Source of the DNA: an uncultured Coriobacteriia bacterium | GTDB lineage: Bacteria > Actinomycetota > Coriobacteriia > Coriobacteriales > QAMH01 | Length of the DNA: 62,705 nucleotides | NCBI GenBank assembly: GCA_948466335.1 | Contig: CAOKAE010000009.1 | Location: 1 to 62,705 of the forward strand | Direction of reading: 5' to 3' | Part shown: piece by piece, positions 1 to 62,705 of the stretch | Position numbering within the stretch: position 1 is the first letter of the stretch | Layout: the number at the start of each line of letters is the position of its first letter | Notes under the pieces: model-generated | The model's database searches: none | What the model saw: the letters and a program-made list of their open reading frames with translations, nothing else | What the model was told of the DNA's origin: nothing | Made by a program: the position numbers and the translations under genes

Positions 1-53
1 TGGGCCGGGCGCTTCACCCTGTTTCACGCGGCTGGCCGCACGCCGGCGGGCCG

Positions 54-117
54 TGTGTCCGGGGGTCAGGCCCCGTGGCACAGGGGGCGTGTGCCACGGT
101 GCCTGACCCCCTGACAC
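54..117. repeat. Long intergenic hairpin (REP-like)
   Basis: An imperfect palindrome of about 64 nt. The outer arm GTGTC-c-GGGGGTCAGGC pairs with GCCTGACCCCC-t-GACAC, and an inner CGTGGCACA pairs with TGTGCCACG around a G-rich loop. It ends about 33 bp before the hypF start. It could be a terminator of an unseen upstream gene, but there is no clean T-tract, so a dispersed palindromic repeat is more likely. I see nothing else convincing in positions 1-150. Confidence 0.75.
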
Positions 118-150
118 ATTTGCTACACTCGCTATGCGGAAAGGCGGTAT

Positions 151-2496
151 ATGCAGGCGCGCAGAATACATCTCAACGGTATCGTGCAGGGCGTGGGCTT
201 CAGGCCTCACGTCGCGCGTTGCGCGCGTATGCTTGGCTGCACGGGATGGGTGCTCAACGATACGCACGGCGTCGAGATTCAGGTGCAGCACGAGGACGCA
301 ACCGTGCTGGATGCGTTCGAGGATGTGCTTGTCGAGGATGCGCCCGCAGCTGCTCGCATCTTGAGTTGTCTGTCGCAGGCGAGCACATACGAGGAGCTGG
401 AAGACTTCACCATCCGGGCATCGGCCCGTGACGAGCATGCGAGCACGCTCGTGAGCCCCGATCTTGCCACCTGTGACGCCTGCGTAGACGAGCTCTTCGA
501 CCCGAGCAACCGCCGCTACCATTACCCGTTCATCAACTGCACGAACTGCGGTCCGCGCTTCACCATCATCGAGGAGCTTCCCTATGACCGGCCCACGACC
601 TCGATGGGCATGTTCGCCATGTGTCCACAGTGCGCCGCCGAATATGCGGATGAGGTTGACCGGCGCTACCACGCCCAACCCGACGCCTGCTTCGAATGCG
701 GACCACGGCTCTGGTGGGCAGAGGATACCGAGATGAGGGGGGCATCCCCTCTCATCGAGACCGCTTTGACTCCTCGCGGGGATGCCCCACTCATCTCAGG
801 AGAGATTTTAAAGAAATGTTCTTTCGACGCCAACGGGGCCTTGCTCCTCAGTCAACAGCACCTGACATGTGATGAGTCGGATGCACTCATCGCTCATGCC
901 TGTGAACGCCTGAAAGCGGGCGATGTGCTCGCAATCAAGGGATTGGGCGGTTGGCACCTGGCCTGCGATGCATGCAACGAAGAGGCCGTCGAACACCTGC
1001 GCACGCGCAAACGTCGTCCGAGCAAGCCGCTTGCCGTCATGGTGCGCGATGTCGACATGGCACGCACGTACGCCCACGTGTCCGATGACGAAGCCGCCTT
1101 GCTCGAGAGTTCAGCGCGCCCCATCGTGCTGCTCGAGCGCACGAACACCTCCCCCATCGCTACAAACGTCGCAGGTGAGCTACCTGAAATCGGCCTCATG
1201 CTCCCGGCGACTCCGCTGCAGCACCTGCTCATGCACGAGCTCAACTGTCCCCTCGTGATGACGAGCGGCAACCGTAGCGGCGAGCCCATCGTCGCAACTG
1301 ATGCCGAGGCGCTCGACGCGCTCGGGCATATCGCCGATGGCTTCCTCGGCAACAATCGCGCCATCGTCGCACGATACGATGACTCCGTCGCACGCATCGA
1401 TGATACCGGCGCAGTACAGATGGTACGCCGTGCGCGCGGCTACGCACCCGCGCCATTGCTCGTCGAACGCAGCGAAGGCCCTGTCATCTTCGCCGCCGGC
1501 CCCGAGCAGAAAGCCACCTTCACGTTCCTCAAGGACGAACACGCCTACGTCTCGCAGCACCTTGGCGATCTCGAGCACCTGGGTGCCATGCGTGCCTGGG
1601 AGGAGGCGCGAGCACGCTACGAACGGCTCTTCGATGCACGCACGCAAATCATCGCCTGCGACATGCACCCGGAATACCTCGCGAGCAAATGGGCACGTGC
1701 CTATGCAGCCGAGCACGATTTGCCGCTCATCGAGGTACAGCATCACCATGCGCACATCGCCTCGGTGATCGGCGAAAACGATCTGCAAGGCCCTGTCATC
1801 GGCATCGCACTCGACGGCACGGGCTACGGCACGGACGCAACGATCTGGGGCGGCGAGATCCTCATCGCATCACGCACGGAGTTCGAGCGCTTCTGGCACT
1901 TGCCGAGCTTCGTGCTTCCCGGAGGCGCTGCCGCCATTCTCAACCCCGAGCGCACCGCATATGCCGTGCTCAAGGCATACGGCGAGCTTGACGACCCGTT
2001 CTTCGGCCAGCTCTCGCTCGATAACCCGCAATTCACCGGCTTCCTCGAACGCCTCGAGAATCGCGAACTGCTCGACCAGATGATTGACAAGGGCATCAAC
2101 ACGCCGGCGTGCTCGTCCGCCGGGCGCCTCTTCGATGGCGTGAGCGCGCTTCTCGGCATATGCACGCAGCCCGGATACGACGGCGAGGCAGCCTGCCTGC
2201 TCGAAGCCGCCGCCTGTCGCGAGGACTCGGGCACTCGCCCACTCACGGCACGGGCGTTTCATGAGGGCCTCACAGACGCTATTATCGAGCAAGCAGTACG
2301 GGCGCGAAGCGAGACGGGAATTAAGGGCGTCGCCTTGGGCGGCGGATGCATGGTAAACCGCATCCTTTTCTCCCGCTTGCGAGAGCGATTGGTCGACCGG
2401 GGCTTTGCGGTCCACGTCAATCGCGAGCTTCCGCCCAATGACGGATGTATCTCGTACGGACAGGCCATCGTCGCCCGTGCGCGTTTGGAGGAATAG
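151..2496 (+). CDS. hypF: Carbamoyltransferase HypF, [NiFe]-hydrogenase maturation
   Basis: HypF takes carbamoyl phosphate and, with HypE, makes the CN ligands of the [NiFe]-hydrogenase active site in the cytoplasm. The 781 residues show the full family order: an N-terminal acylphosphatase domain (GIVQGVGFRPHVAR near residue 12), two zinc-finger clusters (CDACVDE, CTNCGPRF, then CPQC and CFECGPR), a YrdC-like domain (AIKGLGGWHLACDA) and a C-terminal Kae1-like domain with an HHHAH signature. It is somewhat longer than typical HypF (about 750). The extra residues, roughly 194-235, coincide with a palindromic DNA insert at 730-797. hypC begins 2 bp after the stop, so this is the head of a hypFCD operon. 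Confidence 0.95.
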   Translation: MQARRIHLNGIVQGVGFRPHVARCARMLGCTGWVLNDTHGVEIQVQHEDATVLDAFEDVLVEDAPAAARILSCLSQASTYEELEDFTIRASARDEHASTLVSPDLATCDACVDELFDPSNRRYHYPFINCTNCGPRFTIIEELPYDRPTTSMGMFAMCPQCAAEYADEVDRRYHAQPDACFECGPRLWWAEDTEMRGASPLIETALTPRGDAPLISGEILKKCSFDANGALLLSQQHLTCDESDALIAHACERLKAGDVLAIKGLGGWHLACDACNEEAVEHLRTRKRRPSKPLAVMVRDVDMARTYAHVSDDEAALLESSARPIVLLERTNTSPIATNVAGELPEIGLMLPATPLQHLLMHELNCPLVMTSGNRSGEPIVATDAEALDALGHIADGFLGNNRAIVARYDDSVARIDDTGAVQMVRRARGYAPAPLLVERSEGPVIFAAGPEQKATFTFLKDEHAYVSQHLGDLEHLGAMRAWEEARARYERLFDARTQIIACDMHPEYLASKWARAYAAEHDLPLIEVQHHHAHIASVIGENDLQGPVIGIALDGTGYGTDATIWGGEILIASRTEFERFWHLPSFVLPGGAAAILNPERTAYAVLKAYGELDDPFFGQLSLDNPQFTGFLERLENRELLDQMIDKGINTPACSSAGRLFDGVSALLGICTQPGYDGEAACLLEAAACREDSGTRPLTARAFHEGLTDAIIEQAVRARSETGIKGVALGGGCMVNRILFSRLRERLVDRGFAVHVNRELPPNDGCISYGQAIVARARLEE
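730..797. repeat. In-frame palindrome inside hypF
   Basis: Positions 730-749 (GAGATGAGGGGGGCATCCCC) and 778-797 form inverted arms of 20 bp with one mismatch around a 28-nt centre. The element encodes about 23 residues (MRGASPLIE...APLISG) between the zinc fingers and the YrdC-like domain, where typical HypF proteins have a short linker. The reading frame stays open through it. Confidence 0.8.
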
Positions 2497-2498
2497 AT

Positions 2499-2759
2499 AT
2501 GTGCTTGGCAATTCCCGCCCAGGTCACGGAGCTCGACGAGAAGCTCATGATGGGCACGGTCGACATCATGGGCGTCACGCGCGAGGTGGCGCTTGACCTC
2601 GTCCCCAAGGTCAAGGTCAATGATTGGGTGCTCGTGCATGCTGGCTACGGCATTGAGATTATCGACGAGCAGTTCGCCAACGAGACCCTCGAGCTCATCA
2701 GGCAGTTCCCCGATCTTATCGACGAAGAACATCCCGGCATGGGCGAAGGTGTCGCCTGA
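2499..2759 (+). CDS. hypC: Hydrogenase maturation chaperone HypC
   Basis: HypC is the small chaperone that carries the Fe(CN)2CO unit with HypD and passes it to the hydrogenase large-subunit precursor. The 86-residue protein starts with the diagnostic MCLAIPAQV. The Cys after the initiator Met is the essential ligand, so the ATG at 2499 is favoured over upstream in-frame starts. A GGAGG Shine-Dalgarno sequence lies inside the hypF end. Its TGA overlaps the hypD ATG (ATGA), indicating translational coupling. Confidence 0.95.
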   Translation: MCLAIPAQVTELDEKLMMGTVDIMGVTREVALDLVPKVKVNDWVLVHAGYGIEIIDEQFANETLELIRQFPDLIDEEHPGMGEGVA

Positions 2760-3862
2760 TGCTCGACCTTTCCGGATTTCGCGACCCCAAGCTCGGTCAG
2801 GAGCTCATAGGCGTCATCGAGGAAATCGCCCCAGCGGCCCTCGAACGTCGCGGCGGCCACATCAGGCTCATGGAGGTGTGCGGCACCCATACCGTCGCCT
2901 TGGCACGCGCCGGCATCAGAAGCATCCTGCCAGACGGCATCAAGCTCGTGAGCGGGCCGGGTTGCCCCGTGTGCGTGACGGCAAACGAGGATATTGACAC
3001 CGTCATCGCGCTCTCGCGTCTCGACAACGTCATCATCACGACCTTCGGCGACATGACGCGCGTACCCGGCTCGACCTCGTCACTCAACGAGGAGAAGGCC
3101 GCAGGGCGCGACATACGCATCGTATACTCGCCGCTCGACGGCTTGCGCTGCGCCCAGGAAAACCCCGACCGCGAGGTCATCTTCGTGGGTGTGGGCTTCG
3201 AGACGACCACTCCGCTCATTGCCTCGACCATCAAACGTGCCAAGGCAGCGGGTGTCGACAACTTCAGCGTGTTTGCCGCGCACAAGACCGTCCCGCACAC
3301 CCTCGAGGCACTGGTGAACGATCCCGAGGTCGCCATCGATGCGCTCATCCTGCCGGGCCATGTCTCGACCATCATCGGACGCACGCCCTACGAATTTTTG
3401 GCGCAGCGCTACGGCATCCCCGGTTGCATCATGGGCTTCGAACCCATCGACCTGCTGAGCGGCATCGCGATCTTGCTGCGCATGCTCGCACACGACGATG
3501 CCCAAATCGTGAACGATTATCGACGCGGCGTCATGGACGAGGGAAACGTCGACGCGCAAAACACGATAGCCGAAGCCTTCGAGCCGTGCGACGCCACCTG
3601 GCGCGGGCTCGGACTCATACCCGATTCCGGATACAAGCTGCGCGACGAATACGCGGCTTTCGATGCGCTCGCAAAGTTCTCGCCCGTCATCGAGCCGACC
3701 ATCGAGCCCAAGGGCTGCCGTTGCGGCGACGTGCTGCGCGGCGTCATGGATCCGAGCGAGTGCCCGCTCTTTGCGCGCGTATGCAGCCCGGAGCACCCCA
3801 TCGGACCGTGCATGGTCTCGAGTGAGGGCTCCTGCGCTGCCTTCTACAAGTATCTGCGCTAG
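2759..3862 (+). CDS. hypD: Hydrogenase maturation protein HypD
   Basis: HypD is the Fe-S scaffold on which the Fe(CN)2CO moiety is built together with HypC. The 367 residues carry the family motifs: MEVCGTHT near residue 39, GPGCPVCV near 67, GVGFETTTP, and the C-terminal Cys-rich cluster (CRCGDVL, ECPLFARVC, GPCMVSSEGSCAAFYKY) that ligates the [4Fe-4S] centre. Normally hypE follows, but here the next gene is the convergent pheT and no hypE, hypA or hypB is visible. The stop codon overlaps the pheT stop in a shared CTAG. Confidence 0.95.
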   Translation: MLDLSGFRDPKLGQELIGVIEEIAPAALERRGGHIRLMEVCGTHTVALARAGIRSILPDGIKLVSGPGCPVCVTANEDIDTVIALSRLDNVIITTFGDMTRVPGSTSSLNEEKAAGRDIRIVYSPLDGLRCAQENPDREVIFVGVGFETTTPLIASTIKRAKAAGVDNFSVFAAHKTVPHTLEALVNDPEVAIDALILPGHVSTIIGRTPYEFLAQRYGIPGCIMGFEPIDLLSGIAILLRMLAHDDAQIVNDYRRGVMDEGNVDAQNTIAEAFEPCDATWRGLGLIPDSGYKLRDEYAAFDALAKFSPVIEPTIEPKGCRCGDVLRGVMDPSECPLFARVCSPEHPIGPCMVSSEGSCAAFYKYLR

Positions 3863-6306
3863 CTACGAACTTCGCCGCCGGTCGCCTTCATGACCTTGGC
3901 GACGATGCGCTCGTGGGCCTTGTCGACTTCCTCGCTCGTCAAGGTGCGGTCACTCGCGCGATAGGTGATGCGGAACGCCATGGACTTCTTCCCCACACCC
4001 ACGCGCTCGTCATCGCGATACACGTCGAAGAGACGCACGGACTCGAAGGGGCCCTTCTTGCCCGCGCTCGTGATGCACTGCTCGATGCGCTCGGCCGTCA
4101 CGTCCTCGGCGACGACGATGGCGAGGTCGACCTCGATGCCAGGGTACACGGGCACGTCAACGTAGGGGCGCATGTCACCGGTCACGCCGAGCAGCTGATG
4201 GACGTCGAACTCGAATGCGGCGACGCTTCCTTCCACGTCAAATGCCTGGCAGACAAGCGGATGAATCTCGCCGACCCAGCCAAGCACGCGACCTCCGGCA
4301 ATCACGCTTGCGGCGCGACCCGGCGTCAACCACGGCGCCTCATCCGCATCGAGCGCCTTGAACTGGAGCTTCTGGACGCAGAGCTCGCGCATGAGGTTAT
4401 CGACGATGCCCTTGGCGTCGAAGAAGTCGATGGCCTGCGCCTTCTGGTTCCAGCCCGGCAGTGTAAACGAGCCGGCGAGCACGCCGGCGAGCATCGTGCG
4501 TTCCTTGGGGGACTTGCGACCCTCGGCTGCACCGAAGACGACGCCACGCTCGAAGAGCTGCACGTCGAAAACGCCACGGCTCTGGTTGTAGGCGACGCTG
4601 CGCAGCAGACCGGGGATGATGCTGCGGCGCAGGACGGATTGTTCGCCGCTCATCGGGTTGATGAGCTCGACGGCCTCGCCACGGCCCTCCGCGGGCATGC
4701 GCGCGGCATCCATATCGCCCGCGGGAACGAGCGAGTAGGTCATCGTCTCGTTCATGCCGCAGGCGCGCAACGTCTGGGCCATGAGCTCGATGCGCTGCTG
4801 GTCAATCGTGCGGCCACCGGCATGGGCGCCACCGGGAAGCGTCGAGGGGATGCGGTCCATGCCGTAGATGCGCAGGACCTCCTCGTACAGGTCAATCTCG
4901 CGCGTGAGATCGGGACGGAAGGTCGGGGCGATGACCTCGACCTGCGTATCGCCGGGCTTTCCCTCGACATCGCAACCCAGGTCGGTGAGGATGCGGAACT
5001 GCTCCTCGTCGGTGATGTCGGCGCCGATGTGGGCACGCAGGCGGTCAGGGCGCAGCGTGAGCTTGGCACGCTCGGTGCGAATGGGATACTCGTCGACCAC
5101 CTCGAGGCATACGGTGCCACCGGCAACCTCGGCAATGAGCGCGGCGGCAATGGCCGAGTACTCGTCGCAGGTGCTCGCATCCACGCCACGCTCGTAACGG
5201 ATGGACGCTTCGCTCACGAGCGAGAGGTTACGCGAGGTGCGGCTCGTATGGGCCGTCGAGAAGGTCGCGCTCTCGAGGAGCACGTCGGTCGTCGTATCCG
5301 TGACCTCGCTGTCGAGACCACCCATGACACCGGCAAGGGCAACGGGATTCTCGCCATCGGTGATGAGCGCCATATCGCTCGTGAGCGTACGCTCCTCGCC
5401 GTCAAGCGTCGTGAACTTCTCGCCATCGCGTGCGGCGCGCACGCCCACGTGATGCTTGCCGTCCGTGCCCTTGGGGAAGGCCCGCAGGTCGAAGGTGTGC
5501 AGGGGCTGGCCCAGCTCGAAGAGGATGTAGTTGCTGATGTCGACGACGTTGTTGATGGGACGGGCACCCAGGGCCGTAATGCGCTCGACGAGCCACTGCG
5601 GCGAGGGGCCAATCTTCACGTCGCGGATGATGCGGGCGGTGTAGCGCGGGCAGAGCTCCGGGTCGTCAATCTCGACCGAGACGAGGTCGCGCACGTCCTC
5701 GGCATTCGTGGGACCGGGCACGTCGCAGGGCGGGTCGTAGTGCCACGGCACGTGATACATCGCGCCAACCTCGCGGGCAAAGCCCTTCATCGAGAGGCAA
5801 TCGGGACGGTTCGGGGTAATCTCGAGGTCGAGCACCGTATCGGTGAGCCCACGCCAGGCGGCGAAGGACTCGCCCAGGGGCGCATCCTCGGGAAGCTCCA
5901 TGATGCCGTCGTGACTGCTGCCCAAGTTGAGCTCGCGCTCCGAACAGATCATGCCGCAGCTCTCGACACCGCGCAGCTTCGACTTCTTGATCTTGAAGTC
6001 CCCGGGCAGGACCGTGCCGATGGTGGCAACGGCGACCTTGAGGCCGGCGCGCACGTTGGGAGCGCCGCACACGATTTGCGTGGGCTCTTCCCCATCGCCG
6101 AAGTCGACGGTCGTGACATGCATGTGATCGCTATCGGGATGCGGGTCACAGGTCTTGACGAGGCCGATCCTCACGCCCTCGAGATTGGCACCGAGCTTCT
6201 CGACGCCCTCGACGCCGGTTCCGGTGAGGTCGAGGCGATCGCAGAAGTCCTGCAGGGTATCGGGCACCTTGACCATCGTGTCAAGCCATTTCAATGAAAC
6301 GAGCAT
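3859..6306 (-). CDS. pheT: Phenylalanine--tRNA ligase beta subunit
   Basis: This is the beta subunit of the (alpha-beta)2 class II PheRS, which charges tRNA-Phe and edits Tyr-tRNA-Phe. The 815 residues fit bacterial PheT. They show an N-terminal tRNA-binding EMAP-like domain (residues 40-150), B3/B4 editing (around 210-400), B5 and the catalytic-like core, and a C-terminal ferredoxin-fold anticodon-binding domain with the MAFRITYRASDRTLT block. The ATG is preceded by AGGAAATTACC. The gene lies 40 bp downstream of pheS and is presumably cotranscribed under the T-box leader. Confidence 0.96.
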   Translation of the reverse strand: MLVSLKWLDTMVKVPDTLQDFCDRLDLTGTGVEGVEKLGANLEGVRIGLVKTCDPHPDSDHMHVTTVDFGDGEEPTQIVCGAPNVRAGLKVAVATIGTVLPGDFKIKKSKLRGVESCGMICSERELNLGSSHDGIMELPEDAPLGESFAAWRGLTDTVLDLEITPNRPDCLSMKGFAREVGAMYHVPWHYDPPCDVPGPTNAEDVRDLVSVEIDDPELCPRYTARIIRDVKIGPSPQWLVERITALGARPINNVVDISNYILFELGQPLHTFDLRAFPKGTDGKHHVGVRAARDGEKFTTLDGEERTLTSDMALITDGENPVALAGVMGGLDSEVTDTTTDVLLESATFSTAHTSRTSRNLSLVSEASIRYERGVDASTCDEYSAIAAALIAEVAGGTVCLEVVDEYPIRTERAKLTLRPDRLRAHIGADITDEEQFRILTDLGCDVEGKPGDTQVEVIAPTFRPDLTREIDLYEEVLRIYGMDRIPSTLPGGAHAGGRTIDQQRIELMAQTLRACGMNETMTYSLVPAGDMDAARMPAEGRGEAVELINPMSGEQSVLRRSIIPGLLRSVAYNQSRGVFDVQLFERGVVFGAAEGRKSPKERTMLAGVLAGSFTLPGWNQKAQAIDFFDAKGIVDNLMRELCVQKLQFKALDADEAPWLTPGRAASVIAGGRVLGWVGEIHPLVCQAFDVEGSVAAFEFDVHQLLGVTGDMRPYVDVPVYPGIEVDLAIVVAEDVTAERIEQCITSAGKKGPFESVRLFDVYRDDERVGVGKKSMAFRITYRASDRTLTSEEVDKAHERIVAKVMKATGGEVRS

Positions 6307-6346
6307 GGTAATTTCCTATCTCAACGAATCGCGTAACGGGTGTTGG

Positions 6347-7408
6347 TTAGAACTGGCGCAGGAAGCGCATGTCGCCTTCGAGGAGCATGCGCAAGTCGGG
6401 CACGTCGTACTTGAGGCAGGCAAGGCGCTCGACGCCCACGCCGAAGGCAAAGCCCGTGTAGACCTCGGGGTCGATGCCAACATTCTCGAAAACGTTGGGG
6501 TCGACCATGCCGCAGCCCAGAATCTCGACCCAGCCCGTGTGCTTGCAGAAGCGACAGCCCTCGCCACCGCAGATACCGCAGGAAACGTCAGCTTCGGCAG
6601 AGGGCTCGGTAAAGGGGAAGAAGTGCGCGCGGAAGCGCGTCTTGCGCTCCTCGCCGAAGAACGCCTTGATGAAGTAGTCGAGCGTGCCCTTGAGGTCGCC
6701 GAAAGTGATGCCCTTGTCAACGACGAGGCCCTCGATCTGGTGGAATTGCGGCAGGTGCGAGGGGTCGGCAACATCGTGGCGATATACCTTGCCCGGGCTG
6801 ATCATGTAGATGGGAGGTTTCTTCTCCTCCATGACATGCACCTGCGTGCCGGAGGTCTGCGTGCGCAGCAGCACGTCACTCTCACCGCGGACATTGCTCA
6901 CCTCGCCAGAGCGGTCGACGATGTAGAAGGTGTCCTGCATGGAGCGACTCGGATGGTCCTTGGGGGCGTTGAGCGCCGTGAAGTTGTACCAGTCGGTCTC
7001 GATCTCGCGACCGCCCTCGACCTCGTAGCCGATGCCGGCGAAGATATCGGTGCATTCGCGAATGATTCGATTGATAAGATGCTCGCTGCCAATGGGCATG
7101 GCGCGGCCGGGCAGCGTGATGTCGACGGCACTTGCCTCGAGCTGTGCGGCAAGCTCCGCACCCTTGAGCTCGGCCTTCTTCTCCTCGAGCGCACCTTCGA
7201 TGACGTCACGCACCTCGTTGGAAAGCTTGCCGACGACGGGGCGCTCTTCTGCCGGCACGTCACGCATGCCACGCAGCACCGCGGTGAGCGTTCCCTTCTT
7301 GCCGAGCACGCCGATGCGCACCTCTTCGAGCGCATCACTCGTCGCTGCCTGCGCAATCGCGGCAAGCGTCTCGTCGCGCAAGGCTTCCAGCTCTTCTTTC
7401 AACGCCAT
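6347..7408 (-). CDS. pheS: Phenylalanine--tRNA ligase alpha subunit
   Basis: This is the catalytic alpha subunit of PheRS. The chosen start gives MALKEELEAL and 353 residues, the usual size. AAAGGACAGGG lies just before the ATG at 7408. The longer in-frame extension runs back into the T-box leader and is not real coding. There is an N-terminal coiled coil (residues 1-90), then the class II core with HLINRIIRE, the HPSRSMQDTFY region (motif 2 area) and GFAFGVGVERLACLKY (motif 3). Expression is probably set by uncharged tRNA-Phe through the upstream leader. Confidence 0.96.
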   Translation of the reverse strand: MALKEELEALRDETLAAIAQAATSDALEEVRIGVLGKKGTLTAVLRGMRDVPAEERPVVGKLSNEVRDVIEGALEEKKAELKGAELAAQLEASAVDITLPGRAMPIGSEHLINRIIRECTDIFAGIGYEVEGGREIETDWYNFTALNAPKDHPSRSMQDTFYIVDRSGEVSNVRGESDVLLRTQTSGTQVHVMEEKKPPIYMISPGKVYRHDVADPSHLPQFHQIEGLVVDKGITFGDLKGTLDYFIKAFFGEERKTRFRAHFFPFTEPSAEADVSCGICGGEGCRFCKHTGWVEILGCGMVDPNVFENVGIDPEVYTGFAFGVGVERLACLKYDVPDLRMLLEGDMRFLRQF

Positions 7409-7452
7409 TTCCCTGTCCTTTCGACCAATCGTCCACACGACGTGAGGGCAAT

Positions 7453-7481
7453 AAAAAACGCCCCCGCATGACATGCGAGGA
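7453..7481 (-). terminator. T-box intrinsic terminator
   Basis: On the minus strand CCTCGCATG-TCA-TGCGGGGG forms a hairpin followed by CGTTTTTTATT. This is the attenuator of the pheST leader and competes with the antiterminator that includes the T-box sequence. Confidence 0.8.
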
Positions 7482-7709
7482 CGGATCAAGATAACCCGCG
7501 GTACCACCTCGGTTGGCTGCAAAAAGCAACCCGCTCGTTTCGCCCTGTATCGGGAGCACCCGGCTCGTCTAATGGGCATGGTAGCCGTTCAACGGGCAGC
7601 TCCGGAGTGAATTCGCATGCACCTGACGCATCGCGCCCTTCCAGCACATCGGGCGCGTCTCTGGCGTTCCGCCTCATGAAGCCATGCGACTGTCTCCATC
7701 AACGCAGTG
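7453..7709 (-). promoter_or_regulatory. T-box leader controlling pheST
   Basis: Reading the minus strand upstream of pheS, the conserved T-box GGTGGTACCGCG is present at 7508-7497 after a G/C-rich antiterminator region. It is followed by a terminator hairpin and U-run (7481-7453). In the proximal stem I region a GAATTCAC loop contains UUC at 7611-7609, the Phe codon, which is the expected specifier. Such leaders read through when uncharged cognate tRNA binds specifier and T-box. The assignment to pheST is therefore consistent by both position and codon. Confidence 0.9.
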
Positions 7710-7715
7710 ACGCGA

Positions 7716-7743
7716 AGTATAGCACTTGTGGGAAGCTTGTGAA
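7716..7743 (-). promoter_or_regulatory. Sigma-70-type promoter of pheST
   Basis: The minus strand reads TTCACA (7743-7738), a 16-nt spacer, then TATACT (7721-7716). Transcription would start near 7709, giving a leader of about 300 nt before the pheS ATG. That suits a T-box. Confidence 0.65.
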
Positions 7744-7779
7744 GAAGCATCAATGACCGATAGGCGAACAGGAGGTGTT

Positions 7780-7875
7780 TTGAGCCATTATCAATATCTG
7801 GGATATAGTCCTGAGCGACTCTACAAGATGTGGGAACAAGACCTTTCATCACAGGGTCTACACAAAACGGCATAA
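7780..7875 (+). CDS. Possible 31-residue small protein
   Basis: A TTG at 7780 sits 4 nt after a perfect AGGAGG Shine-Dalgarno sequence (7770-7775) and opens a 31-codon frame (MSHYQYLGYSPERLYK...) ending in TAA. I do not recognise it. It lies between the pheST promoter and the small-RNA candidate, in a locally AT-richer stretch. The strong ribosome site is the main support; the spacing is short and the length makes chance likely. It could be a leader peptide or a decayed gene. Confidence 0.3.
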   Translation: MSHYQYLGYSPERLYKMWEQDLSSQGLHKTA

Positions 7876-7955
7876 AAAGCAACAAGAGAGTTAAAAAGAT
7901 GTGGCGAGAATGCGAATTTGCCCCATTTTGAACAGGAAGCGCGTATATTGCTTGT

Positions 7956-8105
7956 CAGCGGGAAGGTCTCCCCAACTTACCCGCCTGATTCGTCAAATCA
8001 AGTAATTTGACTCGGCACACGAATCAGTCGCGACGCTTAGTCGCATCCCTCCTTGTGAGGACCCGCCTTCTCCTCTCATCCATTCAGGCGGGTCCTCTTC
8101 TTTTT
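7956..8105 (+). ncRNA. Structured small RNA candidate with own terminator
   Basis: A -10-like TATATT (7944-7949) precedes about 150 nt with four hairpins. H1 is GCGGG 7958-7962 with CCCGC 7980-7984. H2 is CTGATTCGT 7985-7993 with ACGAATCAG 8019-8027, with an inner CAAAT/ATTTG stem. H3 is GCGAC 8030-8034 with GTCGC 8040-8044. H4 is a perfect 12-bp stem, 8057-8068 with 8086-8097, followed by TTCTTTTT. Loops are C-rich (GGTCTCCCC, CATCCCTCCTTG, CTTCTCCTCTC), as in small RNAs that pair with Shine-Dalgarno regions. I cannot match it to a named family. It does not look like 6S RNA, SRP RNA or tmRNA. Confidence 0.55.
8057..8105 (+). terminator. Strong rho-independent terminator of the small RNA candidate
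   Basis: A perfect 12-bp stem GAGGACCCGCCT/AGGCGGGTCCTC with a 17-nt loop, followed by TTCTTTTT. Polarity is plus strand. No plus-strand protein gene of normal size precedes it. Confidence 0.8.
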
Positions 8106-8124
8106 GTCCAAAAACAGTTCATGG

Positions 8125-8155
8125 AAATAAAAAGACCCGCTTAAGCGGGTCTCGT
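8125..8155 (-). terminator. Terminator after tRNA-Leu (probably bidirectional)
   Basis: GACCCGCTTAAGCGGGTC (8134-8151) is a perfect 18-nt palindrome, flanked by AAATAAAAA on the left and CTCGTTTTT on the right. It can terminate the leftward tRNA transcript and any rightward one. Confidence 0.8.
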
Positions 8156-8162
8156 TTTTGTC

Positions 8163-8251
8163 TGGTGTCGGAGGGGGGACTTGAACCCCCACGTCCGTAA
8201 AGTGGACACTAGCACCTCAAGCTAGCGCGTCTGCCATTCCGCCACTCCGAC
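8163..8251 (-). tRNA. tRNA-Leu(GAG), CCA encoded
   Basis: The minus strand starts GTCGGAGTGGCGGAATGG and ends CTCCGACACCA, giving a 7-bp acceptor stem. The anticodon loop is TTGAGGT in a CTAGC/GCTAG stem, so the anticodon is GAG (Leu). There is a long class II variable arm and a GGGGGTTCAAGTCCCCC T-arm. It lies 20 bp downstream of secG and may be processed from the same transcript. Confidence 0.95.
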
Positions 8252-8271
8252 TTTTCAAATAGCCCCGATGA

Positions 8272-8550
8272 TTATCGAACCGACCCCGTGGGGAAGGAAA
8301 TCATCAGGAGAAGCAAGGATACCATGAACACGACCGCAAAGATGACCGTCATTCGGTCAAGGTTGCGCTCGACGATACTCGATCCGGTGTCGGTGCCGTA
8401 AATGCTGCCGGCGATGACCTCGGAGACGCCCGTACCCTTGCCAGAGTGCATGAGCACGAAAATGACGAGCCCGATTGCCGAAATCGCCCAGAGAACCAGG
8501 ACGATGTACATAAACGGCGCCGAGTGCATCACATTGAGTATCGCGTCCAC
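8272..8550 (-). CDS. secG: Preprotein translocase subunit SecG
   Basis: SecG is the small membrane subunit that assists SecYEG/SecA export. The 92 residues hold two transmembrane helices (about 13-33 and 67-87) separated by the conserved HSGKGTGVSEVIAGSIYGTDTGSS loop, which is typical SecG. It starts with GTG at 8550 after AAGGAAAGG. It is the last protein gene of the glycolytic block, the common pgk-tpiA-gpmI-secG order. Confidence 0.93.
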   Translation of the reverse strand: MDAILNVMHSAPFMYIVLVLWAISAIGLVIFVLMHSGKGTGVSEVIAGSIYGTDTGSSIVERNLDRMTVIFAVVFMVSLLLLMISFPTGSVR

Positions 8551-8618
8551 GAAATGCCTTTCCTTCTAAACGTCCGTGACGCGCATTGCACATCACAGGT
8601 TAGTCATTCTAACAGTTC

Positions 8619-10166
8619 CTACTCGCGGGTCAACAGTGAATTTCCCGTCCATTGCCCGGGCTTTTCCAGCCCCAGCAGGTCGATGAGCGTGGGAGCGACG
8701 TCGGCTAGACGGGCGTCGGCCCTATCGGAAAGGCCGAGCGTCTTGTCACCGGAGACGAGAACAAGGGGCACGCGCGCCGTCGTGTGGGCCGTGAACGGAC
8801 TTTCTCCGTCATCGGCAAGCATCTTGTCGGCATTGCCATGGTCGGCCGTGATGAGCGCTGCGCCACCCTTGGCGAGAATCGCCTCGACCACATGGGACAG
8901 ACCGTGGTCAACGGCCTCGACTGCAGCCGTGGCGGCTTCGATCACGCCCGTATGCCCCACCATGTCGCAATTGGCGTAGTTGACGATGTAGACGTCGGCC
9001 GCATCATCGTTGATGGCGGCTTCGAGCGCCTCGGTGACGAGCGGTTCTGACATCTCGGGCTGCAGGTCGTAGGTCGCGACCTTGGGACTGGCGATGAGCT
9101 TGCGCTCCTCGCCCTCCTTGGGCTGCTCGACGCCGCCGTTGAAGAAGAATGTGACGTGCGCGTACTTCTCGGTCTCGGCGATGTGGAACTGGCGCAAGCC
9201 CTGCGCGGCGAGCAAGTCGGCCAGGGTGTTTTCCGGAAAGACCTTGGGAAAGGCGATGGGCGCATCGATGGTCGGATCGTACTCGGTCAGGCAGACGAAG
9301 TTGACGTCCGGCACGTTGGGTCGCACGAAGCCATCAAAGTCCTTGTCCACGAAGGCGCGCGTGAGCTCGCGGGCGCGATCGGGACGGAAGTTGAAGAAGA
9401 TGATGGTGTCACCATCGTTCACGCCACGATGGTTGAGCACCGTCGGGATGACGAACTCGTCGGTGATGTCCGCCTTGTACGATGCCTCGACGGCACCCAC
9501 GGGACGATTGCGCGCAAAGCCCTTGCCCGCGCCGATGGCGATGGCGTTCCAGGCCTGCTGGACGCGGTCCCAGCGCTTGTCGCGGTCCATCGCGTAGTAG
9601 CGACCCGAAATGGTCGCGATTTCCGCGCTCGCGCCCTCGTAGTCGTTGAAGATGTGATCGCAGTAATCGACGATGCGCTGGACGAAGCCCGCGCCGCTCT
9701 TGGGATCGACGTCGCGACCATCCAGAAACGCGTGGATGCGGATGTCACGGCTGCCGCGCTTCGCTGCCATCTCGATAAGCGCCTCGAGATGCTCGATGTT
9801 GCTATGCACGCCCCCATCGGAGAGCAATCCCATGAGGTGAACGGGATGCCCCGTGCCGATGGCCGCGTCCATGGCCTCGATGAGGACCTCGTTCTCCTCG
9901 ATGCTGCCGTTCTCGCAGGCGTCGTTGATGCGCGTGAGCTCCTGGTGGATGACGCGGCCGGCCCCCATGTTGAGATGCCCGACCTCGGAATTGCCCATCT
10001 GCCCATCGGGAAGGCCGACGTCACGCCCTGACGCGCCGAGCGTCGTGCGGGGACGATGGGCCCACAGCTCGTCGAAATAGGGCTTGTGCGCAAGAGAGAT
10101 GGCATTTCCCGGGCCGTCCTCGGCCAACCCGAAGCCATCCATGATTACCAACAGAACCGGTTTCAT
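8619..10166 (-). CDS. gpmI: 2,3-bisphosphoglycerate-independent phosphoglycerate mutase
   Basis: GpmI interconverts 3- and 2-phosphoglycerate in glycolysis, using two Mn ions and a phosphoserine intermediate. The 515 residues are the family length. The N-terminal LLVIMDGFG supplies the metal-binding Asp, GQMGNSEVGHLNMGAGR contains the nucleophilic Ser, and ITADHGNADKM near residue 450 gives further metal ligands. It sits between tpiA and secG on the same strand, 75 bp after tpiA. Confidence 0.96.
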   Translation of the reverse strand: MKPVLLVIMDGFGLAEDGPGNAISLAHKPYFDELWAHRPRTTLGASGRDVGLPDGQMGNSEVGHLNMGAGRVIHQELTRINDACENGSIEENEVLIEAMDAAIGTGHPVHLMGLLSDGGVHSNIEHLEALIEMAAKRGSRDIRIHAFLDGRDVDPKSGAGFVQRIVDYCDHIFNDYEGASAEIATISGRYYAMDRDKRWDRVQQAWNAIAIGAGKGFARNRPVGAVEASYKADITDEFVIPTVLNHRGVNDGDTIIFFNFRPDRARELTRAFVDKDFDGFVRPNVPDVNFVCLTEYDPTIDAPIAFPKVFPENTLADLLAAQGLRQFHIAETEKYAHVTFFFNGGVEQPKEGEERKLIASPKVATYDLQPEMSEPLVTEALEAAINDDAADVYIVNYANCDMVGHTGVIEAATAAVEAVDHGLSHVVEAILAKGGAALITADHGNADKMLADDGESPFTAHTTARVPLVLVSGDKTLGLSDRADARLADVAPTLIDLLGLEKPGQWTGNSLLTRE

Positions 10167-10241
10167 ATCCCATACGCTCCTCTATGCGAGTCGGGGCAAT
10201 CGCAGATTGCCCCGACAAACAATCATCTTGTGTTGCGTAGT

Positions 10242-11042
10242 CTACTTGGCCTTGAGCGCCATTTCGACGAGAGCGGAAAACGCTTTGGCATCAAGCGAGG
10301 CTCCGCCGATGAGACCGCCGTCGACATCGGACTGCGGCAAGAAGAGCTCGGCGTTGCCCGTGTTCATCGAACCGCCGTAGAGAACGCGCATCTTCCCGGC
10401 CGCGTCCGAACCCACAAGGTCGGCGACGACGGAGCGAATGTGCGCACATGCTTCCTGCGCCTGTTCCGGCGTGGCGGCGCGCCCGGTGCCAATGGCCCAA
10501 ATGGGCTCGTAGGCGATGACGGAACGGGCGACGTCCTCTTCGTTTACGCCCGCCCAGCCCAGGCGGACCTGCTCGGCGATAAAGTCGAGCGTCTCGCCCG
10601 CATCACGCACCTCCATGCTCTCGCCACAGCACATGATAGGACGAATGCCCTGGGCAAGCAGTGCCTTGACCTTCTTGTTGACCATCTCGTCAGTCTCGCC
10701 AAAGTACTCGCGGCGCTCGGAATGCCCCACGATGCAGTATTCGCAGGTGAGCTCCTTGAGCATCGAGACCGAGATGGCACCCGTGTAGGCACCGTCCGGC
10801 TCCCAGTACACGTCCTGCGCACCGAGCTTGATGCTCGAGTGGTCGAACGCCAGGACGTTGAAGACCGATTTGAGGTCGGTGAACGGCGGGCAGATGACGA
10901 CCTCGACCGCCTCCCACGCCTTGTCGGACTCGAACGAAATCTGCTGCGAAAGCGTCACGGCCTCGACCGTGGTCTTGTTCATCTTCCAATTACCCGCGAT
11001 CATGGGCGTGCGAGTGCCATCTTGTTGCGTCGAACCAAACAT
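10242..11042 (-). CDS. tpiA: Triosephosphate isomerase
   Basis: TpiA interconverts dihydroxyacetone phosphate and glyceraldehyde 3-phosphate in the cytoplasm. The TIM-barrel protein of 266 residues has the catalytic Lys in GNWKMN, the His in IVGHSERR, the Glu in AYEPIWAIGTG, and the phosphate-binding YGGSMN near the end. The start at 11042 has GGGGAGG at good spacing and gives a short N-terminal extension (MFGSTQQDGTRTP) before the usual IAGNWKMN. An internal start at that motif cannot be excluded. Confidence 0.95.
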   Translation of the reverse strand: MFGSTQQDGTRTPMIAGNWKMNKTTVEAVTLSQQISFESDKAWEAVEVVICPPFTDLKSVFNVLAFDHSSIKLGAQDVYWEPDGAYTGAISVSMLKELTCEYCIVGHSERREYFGETDEMVNKKVKALLAQGIRPIMCCGESMEVRDAGETLDFIAEQVRLGWAGVNEEDVARSVIAYEPIWAIGTGRAATPEQAQEACAHIRSVVADLVGSDAAGKMRVLYGGSMNTGNAELFLPQSDVDGGLIGGASLDAKAFSALVEMALKAK

Positions 11043-11065
11043 GAGCCGTACCTCCCCTTCTTCGC

Positions 11066-12268
11066 CTACGCCTCTTTGTCCATCAGCGCCGCGACTCCCG
11101 GAAGCTCCTTGCCCTCGAGCAGGCGCATAGATGCACCTCCGCCGGTCGAGATGAACGTGACCTGATCCGCCAGGTCAAACTTCTTGATGGCTGCGACCGA
11201 ATCGCCGCCGCCGATGATGCTCGTCGCGTCGGATGCCGCCACGGCCTCGGCAACGCAGCGGGTTCCCAGCTCGAAGGAGGGGAACTCGAAAACGCCCATG
11301 GGGCCGTTCCAGAAGACGGTACCTGCCTCGCGGATGACCTCACGGTACATCCCGCCGGTCTTGGGGCCGATGTCGAGACCCATCATGTCATCGGGAATGG
11401 CGTCGACGTCGACGGCCTCGGTATAGGCGAGGTCGGAGAACTGGTCGGCCATCTTGACGTCGACGGGAATGACGAGGTTGACGCCCTTTTCCTTGGCGGT
11501 CTCGAGCATGTCGCGGGCCGTGTCGACCATGTCGGCTTCCATCTTGGACTTGCCCACCGAGTGGCCTTGGGCCGCGAGGAAGGTGAACATCATGGCACCA
11601 CCGATGAGAATGGTGTCGGCGATGTCCATGAGATTGCTGATGATGCCGATCTTGTCCGAGACCTTCGATCCGCCCAGAATGGCGACGAAGGGACGGCTCG
11701 GGTTCTCGAGCATCGTGGTGAGCGTCTCGACTTCCTTGGCGAGCAGCAGCCCGCTCACGGCGGGAACGAACTCGGGAACGCCACTGATGGAGGCATGGGC
11801 GCGATGGGCCGTGCCAAACGCATCGTTGACGTAGATATCGCACAGCGACGCGAGTCGATGCACGAACTGCAAGTCGCATGACTTTTCGCCATCGTCGAAG
11901 CGCAGGTTCTCGAGCATCATGATCTGCCCGTCCTTGAGCGCGAGCGATGCCGAGAGCGCGTCCTCGCCGGCGATCTTCTCGCCGCCGATCACGGAGACGG
12001 GACGGCCGAGCAGCTGGATGAGCCTCATGGCGACGGGCATCATCGAGAACTGGCTCTCGAACTGGCTGCCGCCCTTGGGGCGGCCCAGATGGCTTGCGAT
12101 GATGACGCGGGCATCATGATCGAGGAGATAGCGGATGGTCGGCAGCGCCTCGCGAATGCGCGTGTCGTCCACGACCGTGCCCTCGTACAGCGGACAGTTG
12201 AAGTCCACGCGCACGAGCACGCGCTTGTGAGCTACGTCGACGTCCTTGATGGTCTTCTTGGAGTGCAT
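11066..12268 (-). CDS. pgk: Phosphoglycerate kinase
   Basis: Pgk makes ATP from ADP and 1,3-bisphosphoglycerate. At 400 residues it shows the N-domain substrate site (RVLVRVDFNCPL, with Asn), IIASHLGRPKG, the hinge region and the nucleotide site GGGDSVAAIKKF and STGGGASMRLLEG. The ATG at 12268 follows GGGGAGAAGC. tpiA begins 23 bp after the stop. A gap (GAPDH) gene often lies upstream in such clusters but is absent here; a lipoprotein gene stands in that place. Confidence 0.97.
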   Translation of the reverse strand: MHSKKTIKDVDVAHKRVLVRVDFNCPLYEGTVVDDTRIREALPTIRYLLDHDARVIIASHLGRPKGGSQFESQFSMMPVAMRLIQLLGRPVSVIGGEKIAGEDALSASLALKDGQIMMLENLRFDDGEKSCDLQFVHRLASLCDIYVNDAFGTAHRAHASISGVPEFVPAVSGLLLAKEVETLTTMLENPSRPFVAILGGSKVSDKIGIISNLMDIADTILIGGAMMFTFLAAQGHSVGKSKMEADMVDTARDMLETAKEKGVNLVIPVDVKMADQFSDLAYTEAVDVDAIPDDMMGLDIGPKTGGMYREVIREAGTVFWNGPMGVFEFPSFELGTRCVAEAVAASDATSIIGGGDSVAAIKKFDLADQVTFISTGGGASMRLLEGKELPGVAALMDKEA

Positions 12269-12312
12269 GCTTCTCCCCTATTCCTCGAGATGTATCCGCA
12301 AATTTGAATTCG

Positions 12313-13071
12313 CTACTCGTCCTGCGACGTATCCCCGGTGTCCGACTCCTGAGCCACCTCGACGATGGCATAGGGCAGCGGCTGCGGGGCCGGATTGATC
12401 TTTGGGTGCACGCTCTCGTAGAGCTCGTCAAACCACGTGCTCCACGCGGTCTTGCCGGAAATCTCCTGGCCGTCCTCCGTCGTGATGGTCGAGACCTCGT
12501 TTTGCAGCTTGAGCTGCTTGAGCTGTTCGCGAATCTCCTCGCGATACTCGTCGAGGTTCCTGTAGCCCTGCCTTTGCAGAACGCTCTCGAACACGCCTTC
12601 CATGAGCCTTGACTCAACGTAGGCCCGCTGCTGCTCGACGTAGGCGTCGATTTCCTCTTCCTCAATCGTGATCTTGCGATCCTTGATTTCCTTTTCGATG
12701 AGCTGGCTGCGGATGATCTGCTCGATGACGTACTCGCGCATCTCCTCGACCGTTCCCTCGGTCTGGTCCTCGTTGCCCTCGCCCGCCGCGGCAGCCGTCT
12801 GCGCCGCCGCCTTCTCGACCGCCGTCTGCATGGTGCCGTTCTCGCCCGTATCGTATTCGCGACCCTTGACGAACTCGGCCCAGGCCGCGTCGTCTTCCAG
12901 CTCGTAATACGTCCTCATGTTTTCGATGGTGCTGGTGACGGTGTCCTCGGTGACCGTACCACCGTCATAGGTTGCCGCTACGGGCCCGCCGCATCCAGCC
13001 AGACACGCGCAGGCGATGAGGGTCACGCCCACGGTGACGAGTGCCAGACGAACGCGCTTCAGCAAGGTCAT
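12313..13071 (-). CDS. Lipoprotein with SurA/PrsA N-like chaperone region
   Basis: The 252-residue exported lipoprotein has a basic N-terminus, a hydrophobic segment and the lipobox LAGC with the lipidated Cys at 27. Residues 35-220 are charged and helical with a SurA_N-like pattern (TVEEMREYVIEQIIRSQLIEKE, then YLDEYREEIREQLK-type text). No PpiC rotamase domain follows, so it is probably a folding or periplasm-like chaperone without isomerase activity. CAGGAGG precedes the ATG. It lies 44 bp upstream of pgk on the same strand and may head that operon. Confidence 0.7.
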   Translation of the reverse strand: MTLLKRVRLALVTVGVTLIACACLAGCGGPVAATYDGGTVTEDTVTSTIENMRTYYELEDDAAWAEFVKGREYDTGENGTMQTAVEKAAAQTAAAAGEGNEDQTEGTVEEMREYVIEQIIRSQLIEKEIKDRKITIEEEEIDAYVEQQRAYVESRLMEGVFESVLQRQGYRNLDEYREEIREQLKQLKLQNEVSTITTEDGQEISGKTAWSTWFDELYESVHPKINPAPQPLPYAIVEVAQESDTGDTSQDE

Positions 13072-13216
13072 GTGGTCCTCCTGATCGAGAAATCATCCGA
13101 TGAGAAAGGTACCATAAAACGCATGCCTTGGCATTCGTTGCAATCCGATGCTTTCGCGCCCATGGGCCACGGCATGCGCTACACTGTGGGTGCCATGTAC
13201 GACCACAGGAGGCACG

Positions 13217-13480
13217 ATGACCGACGAGCGACCGCAACCACCCCAAGACGAGCAGGCAGCGGCCAATCCCACACCCGAGCACCACGAGCCCGAAAAGGTG
13301 GACGCTCCCGAGAATATGAGCTATGCGGAATATCTTAAGCTCACCCACCCTGATAAGAGTGACGAGCAAATCGCGAAGATGATTCGCAAGGAGAACCGCT
13401 ACGTCTGGGTGGGACGCTTCCAGATACTCGGCTTCATCCTCATACTCATCGTCATCCTCGCCTTCATCTTCTGGCATTAG
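13217..13480 (+). CDS. Small acidic protein with C-terminal membrane anchor
   Basis: This 87-residue protein is not recognised. A Pro/Glu-rich soluble N-half is followed by SYAEYLKLTHPDKSDEQIAKMIRKENRY, a charged helical segment, and then one transmembrane helix (about 68-86, FQILGFILILIVILAFIFW) at the very C-terminus. AGGAGG at 13207-13212 fixes the ATG at 13217. The next gene starts 8 bp after the stop, so the two are probably cotranscribed. Confidence 0.75.
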   Translation: MTDERPQPPQDEQAAANPTPEHHEPEKVDAPENMSYAEYLKLTHPDKSDEQIAKMIRKENRYVWVGRFQILGFILILIVILAFIFWH

Positions 13481-13488
13481 GAGGTAGC

Positions 13489-14166
13489 TTGAAGCAGCGC
13501 GTCTCGAGGAGGAACAGACGCACAGCATCAACACAGGCACGACACACACGAGACCTGGCGATTCTCGCCATCTCGCTCGTCATCTTCATCGGAGGCTCCA
13601 CGAGTCTTGCAGGGGCGCTCCACAGCCAGCCCGGGCAGGCAGACGAGCCCGCACGATCACCTTCGCAACGGCATATCGACGAATCCAGCCCCTACACCGG
13701 CATCATCATGCCGGGTACGAGCACTGGAGTCTTGGACGCAGCATCTGAAACGGATGATGTGCAGGAGCTGTCGTCCACCACAGCAGACGTCCCGGGTGAG
13801 CCCGCCCTTCCCACCGCTGCCGAAGAAGAGGGCCCGGACGTGCCCCGGGAAAGCTCCCCTCCCGCAGCGGCAACACCACAATCGCCCAGGCCAACGCCTA
13901 GCGAAGACACCCGTCAAGGCTACGTCGTGCACCATACGGCATACCGCGAGCAGCCGGTCTATCGCACCGTGCACCATCAGGCATCGACAGCGCGTGAGGT
14001 CACCGTAGCGGGCAAGACGCGCGTCGAGTGGACGAGCTGCCCCGTTTGCGGGCAACGCCATGCAAGTCCCTACAACGAGCGCGTGCTTGACCACGTCACT
14101 GGCGTGCCGTGCGCCGCATGCGGCGGTGTACACGATGCCGACTATGACGAAACGGTATACGAATAG
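13489..14166 (+). CDS. Membrane-anchored protein with C-terminal double-CxxC zinc ribbon
   Basis: A 225-residue protein of unknown role. An Arg-rich N-terminus is followed by a transmembrane or signal-anchor helix (about 24-45), then a low-complexity Ser/Pro/Glu stretch. A C-terminal part reads HHTAYREQPVYRTVHHQA and carries two Cys pairs (SCPVCGQRH and PCAACGGVH). Pairs like these usually hold zinc. The start is TTG at 13489 after GGAGGT, with short spacing. Outside orientation would place the ribbon in the envelope. Confidence 0.65.
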   Translation: MKQRVSRRNRRTASTQARHTRDLAILAISLVIFIGGSTSLAGALHSQPGQADEPARSPSQRHIDESSPYTGIIMPGTSTGVLDAASETDDVQELSSTTADVPGEPALPTAAEEEGPDVPRESSPPAAATPQSPRPTPSEDTRQGYVVHHTAYREQPVYRTVHHQASTAREVTVAGKTRVEWTSCPVCGQRHASPYNERVLDHVTGVPCAACGGVHDADYDETVYE

Positions 14167-14338
14167 GCACTATCGCCCGAATAGGCAAAGCGTCGGGAGG
14201 CTGTCGAGCCGAGGTTAAGAGAGCGCGCCGTAAGGACCGCGAGGCGGTCCGTCGGGAAGCGACCGTCGAGGCGAGGCAACCTGTCGACGCACTCCTGAAG
14301 CTACGCGAGCGCAGCGCTGAGCGCCAAGATTGCCCGCA
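14167..14338. repeat. Intergenic repeat region between convergent genes
   Basis: This gap between the zinc-ribbon gene and uvrB contains the GGACCGCGAGGCGGTCC hairpin and, at about 14297-14335, one arm of the AAGCTACGCGAGC...GAGCGCCAAG repeat. The same repeat occurs three times at 25.02-25.28 kb. No gene is apparent. Confidence 0.55.
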
Positions 14339-16474
14339 TCAGTGCCTGCGGCGTTTGCCGGAGTTTTTGCGGGTGCCCATAGTCGACCCGCGGCGCGAGG
14401 TCGCCTTGAGACGGGCCAGGGCATCGTCTTCGTCGGTGCTCTCGACCTTGGCACGCAGACTCACCGCCTGATCGCGCAAGTGGGCGGCCGTCTCGAAGTC
14501 AAGCGCCTCGGAAGCCTCTGCCATCTGCTCTTCGAGCGAGTCAATCATGCGCAGCACCTCATCACGGCCGAGCAGCGCGATGTCATCGGCAAGCGCCTTG
14601 CTCGTCGAAATCTCCTGGGCGCTCTTGCCCTCGGAAAGCTCGTCCATGATCGAGGAGATGGCCTTGCGGATGGTCTTGGGCTCGATGCCGTGCTCTTCAT
14701 TGTAGGCCATCTGGATGTGGCGTCTGCGCGCCGTCTCGTCGATGGCGATGCGCATGGAATCCGTCACGTTATCGGCATACATGATGACGCGACCGCTCAC
14801 GTTACGGGCGGCGCGGCCGATGGTCTGGATGAGGCTTCGCTTGTTGCGCAGAAAGCCCTCCTTGTCCGCATCGAGAATCGCGATGAGGCTCACCTCGGGC
14901 AGGTCGAGACCCTCGCGCAAGAGGTTGATGCCCACGAGCACGTCGAAGCTGCCCATGCGCAGCTCGCGCAAGATCTCGACGCGCTCGACCGTGCCGATGT
15001 CACTGTGCAGGTAGTTTGCCTTCACGCCCTGGTCGAGCAGGAAGTCCGTGAGCTCTTCGGCCATCTTCTTGGTGAGTGTGGTCACGAGCACGCGCTCGTC
15101 GCGCGCGACGACCTCTTGAATTTCGGCAAGCAAGTCGTCGACCTGGCCCTTGGTGGGACGCAGGACAATTTCCGGGTCGAGCAGACCCGTGGGACGGATG
15201 ATCTGCTCGACTGTCTGCTCGCTCACGCGTTCCTCGTAGTCGCCCGGCGTGGCCGAGATGAAGATGAACTGCGGAATGCGCTGCTCGAATTCGTCAAAGC
15301 GCAGGGGGCGGTTGTCGAGCGCGCTCGGCAGGCGAAAGCCATGCTCGACGAGGGTGATCTTGCGGCTACGGTCGCCTTCGTGCATGCCGCGCACCTGCGG
15401 CACGGTCACGTGACTCTCGTCGATGAAGGTCAGGAAGTCGCTGCCGCCGAAATAGTCGAGCAACGTATAGGGAGGCTCGCCGGCCTCGCGCCCGTCCAGA
15501 TGGCGAGAGTAGTTCTCGATACCGGTGCAAAAGCCCATGGTCTCGAGCATCTCGAGATCATAGGAGGTGCGCTGCTCGAGGCGCTGCGCTTCCAGCAGCT
15601 TGCCGTTCTTCTTGAGATCGGCCAGGCGCTCGCGCAGCTCGTCGGAAACGGAGACCAGCGCCTTCTCGACACTGGGGCGGTTGGTCACGTAATGCGAAGC
15701 GGGCCAGATGGGCGTCGAGGAATAGCTCATGACCTCCTCGCCGGTGATGCGATCGACCTCGATGATTTCCTCGACCTCGTCACCGAAGAACTCGAAATGC
15801 AGCATGTTGTCCATATAGGGCGGGAACACGTCGACGCTATCGCCGCGTACCCTGAACGATCCGCGCTCGAGTTCGTAATCGTTGCGATCGTACTGCATGT
15901 CGATGAGGCGATGGATGAAATCGTCCCGGTCAAGCGGTACGTCACGATCGACGAAGACCGCCATCTCGGCGTAGTTCTCGGGCGAGCCGATACCGTAGAT
16001 GCAGCTCACGGATGCGACGACGATGACGTCCTTGCGCGTGAGCAAGGCCGAGGTCGCCGCATGGCGCATTTTCTCGACTTCCTCGTTGATGGACGAGTCC
16101 TTCTCGATGTAGGTGTCGGTTTGCGGGACGTAGGCCTCGGGTTGGTAGTAGTCGTAGTAACTCACGAAGTAATTGACCGCGTTGTCGGGAAAGAACTCCC
16201 GCAGCTCGCTTGCGAGCTGGGCGGCGAGCGTCTTGTTGGGCGCAAGGACGAGCGTGGGCATCTGCAGGCGCTCGATGACCTTGGCCATCGTGAAGGTCTT
16301 GCCCGATCCCGTGACGCCCAGGAGCGTCTGGTAGCGCATGTCGTCTTTCACGCCACTCACCAGGCGCTCGACTGCCTGCGGTTGGTCACCCGAAAGCTCG
16401 TAGGGCGCCACGCATTTGAAGGGGTTTCCCTGCTCGCGCCGTCCATTGATACGTGCACTTTGCGCGCTATCCAT
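14339..16474 (-). CDS. uvrB: Excinuclease ABC subunit B
   Basis: UvrB is the damage-verifying helicase-like subunit of nucleotide excision repair. With the ATG at 16474 (GGGGAG upstream, 2 bp after the coaE stop) it has 711 residues. Visible are Walker A (GVTGSGKT), the beta-hairpin region with [21 protein letters not shown] (motif II area), helicase motifs V-VI ([22 protein letters not shown]) and a C-terminal UVR coiled-coil domain ([21 protein letters not shown]) for UvrC/UvrA contact. Confidence 0.96.
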
Positions 16475-16476
16475 GT

Positions 16477-17100
16477 CTAGCTCCCCTGTTTCTCGAGCAT
16501 ATCCATACGTTCGCCGTACCAGGCGTCTGCCCAGCATCCAAGCTCCTCAATCGAACATATGTTCTCACATACGGTATCGGCAATCAAGGTGCGTTCGGCA
16601 TCGGTGGCCTGCACGCGCATGCGCGCCAGCACGTCCGACGCGTCCATACCCCGCGCGACGGCACGGGCCAAGCGCAGATCGCTTGGCGCCACCACGGCAA
16701 TCACCTCGTCGGCAAGGCGGGCGAATTCGGGGGCTTCGGTAAGCAGCGGCACCTCGACGACGAGGATCTTCGCGTCCGTCCGGGGCACGCACTCGACGTT
16801 GAGGATGTAATTGGTGACCACTTCGGTGATGTAGGGAAACGAGATGGCGTTGAGGTCGTGCGTGGCCTGCTCGCTCGCGAAGGCCAGACGGGCCAGACGC
16901 GACGTGACGATGGCGCCATCCTCGTCGAGTATGCCGGAGCCGAACCGGTCGACGAGCTCGGAGATGAGCATGGCATTGCTGGAGATGAGCATGCGGTTTA
17001 TCTCGTCGAGGTCGATGGAGACGGCTCCCCGCTCGCATAGCAACTCGACGAGTTTGGACTTGCCCGATCCAATGCCCCCCGTCACCATGACCGTATACAT
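16477..17100 (-). CDS. coaE: Dephospho-CoA kinase
   Basis: CoaE phosphorylates the ribose 3'-OH of dephospho-CoA, the last step of CoA synthesis. The start [15 protein letters not shown] at 17100 follows GGAGG and places the P-loop at residues 8-15; 207 residues is the family length. DLDEIN (DxD-like, near residue 34) and the lid region [22 protein letters not shown] are visible. The gene sits between a 68-codon gene and uvrB, inside the rpsA-coaE-uvrB neighbourhood frequent in actinobacteria. Confidence 0.94.
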
Positions 17101-17104
17101 GTCG

Positions 17105-17311
17105 CTACCTCCACGGATCGGCTTCGGGCTCCTCGCAGGAGCTGCGGGCGAGCATGTCCATGTAATCCGAATACGGGTCGTATCCGTCGTCGTCCTCGTT
17201 TTCCGCACGCAGACCAGCGCGCACGGCGGCATCTTCTGCCTGCGCCCGGCGCCGCGCGGCGCGCTCGGCCGCCGCACGTCCCGCCGCCGACATATGCTCC
17301 AGGTCTACCAT
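17105..17311 (-). CDS. Small acidic hypothetical protein between mnmA and coaE
   Basis: A 68-residue protein with an Ala/Arg-rich helical N-half (AAERAARRRAQAEDAAVRAG) and an acidic tail (NEDDDGYDPYSDYMDML...CEEPEADPWR). No family is recognised. Its stop lies 4 bp from the coaE ATG and its start 24 bp after mnmA, so it fits an operon member. No clear ribosome site precedes the ATG at 17311; the ATG six codons in is an alternative. Confidence 0.55.
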   Translation of the reverse strand: MVDLEHMSAAGRAAAERAARRRAQAEDAAVRAGLRAENEDDDGYDPYSDYMDMLARSSCEEPEADPWR

Positions 17312-17335
17312 GGGCGACTCGATTCTCGCACGCGT

Positions 17336-18445
17336 CTAGCCGGCGACGATACCGCCACCTAAGACGAGGTCATCCGAATACAAAACGATGGGCTGCCCGG
17401 ACCGAATGCCCCCTACGCGTTCGCTGAAGGCAACGACGACGCCTTCCTCCTTGCAAACGACCTGGGCGGGCACGGGCTTGCGGTCATAGGCGATGCGCGC
17501 GCGACACGAGCGCTTGCCCTCGGGAGGCTCGATGGAGGTCCAGCGTACGTCGCGCAACAGGCACATCTCGGCGCCCGCGACAGCGCGCGTCGCGGCGTAC
17601 ACGCGATGGGCCGCCACATCCTTGTACACGGCGAAAAGCTCCTCTTCGGAAAATGAGACAGATTGGTCAGACACATCTGTCTCATTTTGCAGGTCAGACC
17701 GGATGGCATAGCTGCCCAAGGGGGCATCCGGAGCAAAACGGTATTGACCCTCGTAGCCGTCAATGACGGAGTTATCGCCAAGATAGACGATGTCACCTGC
17801 GTCGCGCTCCAGACCGCCCTCGCCTTCGAGCCACGCAACGAAGCCCTCGTCATCGTAGAAGCACGGTTCGCCCTGCCCGTCGTTGACCGGTGCGATGCGC
17901 ATGAGGCCGGCACGCATCGCCATGCGACGCACGACACCCTTGTGCAGGTCCTCAAGCGGAAAGACGAGACGGGCGAGCTGCTCTTGGGAAAGCGTGTAGA
18001 GCAGGAAGGTCTGGTCCTTGGACTTGTCGAGAGGCTTGCGCAGCTGATAGGGCAGCAGCTGGAAGCCCGTCGTGTCACTCGTGACGCGGGCGTAATGCCC
18101 CGTCGCGACTTGCTCGCAGCCAAGGGCATCTGCTTGTTCGAAGAGCGCGGCCATCTTGATGTCGCGCGTGCAGATGGTACAGGGATTGGGAAAGAGTCCC
18201 TGCGCGAACTGGCGGGCCGTCTCTTCCTTGACCGTTTGCGCGAATTGCTCGCGCATGTCGATCACCAGATGCTCGATACCGAGTGCCTGAGCGCAGTTTT
18301 GCGCGCGCTCGATTGCGGCAGTCCTCTGCGGACTGTCGTGAAAGCGAAGCGTGACGCCCACCACCTCGTGAGCGTCACGCTTCAAAATCCAGGCGGCAAC
18401 AGACGAATCTATGCCACCACTCATACCAAGAAGAATCTTAGACAA
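17336..18445 (-). CDS. mnmA: MnmA-like tRNA 2-thiouridylase
   Basis: MnmA uses ATP and persulfide sulfur to make s2U34 in Lys/Glu/Gln tRNAs. The PP-loop SGGIDSS (residues 9-15), ATGHYAR, KSKDQTFLLYTLSQ and the Cys pair site (NPCTIC) are present, as is the GEPCFYDDEGFVAWL block with the second catalytic Cys. It departs from the family in the middle. The GQRKGLG motif is not visible, and there the protein instead carries residues encoded by a perfect DNA palindrome (17650-17688). The start appears to be TTG at 18445, 12 bp after rpsA. It could be a diverged paralogue. Confidence 0.8.
   Translation of the reverse strand: MSKILLGMSGGIDSSVAAWILKRDAHEVVGVTLRFHDSPQRTAAIERAQNCAQALGIEHLVIDMREQFAQTVKEETARQFAQGLFPNPCTICTRDIKMAALFEQADALGCEQVATGHYARVTSDTTGFQLLPYQLRKPLDKSKDQTFLLYTLSQEQLARLVFPLEDLHKGVVRRMAMRAGLMRIAPVNDGQGEPCFYDDEGFVAWLEGEGGLERDAGDIVYLGDNSVIDGYEGQYRFAPDAPLGSYAIRSDLQNETDVSDQSVSFSEEELFAVYKDVAAHRVYAATRAVAGAEMCLLRDVRWTSIEPPEGKRSCRARIAYDRKPVPAQVVCKEEGVVVAFSERVGGIRSGQPIVLYSDDLVLGGGIVAG
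17650..17688. repeat. TGAGACA palindrome, copy 1, in frame inside mnmA
   Basis: Arms AAAATGAGACAGAT (17650-17663) and ATCTGTCTCATTTT (17675-17688) match perfectly over 14 bp around TGGTCAGACAC. On the coding strand it gives about 13 residues (NETDVSDQSVSFS). The TTGGTCAGAC core also occurs in the copy at 52486-52529. Confidence 0.85.
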
Positions 18446-18457
18446 GCTTTGCCTTTT

Positions 18458-19675
18458 CTACTCTTCCGTGGGCTCTTCGGTCACGACTTCCTCGGCCACG
18501 ACCTCTTCGACCTCACCAGCGGGCTCATCGTCGGTCTCGGGCTTCTCGAGCTCGGCGACCTCGATCTCGACGCCCAGCGTCTCGGCGGCAGCCTTCATCG
18601 ACAGCGAGATGCGGCGACGGTCCATGTCGATGTCCATGACCTTGACCTGGACGGGATCGCCAACGTTGGAGACCTGACTCGGGACGTCGACGTGACGGGA
18701 TGCCATCTCGGAGATGTGCACCAGACCCTCGATGCCGTCGCCCAGCTCGACGAACGCGCCGAACGGAACGAGCTTGGTGACCGTACCCTCGACGATGGAG
18801 CCGACGGGATAGTTCTTGACGAGCGTGCGCCACGGATCCTCGGTGGTCTGCTTGAGACCGAGCGAGATGCGTTCGCGGCTCATGTCGACATCGAGAACCT
18901 CGACCTCGACCTCCTGGCCGACCTTGACGACCTCGGAGGGATGATTGACATGGCTCCAGGAGAGCTCGGAGATGTGGACCAGGCCGTCGATGCCACCCAG
19001 GTCAACGAAGGCACCGAAGTCGACGATGCTGGAAACGACGCCCTTGAGGTGCATGCCCTTGGCGAGCTTGGCCAGAACCTCGGCGCGCTCGGCCTTGCGG
19101 CCCTCTTCGAGGACGACGCGACGGGAGAGCACGACGTTGTTGCGGTTGCGGTCCATCTCGATGACGCGGGCCTCGAGCGTGGAGTGGATGTACGTGGAGA
19201 GATCCTTCACGCGGCGCAGGTCGACGAGGGACGCCGGCAGGAAGCCGCGCAGGCCGATGTCGAGAATGAGACCGCCCTTGACGACCTCGATAACCTCGCC
19301 CTCGACGTTCTCGCCGTTGTTGAACTTCTCCTCGACGGAAATCCAGGCGCGCTCGTACTCGGCACGCTTCTTGGAGAGGATGAGACGGCCGTCCTTGTCC
19401 TCCTTCTGGAGCACGAGGGCCTCAATCTGGTCGCCCAGATTGACGACCTCGGACGGATCGACATCGCGGCGAATGGAGAGCTCGCGCACGGGGATGACAC
19501 CCTCGGACTTGAAGCCGATGTCGAGCAGGACCTCGTCGCGGTCGAGCTTGACGATGGTACCGGTGACCAGGTCGCCTTCCTCGAAGGGATTGATCGTGCC
19601 GTCGATGAGGGCGTTCATCTCCTCGTCGGAGATCTCGGTTGCATCGATGACGGTAGGATTCTTGATTACGCTCAA
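18458..19675 (-). CDS. rpsA: 30S ribosomal protein S1
   Basis: S1 helps mRNA bind to the 30S subunit. The 405 residues contain four S1 RNA-binding domains (about 34-106, 121-190, 205-277 and 292-365), as in high-GC Gram-positives, and an acidic C-terminal tail (about 375-405) rich in Glu. Repeats of GLVHISE mark domains 3 and 4. The apparent start is TTG at 19675. Its GGGG Shine-Dalgarno sequence lies within a 7-bp hairpin (19678-19698), suggesting translational control. Confidence 0.95.
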   Translation of the reverse strand: MSVIKNPTVIDATEISDEEMNALIDGTINPFEEGDLVTGTIVKLDRDEVLLDIGFKSEGVIPVRELSIRRDVDPSEVVNLGDQIEALVLQKEDKDGRLILSKKRAEYERAWISVEEKFNNGENVEGEVIEVVKGGLILDIGLRGFLPASLVDLRRVKDLSTYIHSTLEARVIEMDRNRNNVVLSRRVVLEEGRKAERAEVLAKLAKGMHLKGVVSSIVDFGAFVDLGGIDGLVHISELSWSHVNHPSEVVKVGQEVEVEVLDVDMSRERISLGLKQTTEDPWRTLVKNYPVGSIVEGTVTKLVPFGAFVELGDGIEGLVHISEMASRHVDVPSQVSNVGDPVQVKVMDIDMDRRRISLSMKAAAETLGVEIEVAELEKPETDDEPAGEVEEVVAEEVVTEEPTEE

Positions 19676-19677
19676 GA

Positions 19678-19698
19678 GGACCCCTTTCTTCGGGGCCC
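19678..19698 (-). promoter_or_regulatory. Hairpin sequestering the rpsA ribosome-binding site
   Basis: In the mRNA sense, GGGCCCC-GAAGAAA-GGGGUCC forms seven pairs including one G-U, and ends 2 nt before the UUG start. It contains the GGGG that would serve as Shine-Dalgarno sequence. S1 genes are known to be autoregulated at translation in other bacteria; here that is inference. Confidence 0.5.
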
Positions 19699-19777
19699 GC
19701 GAATAAGTCGTAGGTAACGTTATTACTCGGGGCCAACAGAAACATCACGGTGCGGCCTATTCCGCACGCAAAGACAT

Positions 19778-19783
19778 ATTGTA
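19778..19783 (-). promoter_or_regulatory. Candidate -10 element of rpsA
   Basis: TACAAT on the minus strand, about 100 nt upstream of the rpsA start. No good -35 element at 16-18 nt is visible, so this is tentative. The rest of 19699-19901 shows nothing recognisable. Confidence 0.3.
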
Positions 19784-19901
19784 CCTCATAACCCCTTCGT
19801 ATCCATCAATAAGTTTGTAACGGACACGCGCAAACGCGTCTTGCGCCATTCTTGGAAGAACGCAAAATAGCAGTTGAAATACCCCATGCGTTTGAGGGAA
19901 A

Positions 19902-19919
19902 ATACTTGAGTTCAAGTAT
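19902..19919. promoter_or_regulatory. Perfect 18-bp dyad, possible operator
   Basis: ATACTTGA-GT-TCAAGTAT is a perfect inverted repeat with 8-bp arms, 55 bp upstream of the zinc-ribbon/YARHG gene. Short spacing and AT-rich arms suit a dimeric repressor or MerR-type site. There is no T-tract, so a terminator is unlikely. Confidence 0.5.
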
Positions 19920-19973
19920 ATGTACGAACACGCTACTCTGCACACAGCTTAGACGAACACACGGGGAGCACAC

Positions 19974-21533
19974 ATGCGTTGCGCCAAATGCGGCTTCAGT
20001 AACATCCACGGAGCAAAGTTCTGCTCCGAATGCGGATCTCCAATGGAAATGCCCTCTGCCGGCACCCAAGCAAGGCGCAGTTCAAACCGCAAGGTCATCA
20101 AGCTTCCATCAGACATGAGCAACGAGCCGACGACGCCCATCGAGCGTCCCTGGGAAGTGCGCGTCCCCAAGCGGGAGTCCAGTAGCACAACATCAGATGG
20201 CGCCACTGGCGCGGCAGGCTCCTCCGCTTCGTCAGGCAAGGGCCCTACGCCACGTCGCAAAACAAGCGCCGCGGGAACGACGGGCAAGATTCCCGCCATC
20301 AAGCGTCCCGCAAACGAATCGGGAAAGATTCCGGTCGAAGAGCGCGCATCCTCGAATACGGGCAGGATTGCCGCCGCGGGCGTGACGGCAAGACCTGCAG
20401 CCGGCGATACCACGCCGATTCTCATCGACGATTACGTGACGGGCTCTTCGGCTGCCACAGCTGGCGGCAGCTCGGATGCGACGCATCCGACCCGGCCCCG
20501 TCGTAGCGTACGCTACGAGACGAGGAACACGCCGAGCGATGGTTCGGGTGACAAGAGAAAATTCGTCATCATCCTCATCGCGCTTCTCATCGTCTGCTGT
20601 CTCGTGGCGCTCGGCGTCTTTCTCGCGAATTCGGGCAGCAACAGCAAGACGGTGAGCTTCGATACCGACGGAGGCACGGTCATCGGCAACCAGTACATCC
20701 TCGAAGGCGGAAAACTGGAACGTCCCGCCAATCCCACGCGCCCCGGCTACACCTTTGACGGATGGTACCTCGATGCCAACTACAACGAAGAGGCCATTTT
20801 CCCCCTCGATGTCACGCAGGACATGACGCTCTACGCCAAATGGAAGCAGACGAGCAACTCGAGCACGCTTCCGGGGGCGGGCACGGCAGTCACGCCGGGC
20901 ACGACGACGCCCGGCACCGACAGCACGACAAGCAACGGGGCCTCGACGGGTGGTTCCACGAGCTCCGGGTCAAGCTCGACCGGTTCTGCGACGAGCGGTA
21001 ACAACTCCGGCAACGGCTCGGGTTCGTCGAGCGCAGTGCGCCCGGGCGGTTCGAGTGGCGGCACCTCGGGTGGCGGCTCGGCCAACGCCGGTGGCTCCAC
21101 GGGTAGCAATACGAATGCCGGGGGCAACGGCAGCGGCAGCAACCTCAATGGCCCGGGCGTAAGCAATGGAGCCGTCAACGTCTCCATGGTCTCGGCCAAC
21201 GGACGCACGCTCACGGGCACGGTCAACCTGCACGACGGCTACGTCATCCCCAACTCGAGCGAGAAGGCCTACACCGTCGACGAGCTACGCGCGCTCGGCC
21301 TCAACGACGCCGAGCTCTGCATCGCCCGCAACGAACCCTATGCGCGCCAGGGCTACAGCTTCAGGAACCCCGGCTTGCAGGCCTACTTCAACTCCCGCAG
21401 CTGGTATCACAACAACGGTTGGCGTGGCGAGCTTCCGGCGGATAGCGCTGGTTACATCACCGCGCACAACCTGTTGACACTTGCCCAGGAGACGCCGGGC
21501 GCTGCCGCCTGGCTGCGCCTACGCGTGGGATAA
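19974..21533 (+). CDS. Envelope protein: zinc ribbon, membrane helix, InlB B-repeat, YARHG domain
   Basis: A 519-residue protein of mosaic build. It has an N-terminal double-Cys zinc ribbon (CAKCGFSN...FCSECGSPM, residues 3-21), a disordered Ser/Arg-rich stretch, and one transmembrane helix (about 196-217). Outside the membrane come one InlB B-type repeat (FDTDGGTVIGNQ...GYTFDGWYLD...MTLYAKW, about 226-290), a Gly/Ser-rich linker (about 295-405) and a C-terminal YARHG domain (about 423-504, ARNEPYARQGYSFRNPGLQAYF). Type: cytoplasmic ribbon, extracellular sensing or binding part. Function is unknown. It is divergent from rpsA behind the 18-bp dyad. Confidence 0.8.
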   Translation: MRCAKCGFSNIHGAKFCSECGSPMEMPSAGTQARRSSNRKVIKLPSDMSNEPTTPIERPWEVRVPKRESSSTTSDGATGAAGSSASSGKGPTPRRKTSAAGTTGKIPAIKRPANESGKIPVEERASSNTGRIAAAGVTARPAAGDTTPILIDDYVTGSSAATAGGSSDATHPTRPRRSVRYETRNTPSDGSGDKRKFVIILIALLIVCCLVALGVFLANSGSNSKTVSFDTDGGTVIGNQYILEGGKLERPANPTRPGYTFDGWYLDANYNEEAIFPLDVTQDMTLYAKWKQTSNSSTLPGAGTAVTPGTTTPGTDSTTSNGASTGGSTSSGSSSTGSATSGNNSGNGSGSSSAVRPGGSSGGTSGGGSANAGGSTGSNTNAGGNGSGSNLNGPGVSNGAVNVSMVSANGRTLTGTVNLHDGYVIPNSSEKAYTVDELRALGLNDAELCIARNEPYARQGYSFRNPGLQAYFNSRSWYHNNGWRGELPADSAGYITAHNLLTLAQETPGAAAWLRLRVG

Positions 21534-21843
21534 CGAGTCGTCGTCGGCTCGCCTACGCGCGTGTCATTTCGAGCGCAGCGAACGAAGTGAGCGAAGTCGA
21601 GAAATCTCGCGGTGGCAAGTTTTTTGCAGTTGTGACCCGCCGGCGGGTCTGATTCGATATGTTTTTGCCAAATACCGGCAAAGATGTGGTGTTTCAGACC
21701 CTTTTGTGGGTCTGAACGATGTGGTTCTTGTCACCTGACATTTCAAAACGGGTCTCAACCAGGCAGTTCTTGTCACTGGACGCCATCATATGAGACAAAT
21801 ACCCTGTGTATTTGTCTCATATCTTCACGAAGGCGTATTCGAT
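21534..21843. repeat. Hairpin-packed intergenic region (310 bp)
   Basis: No gene is visible between the convergent YARHG gene and polA. The region holds a GAGCGCAGCGAACGAAGTGA type imperfect palindrome (21563-21608), the perfect GACCCGCCGGCGGGTC (21634-21649), a TTGCC/GGCAA stem (21665-21681), TCAGACCC/GGGTCTGA (21694-21715), a repeated GTTCTTGTCAC (two copies in 21724-21775), and the TGAGACA palindrome at the end. Confidence 0.75.
21788..21822. repeat. TGAGACA palindrome, copy 2 (likely polA terminator)
   Basis: Arms ATATGAGACAAATAC and GTATTTGTCTCATAT match perfectly over 15 bp around CCTGT. It lies 22 bp beyond the polA stop and could end its transcript. Together with its flank up to the polA stop it is duplicated in inverted orientation after vsr. 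Confidence 0.85.
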
Positions 21844-24477
21844 TTAATGGGCGATGGCCCAGTTGGGACCCGTCTGCACATCGGCGATGAGCGGCACCTT
21901 GAGCTCGACCACGTTGTCCATCACCTCGGCGACGAGTGCGGCCATCGCGTCCGCCTCGTCTGCCGGGCATTCGAAGTCGAGTTCGTCATGCACTTGCAAG
22001 ACCATGTGTGCGTGCAGCCCCTCCTCGCGTCGGCGCTGGTTCACCTGGATCATCGCGAGTTTGATGATGTCGGCCGCCGACCCCTGCATGGGATGGTTCA
22101 TCGCCGTGCGCTCGCCAAAATGGCGCAGGTTCACATTGGGGCTTCGCAACTCGGGGATATGGCGCTTGCGGCCGAACATAGTCGTCGCATAGCCATCCTC
22201 GTACGCTTGCGCGACGACATCGTCGAGGTATTGGCGTACCTTGGGGTATGCCGCATAGTAGCGATCGATCATCTCCTGCGCCTCGGCCATGGGTATGTGC
22301 AGGTTCTGGCCCAGGCCAAACGCCTGTTGTCCGTAAACGATGCCGAAGTTGACCGCCTTGGCGCGCGAGCGCATATCGGGCGTGACCTCGTCAACCGACA
22401 CGCCGAAGACGTCGGATGCCGTATGGGCGTGGAAGTCCTCGCCGCTGAGGAACGCGTCGATGAGGCCCTCGTCTCCCGAGAGATGGGCAAGCAACCTGAG
22501 CTCGATCTGCGAATAGTCCGCGGAGAGGAACACGCCGCCTTCCGGCGCGACGAAAGCCTCCCGGATGCGGCGGCCGAGCTCGGTGCGTACGGGGATGTTC
22601 TGCAGGTTGGGATCGGAGGACGAGAGCCGGCCCGTGGTCGTGACCGTCTGGTTGAAGCTCGTGTGGATGCGTCCGTCCTCGCGGTCGACGAGCGTGGGAA
22701 GCGTGTCGAGATAGGTCGAGCGCAACTTGGTAAGCTCGCGATACTCGATAATCTTGTCTGGCAGGGGATGGTCCTCGCGCAGCTTCTCGAGCACGGCGGC
22801 GTTCGTCGACCAGCCGTTGCGATTCTTCTTCGACTTCTTCGTGTCCAGTCCAAGCACCTCGAACAGGATGTGCCCGAGCTGCTTGGGCGAATCGATGTTG
22901 AACTCCTCGCCCGCCAGGCCGATGATTTCGGAGCGCAGCGTCTCGATCTGTCCTGAAATCTCCTTGGAGATGTCCTTCAGGACGTCCGCGTCGATGGCCA
23001 CGCCAAAGCGCTCCATGGAAAGCAGCACGGGCATGAGACGCATCTCGATATCGCAGTAGAGATTCCAGGAATCATCTTCCTTGAGCTTGGTGGCAAGCAC
23101 GTCCACGAGGCTCTCGGCGACGGCAGCCTCGAACTGCCCGTCGCTCGGTGCGTCCTGACCCACTGGCTTGATGAGATCGAGATACTTCTCCGCGAGTTCG
23201 CTCGTCAGATAACTGCCGTTCGAATCGAGCAGGTAGGCCGCAAGGCTGCAATCGAAGAGCTGCGCGGAAAAGATCGCGTCAAGCTCATGGGCGGGATGAC
23301 CGGGTGTGAACACCTTGCGCAAAAGGCGCTTGACGTCGATGCCCACAAGGGTGCCCTCGGCCAGGATGTGCCCGATGAGCGGCGCGGCCACGTCAAGCGT
23401 CGTCTCGGCAAGACCGGCCCCATCCGAAAACACGATGGTGGATTCCTGGGCGAACAGCGACTGCTCGGCGGGTTCGTCGAGCGCGACGGCCACCCTGCGA
23501 CCCGCCCGTACCGCCGCCTTGACGAAGGACTCGGCGTCTTGGGCCATGTGATAGCTGAGCTTAACCTTGGGTTGTGGCATGGCCGCAGCAGTCGACGCGT
23601 CATCTCCCAGCAAGGCGAGCACCGCGCGCAGATGGCGGTTGAGGTGCAGGGCGCCGAATGCCTCGCTCACCTCCTGGGCCGAGAAGCTCGGGAAGTGCAC
23701 ATCGTCGAGGGAAAGCTCGACGGGCGCGTCGCGACGTATCGTGGCGACGGCACGGCTTATGCGCGCGTCTTCGGCATGCTCGCGGATGCGCTCCCCCATC
23801 TTTCCCTTGATCTCGTCTGCGTGTTCGAGTACGTCATCGAGCGAGCCCCATTCGACGAGCAGCTTGGCGGCGGTCTTCTCGCCCACGCCGGGCACGCCGG
23901 GAATGTTGTCGCTTGAATCGCCCTTGAGACCGAGGAAGTCCGGCACGAGCGCGGGCGTGATGCCATAGCGCTCGACGACCTTCTCGGGCGTGTAGATGAC
24001 CACGTCGGACATGCCCTTGCGCGTGGTCACGATGCTCGTGGTGTCACTCGCGAGCTGATAGGCGTCCTTGTCACCGGTGATGAGAAAGATGCGGTCGCCG
24101 TTTTCCTCGCCCCGCGCCGCCATGGTGCCCAGGATATCGTCTCCCTCATACCCGTCCATCGCGATGCAGGGAATGTTCATTGCCTCGAGCAGACCGCGGA
24201 TGATGGGAAACTGTACGGCGAGGGACTCGTCCATGGGAGGACGCTGCGCCTTGTAACCTTCGAGAAGCTTCATGCGCCAATCGGGACGATGCACGTCCCA
24301 TGCGCAGACGATGGCATCGGGATGATACTCCTCGATCATCTTCAGGAGCATCTGCATGAACCCGAAGACGGCGTTGGTCGGCGTACCGTCGGGCGCGTTC
24401 ATGGTCGATTGGACGGCGTGAAATGCGCGATGCAGAAGCGAGTTTCCGTCGATGACGGCAATCAGTCGATTAGACAT
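21844..24477 (-). CDS. polA: DNA polymerase I
   Basis: PolA works in Okazaki fragment processing and repair. With the ATG at 24477 (AAAGG upstream) it has 877 residues. The N-terminal 5'-3' nuclease (about 1-290) shows VIDGNSLLHRAFHA, DGYEGDDI and the GDSSDNIPGVPGVGEKTA helix-hairpin-helix. The middle domain has VALDEPAEQ where proofreading enzymes have DxE, so 3'-5' exonuclease is probably lost. The polymerase domain has motif A DYSQIELRLLAH, motif B RAKAVNFGIVYG and motif C QVHDELDFE. It is divergent from vsr. Confidence 0.97.
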   Translation of the reverse strand: MSNRLIAVIDGNSLLHRAFHAVQSTMNAPDGTPTNAVFGFMQMLLKMIEEYHPDAIVCAWDVHRPDWRMKLLEGYKAQRPPMDESLAVQFPIIRGLLEAMNIPCIAMDGYEGDDILGTMAARGEENGDRIFLITGDKDAYQLASDTTSIVTTRKGMSDVVIYTPEKVVERYGITPALVPDFLGLKGDSSDNIPGVPGVGEKTAAKLLVEWGSLDDVLEHADEIKGKMGERIREHAEDARISRAVATIRRDAPVELSLDDVHFPSFSAQEVSEAFGALHLNRHLRAVLALLGDDASTAAAMPQPKVKLSYHMAQDAESFVKAAVRAGRRVAVALDEPAEQSLFAQESTIVFSDGAGLAETTLDVAAPLIGHILAEGTLVGIDVKRLLRKVFTPGHPAHELDAIFSAQLFDCSLAAYLLDSNGSYLTSELAEKYLDLIKPVGQDAPSDGQFEAAVAESLVDVLATKLKEDDSWNLYCDIEMRLMPVLLSMERFGVAIDADVLKDISKEISGQIETLRSEIIGLAGEEFNIDSPKQLGHILFEVLGLDTKKSKKNRNGWSTNAAVLEKLREDHPLPDKIIEYRELTKLRSTYLDTLPTLVDREDGRIHTSFNQTVTTTGRLSSSDPNLQNIPVRTELGRRIREAFVAPEGGVFLSADYSQIELRLLAHLSGDEGLIDAFLSGEDFHAHTASDVFGVSVDEVTPDMRSRAKAVNFGIVYGQQAFGLGQNLHIPMAEAQEMIDRYYAAYPKVRQYLDDVVAQAYEDGYATTMFGRKRHIPELRSPNVNLRHFGERTAMNHPMQGSAADIIKLAMIQVNQRRREEGLHAHMVLQVHDELDFECPADEADAMAALVAEVMDNVVELKVPLIADVQTGPNWAIAH

Positions 24478-24537
24478 GGCCAGCCTTTCGGGCGACAGGG
24501 GCAGATGGTGCCCCACATAGTACCGCGAACTTGGAAC

Positions 24538-24565
24538 TTTGCGGCGCAGGTTCATGCAGTATCAT
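24538..24565 (+). promoter_or_regulatory. Candidate promoter of vsr (leaderless)
   Basis: TTTGCG, a 16-nt spacer and TATCAT (24560-24565). A start 7-8 nt later falls on the A of the ATG at 24573. No Shine-Dalgarno sequence precedes either ATG, in line with a leaderless transcript. Confidence 0.35.
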
Positions 24566-24572
24566 GGGGCGG

Positions 24573-24995
24573 ATGGTAAGCGAAGCCGTACATAACGTCA
24601 TGGTCGCGAACAAGCGCGCCAACACCAAGCCCGAGCTCGTCGTGCGCAAGATGCTGCGCGACATGGGTTGGCCGGGATATCGCTGCGACTGGAAGAAGTG
24701 CGCGGGGCATCCGGATATCGCCTACCCCGGCAGGCGCATTGCCCTGTTCGTCCATGGCTGCTATTGGCACCAGCACGAAGGCTGCAAGTACGCAAGCAAG
24801 CCCAAGAGCAACGTGGAGTTCTGGGAGCAGAAGTTCGCACGCAACAAGGCCCGCGACAAGCGCGTCACCGAACAGCTCGAAAGCGAAGGCTGGCATGTCG
24901 TCGTCATCTGGGAATGCGAACTCAAGAAGGACCGCATCGAAGAGACCCGTCAGCGCCTCCACGACGAAATCGAATACGCCTTCGTGGAAATATGA
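24573..24995 (+). CDS. vsr: Very short patch repair endonuclease Vsr
   Basis: Vsr nicks 5' of the mismatched T in T:G pairs left by deamination of 5-methylcytosine. The 140 residues carry NTKPELVVRKMLRDMGW, the catalytic Asp in GHPDIAYPGRRIALFVHGCYWHQHEGC, and the zinc-site His/Cys pattern. Start choice is uncertain. A TTTGCG-16-TATCAT promoter ends just before the ATG at 24573, suggesting a leaderless message; the ATG at 24564 is the alternative. No cytosine methyltransferase lies nearby, so it is an orphan here. Confidence 0.88.
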   Translation: MVSEAVHNVMVANKRANTKPELVVRKMLRDMGWPGYRCDWKKCAGHPDIAYPGRRIALFVHGCYWHQHEGCKYASKPKSNVEFWEQKFARNKARDKRVTEQLESEGWHVVVIWECELKKDRIEETRQRLHDEIEYAFVEI

Positions 24996-25019
24996 GACAA
25001 ATGCACAGAGTATTTGTCT
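24995..25019. repeat. TGAGACA palindrome, copy 3 (vsr terminator-like)
   Basis: AGACAAAT (24995-25002) and ATTTGTCT (25012-25019) pair across a 9-nt loop, starting at the vsr stop. With the last codons of vsr it forms the right half of the 53-bp inverted duplication around polA-vsr. Confidence 0.75.
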
Positions 25020-25282
25020 AAGCTACGCGAGCATTTCCGTGAACGCCCAGGATACCCGCTCCGAAATTAGAGTAGGCGCATCAGAACGGGTGAGATTGGT
25101 GTGAAGCGATGGGCGTGGCGTACTTAGTTACGCGAGCCTATCGCTGAGCGTCAAGATTGCTTGCTTTGGGAAAGCGCCGTAGGCGCGTCGGAGCGAGTGC
25201 TATGGGCGTGAAGGGAAATGCGACGCGTACTAAGCTACGCGAGCATTTCCGTGAACGCCCAGAGTGCTCGCTCCGTCGCGCC
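25020..25282. repeat. AGCTACGCGAGC repeat cluster
   Basis: Three copies of a 40-bp motif: at 25020 (AAGCTACGCGAGCATTTCCG...), 25126 (GTTACGCGAGCCTATCGC...) and 25231 (as the first). The last forms the right arm of a 101-bp imperfect palindrome (25182-25282), about 36 of 45 positions paired, whose end touches the stop codon of the response-regulator gene. Its other role may be transcription stop for the glnA operon. A fourth copy lies at about 14297. No gene seen. Confidence 0.7.
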
Positions 25283-25944
25283 TACTCCCACATGTAGCCG
25301 ACGCCACGGACAGTCCTTAGATGCGCGGCGAGGTCGTTGCCAAGCTTGGAACGCACGCGTCGCACGTGCACGTCGACCGTGCGCGAGCCTCCGAAGTAGT
25401 CGAAGCCCCAGACGCGTGACAGCAGGGCATCGCGGGAATACACATGGCCCGAATGGGTCACGAGAAACGCGAGCAGCGCGTACTCGAGATAAGTGAAGTC
25501 GACGGGGCTGCCATCGACGATGACCTGATAGGTCGAGAGGTTGATGACCATGGAGTCAACCGCGATGAAATCGGAATTCGCCGTTTCCTCGCCCGGCCAC
25601 AGAAGATGGCGCATGCGGATGAGCAGCTCGGCATCGGGAGACGTCGACAAGGCAAAGTCCGCACGAACGTGCGCGGGCAGGCGCAGCGTCTTGAGGGCGT
25701 CGGGTTCGACCACGAAGAGCAAGGACGCGTTCTCGGCAAGGCGCAACTTCTGCTCGAGCTCGGCGACGCCCTCATGGTGCATGTCTGCCAACGAGCAGAT
25801 GACAAGGTCGGCCATGGGCAGCATGGATGCGGCAGAAGCCGCGGAGCATAGTTCGAAGTCAGCATCAAGCTCGGCCGTCAGGCGAGCCAGACGCCCGTAG
25901 GTCTGCATGCCCTCCTGTATGTACAGCACGCGCTTGCGATGCAT
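25282..25944 (-). CDS. GlnR-like orphan OmpR-family response regulator
   Basis: A 220-residue regulator with an N-terminal receiver-like domain (1-115) and a C-terminal winged-helix DNA-binding domain (about 125-219, with YLEYALLAFLVTHSGHVYSRDALLSRVWG and SRTVDVHVRRVRSKLG). The receiver is atypical: where the phosphoacceptor Asp should be, it reads LVICSLADMHH. Actinobacterial GlnR is also an orphan OmpR-type regulator of nitrogen genes acting without a kinase. The gene starts 20 bp after glnA (AAGGA before the ATG), so it is very likely its local nitrogen regulator. The symbol glnR is probable but not proven. Confidence 0.8.
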   Translation of the reverse strand: MHRKRVLYIQEGMQTYGRLARLTAELDADFELCSAASAASMLPMADLVICSLADMHHEGVAELEQKLRLAENASLLFVVEPDALKTLRLPAHVRADFALSTSPDAELLIRMRHLLWPGEETANSDFIAVDSMVINLSTYQVIVDGSPVDFTYLEYALLAFLVTHSGHVYSRDALLSRVWGFDYFGGSRTVDVHVRRVRSKLGNDLAAHLRTVRGVGYMWE

Positions 25945-25964
25945 GGTCCAGTCCTTGCCGCCCT

Positions 25965-27344
25965 CTAGAGAATCGGGAAGTAACGGTCGAGCTCCCATTG
26001 CGTGACCTGGGAGCGGTACGAACGCCACTCCTCCTTCTTGTTCTCGACGATGTAACGGTGCATCTCCTCGCCGAGTATCTCGCACATCAAATCGGAATGC
26101 TCGAAGAGCTCGATGGCCTCGTGCAGATCGCCCGGAAGCATATGGTAGCCGGCTGCAAGCGCCTCCGCTTCGCTCATGGTCGACAAATCCTCGGTCAAGG
26201 GTGCCTCGAGTTCGAGTTCGTCCTCGATGCCACGCAGTCCCGCACCCAGGAGCACCGCAAACACGAGATACGGATTACATGCCGGATCGGGGCTGCGATA
26301 CTCGAAGCGCGCGGCGTTTGCCTTGCCGGGCTTGTAGAGCGGAACGCGCACGAGCGCATTGCGGTTGCGATTGGCCCAAGTCACGTATATCGGAGCCTCG
26401 AAACCGGGGATCAGGCGCTTGTACGAGTTCACGTACTGGTTGGTAATGAGCGTCATCTCGGGCGCGTACTTGAGAAGGCCCGCGATATAGTGCTTGGCGG
26501 TCTGCGACAGGCCAAAGCCCAGCGGATCGTCCCCGTCAAAGAAGACGTTCTCGTCATCGCGGAACAGCGAGATGTGTACGTGCATGCCACTGCCGTCTAT
26601 GCCGCGAATCGGCTTGGGCATGAAGCTCGCGTGCACGCCATGCTTGAGCGCGACTTCCTTCACGACCAGACGATAGGTCATGACCGCATCGGCCATGGAG
26701 AGCGCATCGCTGTATCGCAAGTCGATCTCCTGCTGCGACGGCGCCGCCTCATGGTGGGAGTACTCGACGGGAATGCCCATTTGCTCGAGCGTCAGTATCG
26801 TGTCACGCCGCAAGTCCGAGGCGGTGTCATCGGCGGTCAGGTCGAAGAATCCGGCATAGTCGATGGGCTCGGGAGTCGTCGCGTTCTTGAAGTAGAAGTA
26901 CTCGAGCTCCGGCCCGACGTTCATCGTGTAGCCCATGCGCGCGGCCTTGGTGAGCATGCGACGCAACACGTAACGCGGGTCACCGTCGAAGGGCTTGCGC
27001 TCGGGCGTGAGAATATTGCAGAACATGCGGGCCACGCCATCGTCCTTGGGACGCCAGGGCAGCACCTGAAAGGTGCTCGCATCGGGAAAGGCAATCATGT
27101 CGGATTCGGTCGAACGCGCGAATCCCTCGATGGAACTGCCGTCAAACCCCATGCCCTCGTCAAACGCGGTCTCGAGCTCGCTGGGCGTGATGGCAAACGA
27201 CTTCATCTGCCCCAGAACGTCGGTAAACCACATGCGGATGAAATGGATGTGCCGTTCCTGCACCGTCTTGAGGACGTAGTCTCGATTTGCCTCGGCCGCG
27301 GCAGAGCCAATCACGTCAAATCCATCAGTCCGTGCATCCGACAT
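25965..27344 (-). CDS. glnA: Glutamine synthetase type I-alpha
   Basis: GlnA condenses ammonia and glutamate using ATP. With the ATG at 27344 (GAAGGGGC upstream) it has 459 residues. Visible are GFDGSSIEGFARSTESDM, the metal and glutamate sites in VGPELEYFYF and GSGMHVHISLF, NRNRNALVRVP and the C-terminal HEAIELFEHSD. There is no 25-residue insert and no adenylylation tyrosine motif, so it is the alpha subtype controlled by feedback and transcription. It stands between hisI and the GlnR-like gene, all leftward. Confidence 0.96.
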   Translation of the reverse strand: MSDARTDGFDVIGSAAAEANRDYVLKTVQERHIHFIRMWFTDVLGQMKSFAITPSELETAFDEGMGFDGSSIEGFARSTESDMIAFPDASTFQVLPWRPKDDGVARMFCNILTPERKPFDGDPRYVLRRMLTKAARMGYTMNVGPELEYFYFKNATTPEPIDYAGFFDLTADDTASDLRRDTILTLEQMGIPVEYSHHEAAPSQQEIDLRYSDALSMADAVMTYRLVVKEVALKHGVHASFMPKPIRGIDGSGMHVHISLFRDDENVFFDGDDPLGFGLSQTAKHYIAGLLKYAPEMTLITNQYVNSYKRLIPGFEAPIYVTWANRNRNALVRVPLYKPGKANAARFEYRSPDPACNPYLVFAVLLGAGLRGIEDELELEAPLTEDLSTMSEAEALAAGYHMLPGDLHEAIELFEHSDLMCEILGEEMHRYIVENKKEEWRSYRSQVTQWELDRYFPIL

Positions 27345-27425
27345 CGTCGTTTGCCCCTTCCCTCGCAAAATCGCCGGGATTCGCGCCCGAGGGCCCCGGC
27401 AATCGTCCGCATTCCACGCGTCGTC

Positions 27426-27767
27426 CTAGAGGCCATCTGATGACCCGGACAACGGAATCTCTCGATAAAAGCAGCTCGTGGCGCCCGTATGGCAGGCCGG
27501 CCCGGCTGCGTCGACCTTCACGAGAAGCGTATCTCCGTCGCAGTCATAATACAGTTCCCTGACGGCCTGAATGTTTCCACTTGTTAAACCTTTGTTCCAG
27601 AGTTCCTGACGAGAACGCGACCAGAACCATGTGGTGCCCGTCGTGCGGGTGAGCTCGAGGGATTCGGCGTTCATCCAGGCAACCATGAGGACTTCGCCGG
27701 TGTCATACTGCTGCACGACGCACGGAATGAGGCCTCGCTCGTCGAAGGTGAGGTCATCGATGCCCAT
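27426..27767 (-). CDS. hisI: Phosphoribosyl-AMP cyclohydrolase
   Basis: HisI opens the purine ring of PR-AMP, the third step of histidine synthesis. At 113 residues (ATG 27767) it is the single-domain form without the HisE part. [30 protein letters not shown] and the metal-binding [21 protein letters not shown] are all there. It starts 7 bp after the rfbB stop and is apparently translated from the rhamnose operon, far from other his genes. Confidence 0.95.
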
Positions 27768-27774
27768 GGCGTAC

Positions 27775-28794
<1,020 letters not shown>

Positions 28795-28810
28795 CTATCT
28801 TGCTCCTTGC

Positions 28811-29377
28811 CTAATCGCGCTTGAACGCGGGATGCTTCTGGTCTTTGTCGCTCAGGGTAATCTCGCAATCGACCTGCGGCCACTGAATGCCAAAGGCCGG
28901 ATCGTCGTAGCAGTAGCCACCCTCGTCATTGGGATGGTACACGTCGTCGCATTTGTAGCAGAACTCCGCCGTGTCCGAGAGCACGAGAAAGCCATGGGCA
29001 AAGCCGCGCGGCACGAAGAACTGGCGCTTGTTTTCGGCGGAAAGGATGACGCCCTCCCACTGACCGTAGGTGGGGCTTCCCTCGCGCAGATCGACGCACA
29101 CATCGAAGACCTCGCCGCTCACGACGCGCACGAGCTTGCTCTGCGGGTGCTCGATCTGGAAGTGCAGGCCACGCAGCACGCCCTTGGTCGACGAGCTCTG
29201 GTTGTCCTGCACGAATTCGACGTCGATGCCGCCCGCCACGAAATCGGGGCGCTTGTAGGTCTCCATGAAGTAGCCACGGTCGTCGCCATACGCCTTCACG
29301 TCCACAATGATGACACCCTCGATGGAGGTCTGCGTGAATGTGAAATTGCCGCTCGTTATGGTATCTCCTGCCGCCAT
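28811..29377 (-). CDS. rfbC: dTDP-4-dehydrorhamnose 3,5-epimerase
   Basis: RfbC (RmlC) epimerises C3 and C5 of the 4-keto sugar. The start at 29377 (GGAGAG upstream) gives 188 residues, the family size. The cupin fold is marked by DDRGYFMETYKRPDF, the catalytic-His stretch RGLHFQIEHPQSKLVRV, VDLREGSPTYGQW and PRGFAHGFLVLSDTAEFCYKCDD. A gap of 13 bp separates it from rfbD. Confidence 0.96.
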   Translation of the reverse strand: MAAGDTITSGNFTFTQTSIEGVIIVDVKAYGDDRGYFMETYKRPDFVAGGIDVEFVQDNQSSSTKGVLRGLHFQIEHPQSKLVRVVSGEVFDVCVDLREGSPTYGQWEGVILSAENKRQFFVPRGFAHGFLVLSDTAEFCYKCDDVYHPNDEGGYCYDDPAFGIQWPQVDCEITLSDKDQKHPAFKRD

Positions 29378-29390
29378 GTGCGTTTCTCTC

Positions 29391-30296
29391 CTAATCGCCA
29401 AGCTCGGGTAAGCGTTGCATATACGTTGCAAGCGCCTCTTGCCAGGGACGCATCTCGTCACCGATGGTAGCGGCCAGATGCGCGTTCTCCAAGCTCGAAT
29501 AGGCCGGACGATCGGCACTTTGGGGGAAGCGCTCCTTGTATTCCGCAGAGCTCAGGCCCTCCTTCTCACAGTCGATGCCCGCTGCGTCCACGATGGCGCA
29601 GGCAAAGTCGAACCAGCTGCACGTGCCATTGTTCGTGCAGTGATAGGTGCCGTAATTGTCAGTTGCGGCGATCTTGAGAATCTCATAGGCAAGGTCATTG
29701 GCACTCGTCGGGTTTCCCAGCTGGTCATTGACCACGGAAATCTTGCCGTTTTCACGGGCCAGGCGCAGCATCGTCTTCACGAAATTCTTGCCTACGTAGC
29801 CATAGAGCCAGGCCGTGCGCACGATGAAGCTTCTCTCGCAGGTAGCGCTCGTGAGCACCTCGCCTTCCCACTTGGTGCGTCCATAGGCAGAGATGGGGGC
29901 AATGGGATCGCTTTCTTTGCGTGGCACGGGATTGATGCCGGGAAAGACGTAGTCGGTGGACACATGGACGACCTTGCCACCACAGCTTTGCGCCGCACGG
30001 CCCATGTTCTCGGCACCTAGGGCATTGACGCGCAGAGCGGTCGCCTCGTCTTGCTCGCAACCGTCCACATTGGTGATAGCTGCGCAGTTAATCGTAAGGT
30101 CATAGGGGCCATGGGCGGCATACCAGGCCGCCACGGCATCCGCATCGCTGATATCGAGCACCTGGTAATCGATATAGTCGACCTCGGCGCCTTCGTAGAT
30201 AGCGGGAATGGGGCCAATTTCGGCTTCCATGGTCTCGAGACAACGACGAAGCTCGTTTCCAAGCTGGCCATGTTCACCCGTAATCAGAATCTTCAT
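29391..30296 (-). CDS. rfbD: dTDP-4-dehydrorhamnose reductase
   Basis: RfbD (RmlD) carries out the last, NAD(P)H-dependent step to dTDP-L-rhamnose. The 301 residues begin with the nucleotide motif ITGEHGQLGNEL and contain VHVSTDYVFPG, the catalytic YGRTKWEGE and VRTAWLYGYVGKNF. The gene begins 3 bp after the rfbA stop, so the two are tightly coupled. Confidence 0.95.
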   Translation of the reverse strand: MKILITGEHGQLGNELRRCLETMEAEIGPIPAIYEGAEVDYIDYQVLDISDADAVAAWYAAHGPYDLTINCAAITNVDGCEQDEATALRVNALGAENMGRAAQSCGGKVVHVSTDYVFPGINPVPRKESDPIAPISAYGRTKWEGEVLTSATCERSFIVRTAWLYGYVGKNFVKTMLRLARENGKISVVNDQLGNPTSANDLAYEILKIAATDNYGTYHCTNNGTCSWFDFACAIVDAAGIDCEKEGLSSAEYKERFPQSADRPAYSSLENAHLAATIGDEMRPWQEALATYMQRLPELGD

Positions 30297-30299
30297 CGA

Positions 30300-31199
30300 C
30301 TACTTACCGCCCTTTGCATAGAACTTGTTCTCGCTCACGCTCTTGAGATACTTACCATAACTGCTCTTGCCGTACTTGTTGGCAGCCTCGATGAGCTGGT
30401 CGCGGTCAATCCAGCCGTTGCCGTAGGCAATCTCCTCGATGACACTCACCGGGATGCCCTGGGCCTGCTCGACCGTGCGCACGAAGTTCGTCGCCTCGAA
30501 AAGCGATTCCATGGTGCCCGTATCGAGCCAGGCATAGCCCCGGCCAAGCACCTCGACGTTGAGCGAGCCATCGTTGAGGTACATCTCGTTGAGGTCGGTG
30601 ATTTCGAGCTCTCCACGGGCCGAAGGCTCGACCTGCTTGGCAAGCTCGCACACGCGCTCGTCATAGAAGTAGAGGCCCGTGACCGCATAGTTGCTCTTGG
30701 GATGCTCGGGCTTCTCCTCGATGGAGACGGCGTTGTAGTTCTCGTCGAACTCGACCACGCCAAAGCGCTCGGGATCGTCGACGTAATAACCAAAGACCGT
30801 GGACCCCTCCCCGCTTTCGGCACGCCTGACGGCACGCCTGAGCTGGTCACGAAAACCATTGCCATAGAAGATGTTGTCACCCAATACGAGGGCGCAGGGT
30901 TCTCCCGCGCAGAATTCCTCGCCAATGATGAAGGCCTGGACAAGTCCGTCGGGCGAAGGCTGCACCTTGTAGGACAGTTTGATGCCAAGCTGGCTTCCGT
31001 CGCCTAGAAGACGCTCGAAGTTGGGGAGGTCTGCTGGCGTGGAAATGATGAGGATGTCGCGAATGCCCGCCATCATGAGCGTAGCGAGCGGGTAGTAAAT
31101 CATCGGCTTGTCATAGACCGGCAGAAGCTGCTTGCTCGTGACGAGCGTGAGCGGATACAGACGCGTGCCACTGCCGCCCGCCAGGATGATGCCTTTCAT
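30300..31199 (-). CDS. rfbA: Glucose-1-phosphate thymidylyltransferase
   Basis: RfbA (RmlA) joins glucose-1-phosphate and dTTP to dTDP-glucose and commits sugar to the rhamnose pathway. The 299 residues show the signature [36 protein letters not shown] and [10 protein letters not shown]. It heads the leftward operon and lies behind a perfect TATAAT (31241-31246). GGAG precedes the ATG. Confidence 0.97.
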
Positions 31200-31240
31200 G
31201 TGGTGTACTCCTCTGTCTTGGAGTCGGGACGTGTCGAACC

Positions 31241-31267
31241 ATTATAAGGCTCACGCAGATAATGCAA
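31241..31267 (-). promoter_or_regulatory. Promoter of the rfb operon
   Basis: TTGCAT (31267-31262), 15-nt spacer and TATAAT (31246-31241) on the minus strand, 42 nt before the rfbA ATG. The -10 box is perfect; the spacer is short. Confidence 0.6.
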
Positions 31268-31302
31268 GCGGACGCCCCTCAAATGAGGGACGCCCGGTAC
31301 TT
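31268..31302 (-). terminator. Terminator-like hairpin after the L,D-transpeptidase gene
   Basis: On the minus strand GGGCGTCCCTCATTTGAGGG folds around CCCTCA-TT-TGAGGG, with further GGGCGTCC/GGGCGTCC text nearby. It is followed only by a weak T-rich stretch. Confidence 0.4.
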
Positions 31303-31323
31303 GCGTCTGTGAAAGCCGAAGCT

Positions 31324-33240
31324 CTAGTACAGGTGCACCGTGGATCCGTAGGGAACCGTCTGCATGTACTGGGCAAAGGGCCAGTCAAGACGGATGCAGC
31401 CATGGGAGAGGTGCTGACCCAGCTCGTCGGTGGAACCAAGGACGCTGTGGAAGAAGTAGCCGCCGGTGATGTTGGTGCAGTACAGCGCGTTGGACCAGTC
31501 GGGCAGCACGGGAAGGTGATAGCCCGTGGAGTAGGTACCCGTGATGGTCGGGGACCAGGGAGCACCGCAGACGCAGGGCTCGAACCTGTCAAGGTTCCAG
31601 TTGTCGTTGCCGCCCCTGAAGATGCCCACGCGGCACTTGCCGGTGTCAACGAGGATGAGGAAGTCGGTGGGGCTGCGCATGCCCTGGGCACGCAACATCA
31701 TGTCGCCCTCCTCGGGAGACTCGCTCTCGGTGAGCCATCCATCGTTGTTCGCCTTGTACCAACGGTTGTCGTACACGTACTTGTTGCGCTCGATGTAGCC
31801 CTGATGGGAGTCGCCGTGGTACATGCCGCCGTCGACGTAGATCATGCCGGTCTGCGCACCGGAGTACGGCGAGTTCTCCCACGTCGCCACAAGCCAGTAG
31901 CGCTGGGTACCACCATCGTAGATGTCGGTGACGAGCCAACCCGTACCCGTGGCAAGTGCGCCGTCCTCGAAGCTACCGAGCAGGACAATGCCGTTCCAAT
32001 TGAACTTGCCGCGTAGCACGTAACCCTCGGAGGCAAGACCGTAGTAGTTTGTGCCATCAATCGTGAAGAAGCCAGCGCGCATGGCGTGGTGGTCTGCCAC
32101 GTAGTAGTAGCGCTGCATGCCACCGTCAATGGAATCGGTAACGAACCAGCCGTCCTGGCCATCGGGCTTCGAGAAGAGGCGGCCTTCCTGGTCGGCTACA
32201 TAGACGTAGTCGTTGGACGTGTAGTGCTTGCCGCGCACGATGGCGCCGTCGCCCTTGGCGTAGGCGTAGTAGCCCGTGCCCTCGTCGGGATTAATGAGAC
32301 GCTCCTTGACGATGTTGCCATCCGTGCCAATCCAATAGCGCTCGAGGCTACCCCAGGCGTTCGTGATGAGCCAGCGTGCCTGAACCGCCAGGTTGGGACC
32401 GTTAGTGGCATACCACGCGAGACCCTCGTGGTTCCAACCGACACCCACGAGATGGTCGTTTTCGACCCAGGAAGTCGTGAAGTTGTGCGCGCCGGCAGTG
32501 GCGTTGGGGTTGTACTGGCGCAGGACCGCCGTGTGATCCTCGCTGTCCGAATACCAGCCGATGCCCTCGTCGTTCCATCCCACGCTGATGAGATGAGCGC
32601 GCTCGACATCGCTCGTGGTGTAGTGATGGTCGCCAGCGTTGGGATTGTAGAGACGGTAGACCGGCGTGCCCGTGAGCGGAGCGACCCAGCCGATGCCCTC
32701 CCACTGCCAACCGGCTTCGGCGACGCTCGTCGCCTCATGTAAGCTCATGGTGTAGAAGTGCTCGCCACTGTTGGGGTTGTAGAGGCGGTACATGTTGGTA
32801 TGGGTGTCCTCGTAGCTCGGCTCGGGATCATCCGGCTTGTCCGCGGGGTCATCGGAAGTATCCTGGTCAGTTTTATCTTGGTCATCAGGCTTGTCACCAG
32901 CGGGCTTGTCCGTCGAGGCATCGTCATCCCCGTCCGGCTTGCTCGCATCATCGGGGTCGGTCGCATCGCCCGAATCGTCATCATCCCCCGGTACCGTCTG
33001 TCCCGGCTCCTGCGTGTCCTGATCATCGCCATCGTCGGGATCCGTCGCCGTGGAATCGTCAGGTTGCGTCTCAGAGCCATCCGGATTGTCCGGATTGGTC
33101 ACGTTGATACCGGGATCTGTCGAACCGGCCCCCGTATCCTCGGCTGCATGTGCCGGAGCCGCGGACAGCGCGAGCATGCACGCGAACACGGTCGCGACAA
33201 CGACAATCCATAGCCGTCCGAGAGAACGAACTTTACTCAT
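31324..33240 (-). CDS. Secreted L,D-transpeptidase with DUF5648 and glucan-binding-like repeats
   Basis: A 638-residue exported protein with a signal peptide (1-32, cleavage after AHA) and a very acidic Asp/Pro linker (35-148). The DUF5648 triple repeat follows (150-278: [47 protein letters not shown]). Next are choline/glucan-binding-like repeats (281-495, WLITNAWG.., GWFVTDSIDGGMQRYYY, GWLVTDIYDGGTQRYWL). Last is a YkuD L,D-transpeptidase domain with HGCIRLDW, catalytic Cys near 615. L,D-transpeptidases make 3-3 peptidoglycan cross-links or attach proteins. It is divergent from the GlfT2-like gene and downstream-adjacent to rfbA. Confidence 0.9.
   Translation of the reverse strand: MSKVRSLGRLWIVVVATVFACMLALSAAPAHAAEDTGAGSTDPGINVTNPDNPDGSETQPDDSTATDPDDGDDQDTQEPGQTVPGDDDDSGDATDPDDASKPDGDDDASTDKPAGDKPDDQDKTDQDTSDDPADKPDDPEPSYEDTHTNMYRLYNPNSGEHFYTMSLHEATSVAEAGWQWEGIGWVAPLTGTPVYRLYNPNAGDHHYTTSDVERAHLISVGWNDEGIGWYSDSEDHTAVLRQYNPNATAGAHNFTTSWVENDHLVGVGWNHEGLAWYATNGPNLAVQARWLITNAWGSLERYWIGTDGNIVKERLINPDEGTGYYAYAKGDGAIVRGKHYTSNDYVYVADQEGRLFSKPDGQDGWFVTDSIDGGMQRYYYVADHHAMRAGFFTIDGTNYYGLASEGYVLRGKFNWNGIVLLGSFEDGALATGTGWLVTDIYDGGTQRYWLVATWENSPYSGAQTGMIYVDGGMYHGDSHQGYIERNKYVYDNRWYKANNDGWLTESESPEEGDMMLRAQGMRSPTDFLILVDTGKCRVGIFRGGNDNWNLDRFEPCVCGAPWSPTITGTYSTGYHLPVLPDWSNALYCTNITGGYFFHSVLGSTDELGQHLSHGCIRLDWPFAQYMQTVPYGSTVHLY
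32407..32793 (-). repeat. DUF5648 module of the L,D-transpeptidase gene
   Basis: Three consecutive repeats of about 42 codons encode [24 protein letters not shown] and QYNPNATAGAHNFT-type text, each closed by GW..EGIGWY or a near form. The DNA is close to that in six other genes in the window (47957, 50030, 53812-54204, 55290-55678, 59839, 62321). Confidence 0.85.
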
Positions 33241-33547
33241 GCTTAGATCACTTCCCTACACCTCGTAAAACCACGTCGCGACACTAACATGCATGCGGGT
33301 CCACCTCGGCAACGCTTCTGCCAGCGGTCGTTATATTTTGCGAATGAAAAATCATGTTAAAGACCCCTTCCACCTCGTCATTTGCCTGTTTTGAACCTGT
33401 ATGTCCGACAGCTTTCCGAGTATCTTGCCCAGTAAAATATTCACGTCAGTGGGTAAGATATTTCCATGGTGGAGTTTTGCGGCGAGAGCCGTGGCAATCG
33501 GATAGAATGGCTACAACATATCGAGTGGTCGAACGAAGAGGATCGGC
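33241..33547. other. Divergent intergenic region with inverted repeat
   Basis: This 307-bp gap between the L,D-transpeptidase and GlfT2-like genes is AT-richer than its surroundings. It holds TATCTTGCCCA (33421-33431) and TGGGTAAGATA (33450-33460), an 11-bp inverted pair with one mismatch, and a TAGAAT -10-like box at 33502-33507. No gene or further structure was recognised. Confidence 0.45.
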
Positions 33548-35458
33548 ATGCAGCGACACAAGCTTTCTAACATTCTCCTGGAATCGAGCTGGCAGTTCTT
33601 CAGGGCTCCGGCCATGTACTGCTCGTCCAACGCCCCCGTAATGCGCGAAGACAAGACGGATGATGCCTGGACCCTCAAGGGGCCGGGAACCTTCGACTTC
33701 ACGACCTTCTTCAACGCCTTGTCCGTAAACAAATGGCAGCGCTACAGCATCGCGCGCACCTTCTTCCTACATCTCGAGCTTCGCGGCGATGCCTGCACCT
33801 ACGTCCAGACACGCGCGGACAGCTACACCTGGCAAAGCGAAAGGCTCGAGGACACGTCCCGCGAAATCGCGGCAGGCGATGATTGGCACATCCTCGACAT
33901 TCCCCTCCAGCTCAACGACGACGTCCTCGTGGGATTCATGCTCGAAACCGAAGGGGACGTGCAGATTCGCGGCAGCTACTACTACACGCAAGTCGACGAA
34001 GCGGACATACGTCCCGTCGAGCTTGCCCTGTGCACCACCACCTTCAAGAACGAGGACTACATACTCCCCAACGTCGAGCTCGTCAAAGAGCGCATCATCG
34101 AAGCCGGCGAGCCCGCCTCCGCCCACTTCTCCATGCATGTCGTCGACAACGGCCGCACCTTGGACGCCGCAGACGTCGAATCCGAGCGCATCTTCCTGCA
34201 CCCCAACCCCAACGCCGGTGGTGCGGGTGGCTTTGCCCGCGGCATGATCGAGGCCATGGAGCAGACACCGAAGGCAACCCACGTGCTGCTCATGGACGAT
34301 GACGTGAGCATCTCGCCCGAAAGCATCCTGCGCACCTTCAACCTGCTCTCCATCGTCAACGACGAATACGCCGAGGCGTTTCTGAGCGGGGCCATGATGG
34401 ACATGGACCAGCCCAACCTGCGCTACGAGGACGTCGGGTTCGTCGCTTGCCGTGGCAAGTACTTCCCGGTCAAGGACAAGGCCCGCGTCGACGTGCTCCA
34501 CGACTGCGTCGAAAACGAGGCATACCTGTGGCGCGACCCGCAGGAAGCGGGCTTCGATATCGACCGCATGGGGCAGTCCTACGCGGCCTGGTGGTATTGC
34601 GTCATTCCCATGACGGTCATCGAACGCGAGGGGCTCCCGTTGCCCATCTTCGTGCGTACCGATGACGTCGAATACAGCCTGCGCGTCCGTCCCAAGTTCA
34701 TGACCATGAACGGCATCTGCGTGTGGCATGCACCCTTCCGTCAGCGCTACAGCGCCGCCGTCGAGCGCTACCAAATGCCCCGTAACGTCCTCATCGGGCA
34801 GTTCACCACGGGCATGGCGCCACTTTCCGACTTCATCGGCGATCTGAAGATCTCCTTCGAGCTCGAGCTCAAGAAGTACAACTATACCAACGCCGAGCTC
34901 ATCCTCGATGCCTTCGAGGACTTCCTCAAGGGTCCCGCGTTCATCATGGAACCCGGCGCGGCGGAAAGGAGCTATCTTGCCGCCCTGGGCAAGGCCGAGA
35001 AGCTCCTGCCCCTTGACGAGGTGAAGGAACAGGCCCGTGCCATTGGCGTCAACCTCGACGAGATTCCCGCCATGGACTTCGACCACGAGGACCACGAGGG
35101 CGACGACCACCGGTCCTTTGCCGATCGCTTGCAGGACAACATGACCGTCAACGGCCACCGCATGACCAAGGGCCCGTACTACGAAGAGGGGTCGGTCGCC
35201 ATCATCGGCGCCGCCGGCTGGCTCTACCCCGTCGACAAGCTCCGCAAGAAGGAGTACATCATCGCCATCGACGCCCCCAACAAAAAGGGCATCATCCGCA
35301 CCATGGACAAGGCGCGCTTCAAGCAGGTCTGGGACCGCTACCATCGCGACATGGTCGAGTTCCGCGCGAACAAGGACCGCCTGCGCGGCGAATACGAGGC
35401 GGCTCGCGCGACGATGACGTCGCTACCGTTCTGGAAGCATTACCTGGGAATCGACTAG
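33548..35458 (+). CDS. GlfT2-like galactofuranosyltransferase (GT2)
   Basis: A 636-residue cytoplasmic-face glycosyltransferase. An N-terminal beta-rich domain (1-160) is followed by a GT2 core opening with CTTTFKNEDYILPNVELV. The metal-binding LLMDDDVSISPESI (near residue 256), FVRTDDVEYSLR and VWHAPFRQRYSAAVERYQMPRNVLI match the pattern of mycobacterial GlfT2, which builds the galactofuran chain. Whether UDP-Galf is the donor here is inference, as no UDP-galactopyranose mutase gene is visible. AGAGGA precedes the ATG. Its stop shares CTAG with the convergent GT gene. Confidence 0.8.
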   Translation: MQRHKLSNILLESSWQFFRAPAMYCSSNAPVMREDKTDDAWTLKGPGTFDFTTFFNALSVNKWQRYSIARTFFLHLELRGDACTYVQTRADSYTWQSERLEDTSREIAAGDDWHILDIPLQLNDDVLVGFMLETEGDVQIRGSYYYTQVDEADIRPVELALCTTTFKNEDYILPNVELVKERIIEAGEPASAHFSMHVVDNGRTLDAADVESERIFLHPNPNAGGAGGFARGMIEAMEQTPKATHVLLMDDDVSISPESILRTFNLLSIVNDEYAEAFLSGAMMDMDQPNLRYEDVGFVACRGKYFPVKDKARVDVLHDCVENEAYLWRDPQEAGFDIDRMGQSYAAWWYCVIPMTVIEREGLPLPIFVRTDDVEYSLRVRPKFMTMNGICVWHAPFRQRYSAAVERYQMPRNVLIGQFTTGMAPLSDFIGDLKISFELELKKYNYTNAELILDAFEDFLKGPAFIMEPGAAERSYLAALGKAEKLLPLDEVKEQARAIGVNLDEIPAMDFDHEDHEGDDHRSFADRLQDNMTVNGHRMTKGPYYEEGSVAIIGAAGWLYPVDKLRKKEYIIAIDAPNKKGIIRTMDKARFKQVWDRYHRDMVEFRANKDRLRGEYEAARATMTSLPFWKHYLGID

Positions 35459-37893
35459 GCGCGCGCGTCCCAGTTGAGAGCATAGTACGCGTTCGCATGG
35501 GCGATGTTGGTACCGTAGTACGGATCGCCCTCCGCGACGTAGCGCGGCCAGCGCTTCTGGAACATCGCAAGCTCCTCGGCGTTGCGCATCTTGCTCTCGA
35601 CCGTCTCGTCAAAACCCCGTGACACCGACTCGTAGTGATAGAGCTCGACGTTGGGGTCGATGATGACGTGGCGTCCCCTCTCGACCAGTCGCAGGCAGAA
35701 GTCGACGTCGTTATAGGCGACGGCATAGCGCTCGTCGAAGCCCTCGACCGACTCGAAATCCTCGCGGCTCACCATGAGGCATGCACCGGTGACGGAAAGC
35801 ACGTCGCGGGCATTGTGAATCATGCCGAAGTAGTACACGAGGCTCCTCGGTGCCATGCATGCCACGTGCTTGGGGTCGGAACGCGGAATCACGACGCCAT
35901 CGTGTTGGATCGTATCGTCTGGATAGAGAAGGCGCGCGCCCACGACGGCGACCTCGTCACGTTGCAGGGGACCCAACAGCAACTCGATCCAGTTGGGCGT
36001 GATGACCTCCATGTCGTTGTTGAGGAAGAGGTAATGGTCTCCCACGGCGTGGGTCACGCCCAGATTGCAGATGGCGGAATAGTTGAAGGGGCCCGTGTAG
36101 GTCACGACCCTCACGTTGGCATGGTCGGCTTGCAGGCGCTCGTAGAGCGCGAAGGTCTCGTCCTCCACGCTGTTGTTCTCGACGATGACGACCTCGAAGT
36201 TTTGGTACGTCGTCTTTTCCCAGATGGAATCGAGGCAGCGCTCGAGCATGGAGGCATGGTCCTTGTTGGGAATGATGATGGAGACGAGCGTCTCGTCTTG
36301 CGGCAAGTGATACACGATGCGATGCATGTTACCGCAGAAGCCATCGAGCACGTCGACGGGAAGCCCGATGCGCTCGAAGTGGTTCTTGACCGCAATCTCG
36401 CCGGCCTTGTGCGTGTAGGGCTTCGCATTGGCGTTGCTGGCAGCCGAATGCTCGTGCGAGCGCCAGTGATACAGCACCTTGCGCACATGGAAGATGTTGC
36501 GCGCCTTCTCCGCGACCTTCATGGTCATGTCCCAGTCCTGGGCTCCCGTGACCTCGTCGCCGGAAAGCTCGATGGAATCGACGATGGACTTGCGCACGGT
36601 GAGCAGATGGCAGACGTAATTGCAGGTGGTCAGCAGCTCCCAGCTAAAGTCGGTCTTGAGGAAACCGTCGAAGAGACGGCCATCCCTGATCTTGTCCTCA
36701 TCGCAGTAGAGCAAGTCCGTCTCCGGATAACGGTTGATCGCGTCGACGTACTCGAAGAGTATGCCCGGCTCGAGGATGTCGTCATGGTCGAAGAAGCAGA
36801 GGAAGTCGCCTTGCGCGATGGCGATGCCCTCGTTCGTGTTGCCGGCAATGCCATGGTTCTTGTCGAGCGTGACCACGCGCACGCGCTCGTCGGCTGCCGC
36901 ACGGGTCGCCACGGCGGCGCCGAGTTCCTTGTCCTCCGGCGTCGAGTTCACGAGGATGAGCTCGAACTTGCCATAGGTCTGCCCGAGTACCGAGTCGGCC
37001 ATCTCCGCGAAGAAATCGAGAGGCGTCTTGTACAGGGGCACGATAATCGAGAACAGCGGCTCGATTTCGAAGCGGGCCTTGCGTTGGCCGTCGAGCTCCA
37101 TCGGGGACTTCTTCTGCGTGAGGTAGAACCAGTCCTCGTAGAAGGGACCCTGCCCCGAATCGTTAAACTTCTTCTGGAAACGATCGCGAATGTACTCCGT
37201 ACGCCACTTGTCCATGCAGATGAACGCCGGTGGCAACGCATCGTCTTCGAAGCGCACCCAGATGAAGAACCAATCATTGCCATGTTCCTTGAGAAACGAG
37301 GTGTGGATGGTGCGGCGCGTGAAATCCGAATGGGAGACGGGATGGTCGAGCTTGTCGCTCAGGACAGCGCGGTTCCTAATGGGCATCTGCCTGCCCTGGC
37401 GGTCAAAGAGCACGACGTCGAACGGCGTCTCGTAGGTACTCGCGTCATCGCAGTGCGTCGTGATGACAATATGCACGAGCTCGGAGTTCTGGGGCTCGTA
37501 GCCAAAGTAGCAGATCCTGTCGGGCTCGATATGCGAGACATCGCCGCGCGCGTAACGGTCGAAGTTGCGGATGTCGTTGATTCCGGGTGTCTTGCTCAGG
37601 GTGTTGTACTTTGCCGTGAACGCGCTGGAAAGATGGCCGATCTTGCGCGTGGCCTCGTCGACCAGGGCGCCATCGGTGGCAAGCACCTTCACCGTGACGG
37701 TCTGCTCGACGTAAAGCAACGGCAAGATGAGCACGTACTCGCCACAGTCGGCATCCTTGGTGGCAACGAGTGCGGGAACGACGTTTTCTCCCTGGCAGCG
37801 TGACTCGGCGACGATGGACCCTCCCTGCGGGCAATCCGCCGTCAGGAGCATGTAGATCTTCCTATCGCCGCGCGTTATCGTTCCCAGTTTCAT
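35455..37893 (-). CDS. Large glycosyltransferase with two GT2 domains
   Basis: An 812-residue enzyme probably acting on surface polysaccharide. The N-terminal 280 residues are beta-rich and unlike a GT. The first GT-A domain (about 285-480) begins FSIIVPLYKTPLDFF with FFDHDDILEPG as DxD region. The second (about 555-800) begins VSIIIPNKDHASMLERCLDS, with FLNNDMEVITPNW and YNDVDFCLRL, resembling RfbF-type rhamnosyltransferases. Substrate is unknown. GGGGGAG precedes the ATG at 37893. It is divergent from licD and overlaps the GlfT2-like gene tail to tail by 4 bp. Confidence 0.85.
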   Translation of the reverse strand: MKLGTITRGDRKIYMLLTADCPQGGSIVAESRCQGENVVPALVATKDADCGEYVLILPLLYVEQTVTVKVLATDGALVDEATRKIGHLSSAFTAKYNTLSKTPGINDIRNFDRYARGDVSHIEPDRICYFGYEPQNSELVHIVITTHCDDASTYETPFDVVLFDRQGRQMPIRNRAVLSDKLDHPVSHSDFTRRTIHTSFLKEHGNDWFFIWVRFEDDALPPAFICMDKWRTEYIRDRFQKKFNDSGQGPFYEDWFYLTQKKSPMELDGQRKARFEIEPLFSIIVPLYKTPLDFFAEMADSVLGQTYGKFELILVNSTPEDKELGAAVATRAAADERVRVVTLDKNHGIAGNTNEGIAIAQGDFLCFFDHDDILEPGILFEYVDAINRYPETDLLYCDEDKIRDGRLFDGFLKTDFSWELLTTCNYVCHLLTVRKSIVDSIELSGDEVTGAQDWDMTMKVAEKARNIFHVRKVLYHWRSHEHSAASNANAKPYTHKAGEIAVKNHFERIGLPVDVLDGFCGNMHRIVYHLPQDETLVSIIIPNKDHASMLERCLDSIWEKTTYQNFEVVIVENNSVEDETFALYERLQADHANVRVVTYTGPFNYSAICNLGVTHAVGDHYLFLNNDMEVITPNWIELLLGPLQRDEVAVVGARLLYPDDTIQHDGVVIPRSDPKHVACMAPRSLVYYFGMIHNARDVLSVTGACLMVSREDFESVEGFDERYAVAYNDVDFCLRLVERGRHVIIDPNVELYHYESVSRGFDETVESKMRNAEELAMFQKRWPRYVAEGDPYYGTNIAHANAYYALNWDARA

Positions 37894-37926
37894 GTATGTA
37901 ACTCCCCCGTCGGTTCAATGACGAGA

Positions 37927-37934
37927 AGTATAAT
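37927..37934. promoter_or_regulatory. Overlapping divergent -10 boxes (GT gene / licD)
   Basis: AGTATAAT contains TATAAT on the plus strand (37929-37934) and TATACT on the minus strand (37932-37927). Both lie at proper distance from licD and the GT gene. No strong -35 boxes are visible, so the two promoters may compete. Confidence 0.5.
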
Positions 37935-37969
37935 ACACACGCCCTTTGTACGCCGAGACGGGAGCAACC

Positions 37970-38830
37970 GTGAGCACTTCACCCTATCCGCACGACTCGC
38001 TGCAACGCCTGCAGGCCATCGAACGCGACATCGTCGCCGTCATCGACGAGCTCTGCCGGAAAAACGGCATCGACTACTTCATCGACGGTGGCACCTGCCT
38101 GGGGGCAGTGCGTCATGGCGGCTTCATTCCCTGGGACGACGATGTCGACCTCGGCATGCCCAAGGCCGATTACGACCGCTTCTGTGCCCTGGCGCCCGAG
38201 CAGCTACCCGAAGGCTACTCGCTCCACACATCGGCGAACACCAAGGGGTTTTCCGGCTTATGGGCCAAGGTATTCAAGGGCGGAACGCGTTTTATCGACG
38301 ACAACTCGTTCGAGGCGGGATGCGAGCAAGGCGCCTTCGTCGACGTATTCCCCTATTGTCAGCTTGATGCGGATCCCAAGGTCGCGCAAGCCCAATGCAG
38401 CAAGGCCCGCATGACGCAGCTCAAGTCATACCTCAAGCACTTCTCGCGCCCCAAGCTCCCTGCCTCGACCCCTCTCAAGCCGCTCGTCGAGCTCGGCTGC
38501 AAGTTCGTGCATGCGACCATTGCGCGCACCTGGAAGCAGGAGGACCTGCAGAAGGCGTTCGACCATGCCTTCGATACGGACAATCCCGCGCAACTCTGGA
38601 CTGACGCCGCCTATCCCCATTGGGGATCATTCGAGACCGACGTGCTCTTCCCCACGGTCGACATCGACTTTGACGGCTTGAAACTCCGCGCACCGCGTGA
38701 TTGCGAAAGCTACCTCACGACGCTCTATGGCGACTACATGCAACTTCCACCGGAAAACGAGCGCTATACCCATGCGCCTGTCATCCTCGACCTGGGCGAC
38801 GGCATCGACGTCATGAAGGCAGGGCATTGA
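37970..38830 (+). CDS. LicD family phosphotransferase
   Basis: LicD proteins transfer phosphocholine or a similar phospho-group onto glycans. The 286-residue protein holds the family core NGIDYFIDGGTCLGAVRHGGFIPWDDDVDLGMPKADY near its start, with the DDDVD metal motif, and VDVFPYCQLD. The GTG at 37970 is preceded by GGGAG and is preferred to an upstream in-frame TTG. No licA/licC choline genes are in view, so the transferred group is unknown. Confidence 0.88.
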   Translation: MSTSPYPHDSLQRLQAIERDIVAVIDELCRKNGIDYFIDGGTCLGAVRHGGFIPWDDDVDLGMPKADYDRFCALAPEQLPEGYSLHTSANTKGFSGLWAKVFKGGTRFIDDNSFEAGCEQGAFVDVFPYCQLDADPKVAQAQCSKARMTQLKSYLKHFSRPKLPASTPLKPLVELGCKFVHATIARTWKQEDLQKAFDHAFDTDNPAQLWTDAAYPHWGSFETDVLFPTVDIDFDGLKLRAPRDCESYLTTLYGDYMQLPPENERYTHAPVILDLGDGIDVMKAGH

Positions 38831-38893
38831 CCGCCGGATTGGGGACTGGCTCTCACACCCGATCCGTCTTTCGCGCAGCGCCGCGAAAGAGCT

Positions 38894-39055
38894 GCCCGAG
38901 CGTCCAATCACGGGCTGGCTCTCGCACCCGATTCGCTTCGCGCCCAGCGCAGCGAAAGAACTCGCGCGCACAAAGCGCGCGCTCAGACACCTTTCGCTAC
39001 CCGCGTTGACCTCTCTGCGAATCTGCTCGAGATGCCCGTGATTGGACGCTCGGGC
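38894..39055. repeat. 162-bp element bounded by 22-bp perfect inverted repeats
   Basis: Positions 38894-38915 and 39034-39055 are exact reverse complements (one end reads GCCCGAGCGTCCAATCACGG). Each end is itself semi-palindromic (GCCCG...CGGGC). Just before and inside it a 60-bp unit, GGCTCTC(A/G)CACCCGAT..., is repeated in tandem (38846 and 38915). No coding frame or target duplication is visible. The element fills most of the gap between licD and the convergent GT4 gene. Confidence 0.8.
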
Positions 39056-39066
39056 GGTTATGCGCA

Positions 39067-40218
39067 TTAGTATTCTTGTTGAAGCCCCTTGAACGTCGCT
39101 TCAAGTGCTTCGACCGTCTTGTCCCAGGAGCATTCGGACTCAACATGGCTGACGAGTTGCTCGCGTATCTGGAGAGGCAGCGTCGTCGCCTCGCGTATAG
39201 CGCGAGTCACGGTCTCGGGGTCATTGCCCTCAAGCGCAACGCCAAAGCGGACAGGGTCCCAGCCCATGACCTCGTCCGTGCCCCCCACATGGGGCATGAC
39301 GGGAAGGACATCCTGGGCGGCAGCCTCCAGAAGCGAGGTGCAAAAGCCCTCCGAACGCGTGGGCAGGCAGAAGATGTCCGCATCACGCAGAAGGGCGGAA
39401 AGATCGGGCTGGTCGAGGCGTCCGAGCAAGGCGACGTTGCCCGCATCGAGGTTCGCAATCTGGACTCGCTGGCTACCATCGCCTGCCAGGGCAAGCACAA
39501 AGCCGTCGCCCAGCAAAGGGGCCGCCTGCGCGAAGGCAAGCGCTCCCTTCTCTGGTTCGAGGCGGCCGACAAAGGCGACGAGCGTCTTGCCGTGCGCATT
39601 CAATTCCGAGCGAAAGTCACGCGTGGAGGCCGCTTGCCTGAACTGCTCGACGTCGACGGCATTGGGAATGACCACCGAGGCGTTAATACCGAAGTGAGCA
39701 AGCCAGTCGACGCTTGCCCGAGAGATACCCGCAAACGCAGGGCCAAGCTTCATCATGCGACGCGTGATGGCATGTTCGTAATGCTCGACGAACCAATCGG
39801 CCATCGCATTGCCAAAGGTAAGGTGGGCGGATCCATGATCGAGCACGATAACGGGTGCCCCGACGCGCTTCGCGAAGCGCACGCCCTCGAGAGAGTGGCG
39901 GTAGAAGCGCGTGTTGACGAGTACCCGGTCGACACCGCGGCCAGCCAGCTCCTCAAACATGCGATTGTAATCGGCGGTCTTGCGCGAAATGGGAAGGCGT
40001 CCGCCCAGAAGTGGCCTGCACGCAAGACGGTACACCTCGACGCCATCATCCTGCACTTCGTGCGAAGGCGCAGTGTCGTCCAGCTGCGACGTGACGACGA
40101 TGACCCGATTGCCCTGTTCGACGAGCTGGTGCGCCAGGCGCTGCGTAAACGACTCGACGCCACCCGTATGCGGCGCGTACCGAGCCGAGAAGATTGCATA
40201 TACATGGTTTTGGGACAT
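39067..40218 (-). CDS. Glycosyltransferase family 4
   Basis: A 383-residue GT-B enzyme. MSQNHVYAIFSARYAPHTGGVESFTQRLAHQL forms the N-terminal acceptor domain start, and GRLEPEKGALAFAQA and CLPTRSEGFCTSLLEAAAQ are the donor-domain motifs (EGFxxxxLEA, retaining). It probably adds a hexose to a lipid-linked or wall glycan. The ATG at 40218 lies 1 bp after the DUF2304 stop. It is the last gene of a six-gene leftward glycan operon (47405 to 39067). Confidence 0.88.
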   Translation of the reverse strand: MSQNHVYAIFSARYAPHTGGVESFTQRLAHQLVEQGNRVIVVTSQLDDTAPSHEVQDDGVEVYRLACRPLLGGRLPISRKTADYNRMFEELAGRGVDRVLVNTRFYRHSLEGVRFAKRVGAPVIVLDHGSAHLTFGNAMADWFVEHYEHAITRRMMKLGPAFAGISRASVDWLAHFGINASVVIPNAVDVEQFRQAASTRDFRSELNAHGKTLVAFVGRLEPEKGALAFAQAAPLLGDGFVLALAGDGSQRVQIANLDAGNVALLGRLDQPDLSALLRDADIFCLPTRSEGFCTSLLEAAAQDVLPVMPHVGGTDEVMGWDPVRFGVALEGNDPETVTRAIREATTLPLQIREQLVSHVESECSWDKTVEALEATFKGLQQEY

Positions 40219-40219
40219 G

Positions 40220-40603
40220 CTAGGAACGCTCGTCCTCGTCATGCTCGCCAAGATGCCTACGCTCGTAGTGGTCGAGCCGGTCGATGGCAATCTGCTGCGT
40301 CAGTTCCTTGACGCGGTTCTCGAGCTGCGAGATGCGCCTGTTCGAGAAGAAGTCACGCACGATCAATATGAAGATGAAGAACAGGAAGACGAAGTTGACC
40401 GGCGATTGGAACCCGATGGCATCCGAAAGCAGCGAGGGAATCTCGGGAAAGATGCTCATCAGGAGGATGAGCAGGGAGAACGCCACCCAAAACATCGCGT
40501 CCTCGATGCGCATCTTGGACTTCTTGATGCTGTGCAGCAAAAAGGCCATGAGGCCTATGGCGGCGACGATCAGTATGATTCGCAGCGCGAGGGACAACAT
40601 CAC
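40220..40603 (-). CDS. DUF2304 membrane protein
   Basis: A 127-residue protein with three hydrophobic segments (about 4-24, 35-53, 66-86) and a charged coiled-coil tail (SQLENRVKELTQQIAIDRLDHYERRHL). DUF2304 proteins are regularly found beside DPM-like GT2 genes and may hold them at the membrane. Here such a GT2 ends 6 bp upstream. Reaction unknown. Confidence 0.82.
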   Translation of the reverse strand: MMLSLALRIILIVAAIGLMAFLLHSIKKSKMRIEDAMFWVAFSLLILLMSIFPEIPSLLSDAIGFQSPVNFVFLFFIFILIVRDFFSNRRISQLENRVKELTQQIAIDRLDHYERRHLGEHDEDERS

Positions 40604-40609
40604 ATCACC

Positions 40610-41293
40610 CTATCTGAAGAACTGGATGAGCAGGACGGACAATGCCATGCGCGTCATGTACGAGGTCGAGGTCCTGAAATTCAGGTAGCTCTCCCCCGCG
40701 ATGCGCTCGTCCATCGAGACCTGGACCTCGGCAACGCGCGCATCCTTCTTCCTAATGAGATATGCGAGCGTATCCGGCTCGGGACCCAGATTGGGGCCGT
40801 AGGCGAGCTCCTTGATCATGCGACGGTTATAGGCGCGCATGCCCGAGGTCGGGTCGTTGATCTTCTTGCCGGTCGTAACCTTGATCATCGCCTCGATGAG
40901 GTTGTTGCCGAACATGCGCATGGACTTGGGCTTGGGTTCGTCCACGAAGCGCGAGCCTATGACGATGTCATTGTCCGCAAGGGCCGCAACCATGGGAGCA
41001 ATGTATTCCGGCCGGTGCTGGCCATCAGCATCAAACTGAATGGCGCAGTCATAGCCATGCTTGTCAGCGTACTTGAGACCGGCCTGGAAAGCTCCGGCAA
41101 GGCCAAGGTTCACGGGCAGGTCGAGAAAGCGGAAGCCCCGTCTACGGCAGATGCTCGCCGTGTCGTCTTTGGAACCGTCGTTGACGACGACGTAATCGTA
41201 CTGGGGATAGTCGGACTCGAGCATGCCGACGACACGCTCGATGTTTTCCTCCTCGTTGTACGCGGGGATTATGAGCAGAACTTTCGAATGCAC
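40610..41293 (-). CDS. DPM-like glycosyltransferase family 2
   Basis: A 227-residue GT-A enzyme of the polyprenyl-phosphate sugar synthase type. VLLIIPAYNEEENIERVV, VVVNDGSKDDT, FDADGQHRPEY (DxD) and INDPTSGMRAYNRR are the signatures. It likely charges undecaprenyl phosphate with a sugar for use by the large membrane transferases upstream. The GTG at 41293 puts the first strand at the N-terminus as in relatives; a TTG at 41365 is the longer choice. The ribosome site is weak. Confidence 0.85.
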   Translation of the reverse strand: MHSKVLLIIPAYNEEENIERVVGMLESDYPQYDYVVVNDGSKDDTASICRRRGFRFLDLPVNLGLAGAFQAGLKYADKHGYDCAIQFDADGQHRPEYIAPMVAALADNDIVIGSRFVDEPKPKSMRMFGNNLIEAMIKVTTGKKINDPTSGMRAYNRRMIKELAYGPNLGPEPDTLAYLIRKKDARVAEVQVSMDERIAGESYLNFRTSTSYMTRMALSVLLIQFFR

Positions 41294-41366
41294 GCGAAAC
41301 CCGTTCTCCGTCTTGTTGTGCCCGTCAGTCGCAAAGGCACGACATCGCAAAGCGCCTGCTAGCAAA

Positions 41367-42974
41367 TTACCCTGTCAGCGCCTTAAAAGCAATATATGCC
41401 AGATACATGAAGCTGGCCGACCCAAGTGTCATCACGAGCGGCATGGCCATGCGGGCCTTGACCTGAACGCACCTCGAGCGCAACGCGAGCAACAGCAAGA
41501 TGATGACGGGAATAAAGTAACGGCCCTGCACACCCTGTATCATCGTGTCGGTGTTCAAGGTCCAATCGATGGCCAGCGCGAGCATGGTCGCCAGAAGCGT
41601 GGCGATGAACAGGACCGCACAGACGATGCGCTGCGATACCGGCAGGCACTCGTCATCGTCGGCAGCGCGAACGCTCGAGACGAGCAGCACGAAGACGAGG
41701 AAATACGATGCCCACGTCGGCAGCGCAACACGCCCCTCGAGCCATCCCGGCACACCGCCCACGAGTTCGGGCAGGTAGTTGCTCGTGTTGACGAGAAGGG
41801 TGTTGGCAAAGAGCAGGTACGTCGCCTTGGGATCACCCAGAAGATCGCCGAGCGTATAGCATTGAGCCCCTTCGTATTCGGGGGATTTGCCCCCCGTGCT
41901 CCCACCAGATAGATACGGGAGCAGGGCCGCGAATCGAGAGGCGACCATAAGGAGTATCGGAAGGCCAATCACGCAGAGCTTGAACATGACGCAGGAGACG
42001 CGCGAACCAAAACGTCGTGCAGGCACGAAGAGCACGATGAAGTTGATGGTCATGTACACGACCTTGCAGGGAGCCAGGACCGATGCCACGACCACGGTTC
42101 CCACGCATAGCCCCTTCGATATCCTGCCCTCACCTCGCATGGCCCTGAGAAGCAGGGCAGTGAGGAGAAACGCCATGCCGATGATGGGCGCGTCATAGGA
42201 ATACGACCCGAGAATGTGCAAGGTCATGGGCATGAGCGATGCGGCCATGAAGATGTTCTTGCCGATGGGCGTTAACCTGACGGCGAATATGATGAGAATG
42301 GCCGCGTAGAGCATGTTGAACAAGCGGCCCAGAAAGAACATGGGAACAGCACCAAGCCCCATGAGCTTGGCGAGCATGATGCCAAGCGCGGCGGGAACCT
42401 TGAGCTGGGGAAGCGGCAAGTTCGTCGGAACGCCAACGGGATCCTCGTCATACATCTTGCTATGGGTGAGCCAGTATTCGTGAACGGGCGCGGTGTTGGA
42501 ACTGAAGACCTCGAACTCGTCGTTCGTGACTTTCCAGTGTTCGCCCGTGATGAGCTTGTTCACGACCTTCTCGTCGCGAATCAGCTCCGCATCGCTTGCA
42601 CGCATGAGATCTGGATCCTGAAAGCTCAGGATGTTCGAATACGCATAGGTCGTGCGGAAATGGTAGATGCCATCGGGAACCGATCCGGGCGGAAAGAAGA
42701 GCGAGAACGCCACCCCGCAAACGACGAGCACGACGGGAAAGACCTTGCGGCATACGGCATCGACGGTTTGGGGAAGGACCCGTCGCCATGCCCACAGGCC
42801 AATGACAACGAGAACGGCGAGAAGCGTACAGGCGATGATTCGCATGGAATGCACGAAGAGGTAGAACGTGCATCCCTGGAGGATGAATGCGATGAGTAGG
42901 AAGAGGGCGAGCGCATCGAACTTACCGAAGCCCCTCTCCTGCACGAACCGCTTGATTTCGTGTGCACCCCGCAT
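41367..42974 (-). CDS. Polytopic membrane protein, DUF2142 family
   Basis: A 535-residue protein with about 11-12 transmembrane helices. The first extracellular loop has PPGSVPDGIYHFRTTYAYSN, similar to the PDExxH-type motif of DUF2142 and other GT-C-like proteins, with a long loop at about 130-190. By analogy it could be a GT-C transferase using polyprenyl-linked sugar at the outer face. Acceptor and sugar are unknown. It stands 15 bp after the DUF6541-like gene. Confidence 0.75.
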   Translation of the reverse strand: MRGAHEIKRFVQERGFGKFDALALFLLIAFILQGCTFYLFVHSMRIIACTLLAVLVVIGLWAWRRVLPQTVDAVCRKVFPVVLVVCGVAFSLFFPPGSVPDGIYHFRTTYAYSNILSFQDPDLMRASDAELIRDEKVVNKLITGEHWKVTNDEFEVFSSNTAPVHEYWLTHSKMYDEDPVGVPTNLPLPQLKVPAALGIMLAKLMGLGAVPMFFLGRLFNMLYAAILIIFAVRLTPIGKNIFMAASLMPMTLHILGSYSYDAPIIGMAFLLTALLLRAMRGEGRISKGLCVGTVVVASVLAPCKVVYMTINFIVLFVPARRFGSRVSCVMFKLCVIGLPILLMVASRFAALLPYLSGGSTGGKSPEYEGAQCYTLGDLLGDPKATYLLFANTLLVNTSNYLPELVGGVPGWLEGRVALPTWASYFLVFVLLVSSVRAADDDECLPVSQRIVCAVLFIATLLATMLALAIDWTLNTDTMIQGVQGRYFIPVIILLLLALRSRCVQVKARMAMPLVMTLGSASFMYLAYIAFKALTG

Positions 42975-42989
42975 GTTGGCCGCGAATTC

Positions 42990-45053
42990 CTATTCCGTCT
43001 CGTCCAATGCGGTTATCTCGTAGAGCCGCATGTCGCCTTCGCTCAAGACCGGCCTGAAGCCGGGCGTGTCGTCCATTATAGCCGTCAATCCCGTCCAGAG
43101 CGTCCCGTCATAGGAGGGAGGCTTGGGCTGCTTGCGAAAGGCCTTTCCCCGGTCGAGCTGAAGGACGTAGCGTGCGCCAACTTCCTCGAAGGCATCGCGC
43201 ACCCGCTTGTTCGTCGAGACCCACGCCCCGTACTTGCGAATGAGCTTGCTCTCGGGTGTTTCGATTGGACGAGGACCGTTTCTTGATGTCCAGCTCCCAT
43301 CGTAGAAACGATAGTCACGGTAGTACGTGCGTATGCCATCTGTTGCGTAGGCAAAGACCGACCCGTCATCGGGCATGTTGAGCACGAGCTCGCCTTCGGG
43401 GACGACGCGCGCGACCTCGTCGAGGAACGCCTGCTCCTCCGCATCAAGCTTGATGTGATGGCTTGGAATCTCGTTATGGTTTGCCCCGTAGTACTCTTCC
43501 TGGATTTTTCCCAAGGCGGTATCAATCTTCATGTCCCCAAGGTGCACGGTCGGCAGGTAGAGCAAGACGCAGCATAGCGCCAGGAAAACGCCGACGCACA
43601 CGCGCCTTGGCCCATCGCCGCCACGGACGTGGGCACGCAGGAACCGCGCGATGACCCCAAGGCCGAGGGTGGCCAGCGGAATGCCCACCAGAGCAAGGCA
43701 GGAGACGATGCGGTAGGAATCCGCGTACCAAAAACCCGCCAGGAAATGCCGCGCAAAGCCATCGCAGGAGACACACACGACGTAGATTACGCAGAACACG
43801 AGGTAGGCAACGGTAATCCAGAGATATTCCCGATGGCGCAGCGTGTAGAAGATGCCGACAAGCACGAGAACGGCGAGGGGATACTGTGGCGCGAACCACC
43901 CGAACGCCAGCGTGACGACACCCCAGATGCCCTGCCCCACCGAGAGCGTCGCGCTCCATTCTCCGTTGAAGACCAGCGAGTGCATGAAGGGCGCGAACAC
44001 GAGCCCCGTCCACACGAGCACCACGAAGAGCGCGAAGAGCACGGCACAAGGCCTGTTGGGAAGGGGGCGACGCCCCAGATGGACGGGGCCCTCATGGGTC
44101 CAGAGACGGTAGACGCAATAGGGAGCGAGGAAGATGACGCAGAAGAAGACGGAACTCGTCTGGGCGACGACGAGCACGAGCGTACCCAGGAGAAAGGCGA
44201 ATACGTCAACCGCCTTGGTGGTATGAGTGACGAGCGAGTCGACCAGACGCACGAACAGGGTGGCAACCATGGGCACGAGGGCAAAGCCGAACGCATTCGC
44301 ATACAGGGGACCCCAGTAAAGGATGAGCCAGGGAAACCCGAGGAAGGCAAGGGCGCAGATCGCCCCCAGACGCACGGTCAAGCGATTCTCGAAGACGGTC
44401 GCGAGCAGGAGCATGACCCCCACCGGGAACAACACGCTCGCGACCACGTAGTTCACAGCATTGAGGGCGACCGCAACCGGGCAGGCGAGCACGTTCACGA
44501 CGAGCGCGCCCATGAGATGCCACAGCGCCGGATAGAACGCGGCGCCCGGCAACGGGGCAATGGCCTGATCGGTGGGCGTCATGTACTTGGAGACTTCGAG
44601 GACCGACCATATGCCGGAATCGGCGAAGGCGCGGATTGTCTCCATGTGGAAGGCATTGTCGTATTCCTGCGAGAACGCATCGGGCGAACCGAGGGGTGTG
44701 ATGTAGAGATACGCACCCACGACAAGACCGAAGAGGACATAGATGCCGAGCGTCTTCCAATCAAGCGCCTTTGAGCGACCGACGAACCATCCGTCCTTGT
44801 CACCACGGGCCAGGCGAAGGACGAACGGAATGGCATAGAGCACGAAAACGGGAATCACGACGCTCGTCCACGAGCAGAAGACCCCGAGCTTGGGCAAGAC
44901 GATGCCGAGCACGCAATAACCCGCCACACTCGCGAGCGGCGCAATGAGCAACGAGCGCAGGCGGCTCATGCCCAGGCCCGCGAAGAGCAAGAACCCGGGC
45001 AGGTAGAACGACAGCACGCAGACGATGACGGCCATGCAGAAGACGAGCCACAT
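42990..45053 (-). CDS. Large polytopic membrane protein, DUF6541-like
   Basis: A 687-residue protein with about 13 hydrophobic helices in residues 1-510 and a soluble C-terminal part (about 520-687). Motifs in the first large loop (SPDAFSQEYDNAFHMETIRAFADSG) resemble GT-C enzymes, in which acidic residues on the outer loop are catalytic. I assign it to the DUF6541 group from overall pattern only. It probably assembles or modifies surface glycan together with the neighbouring DUF2142 protein and DPM-like GT2. Confidence 0.7.
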   Translation of the reverse strand: MWLVFCMAVIVCVLSFYLPGFLLFAGLGMSRLRSLLIAPLASVAGYCVLGIVLPKLGVFCSWTSVVIPVFVLYAIPFVLRLARGDKDGWFVGRSKALDWKTLGIYVLFGLVVGAYLYITPLGSPDAFSQEYDNAFHMETIRAFADSGIWSVLEVSKYMTPTDQAIAPLPGAAFYPALWHLMGALVVNVLACPVAVALNAVNYVVASVLFPVGVMLLLATVFENRLTVRLGAICALAFLGFPWLILYWGPLYANAFGFALVPMVATLFVRLVDSLVTHTTKAVDVFAFLLGTLVLVVAQTSSVFFCVIFLAPYCVYRLWTHEGPVHLGRRPLPNRPCAVLFALFVVLVWTGLVFAPFMHSLVFNGEWSATLSVGQGIWGVVTLAFGWFAPQYPLAVLVLVGIFYTLRHREYLWITVAYLVFCVIYVVCVSCDGFARHFLAGFWYADSYRIVSCLALVGIPLATLGLGVIARFLRAHVRGGDGPRRVCVGVFLALCCVLLYLPTVHLGDMKIDTALGKIQEEYYGANHNEIPSHHIKLDAEEQAFLDEVARVVPEGELVLNMPDDGSVFAYATDGIRTYYRDYRFYDGSWTSRNGPRPIETPESKLIRKYGAWVSTNKRVRDAFEEVGARYVLQLDRGKAFRKQPKPPSYDGTLWTGLTAIMDDTPGFRPVLSEGDMRLYEITALDETE

Positions 45054-45065
45054 GCGATGTCTCTC

Positions 45066-47405
45066 CTAGCGTCCCAACTTGAAGTACGGATTGGCCTGGT
45101 CGCAAGCCGGATTGTAGAGCGGGTCACCACAGGCGAAGTGATGCGGCCAGCGCTGTCGCATGATGCCCGCCTCGAGTTCCGTCTGGATGGCGCGCCGTTC
45201 GTTCACGCGGTCGCGTCCGCGCGAGGCAAACTCAAGATGGTAGAGTTCGGCATAGGGTGTGAAGACGCAGGCCAAACCACGTTCGCGCAACTTCCAGCAG
45301 AAGTCGACGTCGTTGTACGTCACGGCCAGTTCCTCGGTAAGCCCACCCACCGCGTCAAAGTCCGCGCGACGCATCATGAAGCAGGCGCCGAGAACGGCCG
45401 AATACTCCCGGGGATGTGCGAGGCTGTCCAGATAGCCCCGGTCGCATTCGGGCGCGCGGTTCTGGTTCATGAAACCCAGGCACCCGCTCGTCATGAGCGC
45501 GATGCCCGCGTTCTGCACGAGGCCATCCGGATAGCGCAGCAACGGCCCCACGACGCCAACCTCCGGACGCTCGAGATAGCCCGCCATGATGCGCACAAAG
45601 CCATCGGTAATCGCCTTGGTGTCGTTGTTGAGCACGAGCACGAGCTCGCCCTTGGACTGGGCAACGCCGTAGTTGACGATCTTCGAGAAGTTGAAGTCGC
45701 CTTCGTAGGTGACGACCTTCACGCGCTCCTCCCGATTGACAATGTCCTCGTAGAATGCAAAGGTCTCCGGTTCGACGCTGTTGTTCTCGACGAGCACGAT
45801 CTCGAAGGCATCGTAGCCCGCCTTGTCAAGAATCGACTCGATGCAATCGGCGAGCATGGGAGCATGGTCCTTGGTGGGAATGACGATGCTCAGGAGCCTT
45901 TGGGGGTCAGAGACTTCGTAGATGACCTTGTTGCACACGTCGTCACGCACGATATGCGCGCTCACGTCCCGCGCATGCAGATGATCGGCCAGCACCTGCG
46001 GGTCGCTCGCGGGCACATGCGCGCCATGTTTGCGGTCACGCCTGTGGCACAGCACGCGTGGCACGTGGGCAACCGCGCCCTGCTCCATGCTCGATCTGAG
46101 CGCAGCACCGTAGACCCATTGCTCCGCGGTCTCTGCATCTAGTACAGCAAGATCGTCCAGGGCGCTCGCACGCACCAATGCACATGATCCGATGTAGTTG
46201 CCCGCATAGAGCGCATCGATATCGAGGTCGGACTTGAGGCGGGGAGACCGGTAGGCCGCGAGCGCCTTATCCACCTGATCATCATCCGGGTATGCCAGCA
46301 GCGCCGCATCATCGTCACGAAGGCGACGGGTAAGCTCATAGAGCGCATTTGGCTCGAGGATGTCATGCTGGTCCATGACGAGCAGGTAGTCCGCACCAAG
46401 CGCCTCGCGGGCGTGGGTGACGTCGTTGGCGACCTCGAAGACGCCGCGAGAGCCCATCTCGGCTCGTGCCTGCGCATGTGCTCGCCTTGCCCCTGATCCC
46501 ATGAGGCAGACACCACGTAGCGGCACGCTCTGGTCCCGTAGGGCGGCCATGCATTGCCTCAGCGCGGTCACGTCGATTCGATCGACGATGACGAGCGCGC
46601 CGACGGACCACTCGCGCCCCTCCTCGCGTTGTGCACACAGCTCGAACCCCTGGGCGCGATGCCTGATGAGCCAATGCGGATACGTGGGATCGTCGCACGC
46701 GCTCGCCATCTTCTCCCATGTCTCGCGTGCCTTGTCCGCACGCATGGGCGCGTCAATGACCAGAAGACCCGGTTGGCAACCGGCATCATCCGAATCCTGT
46801 GCAAGAACGAGGGTCTGCGCGTCATCGTGCGGGACGCGCATGGACAGATAGACGTGCCGCTTGCCATCATCACCCAAACAGTCCTCCATGACGATGGCCT
46901 GCGAGCATGAGCCCAAGGCGAGCACACGTGCGGGGTCAACCGTCGCCTCACCGAAGCCTTGGGGGAACATGATGTCGAATCGCATGACGTCCTCGTCATC
47001 TGACGCACTTATGATGTCCGTGAGCTCGATGAGGATGCCCGTGCTCCAATAGACCCGCTCGATATCGCGCATGCGTGTCGCAAGCGACTTCTTGAGACGA
47101 TAGGCCAGACGGGATTGCCATTTCATGTCCGCGTAATCGAACCCATGGACGAGAAGGGGTTGCCCCGTGACCTTGTCGGCTACGGTGAGTTCCTGCCCGT
47201 CTCTTCGCATGTGGGGAAAGACGGCCACCCACTGCCTGGGTGCGATGCCCAAAGTCTGCTCGAGGGGATAGATGGGGACGGGAATCTCAAGACCGTCGCA
47301 TGCGAAAGTCGCGCCGGGTGCGGTATGGGGCTCGAGCTCGTCTAGCTCTAGTGCGACATAGCAGTACAAAATTCCTCGGCACATCGCGAGCACTTTGTTC
47401 GCCAA
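45066..47405 (-). CDS. Large glycosyltransferase, one degenerate and one intact GT2 domain
   Basis: About 779 residues, built like the 812-residue enzyme at 35.5-37.9 kb. After a beta-rich N-region comes a first GT-like domain (VGALVIVDRIDVTALRQCMAAL...VMDQHDILEPN) that has lost much of the usual nucleotide-sugar pattern and may be only structural. The second (from LLSIVIPTKDHAPMLADCIES, with LNNDTKAITDGF and YNDVDFCWKL) looks active. TTG at 47405 has AAGGGGG six nt upstream (47412-47418) and is preferred; an ATG at 47438 is possible. It heads the six-gene leftward glycan operon. Confidence 0.82.
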   Translation of the reverse strand: MANKVLAMCRGILYCYVALELDELEPHTAPGATFACDGLEIPVPIYPLEQTLGIAPRQWVAVFPHMRRDGQELTVADKVTGQPLLVHGFDYADMKWQSRLAYRLKKSLATRMRDIERVYWSTGILIELTDIISASDDEDVMRFDIMFPQGFGEATVDPARVLALGSCSQAIVMEDCLGDDGKRHVYLSMRVPHDDAQTLVLAQDSDDAGCQPGLLVIDAPMRADKARETWEKMASACDDPTYPHWLIRHRAQGFELCAQREEGREWSVGALVIVDRIDVTALRQCMAALRDQSVPLRGVCLMGSGARRAHAQARAEMGSRGVFEVANDVTHAREALGADYLLVMDQHDILEPNALYELTRRLRDDDAALLAYPDDDQVDKALAAYRSPRLKSDLDIDALYAGNYIGSCALVRASALDDLAVLDAETAEQWVYGAALRSSMEQGAVAHVPRVLCHRRDRKHGAHVPASDPQVLADHLHARDVSAHIVRDDVCNKVIYEVSDPQRLLSIVIPTKDHAPMLADCIESILDKAGYDAFEIVLVENNSVEPETFAFYEDIVNREERVKVVTYEGDFNFSKIVNYGVAQSKGELVLVLNNDTKAITDGFVRIMAGYLERPEVGVVGPLLRYPDGLVQNAGIALMTSGCLGFMNQNRAPECDRGYLDSLAHPREYSAVLGACFMMRRADFDAVGGLTEELAVTYNDVDFCWKLRERGLACVFTPYAELYHLEFASRGRDRVNERRAIQTELEAGIMRQRWPHHFACGDPLYNPACDQANPYFKLGR

Positions 47406-47608
47406 TGAAAGCCCCCTTAATTGCCCTGCGCCAAACATGTGAATGATACCAGTTAAGAGATGCAATGAGACGAAGCGGGGCGTGTATACCACTCATCTGC
47501 AGGACTTGTGAATTTCTAGTTGGATTTTCCATGCGTCCAAAAACGCGGCGTTACACTTGCCTCCACTCTGAAAACTATCTACGAACGGCACATTTCAGGG
47601 GTGAAGTT

Positions 47609-48934
47609 ATGAAGAGGCATTCCACGAAACCTTTTGCGCGCATCGCCATCGTCGCGTTTTTCTGCACGTTACTCATGGGAGCAGGAACCGCATTCGCCGA
47701 CGAGCAGTCCGAGTCACTCGAAGCGAGTGTTCCCACAGCGGTGGCAGGCGAGCACGTCACCCAAGACGCAGACGACGCGACCGCATCTGAGGAAGACGCG
47801 CCCGTCATCACCGTCGAGCGCTACGCAAAGAGCCAGGATGCGGATATGGCATCCGATGTCGGCGCCATGGACGGGGACGTGTCCGATCCCACCCTCACGC
47901 AGGGCGAGCCCGTCGAAGAACCACTCGAGGCCATGGGCACGCTCGAGACCGTCGACATGTACCGCCTGTACAACCCCAACTCAGGCGAGCACTTCTATAC
48001 GGGCAACTGGGAGGAACGCGCGAGCCTCGTCGAGATAGGCTGGCAATATGAGGGCATCGGTTGGGTCGCCCCCGACTTCTCTCGCTCGCCCGTCTACCGT
48101 CTCTACAACCCCAACGCAGGTGACCATCACTACACGCTTTCGTCCTTCGAGCGCGACGAGCTCGTCGATGCCGGATGGAACGACGAGGGCATTGGCTGGT
48201 ATTCGGATGACACCCAACGTGTCGCTGTGCTGCGTCAGTACAACCCCAACGCCAAGACGGGTTCGCACAACTTCACCACGTCGGAGGAGGAAGACGAGGC
48301 TCTGGCCGATGCGGGCTGGCAGAGCGAGGGCGTGGGCTGGTATGCCGTGTCCCTGGGCAACACCGCGGTGGCCACCAGCTACATCTACCTTGACGCCGGC
48401 CATGGCAAGGGAAGCTCGACGAAGGGCGTCTATGACTCCGGCGCCGTCGGCAACGGCTACGAGGAGGCCAAGCTCACCGCCGAGCTCGTCACCCTCACGG
48501 CCAAGTATGCGCGCGAGCTCTACGGCCTCAAGGTCTATTCCAACGTGAACACGAACGTCGAGTACTGGAACCGCCAGGAAGACGCGCTCGAGCGCGGCTG
48601 CACCTCGCTCGTCTCCATTCACTTCAACGCAAGCGACAGCGGCGGCACGGGCTGCGAGAGCTACATCCACAGCAGGAACGCGGCACCGGGCGCGACCAAG
48701 CTGCAGTCCATCATGCACGAGTATCTCCTGAACGGCACGGGGCTGCGCGACCGCGGCAAGAAGAGCGCGGCACTCGCCGTGTGCAGCGGCGTGGACACCG
48801 ACCTTCCCGGCACCCTGCTCGAGGTGTGCTTCATCGACAACTCCTACGACATGAAGAAGTACAAGGAGCGCAAGGACACCATCGCACGCGAGCTTGCCGC
48901 GGGTCTGTACGAGGCGGCAAAGGATGGCTTCTAG
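47609..48934 (+). CDS. Secreted N-acetylmuramoyl-L-alanine amidase (amidase_3) with DUF5648
   Basis: A 441-residue exported hydrolase with a signal peptide (1-29, ending AFA) and an acidic linker. The DUF5648 triple repeat spans residues 117-246 (47957-48350) and is followed by an amidase_3 domain (about 258-440). Zinc-site features are LDAGHGKG, the Glu after NGYE, SIHFNAS and the catalytic-Glu region TLLEVCFIDN. The enzyme cleaves the MurNAc-L-Ala bond. AGGGGTG precedes the ATG. It is divergent from the glycan operon and followed by a lipoprotein 38 bp on. Confidence 0.92.
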   Translation: MKRHSTKPFARIAIVAFFCTLLMGAGTAFADEQSESLEASVPTAVAGEHVTQDADDATASEEDAPVITVERYAKSQDADMASDVGAMDGDVSDPTLTQGEPVEEPLEAMGTLETVDMYRLYNPNSGEHFYTGNWEERASLVEIGWQYEGIGWVAPDFSRSPVYRLYNPNAGDHHYTLSSFERDELVDAGWNDEGIGWYSDDTQRVAVLRQYNPNAKTGSHNFTTSEEEDEALADAGWQSEGVGWYAVSLGNTAVATSYIYLDAGHGKGSSTKGVYDSGAVGNGYEEAKLTAELVTLTAKYARELYGLKVYSNVNTNVEYWNRQEDALERGCTSLVSIHFNASDSGGTGCESYIHSRNAAPGATKLQSIMHEYLLNGTGLRDRGKKSAALAVCSGVDTDLPGTLLEVCFIDNSYDMKKYKERKDTIARELAAGLYEAAKDGF

Positions 48935-48972
48935 GCCCCACCCAGCCCTTACGACATTGGGAGTGATCTGAC

Positions 48973-49557
48973 ATGAAACGCTTTCGCACGACGCTCGTTA
49001 TCACGGTCTGTTGCGTGGGCCTCTTCGCGCTCGCGCTCACGGTATGTGGTTGCATGCAGGGCGGCACTCCCGAGAAGAGCGCCGTGACGAGCAGCGCCGC
49101 GACATCCTCGGCCGCTCCCTCGAACTCAGCCGCTCCCGTCCCCACCGTCCCCGTCATCGGTGCGGGTGACACGACCGTGCAGGTGAGAAACGAGACGGGA
49201 AGCGACATCATCGGCGTGCGCATCAAGCCGGCAGGCGATGCAAGCTACACGGCGGAGAACACCTTCGATGGCTTCGTTTTCGAAAACGGCACCAGCGTCG
49301 ACCTCTCGTTCACGCGGCAACCCGAAACGCAAAGCTACGACGTGCTGCTCCTCACCGCCGAGGACAGCAAGATCGCCGTGCGCGACATCGACCTCGTGGA
49401 TACCAAGGACATCGTGTTCCACTTCGACGAGGGCATCGGATACATCACCTACACCGACGCCTCGACGGGCCAGGAGCTCGACAACCGCGCCGAGGCCATC
49501 GGCGCCGAGGAAGACGCCCCCGCCGTCTCACGTGACCTCGAGACCCAGAGGGGCTAG
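48973..49557 (+). CDS. Secreted lipoprotein of unknown function
   Basis: A 194-residue protein with a lipoprotein signal (hydrophobic 8-24, then CGCMQGG; the lipidated Cys is 25 or 27). A Ser/Ala/Pro spacer follows, then a beta-rich domain (about 66-175; TTVQVRNETGSDIIGVRIKP, SVDLSFTR, YDVLLLTAEDSKIAVRDIDL). I do not recognise the family. No DUF5648 repeat is present. It sits between the amidase and CotH-family genes, so a wall-associated role is likely. Confidence 0.8.
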   Translation: MKRFRTTLVITVCCVGLFALALTVCGCMQGGTPEKSAVTSSAATSSAAPSNSAAPVPTVPVIGAGDTTVQVRNETGSDIIGVRIKPAGDASYTAENTFDGFVFENGTSVDLSFTRQPETQSYDVLLLTAEDSKIAVRDIDLVDTKDIVFHFDEGIGYITYTDASTGQELDNRAEAIGAEEDAPAVSRDLETQRG

Positions 49558-49672
49558 CGCCGCTCCCGAACGGCTGCGTGCTACTCGCTCGATGGTTACC
49601 TAACGTCTTTCGGCACGATGCGAACAGCGCGTTAGAATGGCAACCCCATCCTATTGAAACGTGAGGTTCTTC

Positions 49673-52477
49673 ATGCGCTTGAAGCTGTTCTCGGCGGCGT
49701 TTGCCGCCGCTTTTGTTCTCGTCACCGCCCCCGCCTATGCCGATACCCTCGGCGTTGGGCAGGATGCGCTCGTGCCGGGCGCCGAACCGACACTCGTGGC
49801 ATACGACGAATCGACAGGCGAGCCGGCAGGTGACGATACGGTGACAGATGACACGGACAACAAGGACGAGGGCGCGGACACGAAGCCCGATGGCACGCAA
49901 CCCGATGACGGCACCAGCACGAATCCCGTCGATTCCGTGAAGGGCGCGCCGGAGACCGTCGAGGGTAACCAGGCCGCGACGAGCACGACCGAGACCGTGA
50001 CCGAGACCGTCGCAATCGACAAGCAGGACATGCACCGTCTCTACAATCCCAATTCCGGCGAGCACTTCTACACTGCGAGCACGGTCGAGCGCGACCACCT
50101 CATCAGCGTTGGCTGGAACTACGAGGGCATCGGCTGGATGGCGCCTGTCACGAGCGACGAGCCCGTCTATCGACTGTACAACCCCTACGCGGGAGACCAT
50201 CACTACACGCTTTCTGCCTACGAGCGCGACCACCTCATCAGCGTGGGCTGGAACGACGAGGGCATCGGCTGGTATTCGGCGCTTGCGTCCGAGGGCGTCC
50301 CCGTCCATCGCCAGTACAACCCCAACGCCATCGCCGGAGCCCACAACTTCACGACAAGCGATTACGAGAATGCCTCGCTCATCAATGCGGGATGGAGCGG
50401 CGAGGGTATCGCCTGGTACGCCCTGGCCTCGGACACCAAGACCATCGAGACGACGAAGCACAACATAATCGAGAAGGCGCCGTACATCACCGCGACCTTC
50501 ACGACCGCCAAGGGCTCCGTTCCCGAGACGATCGTCTCCTATGCCAAGGATGACCAGACCTATCTCTTCCTCCCCTCCTACGCGCCTCTCGACAACCTCT
50601 ACCTGAGCGCGCATGTCAGCAAGACGCAGCAGGTTAACCTCTACCTCGGCAACGACGAGTTCTCCATCATCAATCCCGAGCATGGAATCAACCTGCTCAA
50701 CCTTGGGCCGGTCAAGAACGCCGATGGATCCCTCTCGTTCAAGTTCAAGACCTCCAATGCCGCGACGCCCTTCGCGCTGACCGTCATGCGCTCGGCGAAC
50801 GTCCCGGCAATCTACATCAACAGCAGCAACGTCTCCTCCCAGGGTCGTGACTTCATCGAGGCCAGCCCCGATCACTCCGCAAAGGCCAACGTCGTCGTGT
50901 ACATGGTCGATGCCGACGGCAGCGTCATCTACGACAAGGACGTCTTCGACAACAAGAAGAAGCTCTCCTCCATCAAGGGGCGCGGCAACTCGACCTGGGG
51001 TAACGGCATCAAGAAGCCGTACCAGATCTCGCTCGGCTCCAAAGCCGACCTCATCGGCGACAACGGTCCCGCGAAGAAGTGGATTCTGCTTGCCAACAGC
51101 GCCGATGCGAGCCTGCTGCACAGCAGCGTCGCCTTCGACCTTGCCGCGGAACTCGGCCTGGCGACCGTCAGCGTGCGCCCCGTCGACCTGTACTACGATG
51201 GCGAGTATCGCGGCAGCTACCTGCTTACCGAGAAGATACAGATCAACGAGAACCGCATCGACATCTTCAACCTGGAGGATGCGGTCGAAGACGCCAATCC
51301 CGGCACCGACCTTGACGTGCTGCCCACCAAGACCTCCACGAACAAGTACGGGAATACCTTCCAGTACGTCGTGGGCGTCAAGGACCCGAGCAACATCGAG
51401 GGAGGCTACCTGCTCGAGCTCGACAACGGATACTATGCCGCGGAGAAGAGCTGGTTCACCGTCACCTGGCCCGGCGACAAGGCTCGCGCCTACTTCGTGA
51501 TCAAGAGCCCGGAATTCGCCTCGAAGAACATGATCGCCTTCATCAGCGAGGCCATGCAGGAGGCCCTCAACAACCTGGGTGCCGACAAGCTCGCCGACGG
51601 ATCGGCGCTTTCCGACGGTACGTTCGCCTTCGATCTGGATTCCTTTGCCAAGATGTACCTGCTCGAGGAATTTCTCAAGAACAACGACACCTACACGAGC
51701 TCGACCTACTTCTACCTGCAAAAGGGCAGCAAGATCTTCCGGTCGGGCCCGGTCTGGGACTTCGATGCCGGCATGGGCACGCGCATCGACGCCCACGACT
51801 CCATCCAGAGTACCTACTGGGGTTACTACCTCGGCTTGCACAACACCATCCTGAGCAAACAGGTCAAGAAGCGCGTCCAGGAAATCTACGAGGACACGTT
51901 CAAGGACCTCATCGCCAATGTCGTGCTCGGTGACGCCGATGCCGTCGGTCCGGCGGGCAAGCTCCACTCCATCGCCGGCTACGCCAAGGTGATTGCCGCC
52001 TCGCAGCGCATGAACGAGATTCCCTTCGGCGTCACCTCCTTCAACTTCCAGGCAGAGCCCTTCGCGACCTGGGCGCTCAACGTCGAGTTCTTCCAGAAGT
52101 GGCTCGGGTGGCGCCTCGATTGGTTCGACGAGAACCTCAACATGCTCGGAAGCGCGGTGCTCGGTAAGGACACGCGCACCACGCGATGGCATGACGGCTT
52201 CGACTACGGCTACGTCTTCGACTACCAGTACTACCTTGACCAGAACCCCGAGCTCAAAAAGCTCGGCATCACCACCTCGGCCAAGGCGCTCGAGCACTTC
52301 GTCACAATCGGCATGAAGGACGCGAAGTACAGCGGGACCACGGCACGCAACTTTGACGTGCGGGCCTACATGGAAAAGAATCCCGAGCTCAAGAAGAAGT
52401 TTGGCGACGACCTGGCTGCCTACTACAGGCACTACTGCACGGATGGCTTCAAGAAGGGCCTCGTCTGCTGGGCCTGA
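49673..52477 (+). CDS. Secreted CotH-kinase family protein with DUF5648
   Basis: A 934-residue exported protein with a signal peptide (1-23, AYA) and an acidic Thr-rich linker. The DUF5648 triple repeat lies at about 120-252. A CotH domain (about 400-800) is marked by KGRGNSTWGNGIKKPYQISL, LLTEKIQINENRIDI, GGYLLELDN and GPVWDFDAGMG. Two related C-terminal repeats follow (YYLDQNPELKKLG, AYMEKNPELKKKFG). CotH of Bacillus is an unusual protein kinase on spore coat proteins; activity here is inference. The ATG at 49673 after GAGG is better than the GTG at 49661. Confidence 0.9.
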   Translation: MRLKLFSAAFAAAFVLVTAPAYADTLGVGQDALVPGAEPTLVAYDESTGEPAGDDTVTDDTDNKDEGADTKPDGTQPDDGTSTNPVDSVKGAPETVEGNQAATSTTETVTETVAIDKQDMHRLYNPNSGEHFYTASTVERDHLISVGWNYEGIGWMAPVTSDEPVYRLYNPYAGDHHYTLSAYERDHLISVGWNDEGIGWYSALASEGVPVHRQYNPNAIAGAHNFTTSDYENASLINAGWSGEGIAWYALASDTKTIETTKHNIIEKAPYITATFTTAKGSVPETIVSYAKDDQTYLFLPSYAPLDNLYLSAHVSKTQQVNLYLGNDEFSIINPEHGINLLNLGPVKNADGSLSFKFKTSNAATPFALTVMRSANVPAIYINSSNVSSQGRDFIEASPDHSAKANVVVYMVDADGSVIYDKDVFDNKKKLSSIKGRGNSTWGNGIKKPYQISLGSKADLIGDNGPAKKWILLANSADASLLHSSVAFDLAAELGLATVSVRPVDLYYDGEYRGSYLLTEKIQINENRIDIFNLEDAVEDANPGTDLDVLPTKTSTNKYGNTFQYVVGVKDPSNIEGGYLLELDNGYYAAEKSWFTVTWPGDKARAYFVIKSPEFASKNMIAFISEAMQEALNNLGADKLADGSALSDGTFAFDLDSFAKMYLLEEFLKNNDTYTSSTYFYLQKGSKIFRSGPVWDFDAGMGTRIDAHDSIQSTYWGYYLGLHNTILSKQVKKRVQEIYEDTFKDLIANVVLGDADAVGPAGKLHSIAGYAKVIAASQRMNEIPFGVTSFNFQAEPFATWALNVEFFQKWLGWRLDWFDENLNMLGSAVLGKDTRTTRWHDGFDYGYVFDYQYYLDQNPELKKLGITTSAKALEHFVTIGMKDAKYSGTTARNFDVRAYMEKNPELKKKFGDDLAAYYRHYCTDGFKKGLVCWA

Positions 52478-52485
52478 CCTGCGAA

Positions 52486-52529
52486 ATGAGACAATTTGGT
52501 CAGACGAGATTGTGACGAGATTGTCTCAT
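52486..52529. repeat. TGAGACA palindrome, copy 4
   Basis: ATGAGACAAT (52486-52495) and ATTGTCTCAT (52520-52529) are perfect 10-bp arms. The interior TTGGTCAGAC matches copy 1 inside mnmA, and GAGATTGTGACGAGATTG is a small internal repeat. It lies between the convergent CotH and flippase genes and may act as a terminator for either. Confidence 0.8.
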
Positions 52530-52542
52530 GGGTGATGGGTTA

Positions 52543-53790
52543 TTAGATAGTGCGCTTCTTCGCGTCTCGGATCATGCACACGAGGAAGAACGCGATGGAA
52601 GCGCCGTAGGCGAGCATGATGGCGAAGCTCACGCCGTTCATCTCGAACGCGTGAATCATGGGATACATGCCCACCAGAATGACCGCGAACGAGATGGCAT
52701 AGCCCACAAGGTTCTCGCGATTGCGTCGCATCGTGATGAGCACGTCGCCCAGAAACCAGACATAGGCGGTCATCACCGTGCACAACACGAGCGGCACGAT
52801 GAGATACGCGTAGGGCGCGATGCTCGATCCGAAGATGAGCACGAGTACGGGTTCGCCGACGAGCGCGAAGAGCAGACCGAAGACGAGGGCGAGAGCGAAT
52901 ATGGCGATGGAGACCTTGAGCACGAGACCCAGGAAACCGCGCATGTCGCCCGCCTTCAGGTATTCGGCAAAGCGTGTCAAAAGCGGCGCGTAGATGTACT
53001 GCGCGCACATCTGCACAATGAGCACCGGGGCGGCCACCGACGAGTAGATGCCCAAGAACCACTCCCCCATCACGTCGTTGAGGGCCTGGCGCGGAATGGC
53101 AGGAACGGCCCAGCAGAAGAATGACGCGACGACGAGGGGCAGGCACTTCACGAAGAGCGAGCGTATCGCCACGGCGTCGAACTGCGGCTTGAGGGGCTTG
53201 CGCGTGACTCGCATGAAAGCCGTGCCGTCGAAGATCGCGATGACAAGATAGGTGCTCACCGTCATGAGAATGAGCGCGATGTCCAGGGAGTTGAAGAGCG
53301 CCATGCCGGCGACGAAGGAGACAAGCAGCAGCACGCCGCGCAGAATGAACGAGATACCGATGACGTCCATACGCGACTCGCGCTGTTCCTCGCCATGCAA
53401 GACGTCCACGAACACGGGGCCCAGCGAGAAGAAGCCGTAGAGGATGACCGTCAGCCAGGCGCTTGTGGGGCAGGTCAAAAAGCAGTAGACGAACATGACG
53501 CCGATGGCCAGGGCGACCGTGACGATCCTGAAACCAAGATACTGCGCGAAACTGAATTCCTCGTCCAGGTCCGATACCTGGTAGGTGCGGATCTTGTAGT
53601 AGCCGATGGGCGAGAAGATGTTCGAGACGGCCATGCCCAACGCGAGCAGTCCCGCGGCGTCATATCCCGTCGACAGGCGCACGACGAGGACTGTAATCAA
53701 CCACTGCGCCGCCATGTAGACCAGCGAGCCCGTGGCGTTCCAGATCATGTTCGCGCGAATCGACAGCGCCTTGTCAGTACCCGTATTCAT
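52543..53790 (-). CDS. Wzx-like polysaccharide flippase
   Basis: A 415-residue membrane protein with about 12 transmembrane helices, of the oligosaccharide flippase (MOP) type. N-terminal ANMIWNATGSLVYMAAQWL and LGMAVSNIFSPIGYYKIRTYQVSD fit that family. It would move a lipid-linked glycan unit across the membrane. The start is at or next to 53790 (TTG-ATG), with no clear ribosome site. It lies 18 bp after the GH73 gene, so export of glycan and a wall hydrolase seem transcriptionally joined. Confidence 0.85.
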   Translation of the reverse strand: MNTGTDKALSIRANMIWNATGSLVYMAAQWLITVLVVRLSTGYDAAGLLALGMAVSNIFSPIGYYKIRTYQVSDLDEEFSFAQYLGFRIVTVALAIGVMFVYCFLTCPTSAWLTVILYGFFSLGPVFVDVLHGEEQRESRMDVIGISFILRGVLLLVSFVAGMALFNSLDIALILMTVSTYLVIAIFDGTAFMRVTRKPLKPQFDAVAIRSLFVKCLPLVVASFFCWAVPAIPRQALNDVMGEWFLGIYSSVAAPVLIVQMCAQYIYAPLLTRFAEYLKAGDMRGFLGLVLKVSIAIFALALVFGLLFALVGEPVLVLIFGSSIAPYAYLIVPLVLCTVMTAYVWFLGDVLITMRRNRENLVGYAISFAVILVGMYPMIHAFEMNGVSFAIMLAYGASIAFFLVCMIRDAKKRTI

Positions 53791-53808
53791 CAAGCGTACA
53801 GACTAGGA

Positions 53809-55197
53809 CTAGATGCCGTACCAGGCAATCCCCTCATCCTGCCAGCCAAGGGAGATGTTGTGGTCGAACTCGTACTTGCTTGCCGTGTAGTTGTGGTTGT
53901 TGGCGTAGGCGTTGGGGTTGTACTGGCGATACAGCGGAACGCCTTTGGCGTCGTCGGAATACCAGCCGATGCCCTCGTCGTTCCAACCGGCCTCGACGAG
54001 CGCGTCACGCTCGACGGCGGAAAGCGTGTAGTGATGCTCGCCGCCAATCTCGTTGTAGAGGCGGTACACGGGCGTCTTGCTCTTCTTGGGAGAGTTCCAG
54101 CCGATGCCCTCGTAGGTCCAGCCCGCGGAATCGAGGCTCTCGCGCTCGACGATGCTCGAGGTGTAGAAGTGCTCGCCCGAGTTGGGATTGTACATGCGGA
54201 ACATGCCGCGCGTGTTGGTGTCGGGAACGGTCCAACCCTGGTACAGGGGAAGGACGTAGTTGTAGGTGGGATCAAAGCCGGCATGGGCATAGGCCTGGTC
54301 CATGAGCTTGGCGATGGACTCGGGCCAGGAGATGCCCGTCGCGTACTGGTGCCAGCAGTCGCCCGTCGCGTTGGCGCGGCCGTAGTCCCACTTCATGGCA
54401 TAGAGCGTGGTCTGGGGATAGTTCTTGGCGTAGGTGTAGTTCTTGGCGATCCACTGGGCGCCACCCAGCACGGCGGCCTCGGGGGAGTTCCATCCCTGCT
54501 GCACGGCCATGGAGCGGCCACCGGAGATGGGGCTGCTGTCATAGGCGCCGATACCGTAGAAGTTGTAGTACGTCCCCGCGGGATAGGTCTTGTTATCGGA
54601 CCCGATGGGCGTGGTGCCGTCGTATTCAAAGCCGCTCGCCAGCGTGGAGGTTCCCCATCCCGTCTCGAGAATCGCATGAGCGACGAGGTAGGCGGCGTTG
54701 ACGTGGTAGGTCTGCTCGGCCTGGATGAAGGCCGCACCCGTTCCCACGAGCTTGCCGTTGCGACCCTTGGCCTGCGAGACGATGAAGGCATCAATCTGGG
54801 CGGCACGTAGGCCCGATGCAGTGGTGAGGTCGGCAAAGGTGGTGAGATTGCACTTGTTGGGGTCGAGCGCGTTTTGGAACTCGTCGTAGGAGTATCCGTG
54901 GTGCACGTCTTGGTCGATCTGCTTTTGCACCATCTGCGCCAAGGTGAGCTTGACGTTGACGATATTGGAACCGCCCTGGGCCTGGGCAATCATATCCCCA
55001 TCGGCAAACCCGCCCTCACCCTGGGCATAGAGCACGTCATCATCGACATGCTCGTATGCCCGCGGGTCAGCGCGAAGCGGCCCCTCCACCCGCTCGGCAA
55101 ATGCGCTTTGCACGAACAGGGCCGGAAGGGCCGCAATCAGAAGTGCTGTTACGAGCAGTAGACGAATCGGCAGGGAGACGAGGGTACGTTTGGTCAT
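53809..55197 (-). CDS. Secreted GH73 glucosaminidase with C-terminal DUF5648
   Basis: A 462-residue exported protein with a signal peptide (1-34, AFA) and a GH73/LytG-type glucosaminidase (about 130-320). It has AYLVAHAILETGWGTSTLA with the likely catalytic Glu, followed by YYNFYGIGAYD. The DUF5648 triple repeat (332-461; [47 protein letters not shown]) closes the chain. It cuts the GlcNAc-MurNAc bond. It is second in a leftward group: Ig-like DUF5648 protein, GH73, flippase. Confidence 0.92.
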   Translation of the reverse strand: MTKRTLVSLPIRLLLVTALLIAALPALFVQSAFAERVEGPLRADPRAYEHVDDDVLYAQGEGGFADGDMIAQAQGGSNIVNVKLTLAQMVQKQIDQDVHHGYSYDEFQNALDPNKCNLTTFADLTTASGLRAAQIDAFIVSQAKGRNGKLVGTGAAFIQAEQTYHVNAAYLVAHAILETGWGTSTLASGFEYDGTTPIGSDNKTYPAGTYYNFYGIGAYDSSPISGGRSMAVQQGWNSPEAAVLGGAQWIAKNYTYAKNYPQTTLYAMKWDYGRANATGDCWHQYATGISWPESIAKLMDQAYAHAGFDPTYNYVLPLYQGWTVPDTNTRGMFRMYNPNSGEHFYTSSIVERESLDSAGWTYEGIGWNSPKKSKTPVYRLYNEIGGEHHYTLSAVERDALVEAGWNDEGIGWYSDDAKGVPLYRQYNPNAYANNHNYTASKYEFDHNISLGWQDEGIAWYGI

Positions 55198-55249
55198 TGT
55201 TCGTGCCTTCCTGATCGAATGTCTACCGCACGAGGGGTATCAATGGATG

Positions 55250-56614
55250 CTACTTCGCATCAGCCTCGGTGTCGCCACCCTCTGCGGCAGCGTACCAGGC
55301 GATACCCTCATCCTGCCAGCCAAGCGAGATGTTGTGGTCGAACTCGTACTGGCTGGTGGTGTAGTTGTGGTTGTTGGCATAGGCGTTGGGGTTGTACTGG
55401 CGCAGAACCTTCACGGTCTGGTTCTCGTCGGAGTACCAACCGATGCCCTCGTCATTCCAGCCCTCCTTGACGAGCGCGTCACGCTCGACGGCGCTCATGG
55501 TGAAGTGATGCTCACCGGCGTTGGGGTTGTACAGACGGAAAACCGGTGCGTCGGACTTGACGGGAGCGTACCAGCCAATCTGCTCGTTCTTCCAGCCGAG
55601 CTCGATGAGGTGATCGCGCTCGAACTCGCTGGCGGTGTAGAAGTGCTCGCCGCTGTTCGGGTTGTAGACGCGATACATGGCCTGATGCTCGCCAATCTGG
55701 AACTGGGCGACCTTAGTGCCGGTGAAGTTGCCGATGCCCTTGATGATGACAGTGGCGGTACCGATCTGGTCGTTGTCAACGTACTCGAGCGTATAGTCGA
55801 CATCCTTCACGAGCTTGGTGCCGTTAGCCATGGCAACGGTAACCTCGGGCTCGACGGGCTCGCCCATGAAGGTCACGTTCGCGACAGTGGCGGTCGTGGC
55901 CTTGTTGATGTCAGCCGCGGCAATGACGACCTCGAAGTTCTGGTCGGTGGTGCCGCCGCCCTGCCAGGCATAGCCCTTGTTCAGCGTGACCTTGAGGTTA
56001 TAGGTACCGGCATTGGTGGCCAGGACGTTGTCCTTGTCGGTCTCGATGTCGATCTCCTGCTTGGGAGCCTCGGGCTTGTCGCCCTCGGTGGCGTCGTCGC
56101 CGGTGTTCTCATCACCAGTGGTGTCGTCGCCCTCGGTGGCGTCGTCACCCTCGGTCTGGGTGGCAGGAGTGTCCGGGGTGGTCGGATCTTGCTCGTCGCC
56201 GGTGTTCTCGTCGCCGGTGCTGGGCTTGTTCTCGTCACCAGTGCCCTCGTCACCGGTGCCAGGCTCCTGCTCGTCATCGAGCACGAGCTCGACCGTGTAG
56301 CCCTTGTTCTGCGGGAGCAGCTTCTGGGCCTGACCGGTATAGGTCAGGTTCTTGGCAGCCGTGGGAACGGCAATCTCGACAACATCGGTGGGCTCATCGG
56401 TATCGTCGCCCTCGGTGTCGCCACCAGTGGTGCCGTCCTGATTCTCGTCGCCACCGGGCTGCTCGGTCGTAGGAGGATTGGTGGTGTCCTCCTCGCCCGC
56501 GGCAATTGCCTGCATCGGGACGAGCGCCATGACAAGCGCGATGCACGCAAGCAGGCTTGCCAGCGTGGCAAGAATGCTCTTGTGCGAAGTATGACCCTTT
56601 ACGATTTCGTTCAT
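55250..56614 (-). CDS. Secreted Ig-like protein with C-terminal DUF5648
   Basis: 454 residues. The start MNEIVKGHTSHKS at 56614 has AAGGAGAT in front. A signal peptide (about 1-40) is followed by acidic Thr/Gly/Asp-rich repeats (about 42-75, 115-190). Around them are beta-sandwich modules like that in the M6 protease (ADINKATTATVANVTFMGEPVEP...YTLEYVDNDQIGTATVIIKGIGNFTGT). The DUF5648 triple repeat (313-440) ends the protein. No catalytic domain is visible, so it is probably a surface or binding protein. Confidence 0.85.
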   Translation of the reverse strand: MNEIVKGHTSHKSILATLASLLACIALVMALVPMQAIAAGEEDTTNPPTTEQPGGDENQDGTTGGDTEGDDTDEPTDVVEIAVPTAAKNLTYTGQAQKLLPQNKGYTVELVLDDEQEPGTGDEGTGDENKPSTGDENTGDEQDPTTPDTPATQTEGDDATEGDDTTGDENTGDDATEGDKPEAPKQEIDIETDKDNVLATNAGTYNLKVTLNKGYAWQGGGTTDQNFEVVIAAADINKATTATVANVTFMGEPVEPEVTVAMANGTKLVKDVDYTLEYVDNDQIGTATVIIKGIGNFTGTKVAQFQIGEHQAMYRVYNPNSGEHFYTASEFERDHLIELGWKNEQIGWYAPVKSDAPVFRLYNPNAGEHHFTMSAVERDALVKEGWNDEGIGWYSDENQTVKVLRQYNPNAYANNHNYTTSQYEFDHNISLGWQDEGIAWYAAAEGGDTEADAK

Positions 56615-56958
56615 GAATTCATCTCCTTCTTCCTGAACTTGACGTCCGCCCAATATAGCACATGAGAATTGTGACTCCAGCCCCTCCACATATCCGTGAC
56701 AACCGGTCATCAAGCGGTAACCTCCCAGTTACGCGAAGGCCTTGCCGCGCATTTCGCGAGATGGACCGAACATGACAAATCACGGAAAGTTCATTGCATA
56801 CGATATCTCACCAGAAAATCGACACATTAGAGCGCCGTGAGTCCCACCTTTTGCAATCATGCATTTCGCCTGTTGTTCTGAAGCTGTAACGCGTTCGCGC
56901 GCATGCGCCACGTATACTTGCGGCGAGCTTATTACGTTTCTCTTCTTCGGAGGATGCG
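56615..56958. other. Divergent promoter region, AT-richer (344 bp)
   Basis: It separates the leftward Ig-like gene from the rightward M6 protease gene. A TATATT on the minus strand (56657-56652) and a TATACT on the plus strand (56913-56918) are candidate -10 boxes. Neither has a convincing -35. No gene, hairpin with T-tract or known leader was recognised in the rest. Confidence 0.4.
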
Positions 56959-59900
56959 ATGTCATCGAGGAACCGCGACGCACATATGCCCACTCGTCTT
57001 CCAGTGAAGCTTCTCTGGCCATGGCTTCTCGCCACAATATTCTGCGCCTTATCCCTCTTGACGCTAGCGCTTTCGCCTAGCTGGGCACACGCGGACGAGC
57101 GAGCCACGCCATCGTTTGCGCCCATTGTCAAGGACAACAAGGCAACCGCCGCCAACCTCGCGCTCGTCGTCGAGTTCTCCGATAGCCCCGCGGAGAGCTT
57201 CTACGACAAGGCATATTCGTATCCCACCTTTTACGCGACGAATTTCGAACATCTCGTCGCAAATATCAACGCCGAGCCAAGCAGCTCCATCTCTCGCACC
57301 TATCGTAGCTACCTTCGTGAGATATCGAAGGGGAAGTTCGATGTCATGACCTATTTCCCGCAAGCCTATGATGATGGAACCCATTTGCGCATACGCGTGA
57401 GCATGAGCTCTCGGGACTACATTAGGCTCAATGACGATTCGACACTCATCAAGCAGGCAATAGCTCAGCTTATGAACGCCCGCCCCGACCTGGACGCATC
57501 CATCTTCGACGTAGACGGAGACGGCTACGTCGATAACGTGCTCATCATCGCCGACCTTCCCTCAGATGTCGAAATCACAGCCCACGCAAATACTGATGCC
57601 AACTCGACGACAGTTGGATCGGGCAGCACGGCGCGCAGGGCGCGAGCACTCACAGCCGTCAACGGAGGAGGCACCTCAGGCGGGGGCGACCGCTTTGGCC
57701 TCACTGGTCCTAGCGTCGCGGCACACGAACGCCTGCACACCATCGGCGCTGCCGATCTCTACCGCAATTCGCAGTATGGCGCCAGCGGAGACCCCGTCAA
57801 GAATTGGGATGTCATGGCTTCGGGCGGCGTCTTCTCCTGGCCGCTTGCCTTCACGCGCGAGCTCGTCGGCTGGACGAAAATACCCGAAGTAAGCATCAGT
57901 AGCTCAGGCTCGTCCTTCACGCTCTATGCTCCCGCGGTTTCGGATGACACGCTCGGATCGAAACCCCAGGCCATCAAAATCAAGACCCCGCTCTCGAGTT
58001 CCGAGTACTTTGTCATCGAATACCGGAGGCGGGGCAATACCAACACCGATTACGACAAGTACATTGGCTCCTCTGGGCTCATCGTTTATCGCGTCAACGA
58101 ACAATATGCCAATCAGGGAAATCTCTATGGCAAGGATTTCGTCTACGTATACCGTCCGGGCGAGGCGAGTCTCACGGCATCGGGCGGCGACATCAACCGC
58201 GCGGCCATCTGCGCCGGCTCCTACACGACGCAAAGCAGCCTAAGCGGATCGTCCATCACCCTCAACTCATCCATCGGGTCGCTCGATCCCAACACGGACA
58301 TAACGAAAGGTGCGATTAGCTACTCGAACGGCATGAACAGCGGACTGCGCGTCACGGCAACGAGTCAAACCGACAACTCCATCACCTTCAAGGTCGAAAT
58401 GTCATCGGAGGCGGCAAAGGCCACCTGGACACCTGTGACAAATGCGGATGGAAGCTCTCCACTGTCCGGCCTCACAAGCCCTCTGACCAAAACCGTGAGC
58501 GACGGAACGAACCTTTACGTGCTCGCCGAAAGCCAAGGCACGGGGACGGCTCGTTGGAGCGTGCACAAGCACGACGGCACACGTTGGACACAGCTCGGAA
58601 GCAATGCAACCGACCTTGCCGGAGTTGACATAGCGTGGCTGAACGGATCGCTCTACGCCATTGGCTCACGTGTCAATGGCACGGGAACCGAACTTAAACG
58701 TTTCAACGGAAGCAGCTGGGTCACCGTATCAGCGCTTTCCGTCGGAACGCGTTACGACGCGCCGAAACTGGGCGTCGTCGGAAACAAGCTTTACGCACTC
58801 GTGAGCAACGGCGGCATCCTCACGACATATGAGTTCACCGGCTCCGCACTCAGGGCATTTGGTCCTACCCTACCCGTGAAGTCAGCCGCCAATGCGGGCA
58901 TCTTCGACATAGGCGGCTCGCCAGCCGTCATATCCGGTGACACGGGACAAAGCGTCTGGAAGACGAGCCTCTATCGTCTCGTGAATGGCACATGGAGGGA
59001 AACGCCTCTCCTGGAAAGAACGGCGGCGTCCGTCGTGAGCGCAACGGCAATGAATGGCAGAGGCTATGCATACGCGTACGCGGATGGCAAGGCGCATCTC
59101 TTCGAATTAGACGCGAGCGGAAATCTCACGAAGGACTCCATCATCTCGCAGGCGGGTGATGCCGCCTCGGGTGGCAGTCTGGCAACGGATAATACGCACC
59201 TCTATTTGACCGTCGGAACGGCAAGCCGCGGCGTCATCGCATACAAGATTGCAAACGGATCGACGGCTACCCTCTCCCAAGTGGACGGAACGGCGTACTC
59301 GAGCAGTTTCGACGTCCATAGTTGCGTTATCGGCAACAAACTGTTCGTCGCCATCTCCGACCCCGTATCGGACTCGATTGCCGTTCGCTCCCACGCCATC
59401 GAAACGTCGTCGACGCCCGATCCCGAGCCCGTCAAGCCCGACATAGCCAAAGCCACGGTCTCGGCCATTCCCACCCAGACCTACACGGGAAAGGCCATCA
59501 CGCCAAGTCCCACGGTGACGCTGGATGGTCGCAAGCTTGTCGCAGGCAGCGACTATCGCCTCACCTATGCCAACAATGTCAACGCAGGGACGGCCCACAT
59601 CACGATCACCGGCATTGGTGCCTACACGGGAATCAGGACCGCCACGTTCACCATCGTGAAACCCCAGACTCCGGACCCGAAACCCGATCCCACGCCGGAT
59701 CCCACACCGGACCCGAAGCCGGATCCCACCCCAACGCCAACACCGGATCCGAAACCCGACCCGACGCCAACTCCGACGCCGGATCCCACTCCGACGCCGA
59801 CGCCGGATCCGGGCACGCCCGAAGTCGCGACCACGACGATGTTTCGCCTGTACAACCCCAATTCAGGCGAGCACTTCTACACGGCCAGCGCCTTTGAGCG

Positions 59901-60234
59901 CGACCATCTGGTAAGCGTGGGCTGGAACGACGAGGGCACCGGCTGGATTGCCCCGGAAAGCTCGAATACGCCGGTGTACCGCCTCTACAACGCCAACGCC
60001 GGCGACCACCACTACACCACGAGCGTGGTCGAGCGCGACCACTTAGTGAGCGTGGGGTGGAACGACGAGGGCATTGGATGGTATTCTGACGACCTTCAAC
60101 GCGTGCCCCTGTATCGCCAGTACAACCCCAACGCGATCGCGGGCTCGCACAACTACACGACAAGCTGGGAAGAGACAAGCATGCTCATCGGCATCGGCTG
60201 GCATGATGAGGGCATTGGATGGTACGGATTGTAG
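56959..60234 (+). CDS. Secreted M6-family metalloprotease with DUF5648
   Basis: A 1091-residue exported protease with a basic N-terminus, signal helix (about 17-45, AHADE) and an M6 (immune-inhibitor-A-like) catalytic domain to about 480. The zinc motif is HERLH (His256, Glu257, His260) followed by TIGAADLYR. Next come kelch-like beta repeats (about 490-815), an Ig-like module ([22 protein letters not shown]...), a long Asp-Pro-Thr-Pro linker (about 905-955) and the DUF5648 triple repeat (961-1091). GGAGG precedes the ATG. The subtilisin gene follows 46 bp later. Confidence 0.9.
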
Positions 60235-60280
60235 ATACGGCAGACAAAACGACGGTTTGCCTGGTTGAGGTGATGATTTC

Positions 60281-62705
60281 ATGAGGAAAGCACAGCACGC
60301 AAAGACGGGATCGAAGCGCCGCATCTGGACGCGTCTGGGGGTGATCTCCTCCACGTGCGTCGCCGCAGCGCTCGTCTTCGCGCTTGGCCTCGGCACGATC
60401 ACCATGGGAGCACTTCCCGGTAGCACCATGGCAGACATGACGCCTGCGACCACCGGCACCGAGAGCATCAGTCACGAACCCGGCACCATCCCAGCGAACG
60501 ACGGAACGGAAGCTGCCGCCGAAGCCGCGCAGTCTCCGGCAAGCTCGTACGCGAGCCTGCCCGAGGAGGATTACACGGCGAACACCGTTGTCATCTCGGT
60601 CGACGGCGAGCAGGACATCGAAGCTGCAACGGCGCAGCTCGACGCCCTCGAGTCTATGGGCAACGTATCGGTCGACACGAGCGACGCCTCGTCCGGCTTC
60701 GTCAAGGTTACCTACGAGGGAGACACCAGCGCCGGCGAGGTTGCGGACCTGCTGCACGCCCAGGGCATCGAGGCGCAGCCCAACTTCAGGTACTACGCGC
60801 TCGCCCTCGATGATGCCGAGGAGAACGGCACCGCGGCCGACGACGCGGACTCCCCGCTCACGTCCCAAGCCACGCAAGTCAACGACCCCAAGAGGGGCGA
60901 GCAATGGGGCCTCAGCGTCATCCGAGCCTATGACGCATGGGATATCGCGAGGGGCAAGGCAAGCCCGGCCTCGCCGCGCCCCGTCAGCGTCGCGATCATC
61001 GATTCCGGCTGCATGGTCGACCATCCCGACCTCAAGAACAACATCGTCGGTAGGTACGACACGCGCACCGGCGGCACGGACGTCACCGATGACCAGAATC
61101 ACGGCACGCCCGTCGCCGGCATCATCTCCGCCGAGGCAAACAACGGCGTCGGCGTCGCCGGCGTCTCGTACAACGCGGGCCTCTACATCGTGCGCGCGCT
61201 GCACAAGCAGGGCAACGAATTCGTCGCCGAATCCACCGACATCCTCAAGGCCTATGACAACGTCGTCTCCAACAAGAAGATCGGGGACACCAAGATCCGC
61301 GTCATCAACATGAGCCTGGGCAGCAAGCGCACCGGCACGCTGGGCGAGAAGGACACCGCGGTCATACGCAAGATTGACGAGGCCTACGCCACCCACGACA
61401 TCCTGACGGTGAGCGCGGCGGGCAACAAGGACGGTACGGTTCCCTATCGCTGCTATCCCTGCGACTTCTCCGATAACGTGATCGGCGTCATCAACCTCGA
61501 GAAGAAGGACAACGGGTCGATCGTCCGCAACGAGGACTCGAACTACAACATGCCGGGAACCCAGGCAAAGCAGCTCTCGGCACCGGGCACGCGCATCTAC
61601 ACCACGGCCAACAACGGAAGCTACGTCACCAAGACGGGCACGTCCATGGCCGCGCCCTGCGTTTCGGGCGTGGCAGCGCTGGCCTTCGTCGCCAACCCGC
61701 AGCTCAGCGCCGCTAGCGTCAAGAACATCCTGTGTTCGGCCGCAGATGACATCAACACGCCCGGCTTCGACAGCTTCACCGGCTACGGCAAGGTCAACGC
61801 CCTCACCACCGTGCAGATGGCCAAGGGCGTCGCAGACGTCACGGGACCCGACTCGGTCTACATCGGCCGTTCGATCAGCCTGAACTGCCCCGCCGCAAGC
61901 GATTGGTCGTCGAGCAACACCTCCGTGGCGACGGTCACCGACACCGGCCTCGTGAGGGGAGTCAAGGCGGGCTACACGACGATTAGCGTCAAGTCGAACG
62001 GTAGGACCCTCAAGAAGTCGATTGCCGTCTACGATGGCAGGATAACGGGACCGGGCACGATCCAATCGGGTTACGCCGCCCAGTACAAGGTCGAATGCAG
62101 CATCGACGGTGCGTGGAACTTCGAGCTCGGCGCCAACACGGCCAACGCGACCATCACCAAGGACGGCAAGCTCACCGCCAACCAGGTTGGCCAGGTCACC
62201 ATCGTGGCCAAGCTCAACTCGAACCCGAACATCAGCGTCGAGCTTCCCATCACCGTCCAGCAAGGTCCGGTCATCAACAACGGTGGCGACGACAACCCGG
62301 GCGCACCGGGGACCAAGATCATGTTCCGCCTCTACAATCCCAATAGCGGCGAGCACTTCTACACGGCCAGCGTCGTCGAGCGCGATCACCTTGTCAGCGT
62401 GGGATGGAACTACGAGGGAGAGGGCTGGACCGCACCCGAGAGTTCGAGTGCGCCGGTGTTCCGACTCTACAACGCCAACGCCGGCGATCACCACTACACC
62501 ACGAGCGCCGTCGAGCGCGACCACCTCATCAGCGTGGGATGGAACGACGAGGGCATCGGCTGGTACTCGAACATCGACCAGGGCGTGCCCCTGTATCGCC
62601 AGTACAACCCCAATGCGGTCGCGGGCTCGCACAACTACACGACGAGCACGGTCGAGCGCGACCACCTCATCAGCGTGGGATGGAACGACGAGGGCATCGG
62701 CTGGT
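60281..62705 (+). CDS. Secreted subtilisin-like serine protease with DUF5648 (3' end outside window)
   Basis: The frame stays open from the ATG at 60281 (GAGGTGAT upstream) to the window end, at least 808 codons. A signal peptide (about 1-50) and a propeptide-like stretch (80-170) come first. An S8 domain follows with catalytic Asp241 (VAIIDSGCMVDHPDL), His274 (NHGTPVAGI) and Ser455 (GTSMAAPCVSG). Two Ig-like (BIG2-type) modules (about 520-670) precede a DUF5648 array from residue 681 (62321). Its last repeat is cut off, so more repeats may follow. It is cotranscribed with the M6 protease. Confidence 0.93.
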   Translation, partial: MRKAQHAKTGSKRRIWTRLGVISSTCVAAALVFALGLGTITMGALPGSTMADMTPATTGTESISHEPGTIPANDGTEAAAEAAQSPASSYASLPEEDYTANTVVISVDGEQDIEAATAQLDALESMGNVSVDTSDASSGFVKVTYEGDTSAGEVADLLHAQGIEAQPNFRYYALALDDAEENGTAADDADSPLTSQATQVNDPKRGEQWGLSVIRAYDAWDIARGKASPASPRPVSVAIIDSGCMVDHPDLKNNIVGRYDTRTGGTDVTDDQNHGTPVAGIISAEANNGVGVAGVSYNAGLYIVRALHKQGNEFVAESTDILKAYDNVVSNKKIGDTKIRVINMSLGSKRTGTLGEKDTAVIRKIDEAYATHDILTVSAAGNKDGTVPYRCYPCDFSDNVIGVINLEKKDNGSIVRNEDSNYNMPGTQAKQLSAPGTRIYTTANNGSYVTKTGTSMAAPCVSGVAALAFVANPQLSAASVKNILCSAADDINTPGFDSFTGYGKVNALTTVQMAKGVADVTGPDSVYIGRSISLNCPAASDWSSSNTSVATVTDTGLVRGVKAGYTTISVKSNGRTLKKSIAVYDGRITGPGTIQSGYAAQYKVECSIDGAWNFELGANTANATITKDGKLTANQVGQVTIVAKLNSNPNISVELPITVQQGPVINNGGDDNPGAPGTKIMFRLYNPNSGEHFYTASVVERDHLVSVGWNYEGEGWTAPESSSAPVFRLYNANAGDHHYTTSAVERDHLISVGWNDEGIGWYSNIDQGVPLYRQYNPNAVAGSHNYTTSTVERDHLISVGWNDEGIGW

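Follow-up and report, generated by a model that had tools for sequence, protein, structure and literature searches.

The perfect palindrome inside an mnmA-like gene of this Coriobacteriia genome is very probably mobile DNA of the REP/TIR kind: a non-autonomous element dispersed by the genome's own HUH/tyrosine (Y1) transposase, which belongs to the RAYT/TIRYT group. Its movement was deduced by comparing draft assemblies. The stretch of DNA analysed, called the window here, is 62,705 bp long and represents contig 9 of the host genome (G000; 1.894 Mb in 35 contigs).

The palindrome in the mnmA-like gene

The features of this locus are as follows.

17336-18445, minus strand: mnmA-like gene (MnmA paralogue), 369 aa, TTG start; from the open reading frame, profile hits and PDB matches
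17645-17736: 92-bp block divergent from the sister species; it takes in the palindrome plus some 40 bp that encode part of the loop, on the 5' side of the coding strand
17650-17688: palindrome with perfect 14-bp arms and an 11-nt loop, read as NETDVSDQSVSF; from sequence, translation and folding
17654-17684: 31-bp core TGAGACA...TGTCTCA of type A (centre GTCTGAC/GTCAGAC), the same as the copy at G000:C1:94485-94515
17685-17696: TTTTGCAGGTCA; its reverse complement, TGACCTGCnnAA, is the 12-bp flank that accompanies other members of the family

The palindrome is the inverted repeat AAAATGAGACAGAT-TGGTCAGACAC-ATCTGTCTCATTTT. It is read in frame, and the open reading frame has no internal stops, which agrees with the original prediction of a perfect in-frame palindrome at this site. 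In single-stranded form, each of the two DNA strands gives a better fold than all of 200 shuffled sequences (z of -5.0 and -5.8). The corresponding RNA hairpin (-18.3 kcal/mol) is followed by T4, and a terminator scan gave no entry here, the loop exceeding the length that the scan allows.

The predicted protein matches PF03054 and PF20258 as well as MnmA entries in the PDB. Its SGGIDSS (the PP-loop motif SGGxDS), NPCTIC and GEPCF align with the MnmA family, so that the PP-loop and both catalytic cysteines of a canonical MnmA appear to be present. The scores lie below the NCBIfam cut-offs (249.5 bits against 284 for the equivalog NF001138, 208 against 237 for the second MnmA profile), and the GQRKGLG motif is absent. 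Orthologues from the sister species (G001; 92% amino acid identity, 369 aa) and from G002 (61%, 370 aa) have a loop as long as that of the window gene and carry neither the motif nor the palindrome; the DNA around the gene is 96% identical in G001. Both genomes encode a second, canonical MnmA with LGQRKGLDLGGG. These sequences identify the window gene as a divergent paralogue of MnmA. No canonical MnmA was found by family and protein search in the window's own assembly, which is 97.3% complete; the other two members of the genus have one, and either a loss or an assembly gap may account for the difference. An AlphaFold model of the mnmA-like protein, made from a two-sequence alignment, had a mean pLDDT of 31.

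The original prediction linked the missing GQRKGLG motif to the insert. The motif is indeed absent, but the palindrome-free orthologues also lack it; its absence therefore belongs to the paralogue, and loss caused by the insert is ruled out. The alignment with related MnmA proteins revealed non-palindromic DNA at this site in the nearest relatives. The predicted gain of about 13 residues is visible only against distant MnmA proteins. A simple 13-residue insertion is ruled out, since the sister gene is equally long (369 aa) without a palindrome. A motif that is missing near a repeat need not be missing because of the repeat.

Divergence from the sister species is concentrated around the palindrome. 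Within the block at 17645-17736, 51 of 92 positions differ (55%), against 38 of the gene's other 1018 (3.7%; Fisher p ~1e-38), and so do 25 of 31 residues inside the block against 3 of 338 outside. Besides the palindrome and its 12-bp flank, the block contains the loop code, which is still recognisably homologous. The G001 block has an equal length and a quite different sequence, so that no net insertion is seen. The G000 version looks derived, because G002 is closer to G001. The lack of a clean empty site in G001 counts against a mobile element; it makes a simple insertion insufficient, and local replacement or recombination must be assumed. Two routes would account for this: the element took the place of loop DNA, or it was imported by a short recombination. 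There is roughly an even chance that the palindrome arrived by short homologous recombination, in which an element-bearing divergent loop allele of another lineage replaced about 92 bp. This would fit the contrast between block and gene, the unchanged length and the fact that the non-element part of the block still aligns as protein (PD..LG.Y). However, short-word BLAST turned up no donor allele in the DNA searched, and because the element alone makes up close to half of the block, the pattern may also come from an insertion that lost flanking DNA.

The dispersed family and its transposase

The pattern TGAGACA-N(0-30)-TGTCTCA was counted over the whole genome, with the reversed pattern as a control. 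The 112 copies against none in the control exclude a chance origin and bear out the original assignment of the palindrome to a dispersed TGAGACA family. There are 94 copies in G001, two in the third member of the genus, which look unrelated, and few or none in other members of the order. Details of the elements come from 1.54 of the 1.89 Mb of G000, read as stretches, and the comparison with G001 from 0.65 Mb. The 31-bp core of type A centres on GTCTGAC, which hardly varies, and 62 copies of this type have identical 7-bp arms; type B has the 29-bp core TGAGACAAATACCCTGTGTATTTGTCTCA, and a third type has CGTCTC cores. The exact 31-bp core of the mnmA palindrome occurs twice in the 1.54 Mb, the other copy being the one beside the transposase gene (C1:94485-94515). 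A 12-bp flank, TGACC(T/G)G..nnAA, adjoins many copies on one side and, more rarely, on both. The full unit is therefore about 55 bp, the same as the doublet spacing (16 pairs at exactly 55 bp). The window contains three more members.

21788-21822: type B palindrome of a related subfamily, intergenic
24993-25021: degenerate type B palindrome, one of whose arms reads TGTCTAA; a predicted gene takes its stop codon from the TGA of this element
52486-52529: type A palindrome, partly duplicated internally, with a 42-bp core

Genes were called with a simple codon-usage gene finder, which overlooked comFC and the transposase and called iorA too long at the 5' end, so the gene counts are approximate. 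Although 87% of the DNA is coding, only 4 of 104 copies fall within predicted genes; each of the four is in frame and reads NETxxSDxxVSF. The doublet in comFC has to be added to this count, which had been suggested together with the original prediction. Counted as clusters, about 5 of 74 are within genes, in frame, and about 95% of the copies are outside genes. The TGA stop of a predicted gene is supplied by 18 of 91 exact copies.

One of the two Y1 transposase genes of the genome (Y1_Tnp, 249 aa, G000:C1:95003-95752) has type A doublets on either side, one upstream at 94430/94485, within comFC and in its reading frame, and the other at 95750/95805. The protein matches PF01797 (55 bits) and contains the HUH motif HFH and YIHKNP. 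Its C-terminal extension LSIREIERYTGIGRNIISRA is conserved in the sister protein and gave no Pfam HTH match at E 0.01; TIRYT of subclass 2.1 are characterised by an HTH domain there (Bac_DnaA_C, HTH_23, HTH_28). In the broad sense the system appears to belong to the RAYT/TIRYT group: a predicted Y1 transposase with the HUH motif and catalytic tyrosine is flanked by the repeat, and the short palindromes are dispersed as singlets and doublets, mainly outside genes. Two marks of classical RAYT/REP systems are lacking, and both weigh against the REP/TIR reading: the score with NF047646 (REP-associated tyrosine transposase) is 64.5 bits, below the curated NCBIfam cut-off of 80, and there is no GTAG/GGAG tetranucleotide at the foot of the stem, where the flanks are AA...TT and TGACC(T/G)G... 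The GGGGWSAS core of flanking repeats in TIRYT (subclass 2.1) is likewise absent from types A and B of G000. Homologues of the transposase in other Coriobacteriia often have flanking palindromes of their own with another sequence, such as TGGCATAAAAGGGGACAGTCCCCTTTTATGCCA in G034, and several homologous loci (in G034 and G026) have the core GGGGACAG, which does fit that consensus. The second Y1 transposase of the host (G000:C1:207963-208760) scored 71 bits with NF047646, has a C-terminus weakly resembling HTH_7 and lacks obvious flanking palindromes of the TGAGACA family.

In-frame copies were found in the mnmA paralogue (mnmA2), rlmKL (C1:83147), iorA (C4:99872), a gene for a MalT/LuxR-like regulator (C4:71195) and comFC (C1:94430/94485); apart from mnmA, these names are readings of translations and not profile results. 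The rlmKL copy is conserved in G001. The element-bearing loops of rlmKL, comFC and iorA vary in length among relatives. In G001, comFC carries a type B palindrome in frame at the same place, and iorA carries a third, unrelated in-frame palindrome (GGTGACAGAGGGACGGTCC...), so that in both genes the same coding loop holds different palindromes in the two species. In the sister iorA the in-frame palindrome GGTGACAGAGGGACGGTCCTAATGTCAC...GTGACATTAGGACCGTCCCTGCTGTCACC lies around 2570-2700 of L214, and its arm had no other copy in the DNA searched.

We suppose that the transposase would act on the single-stranded hairpin and place new copies, with a preference for existing copies or TGACC-like sites. 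With four of the six frames of the element free of stops, an insertion that keeps the frame would add a short hydrophilic peptide, mostly NETxxSDxxVSF. Such a peptide may be tolerated only in loops that are already variable, and the element of the mnmA paralogue sits in a loop of this kind. Most likely it is a neutral decoration, fixed together with a short divergent loop stretch, and not a functional part of the enzyme.

It is improbable that the palindrome was selected for a function, as a peptide loop of the enzyme or as an intragenic transcription attenuator (a hairpin followed by T4). The stable RNA hairpin, the preserved frame and the rlmKL copy kept in two species would agree with a function. 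However, the peptide is nearly identical in unrelated proteins, so the DNA element dictates it; the site is missing from the output of the terminator scan (its loop being longer than the scan allows); and the sister mnmA loop does without the palindrome. An assembly artefact of a repeat-rich draft genome is very unlikely. The repeat exceeds 100 copies, the window's assembly is in 35 contigs and the sister genome is a metagenome assembly, but on its single 62.7-kb contig the palindrome has native mnmA sequence on either side, and neither frame nor length is disturbed, so that two wrong joins would be needed. Moreover, the sister assembly supports the in-gene copies of rlmKL and comFC.

Type swap between the sister species

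At the home locus of the transposase, G000 and G001 share 97% identity on the comFC side but 56% between their transposases, and the palindromes on its flanks belong to type A in G000 and to type B in G001. Each genome is dominated by its resident type: the ratio of types A and B is 62:18 in the 1.54 Mb of G000 and 9:28 in the 0.65 Mb of G001 (Fisher p 6e-8). At orthologous sites, all seven type A clusters of G001 correspond to type A in G000, and so do 11 of the 18 type B clusters. Pieces of extra arms lie beside an A element in G000 at C1:48988, 98408 and 108449, which looks like insertion onto an earlier copy. These sequence patterns might reflect overwriting in place: after an exchange of alleles at the home locus, the new transposase would target the hairpins of the old family, and the sites, intragenic ones among them, would persist with their type swapped. 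We consider the chances for and against this to be balanced. If overwriting does occur, a swap of the element type also swaps the peptide encoded in host proteins.

The two sister genomes represent a natural experiment, with shared sites and a shared home locus but with different transposase alleles and palindromes. Thus, the spread of REP-like repeats, including the cognate enzyme, the choice of target and overwriting, becomes directly testable. Separately, a region of about 5.2 kb (G000:C1:95829-101064) is inverted relative to the sister and has palindromes at both ends, probably as a result of recombination between copies.

Relation to known repeat systems

Rickettsia palindromic elements (RPEs) are found largely in genes, in frame, without a cognate transposase, and we know of no transposase partner for them. 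That the present palindrome is such an element is hardly credible: in-frame insertion into unrelated genes is an RPE hallmark, but here the same palindromes stand on both sides of a cognate Y1 transposase gene, which rules out any transposase-free element of the RPE kind, the intragenic copies are a minority and no sequence link to RPEs was seen. The RPE analogy drawn in the original prediction is apt for the outcome, palindromes in frame in coding genes, and not for the mechanism.

The mobile-element reading finds closer parallels elsewhere. TIRYT/TIRtron elements (Di Nocera 2013, PMC3733652), or subclass 2.1 of Quentin 2018 (PMC6006769), fit better than classical GTAG-tagged REPs. Common features are a Y1/HUH transposase of about 250 aa with a C-terminal extension, flanking repeats, some of them self-complementary, which can form dispersed families with dimers, and related loci in Coriobacteriia with a core of the GGGGWSAS type, the published TIRYT repeat consensus (PMC3733652). 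In contrast, the core here is TGAGACA...GTCTGAC, there are more than 100 copies, and some are in genes, which the accessible parts of PMC3733652 and PMC6006769 describe for GTAG and CGTC repeats only. Those intragenic GTAG/CGTC REPs (PMC3733652) resemble our copies in being in frame in unrelated proteins, tRNA-modification enzymes included, and differ in repeat class and phylum.

As in REP/RAYT systems with their REPINs/BIMEs (Bertels and Rainey 2011, PMC3116915; Nunvar 2013, PMC3686654), dispersed palindromes occur beside a cognate tyrosine transposase, form doublets of fixed spacing and are mostly extragenic; the GTAG/GGAG tag is absent here. The end of an element serves as a stop codon, a role also described for REP ends elsewhere (PMC3733652). 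Syntenic transposases with different cognate repeats correspond to the "orthoswitch" of PMC3686654. In that model the old repeats are proposed to stay and decay, whereas here the old sites often hold the other repeat type in place.

Names of Coriobacteriia did not appear in a term search of Di Nocera 2013 (PMC3733652) and Quentin 2018 (PMC6006769). Transposase-linked palindromes in genes are documented in other phyla and, as far as we could find, have no earlier report from Coriobacteriia. A large palindrome family, apparently linked to a transposase and represented in frame within conserved genes, can now be placed in this class.

Other repeats were noted as well. A long inverted repeat at 54-118 of the window (TGTGTCCGGGGGTCAGGCCCCGTGGCACA...) is close to the family TGTGTCAGGGGGTCAGG, and its core GGGGTCAG fits GGGGWSAS; this family has 21 copies in the 1.54 Mb of G000 and none in the 0.65 Mb of the sister. 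The window also has four related 46-nt repeats (CTAAGCTACGCGAGCATTTCCGTGAACGCC...), at 14296-14341 and 25018-25275, three of them about 105 bp apart. Several long repeats (300 nt, four copies) lie at 47947-62705 in what appear to be large repeat-bearing, possibly surface, proteins.
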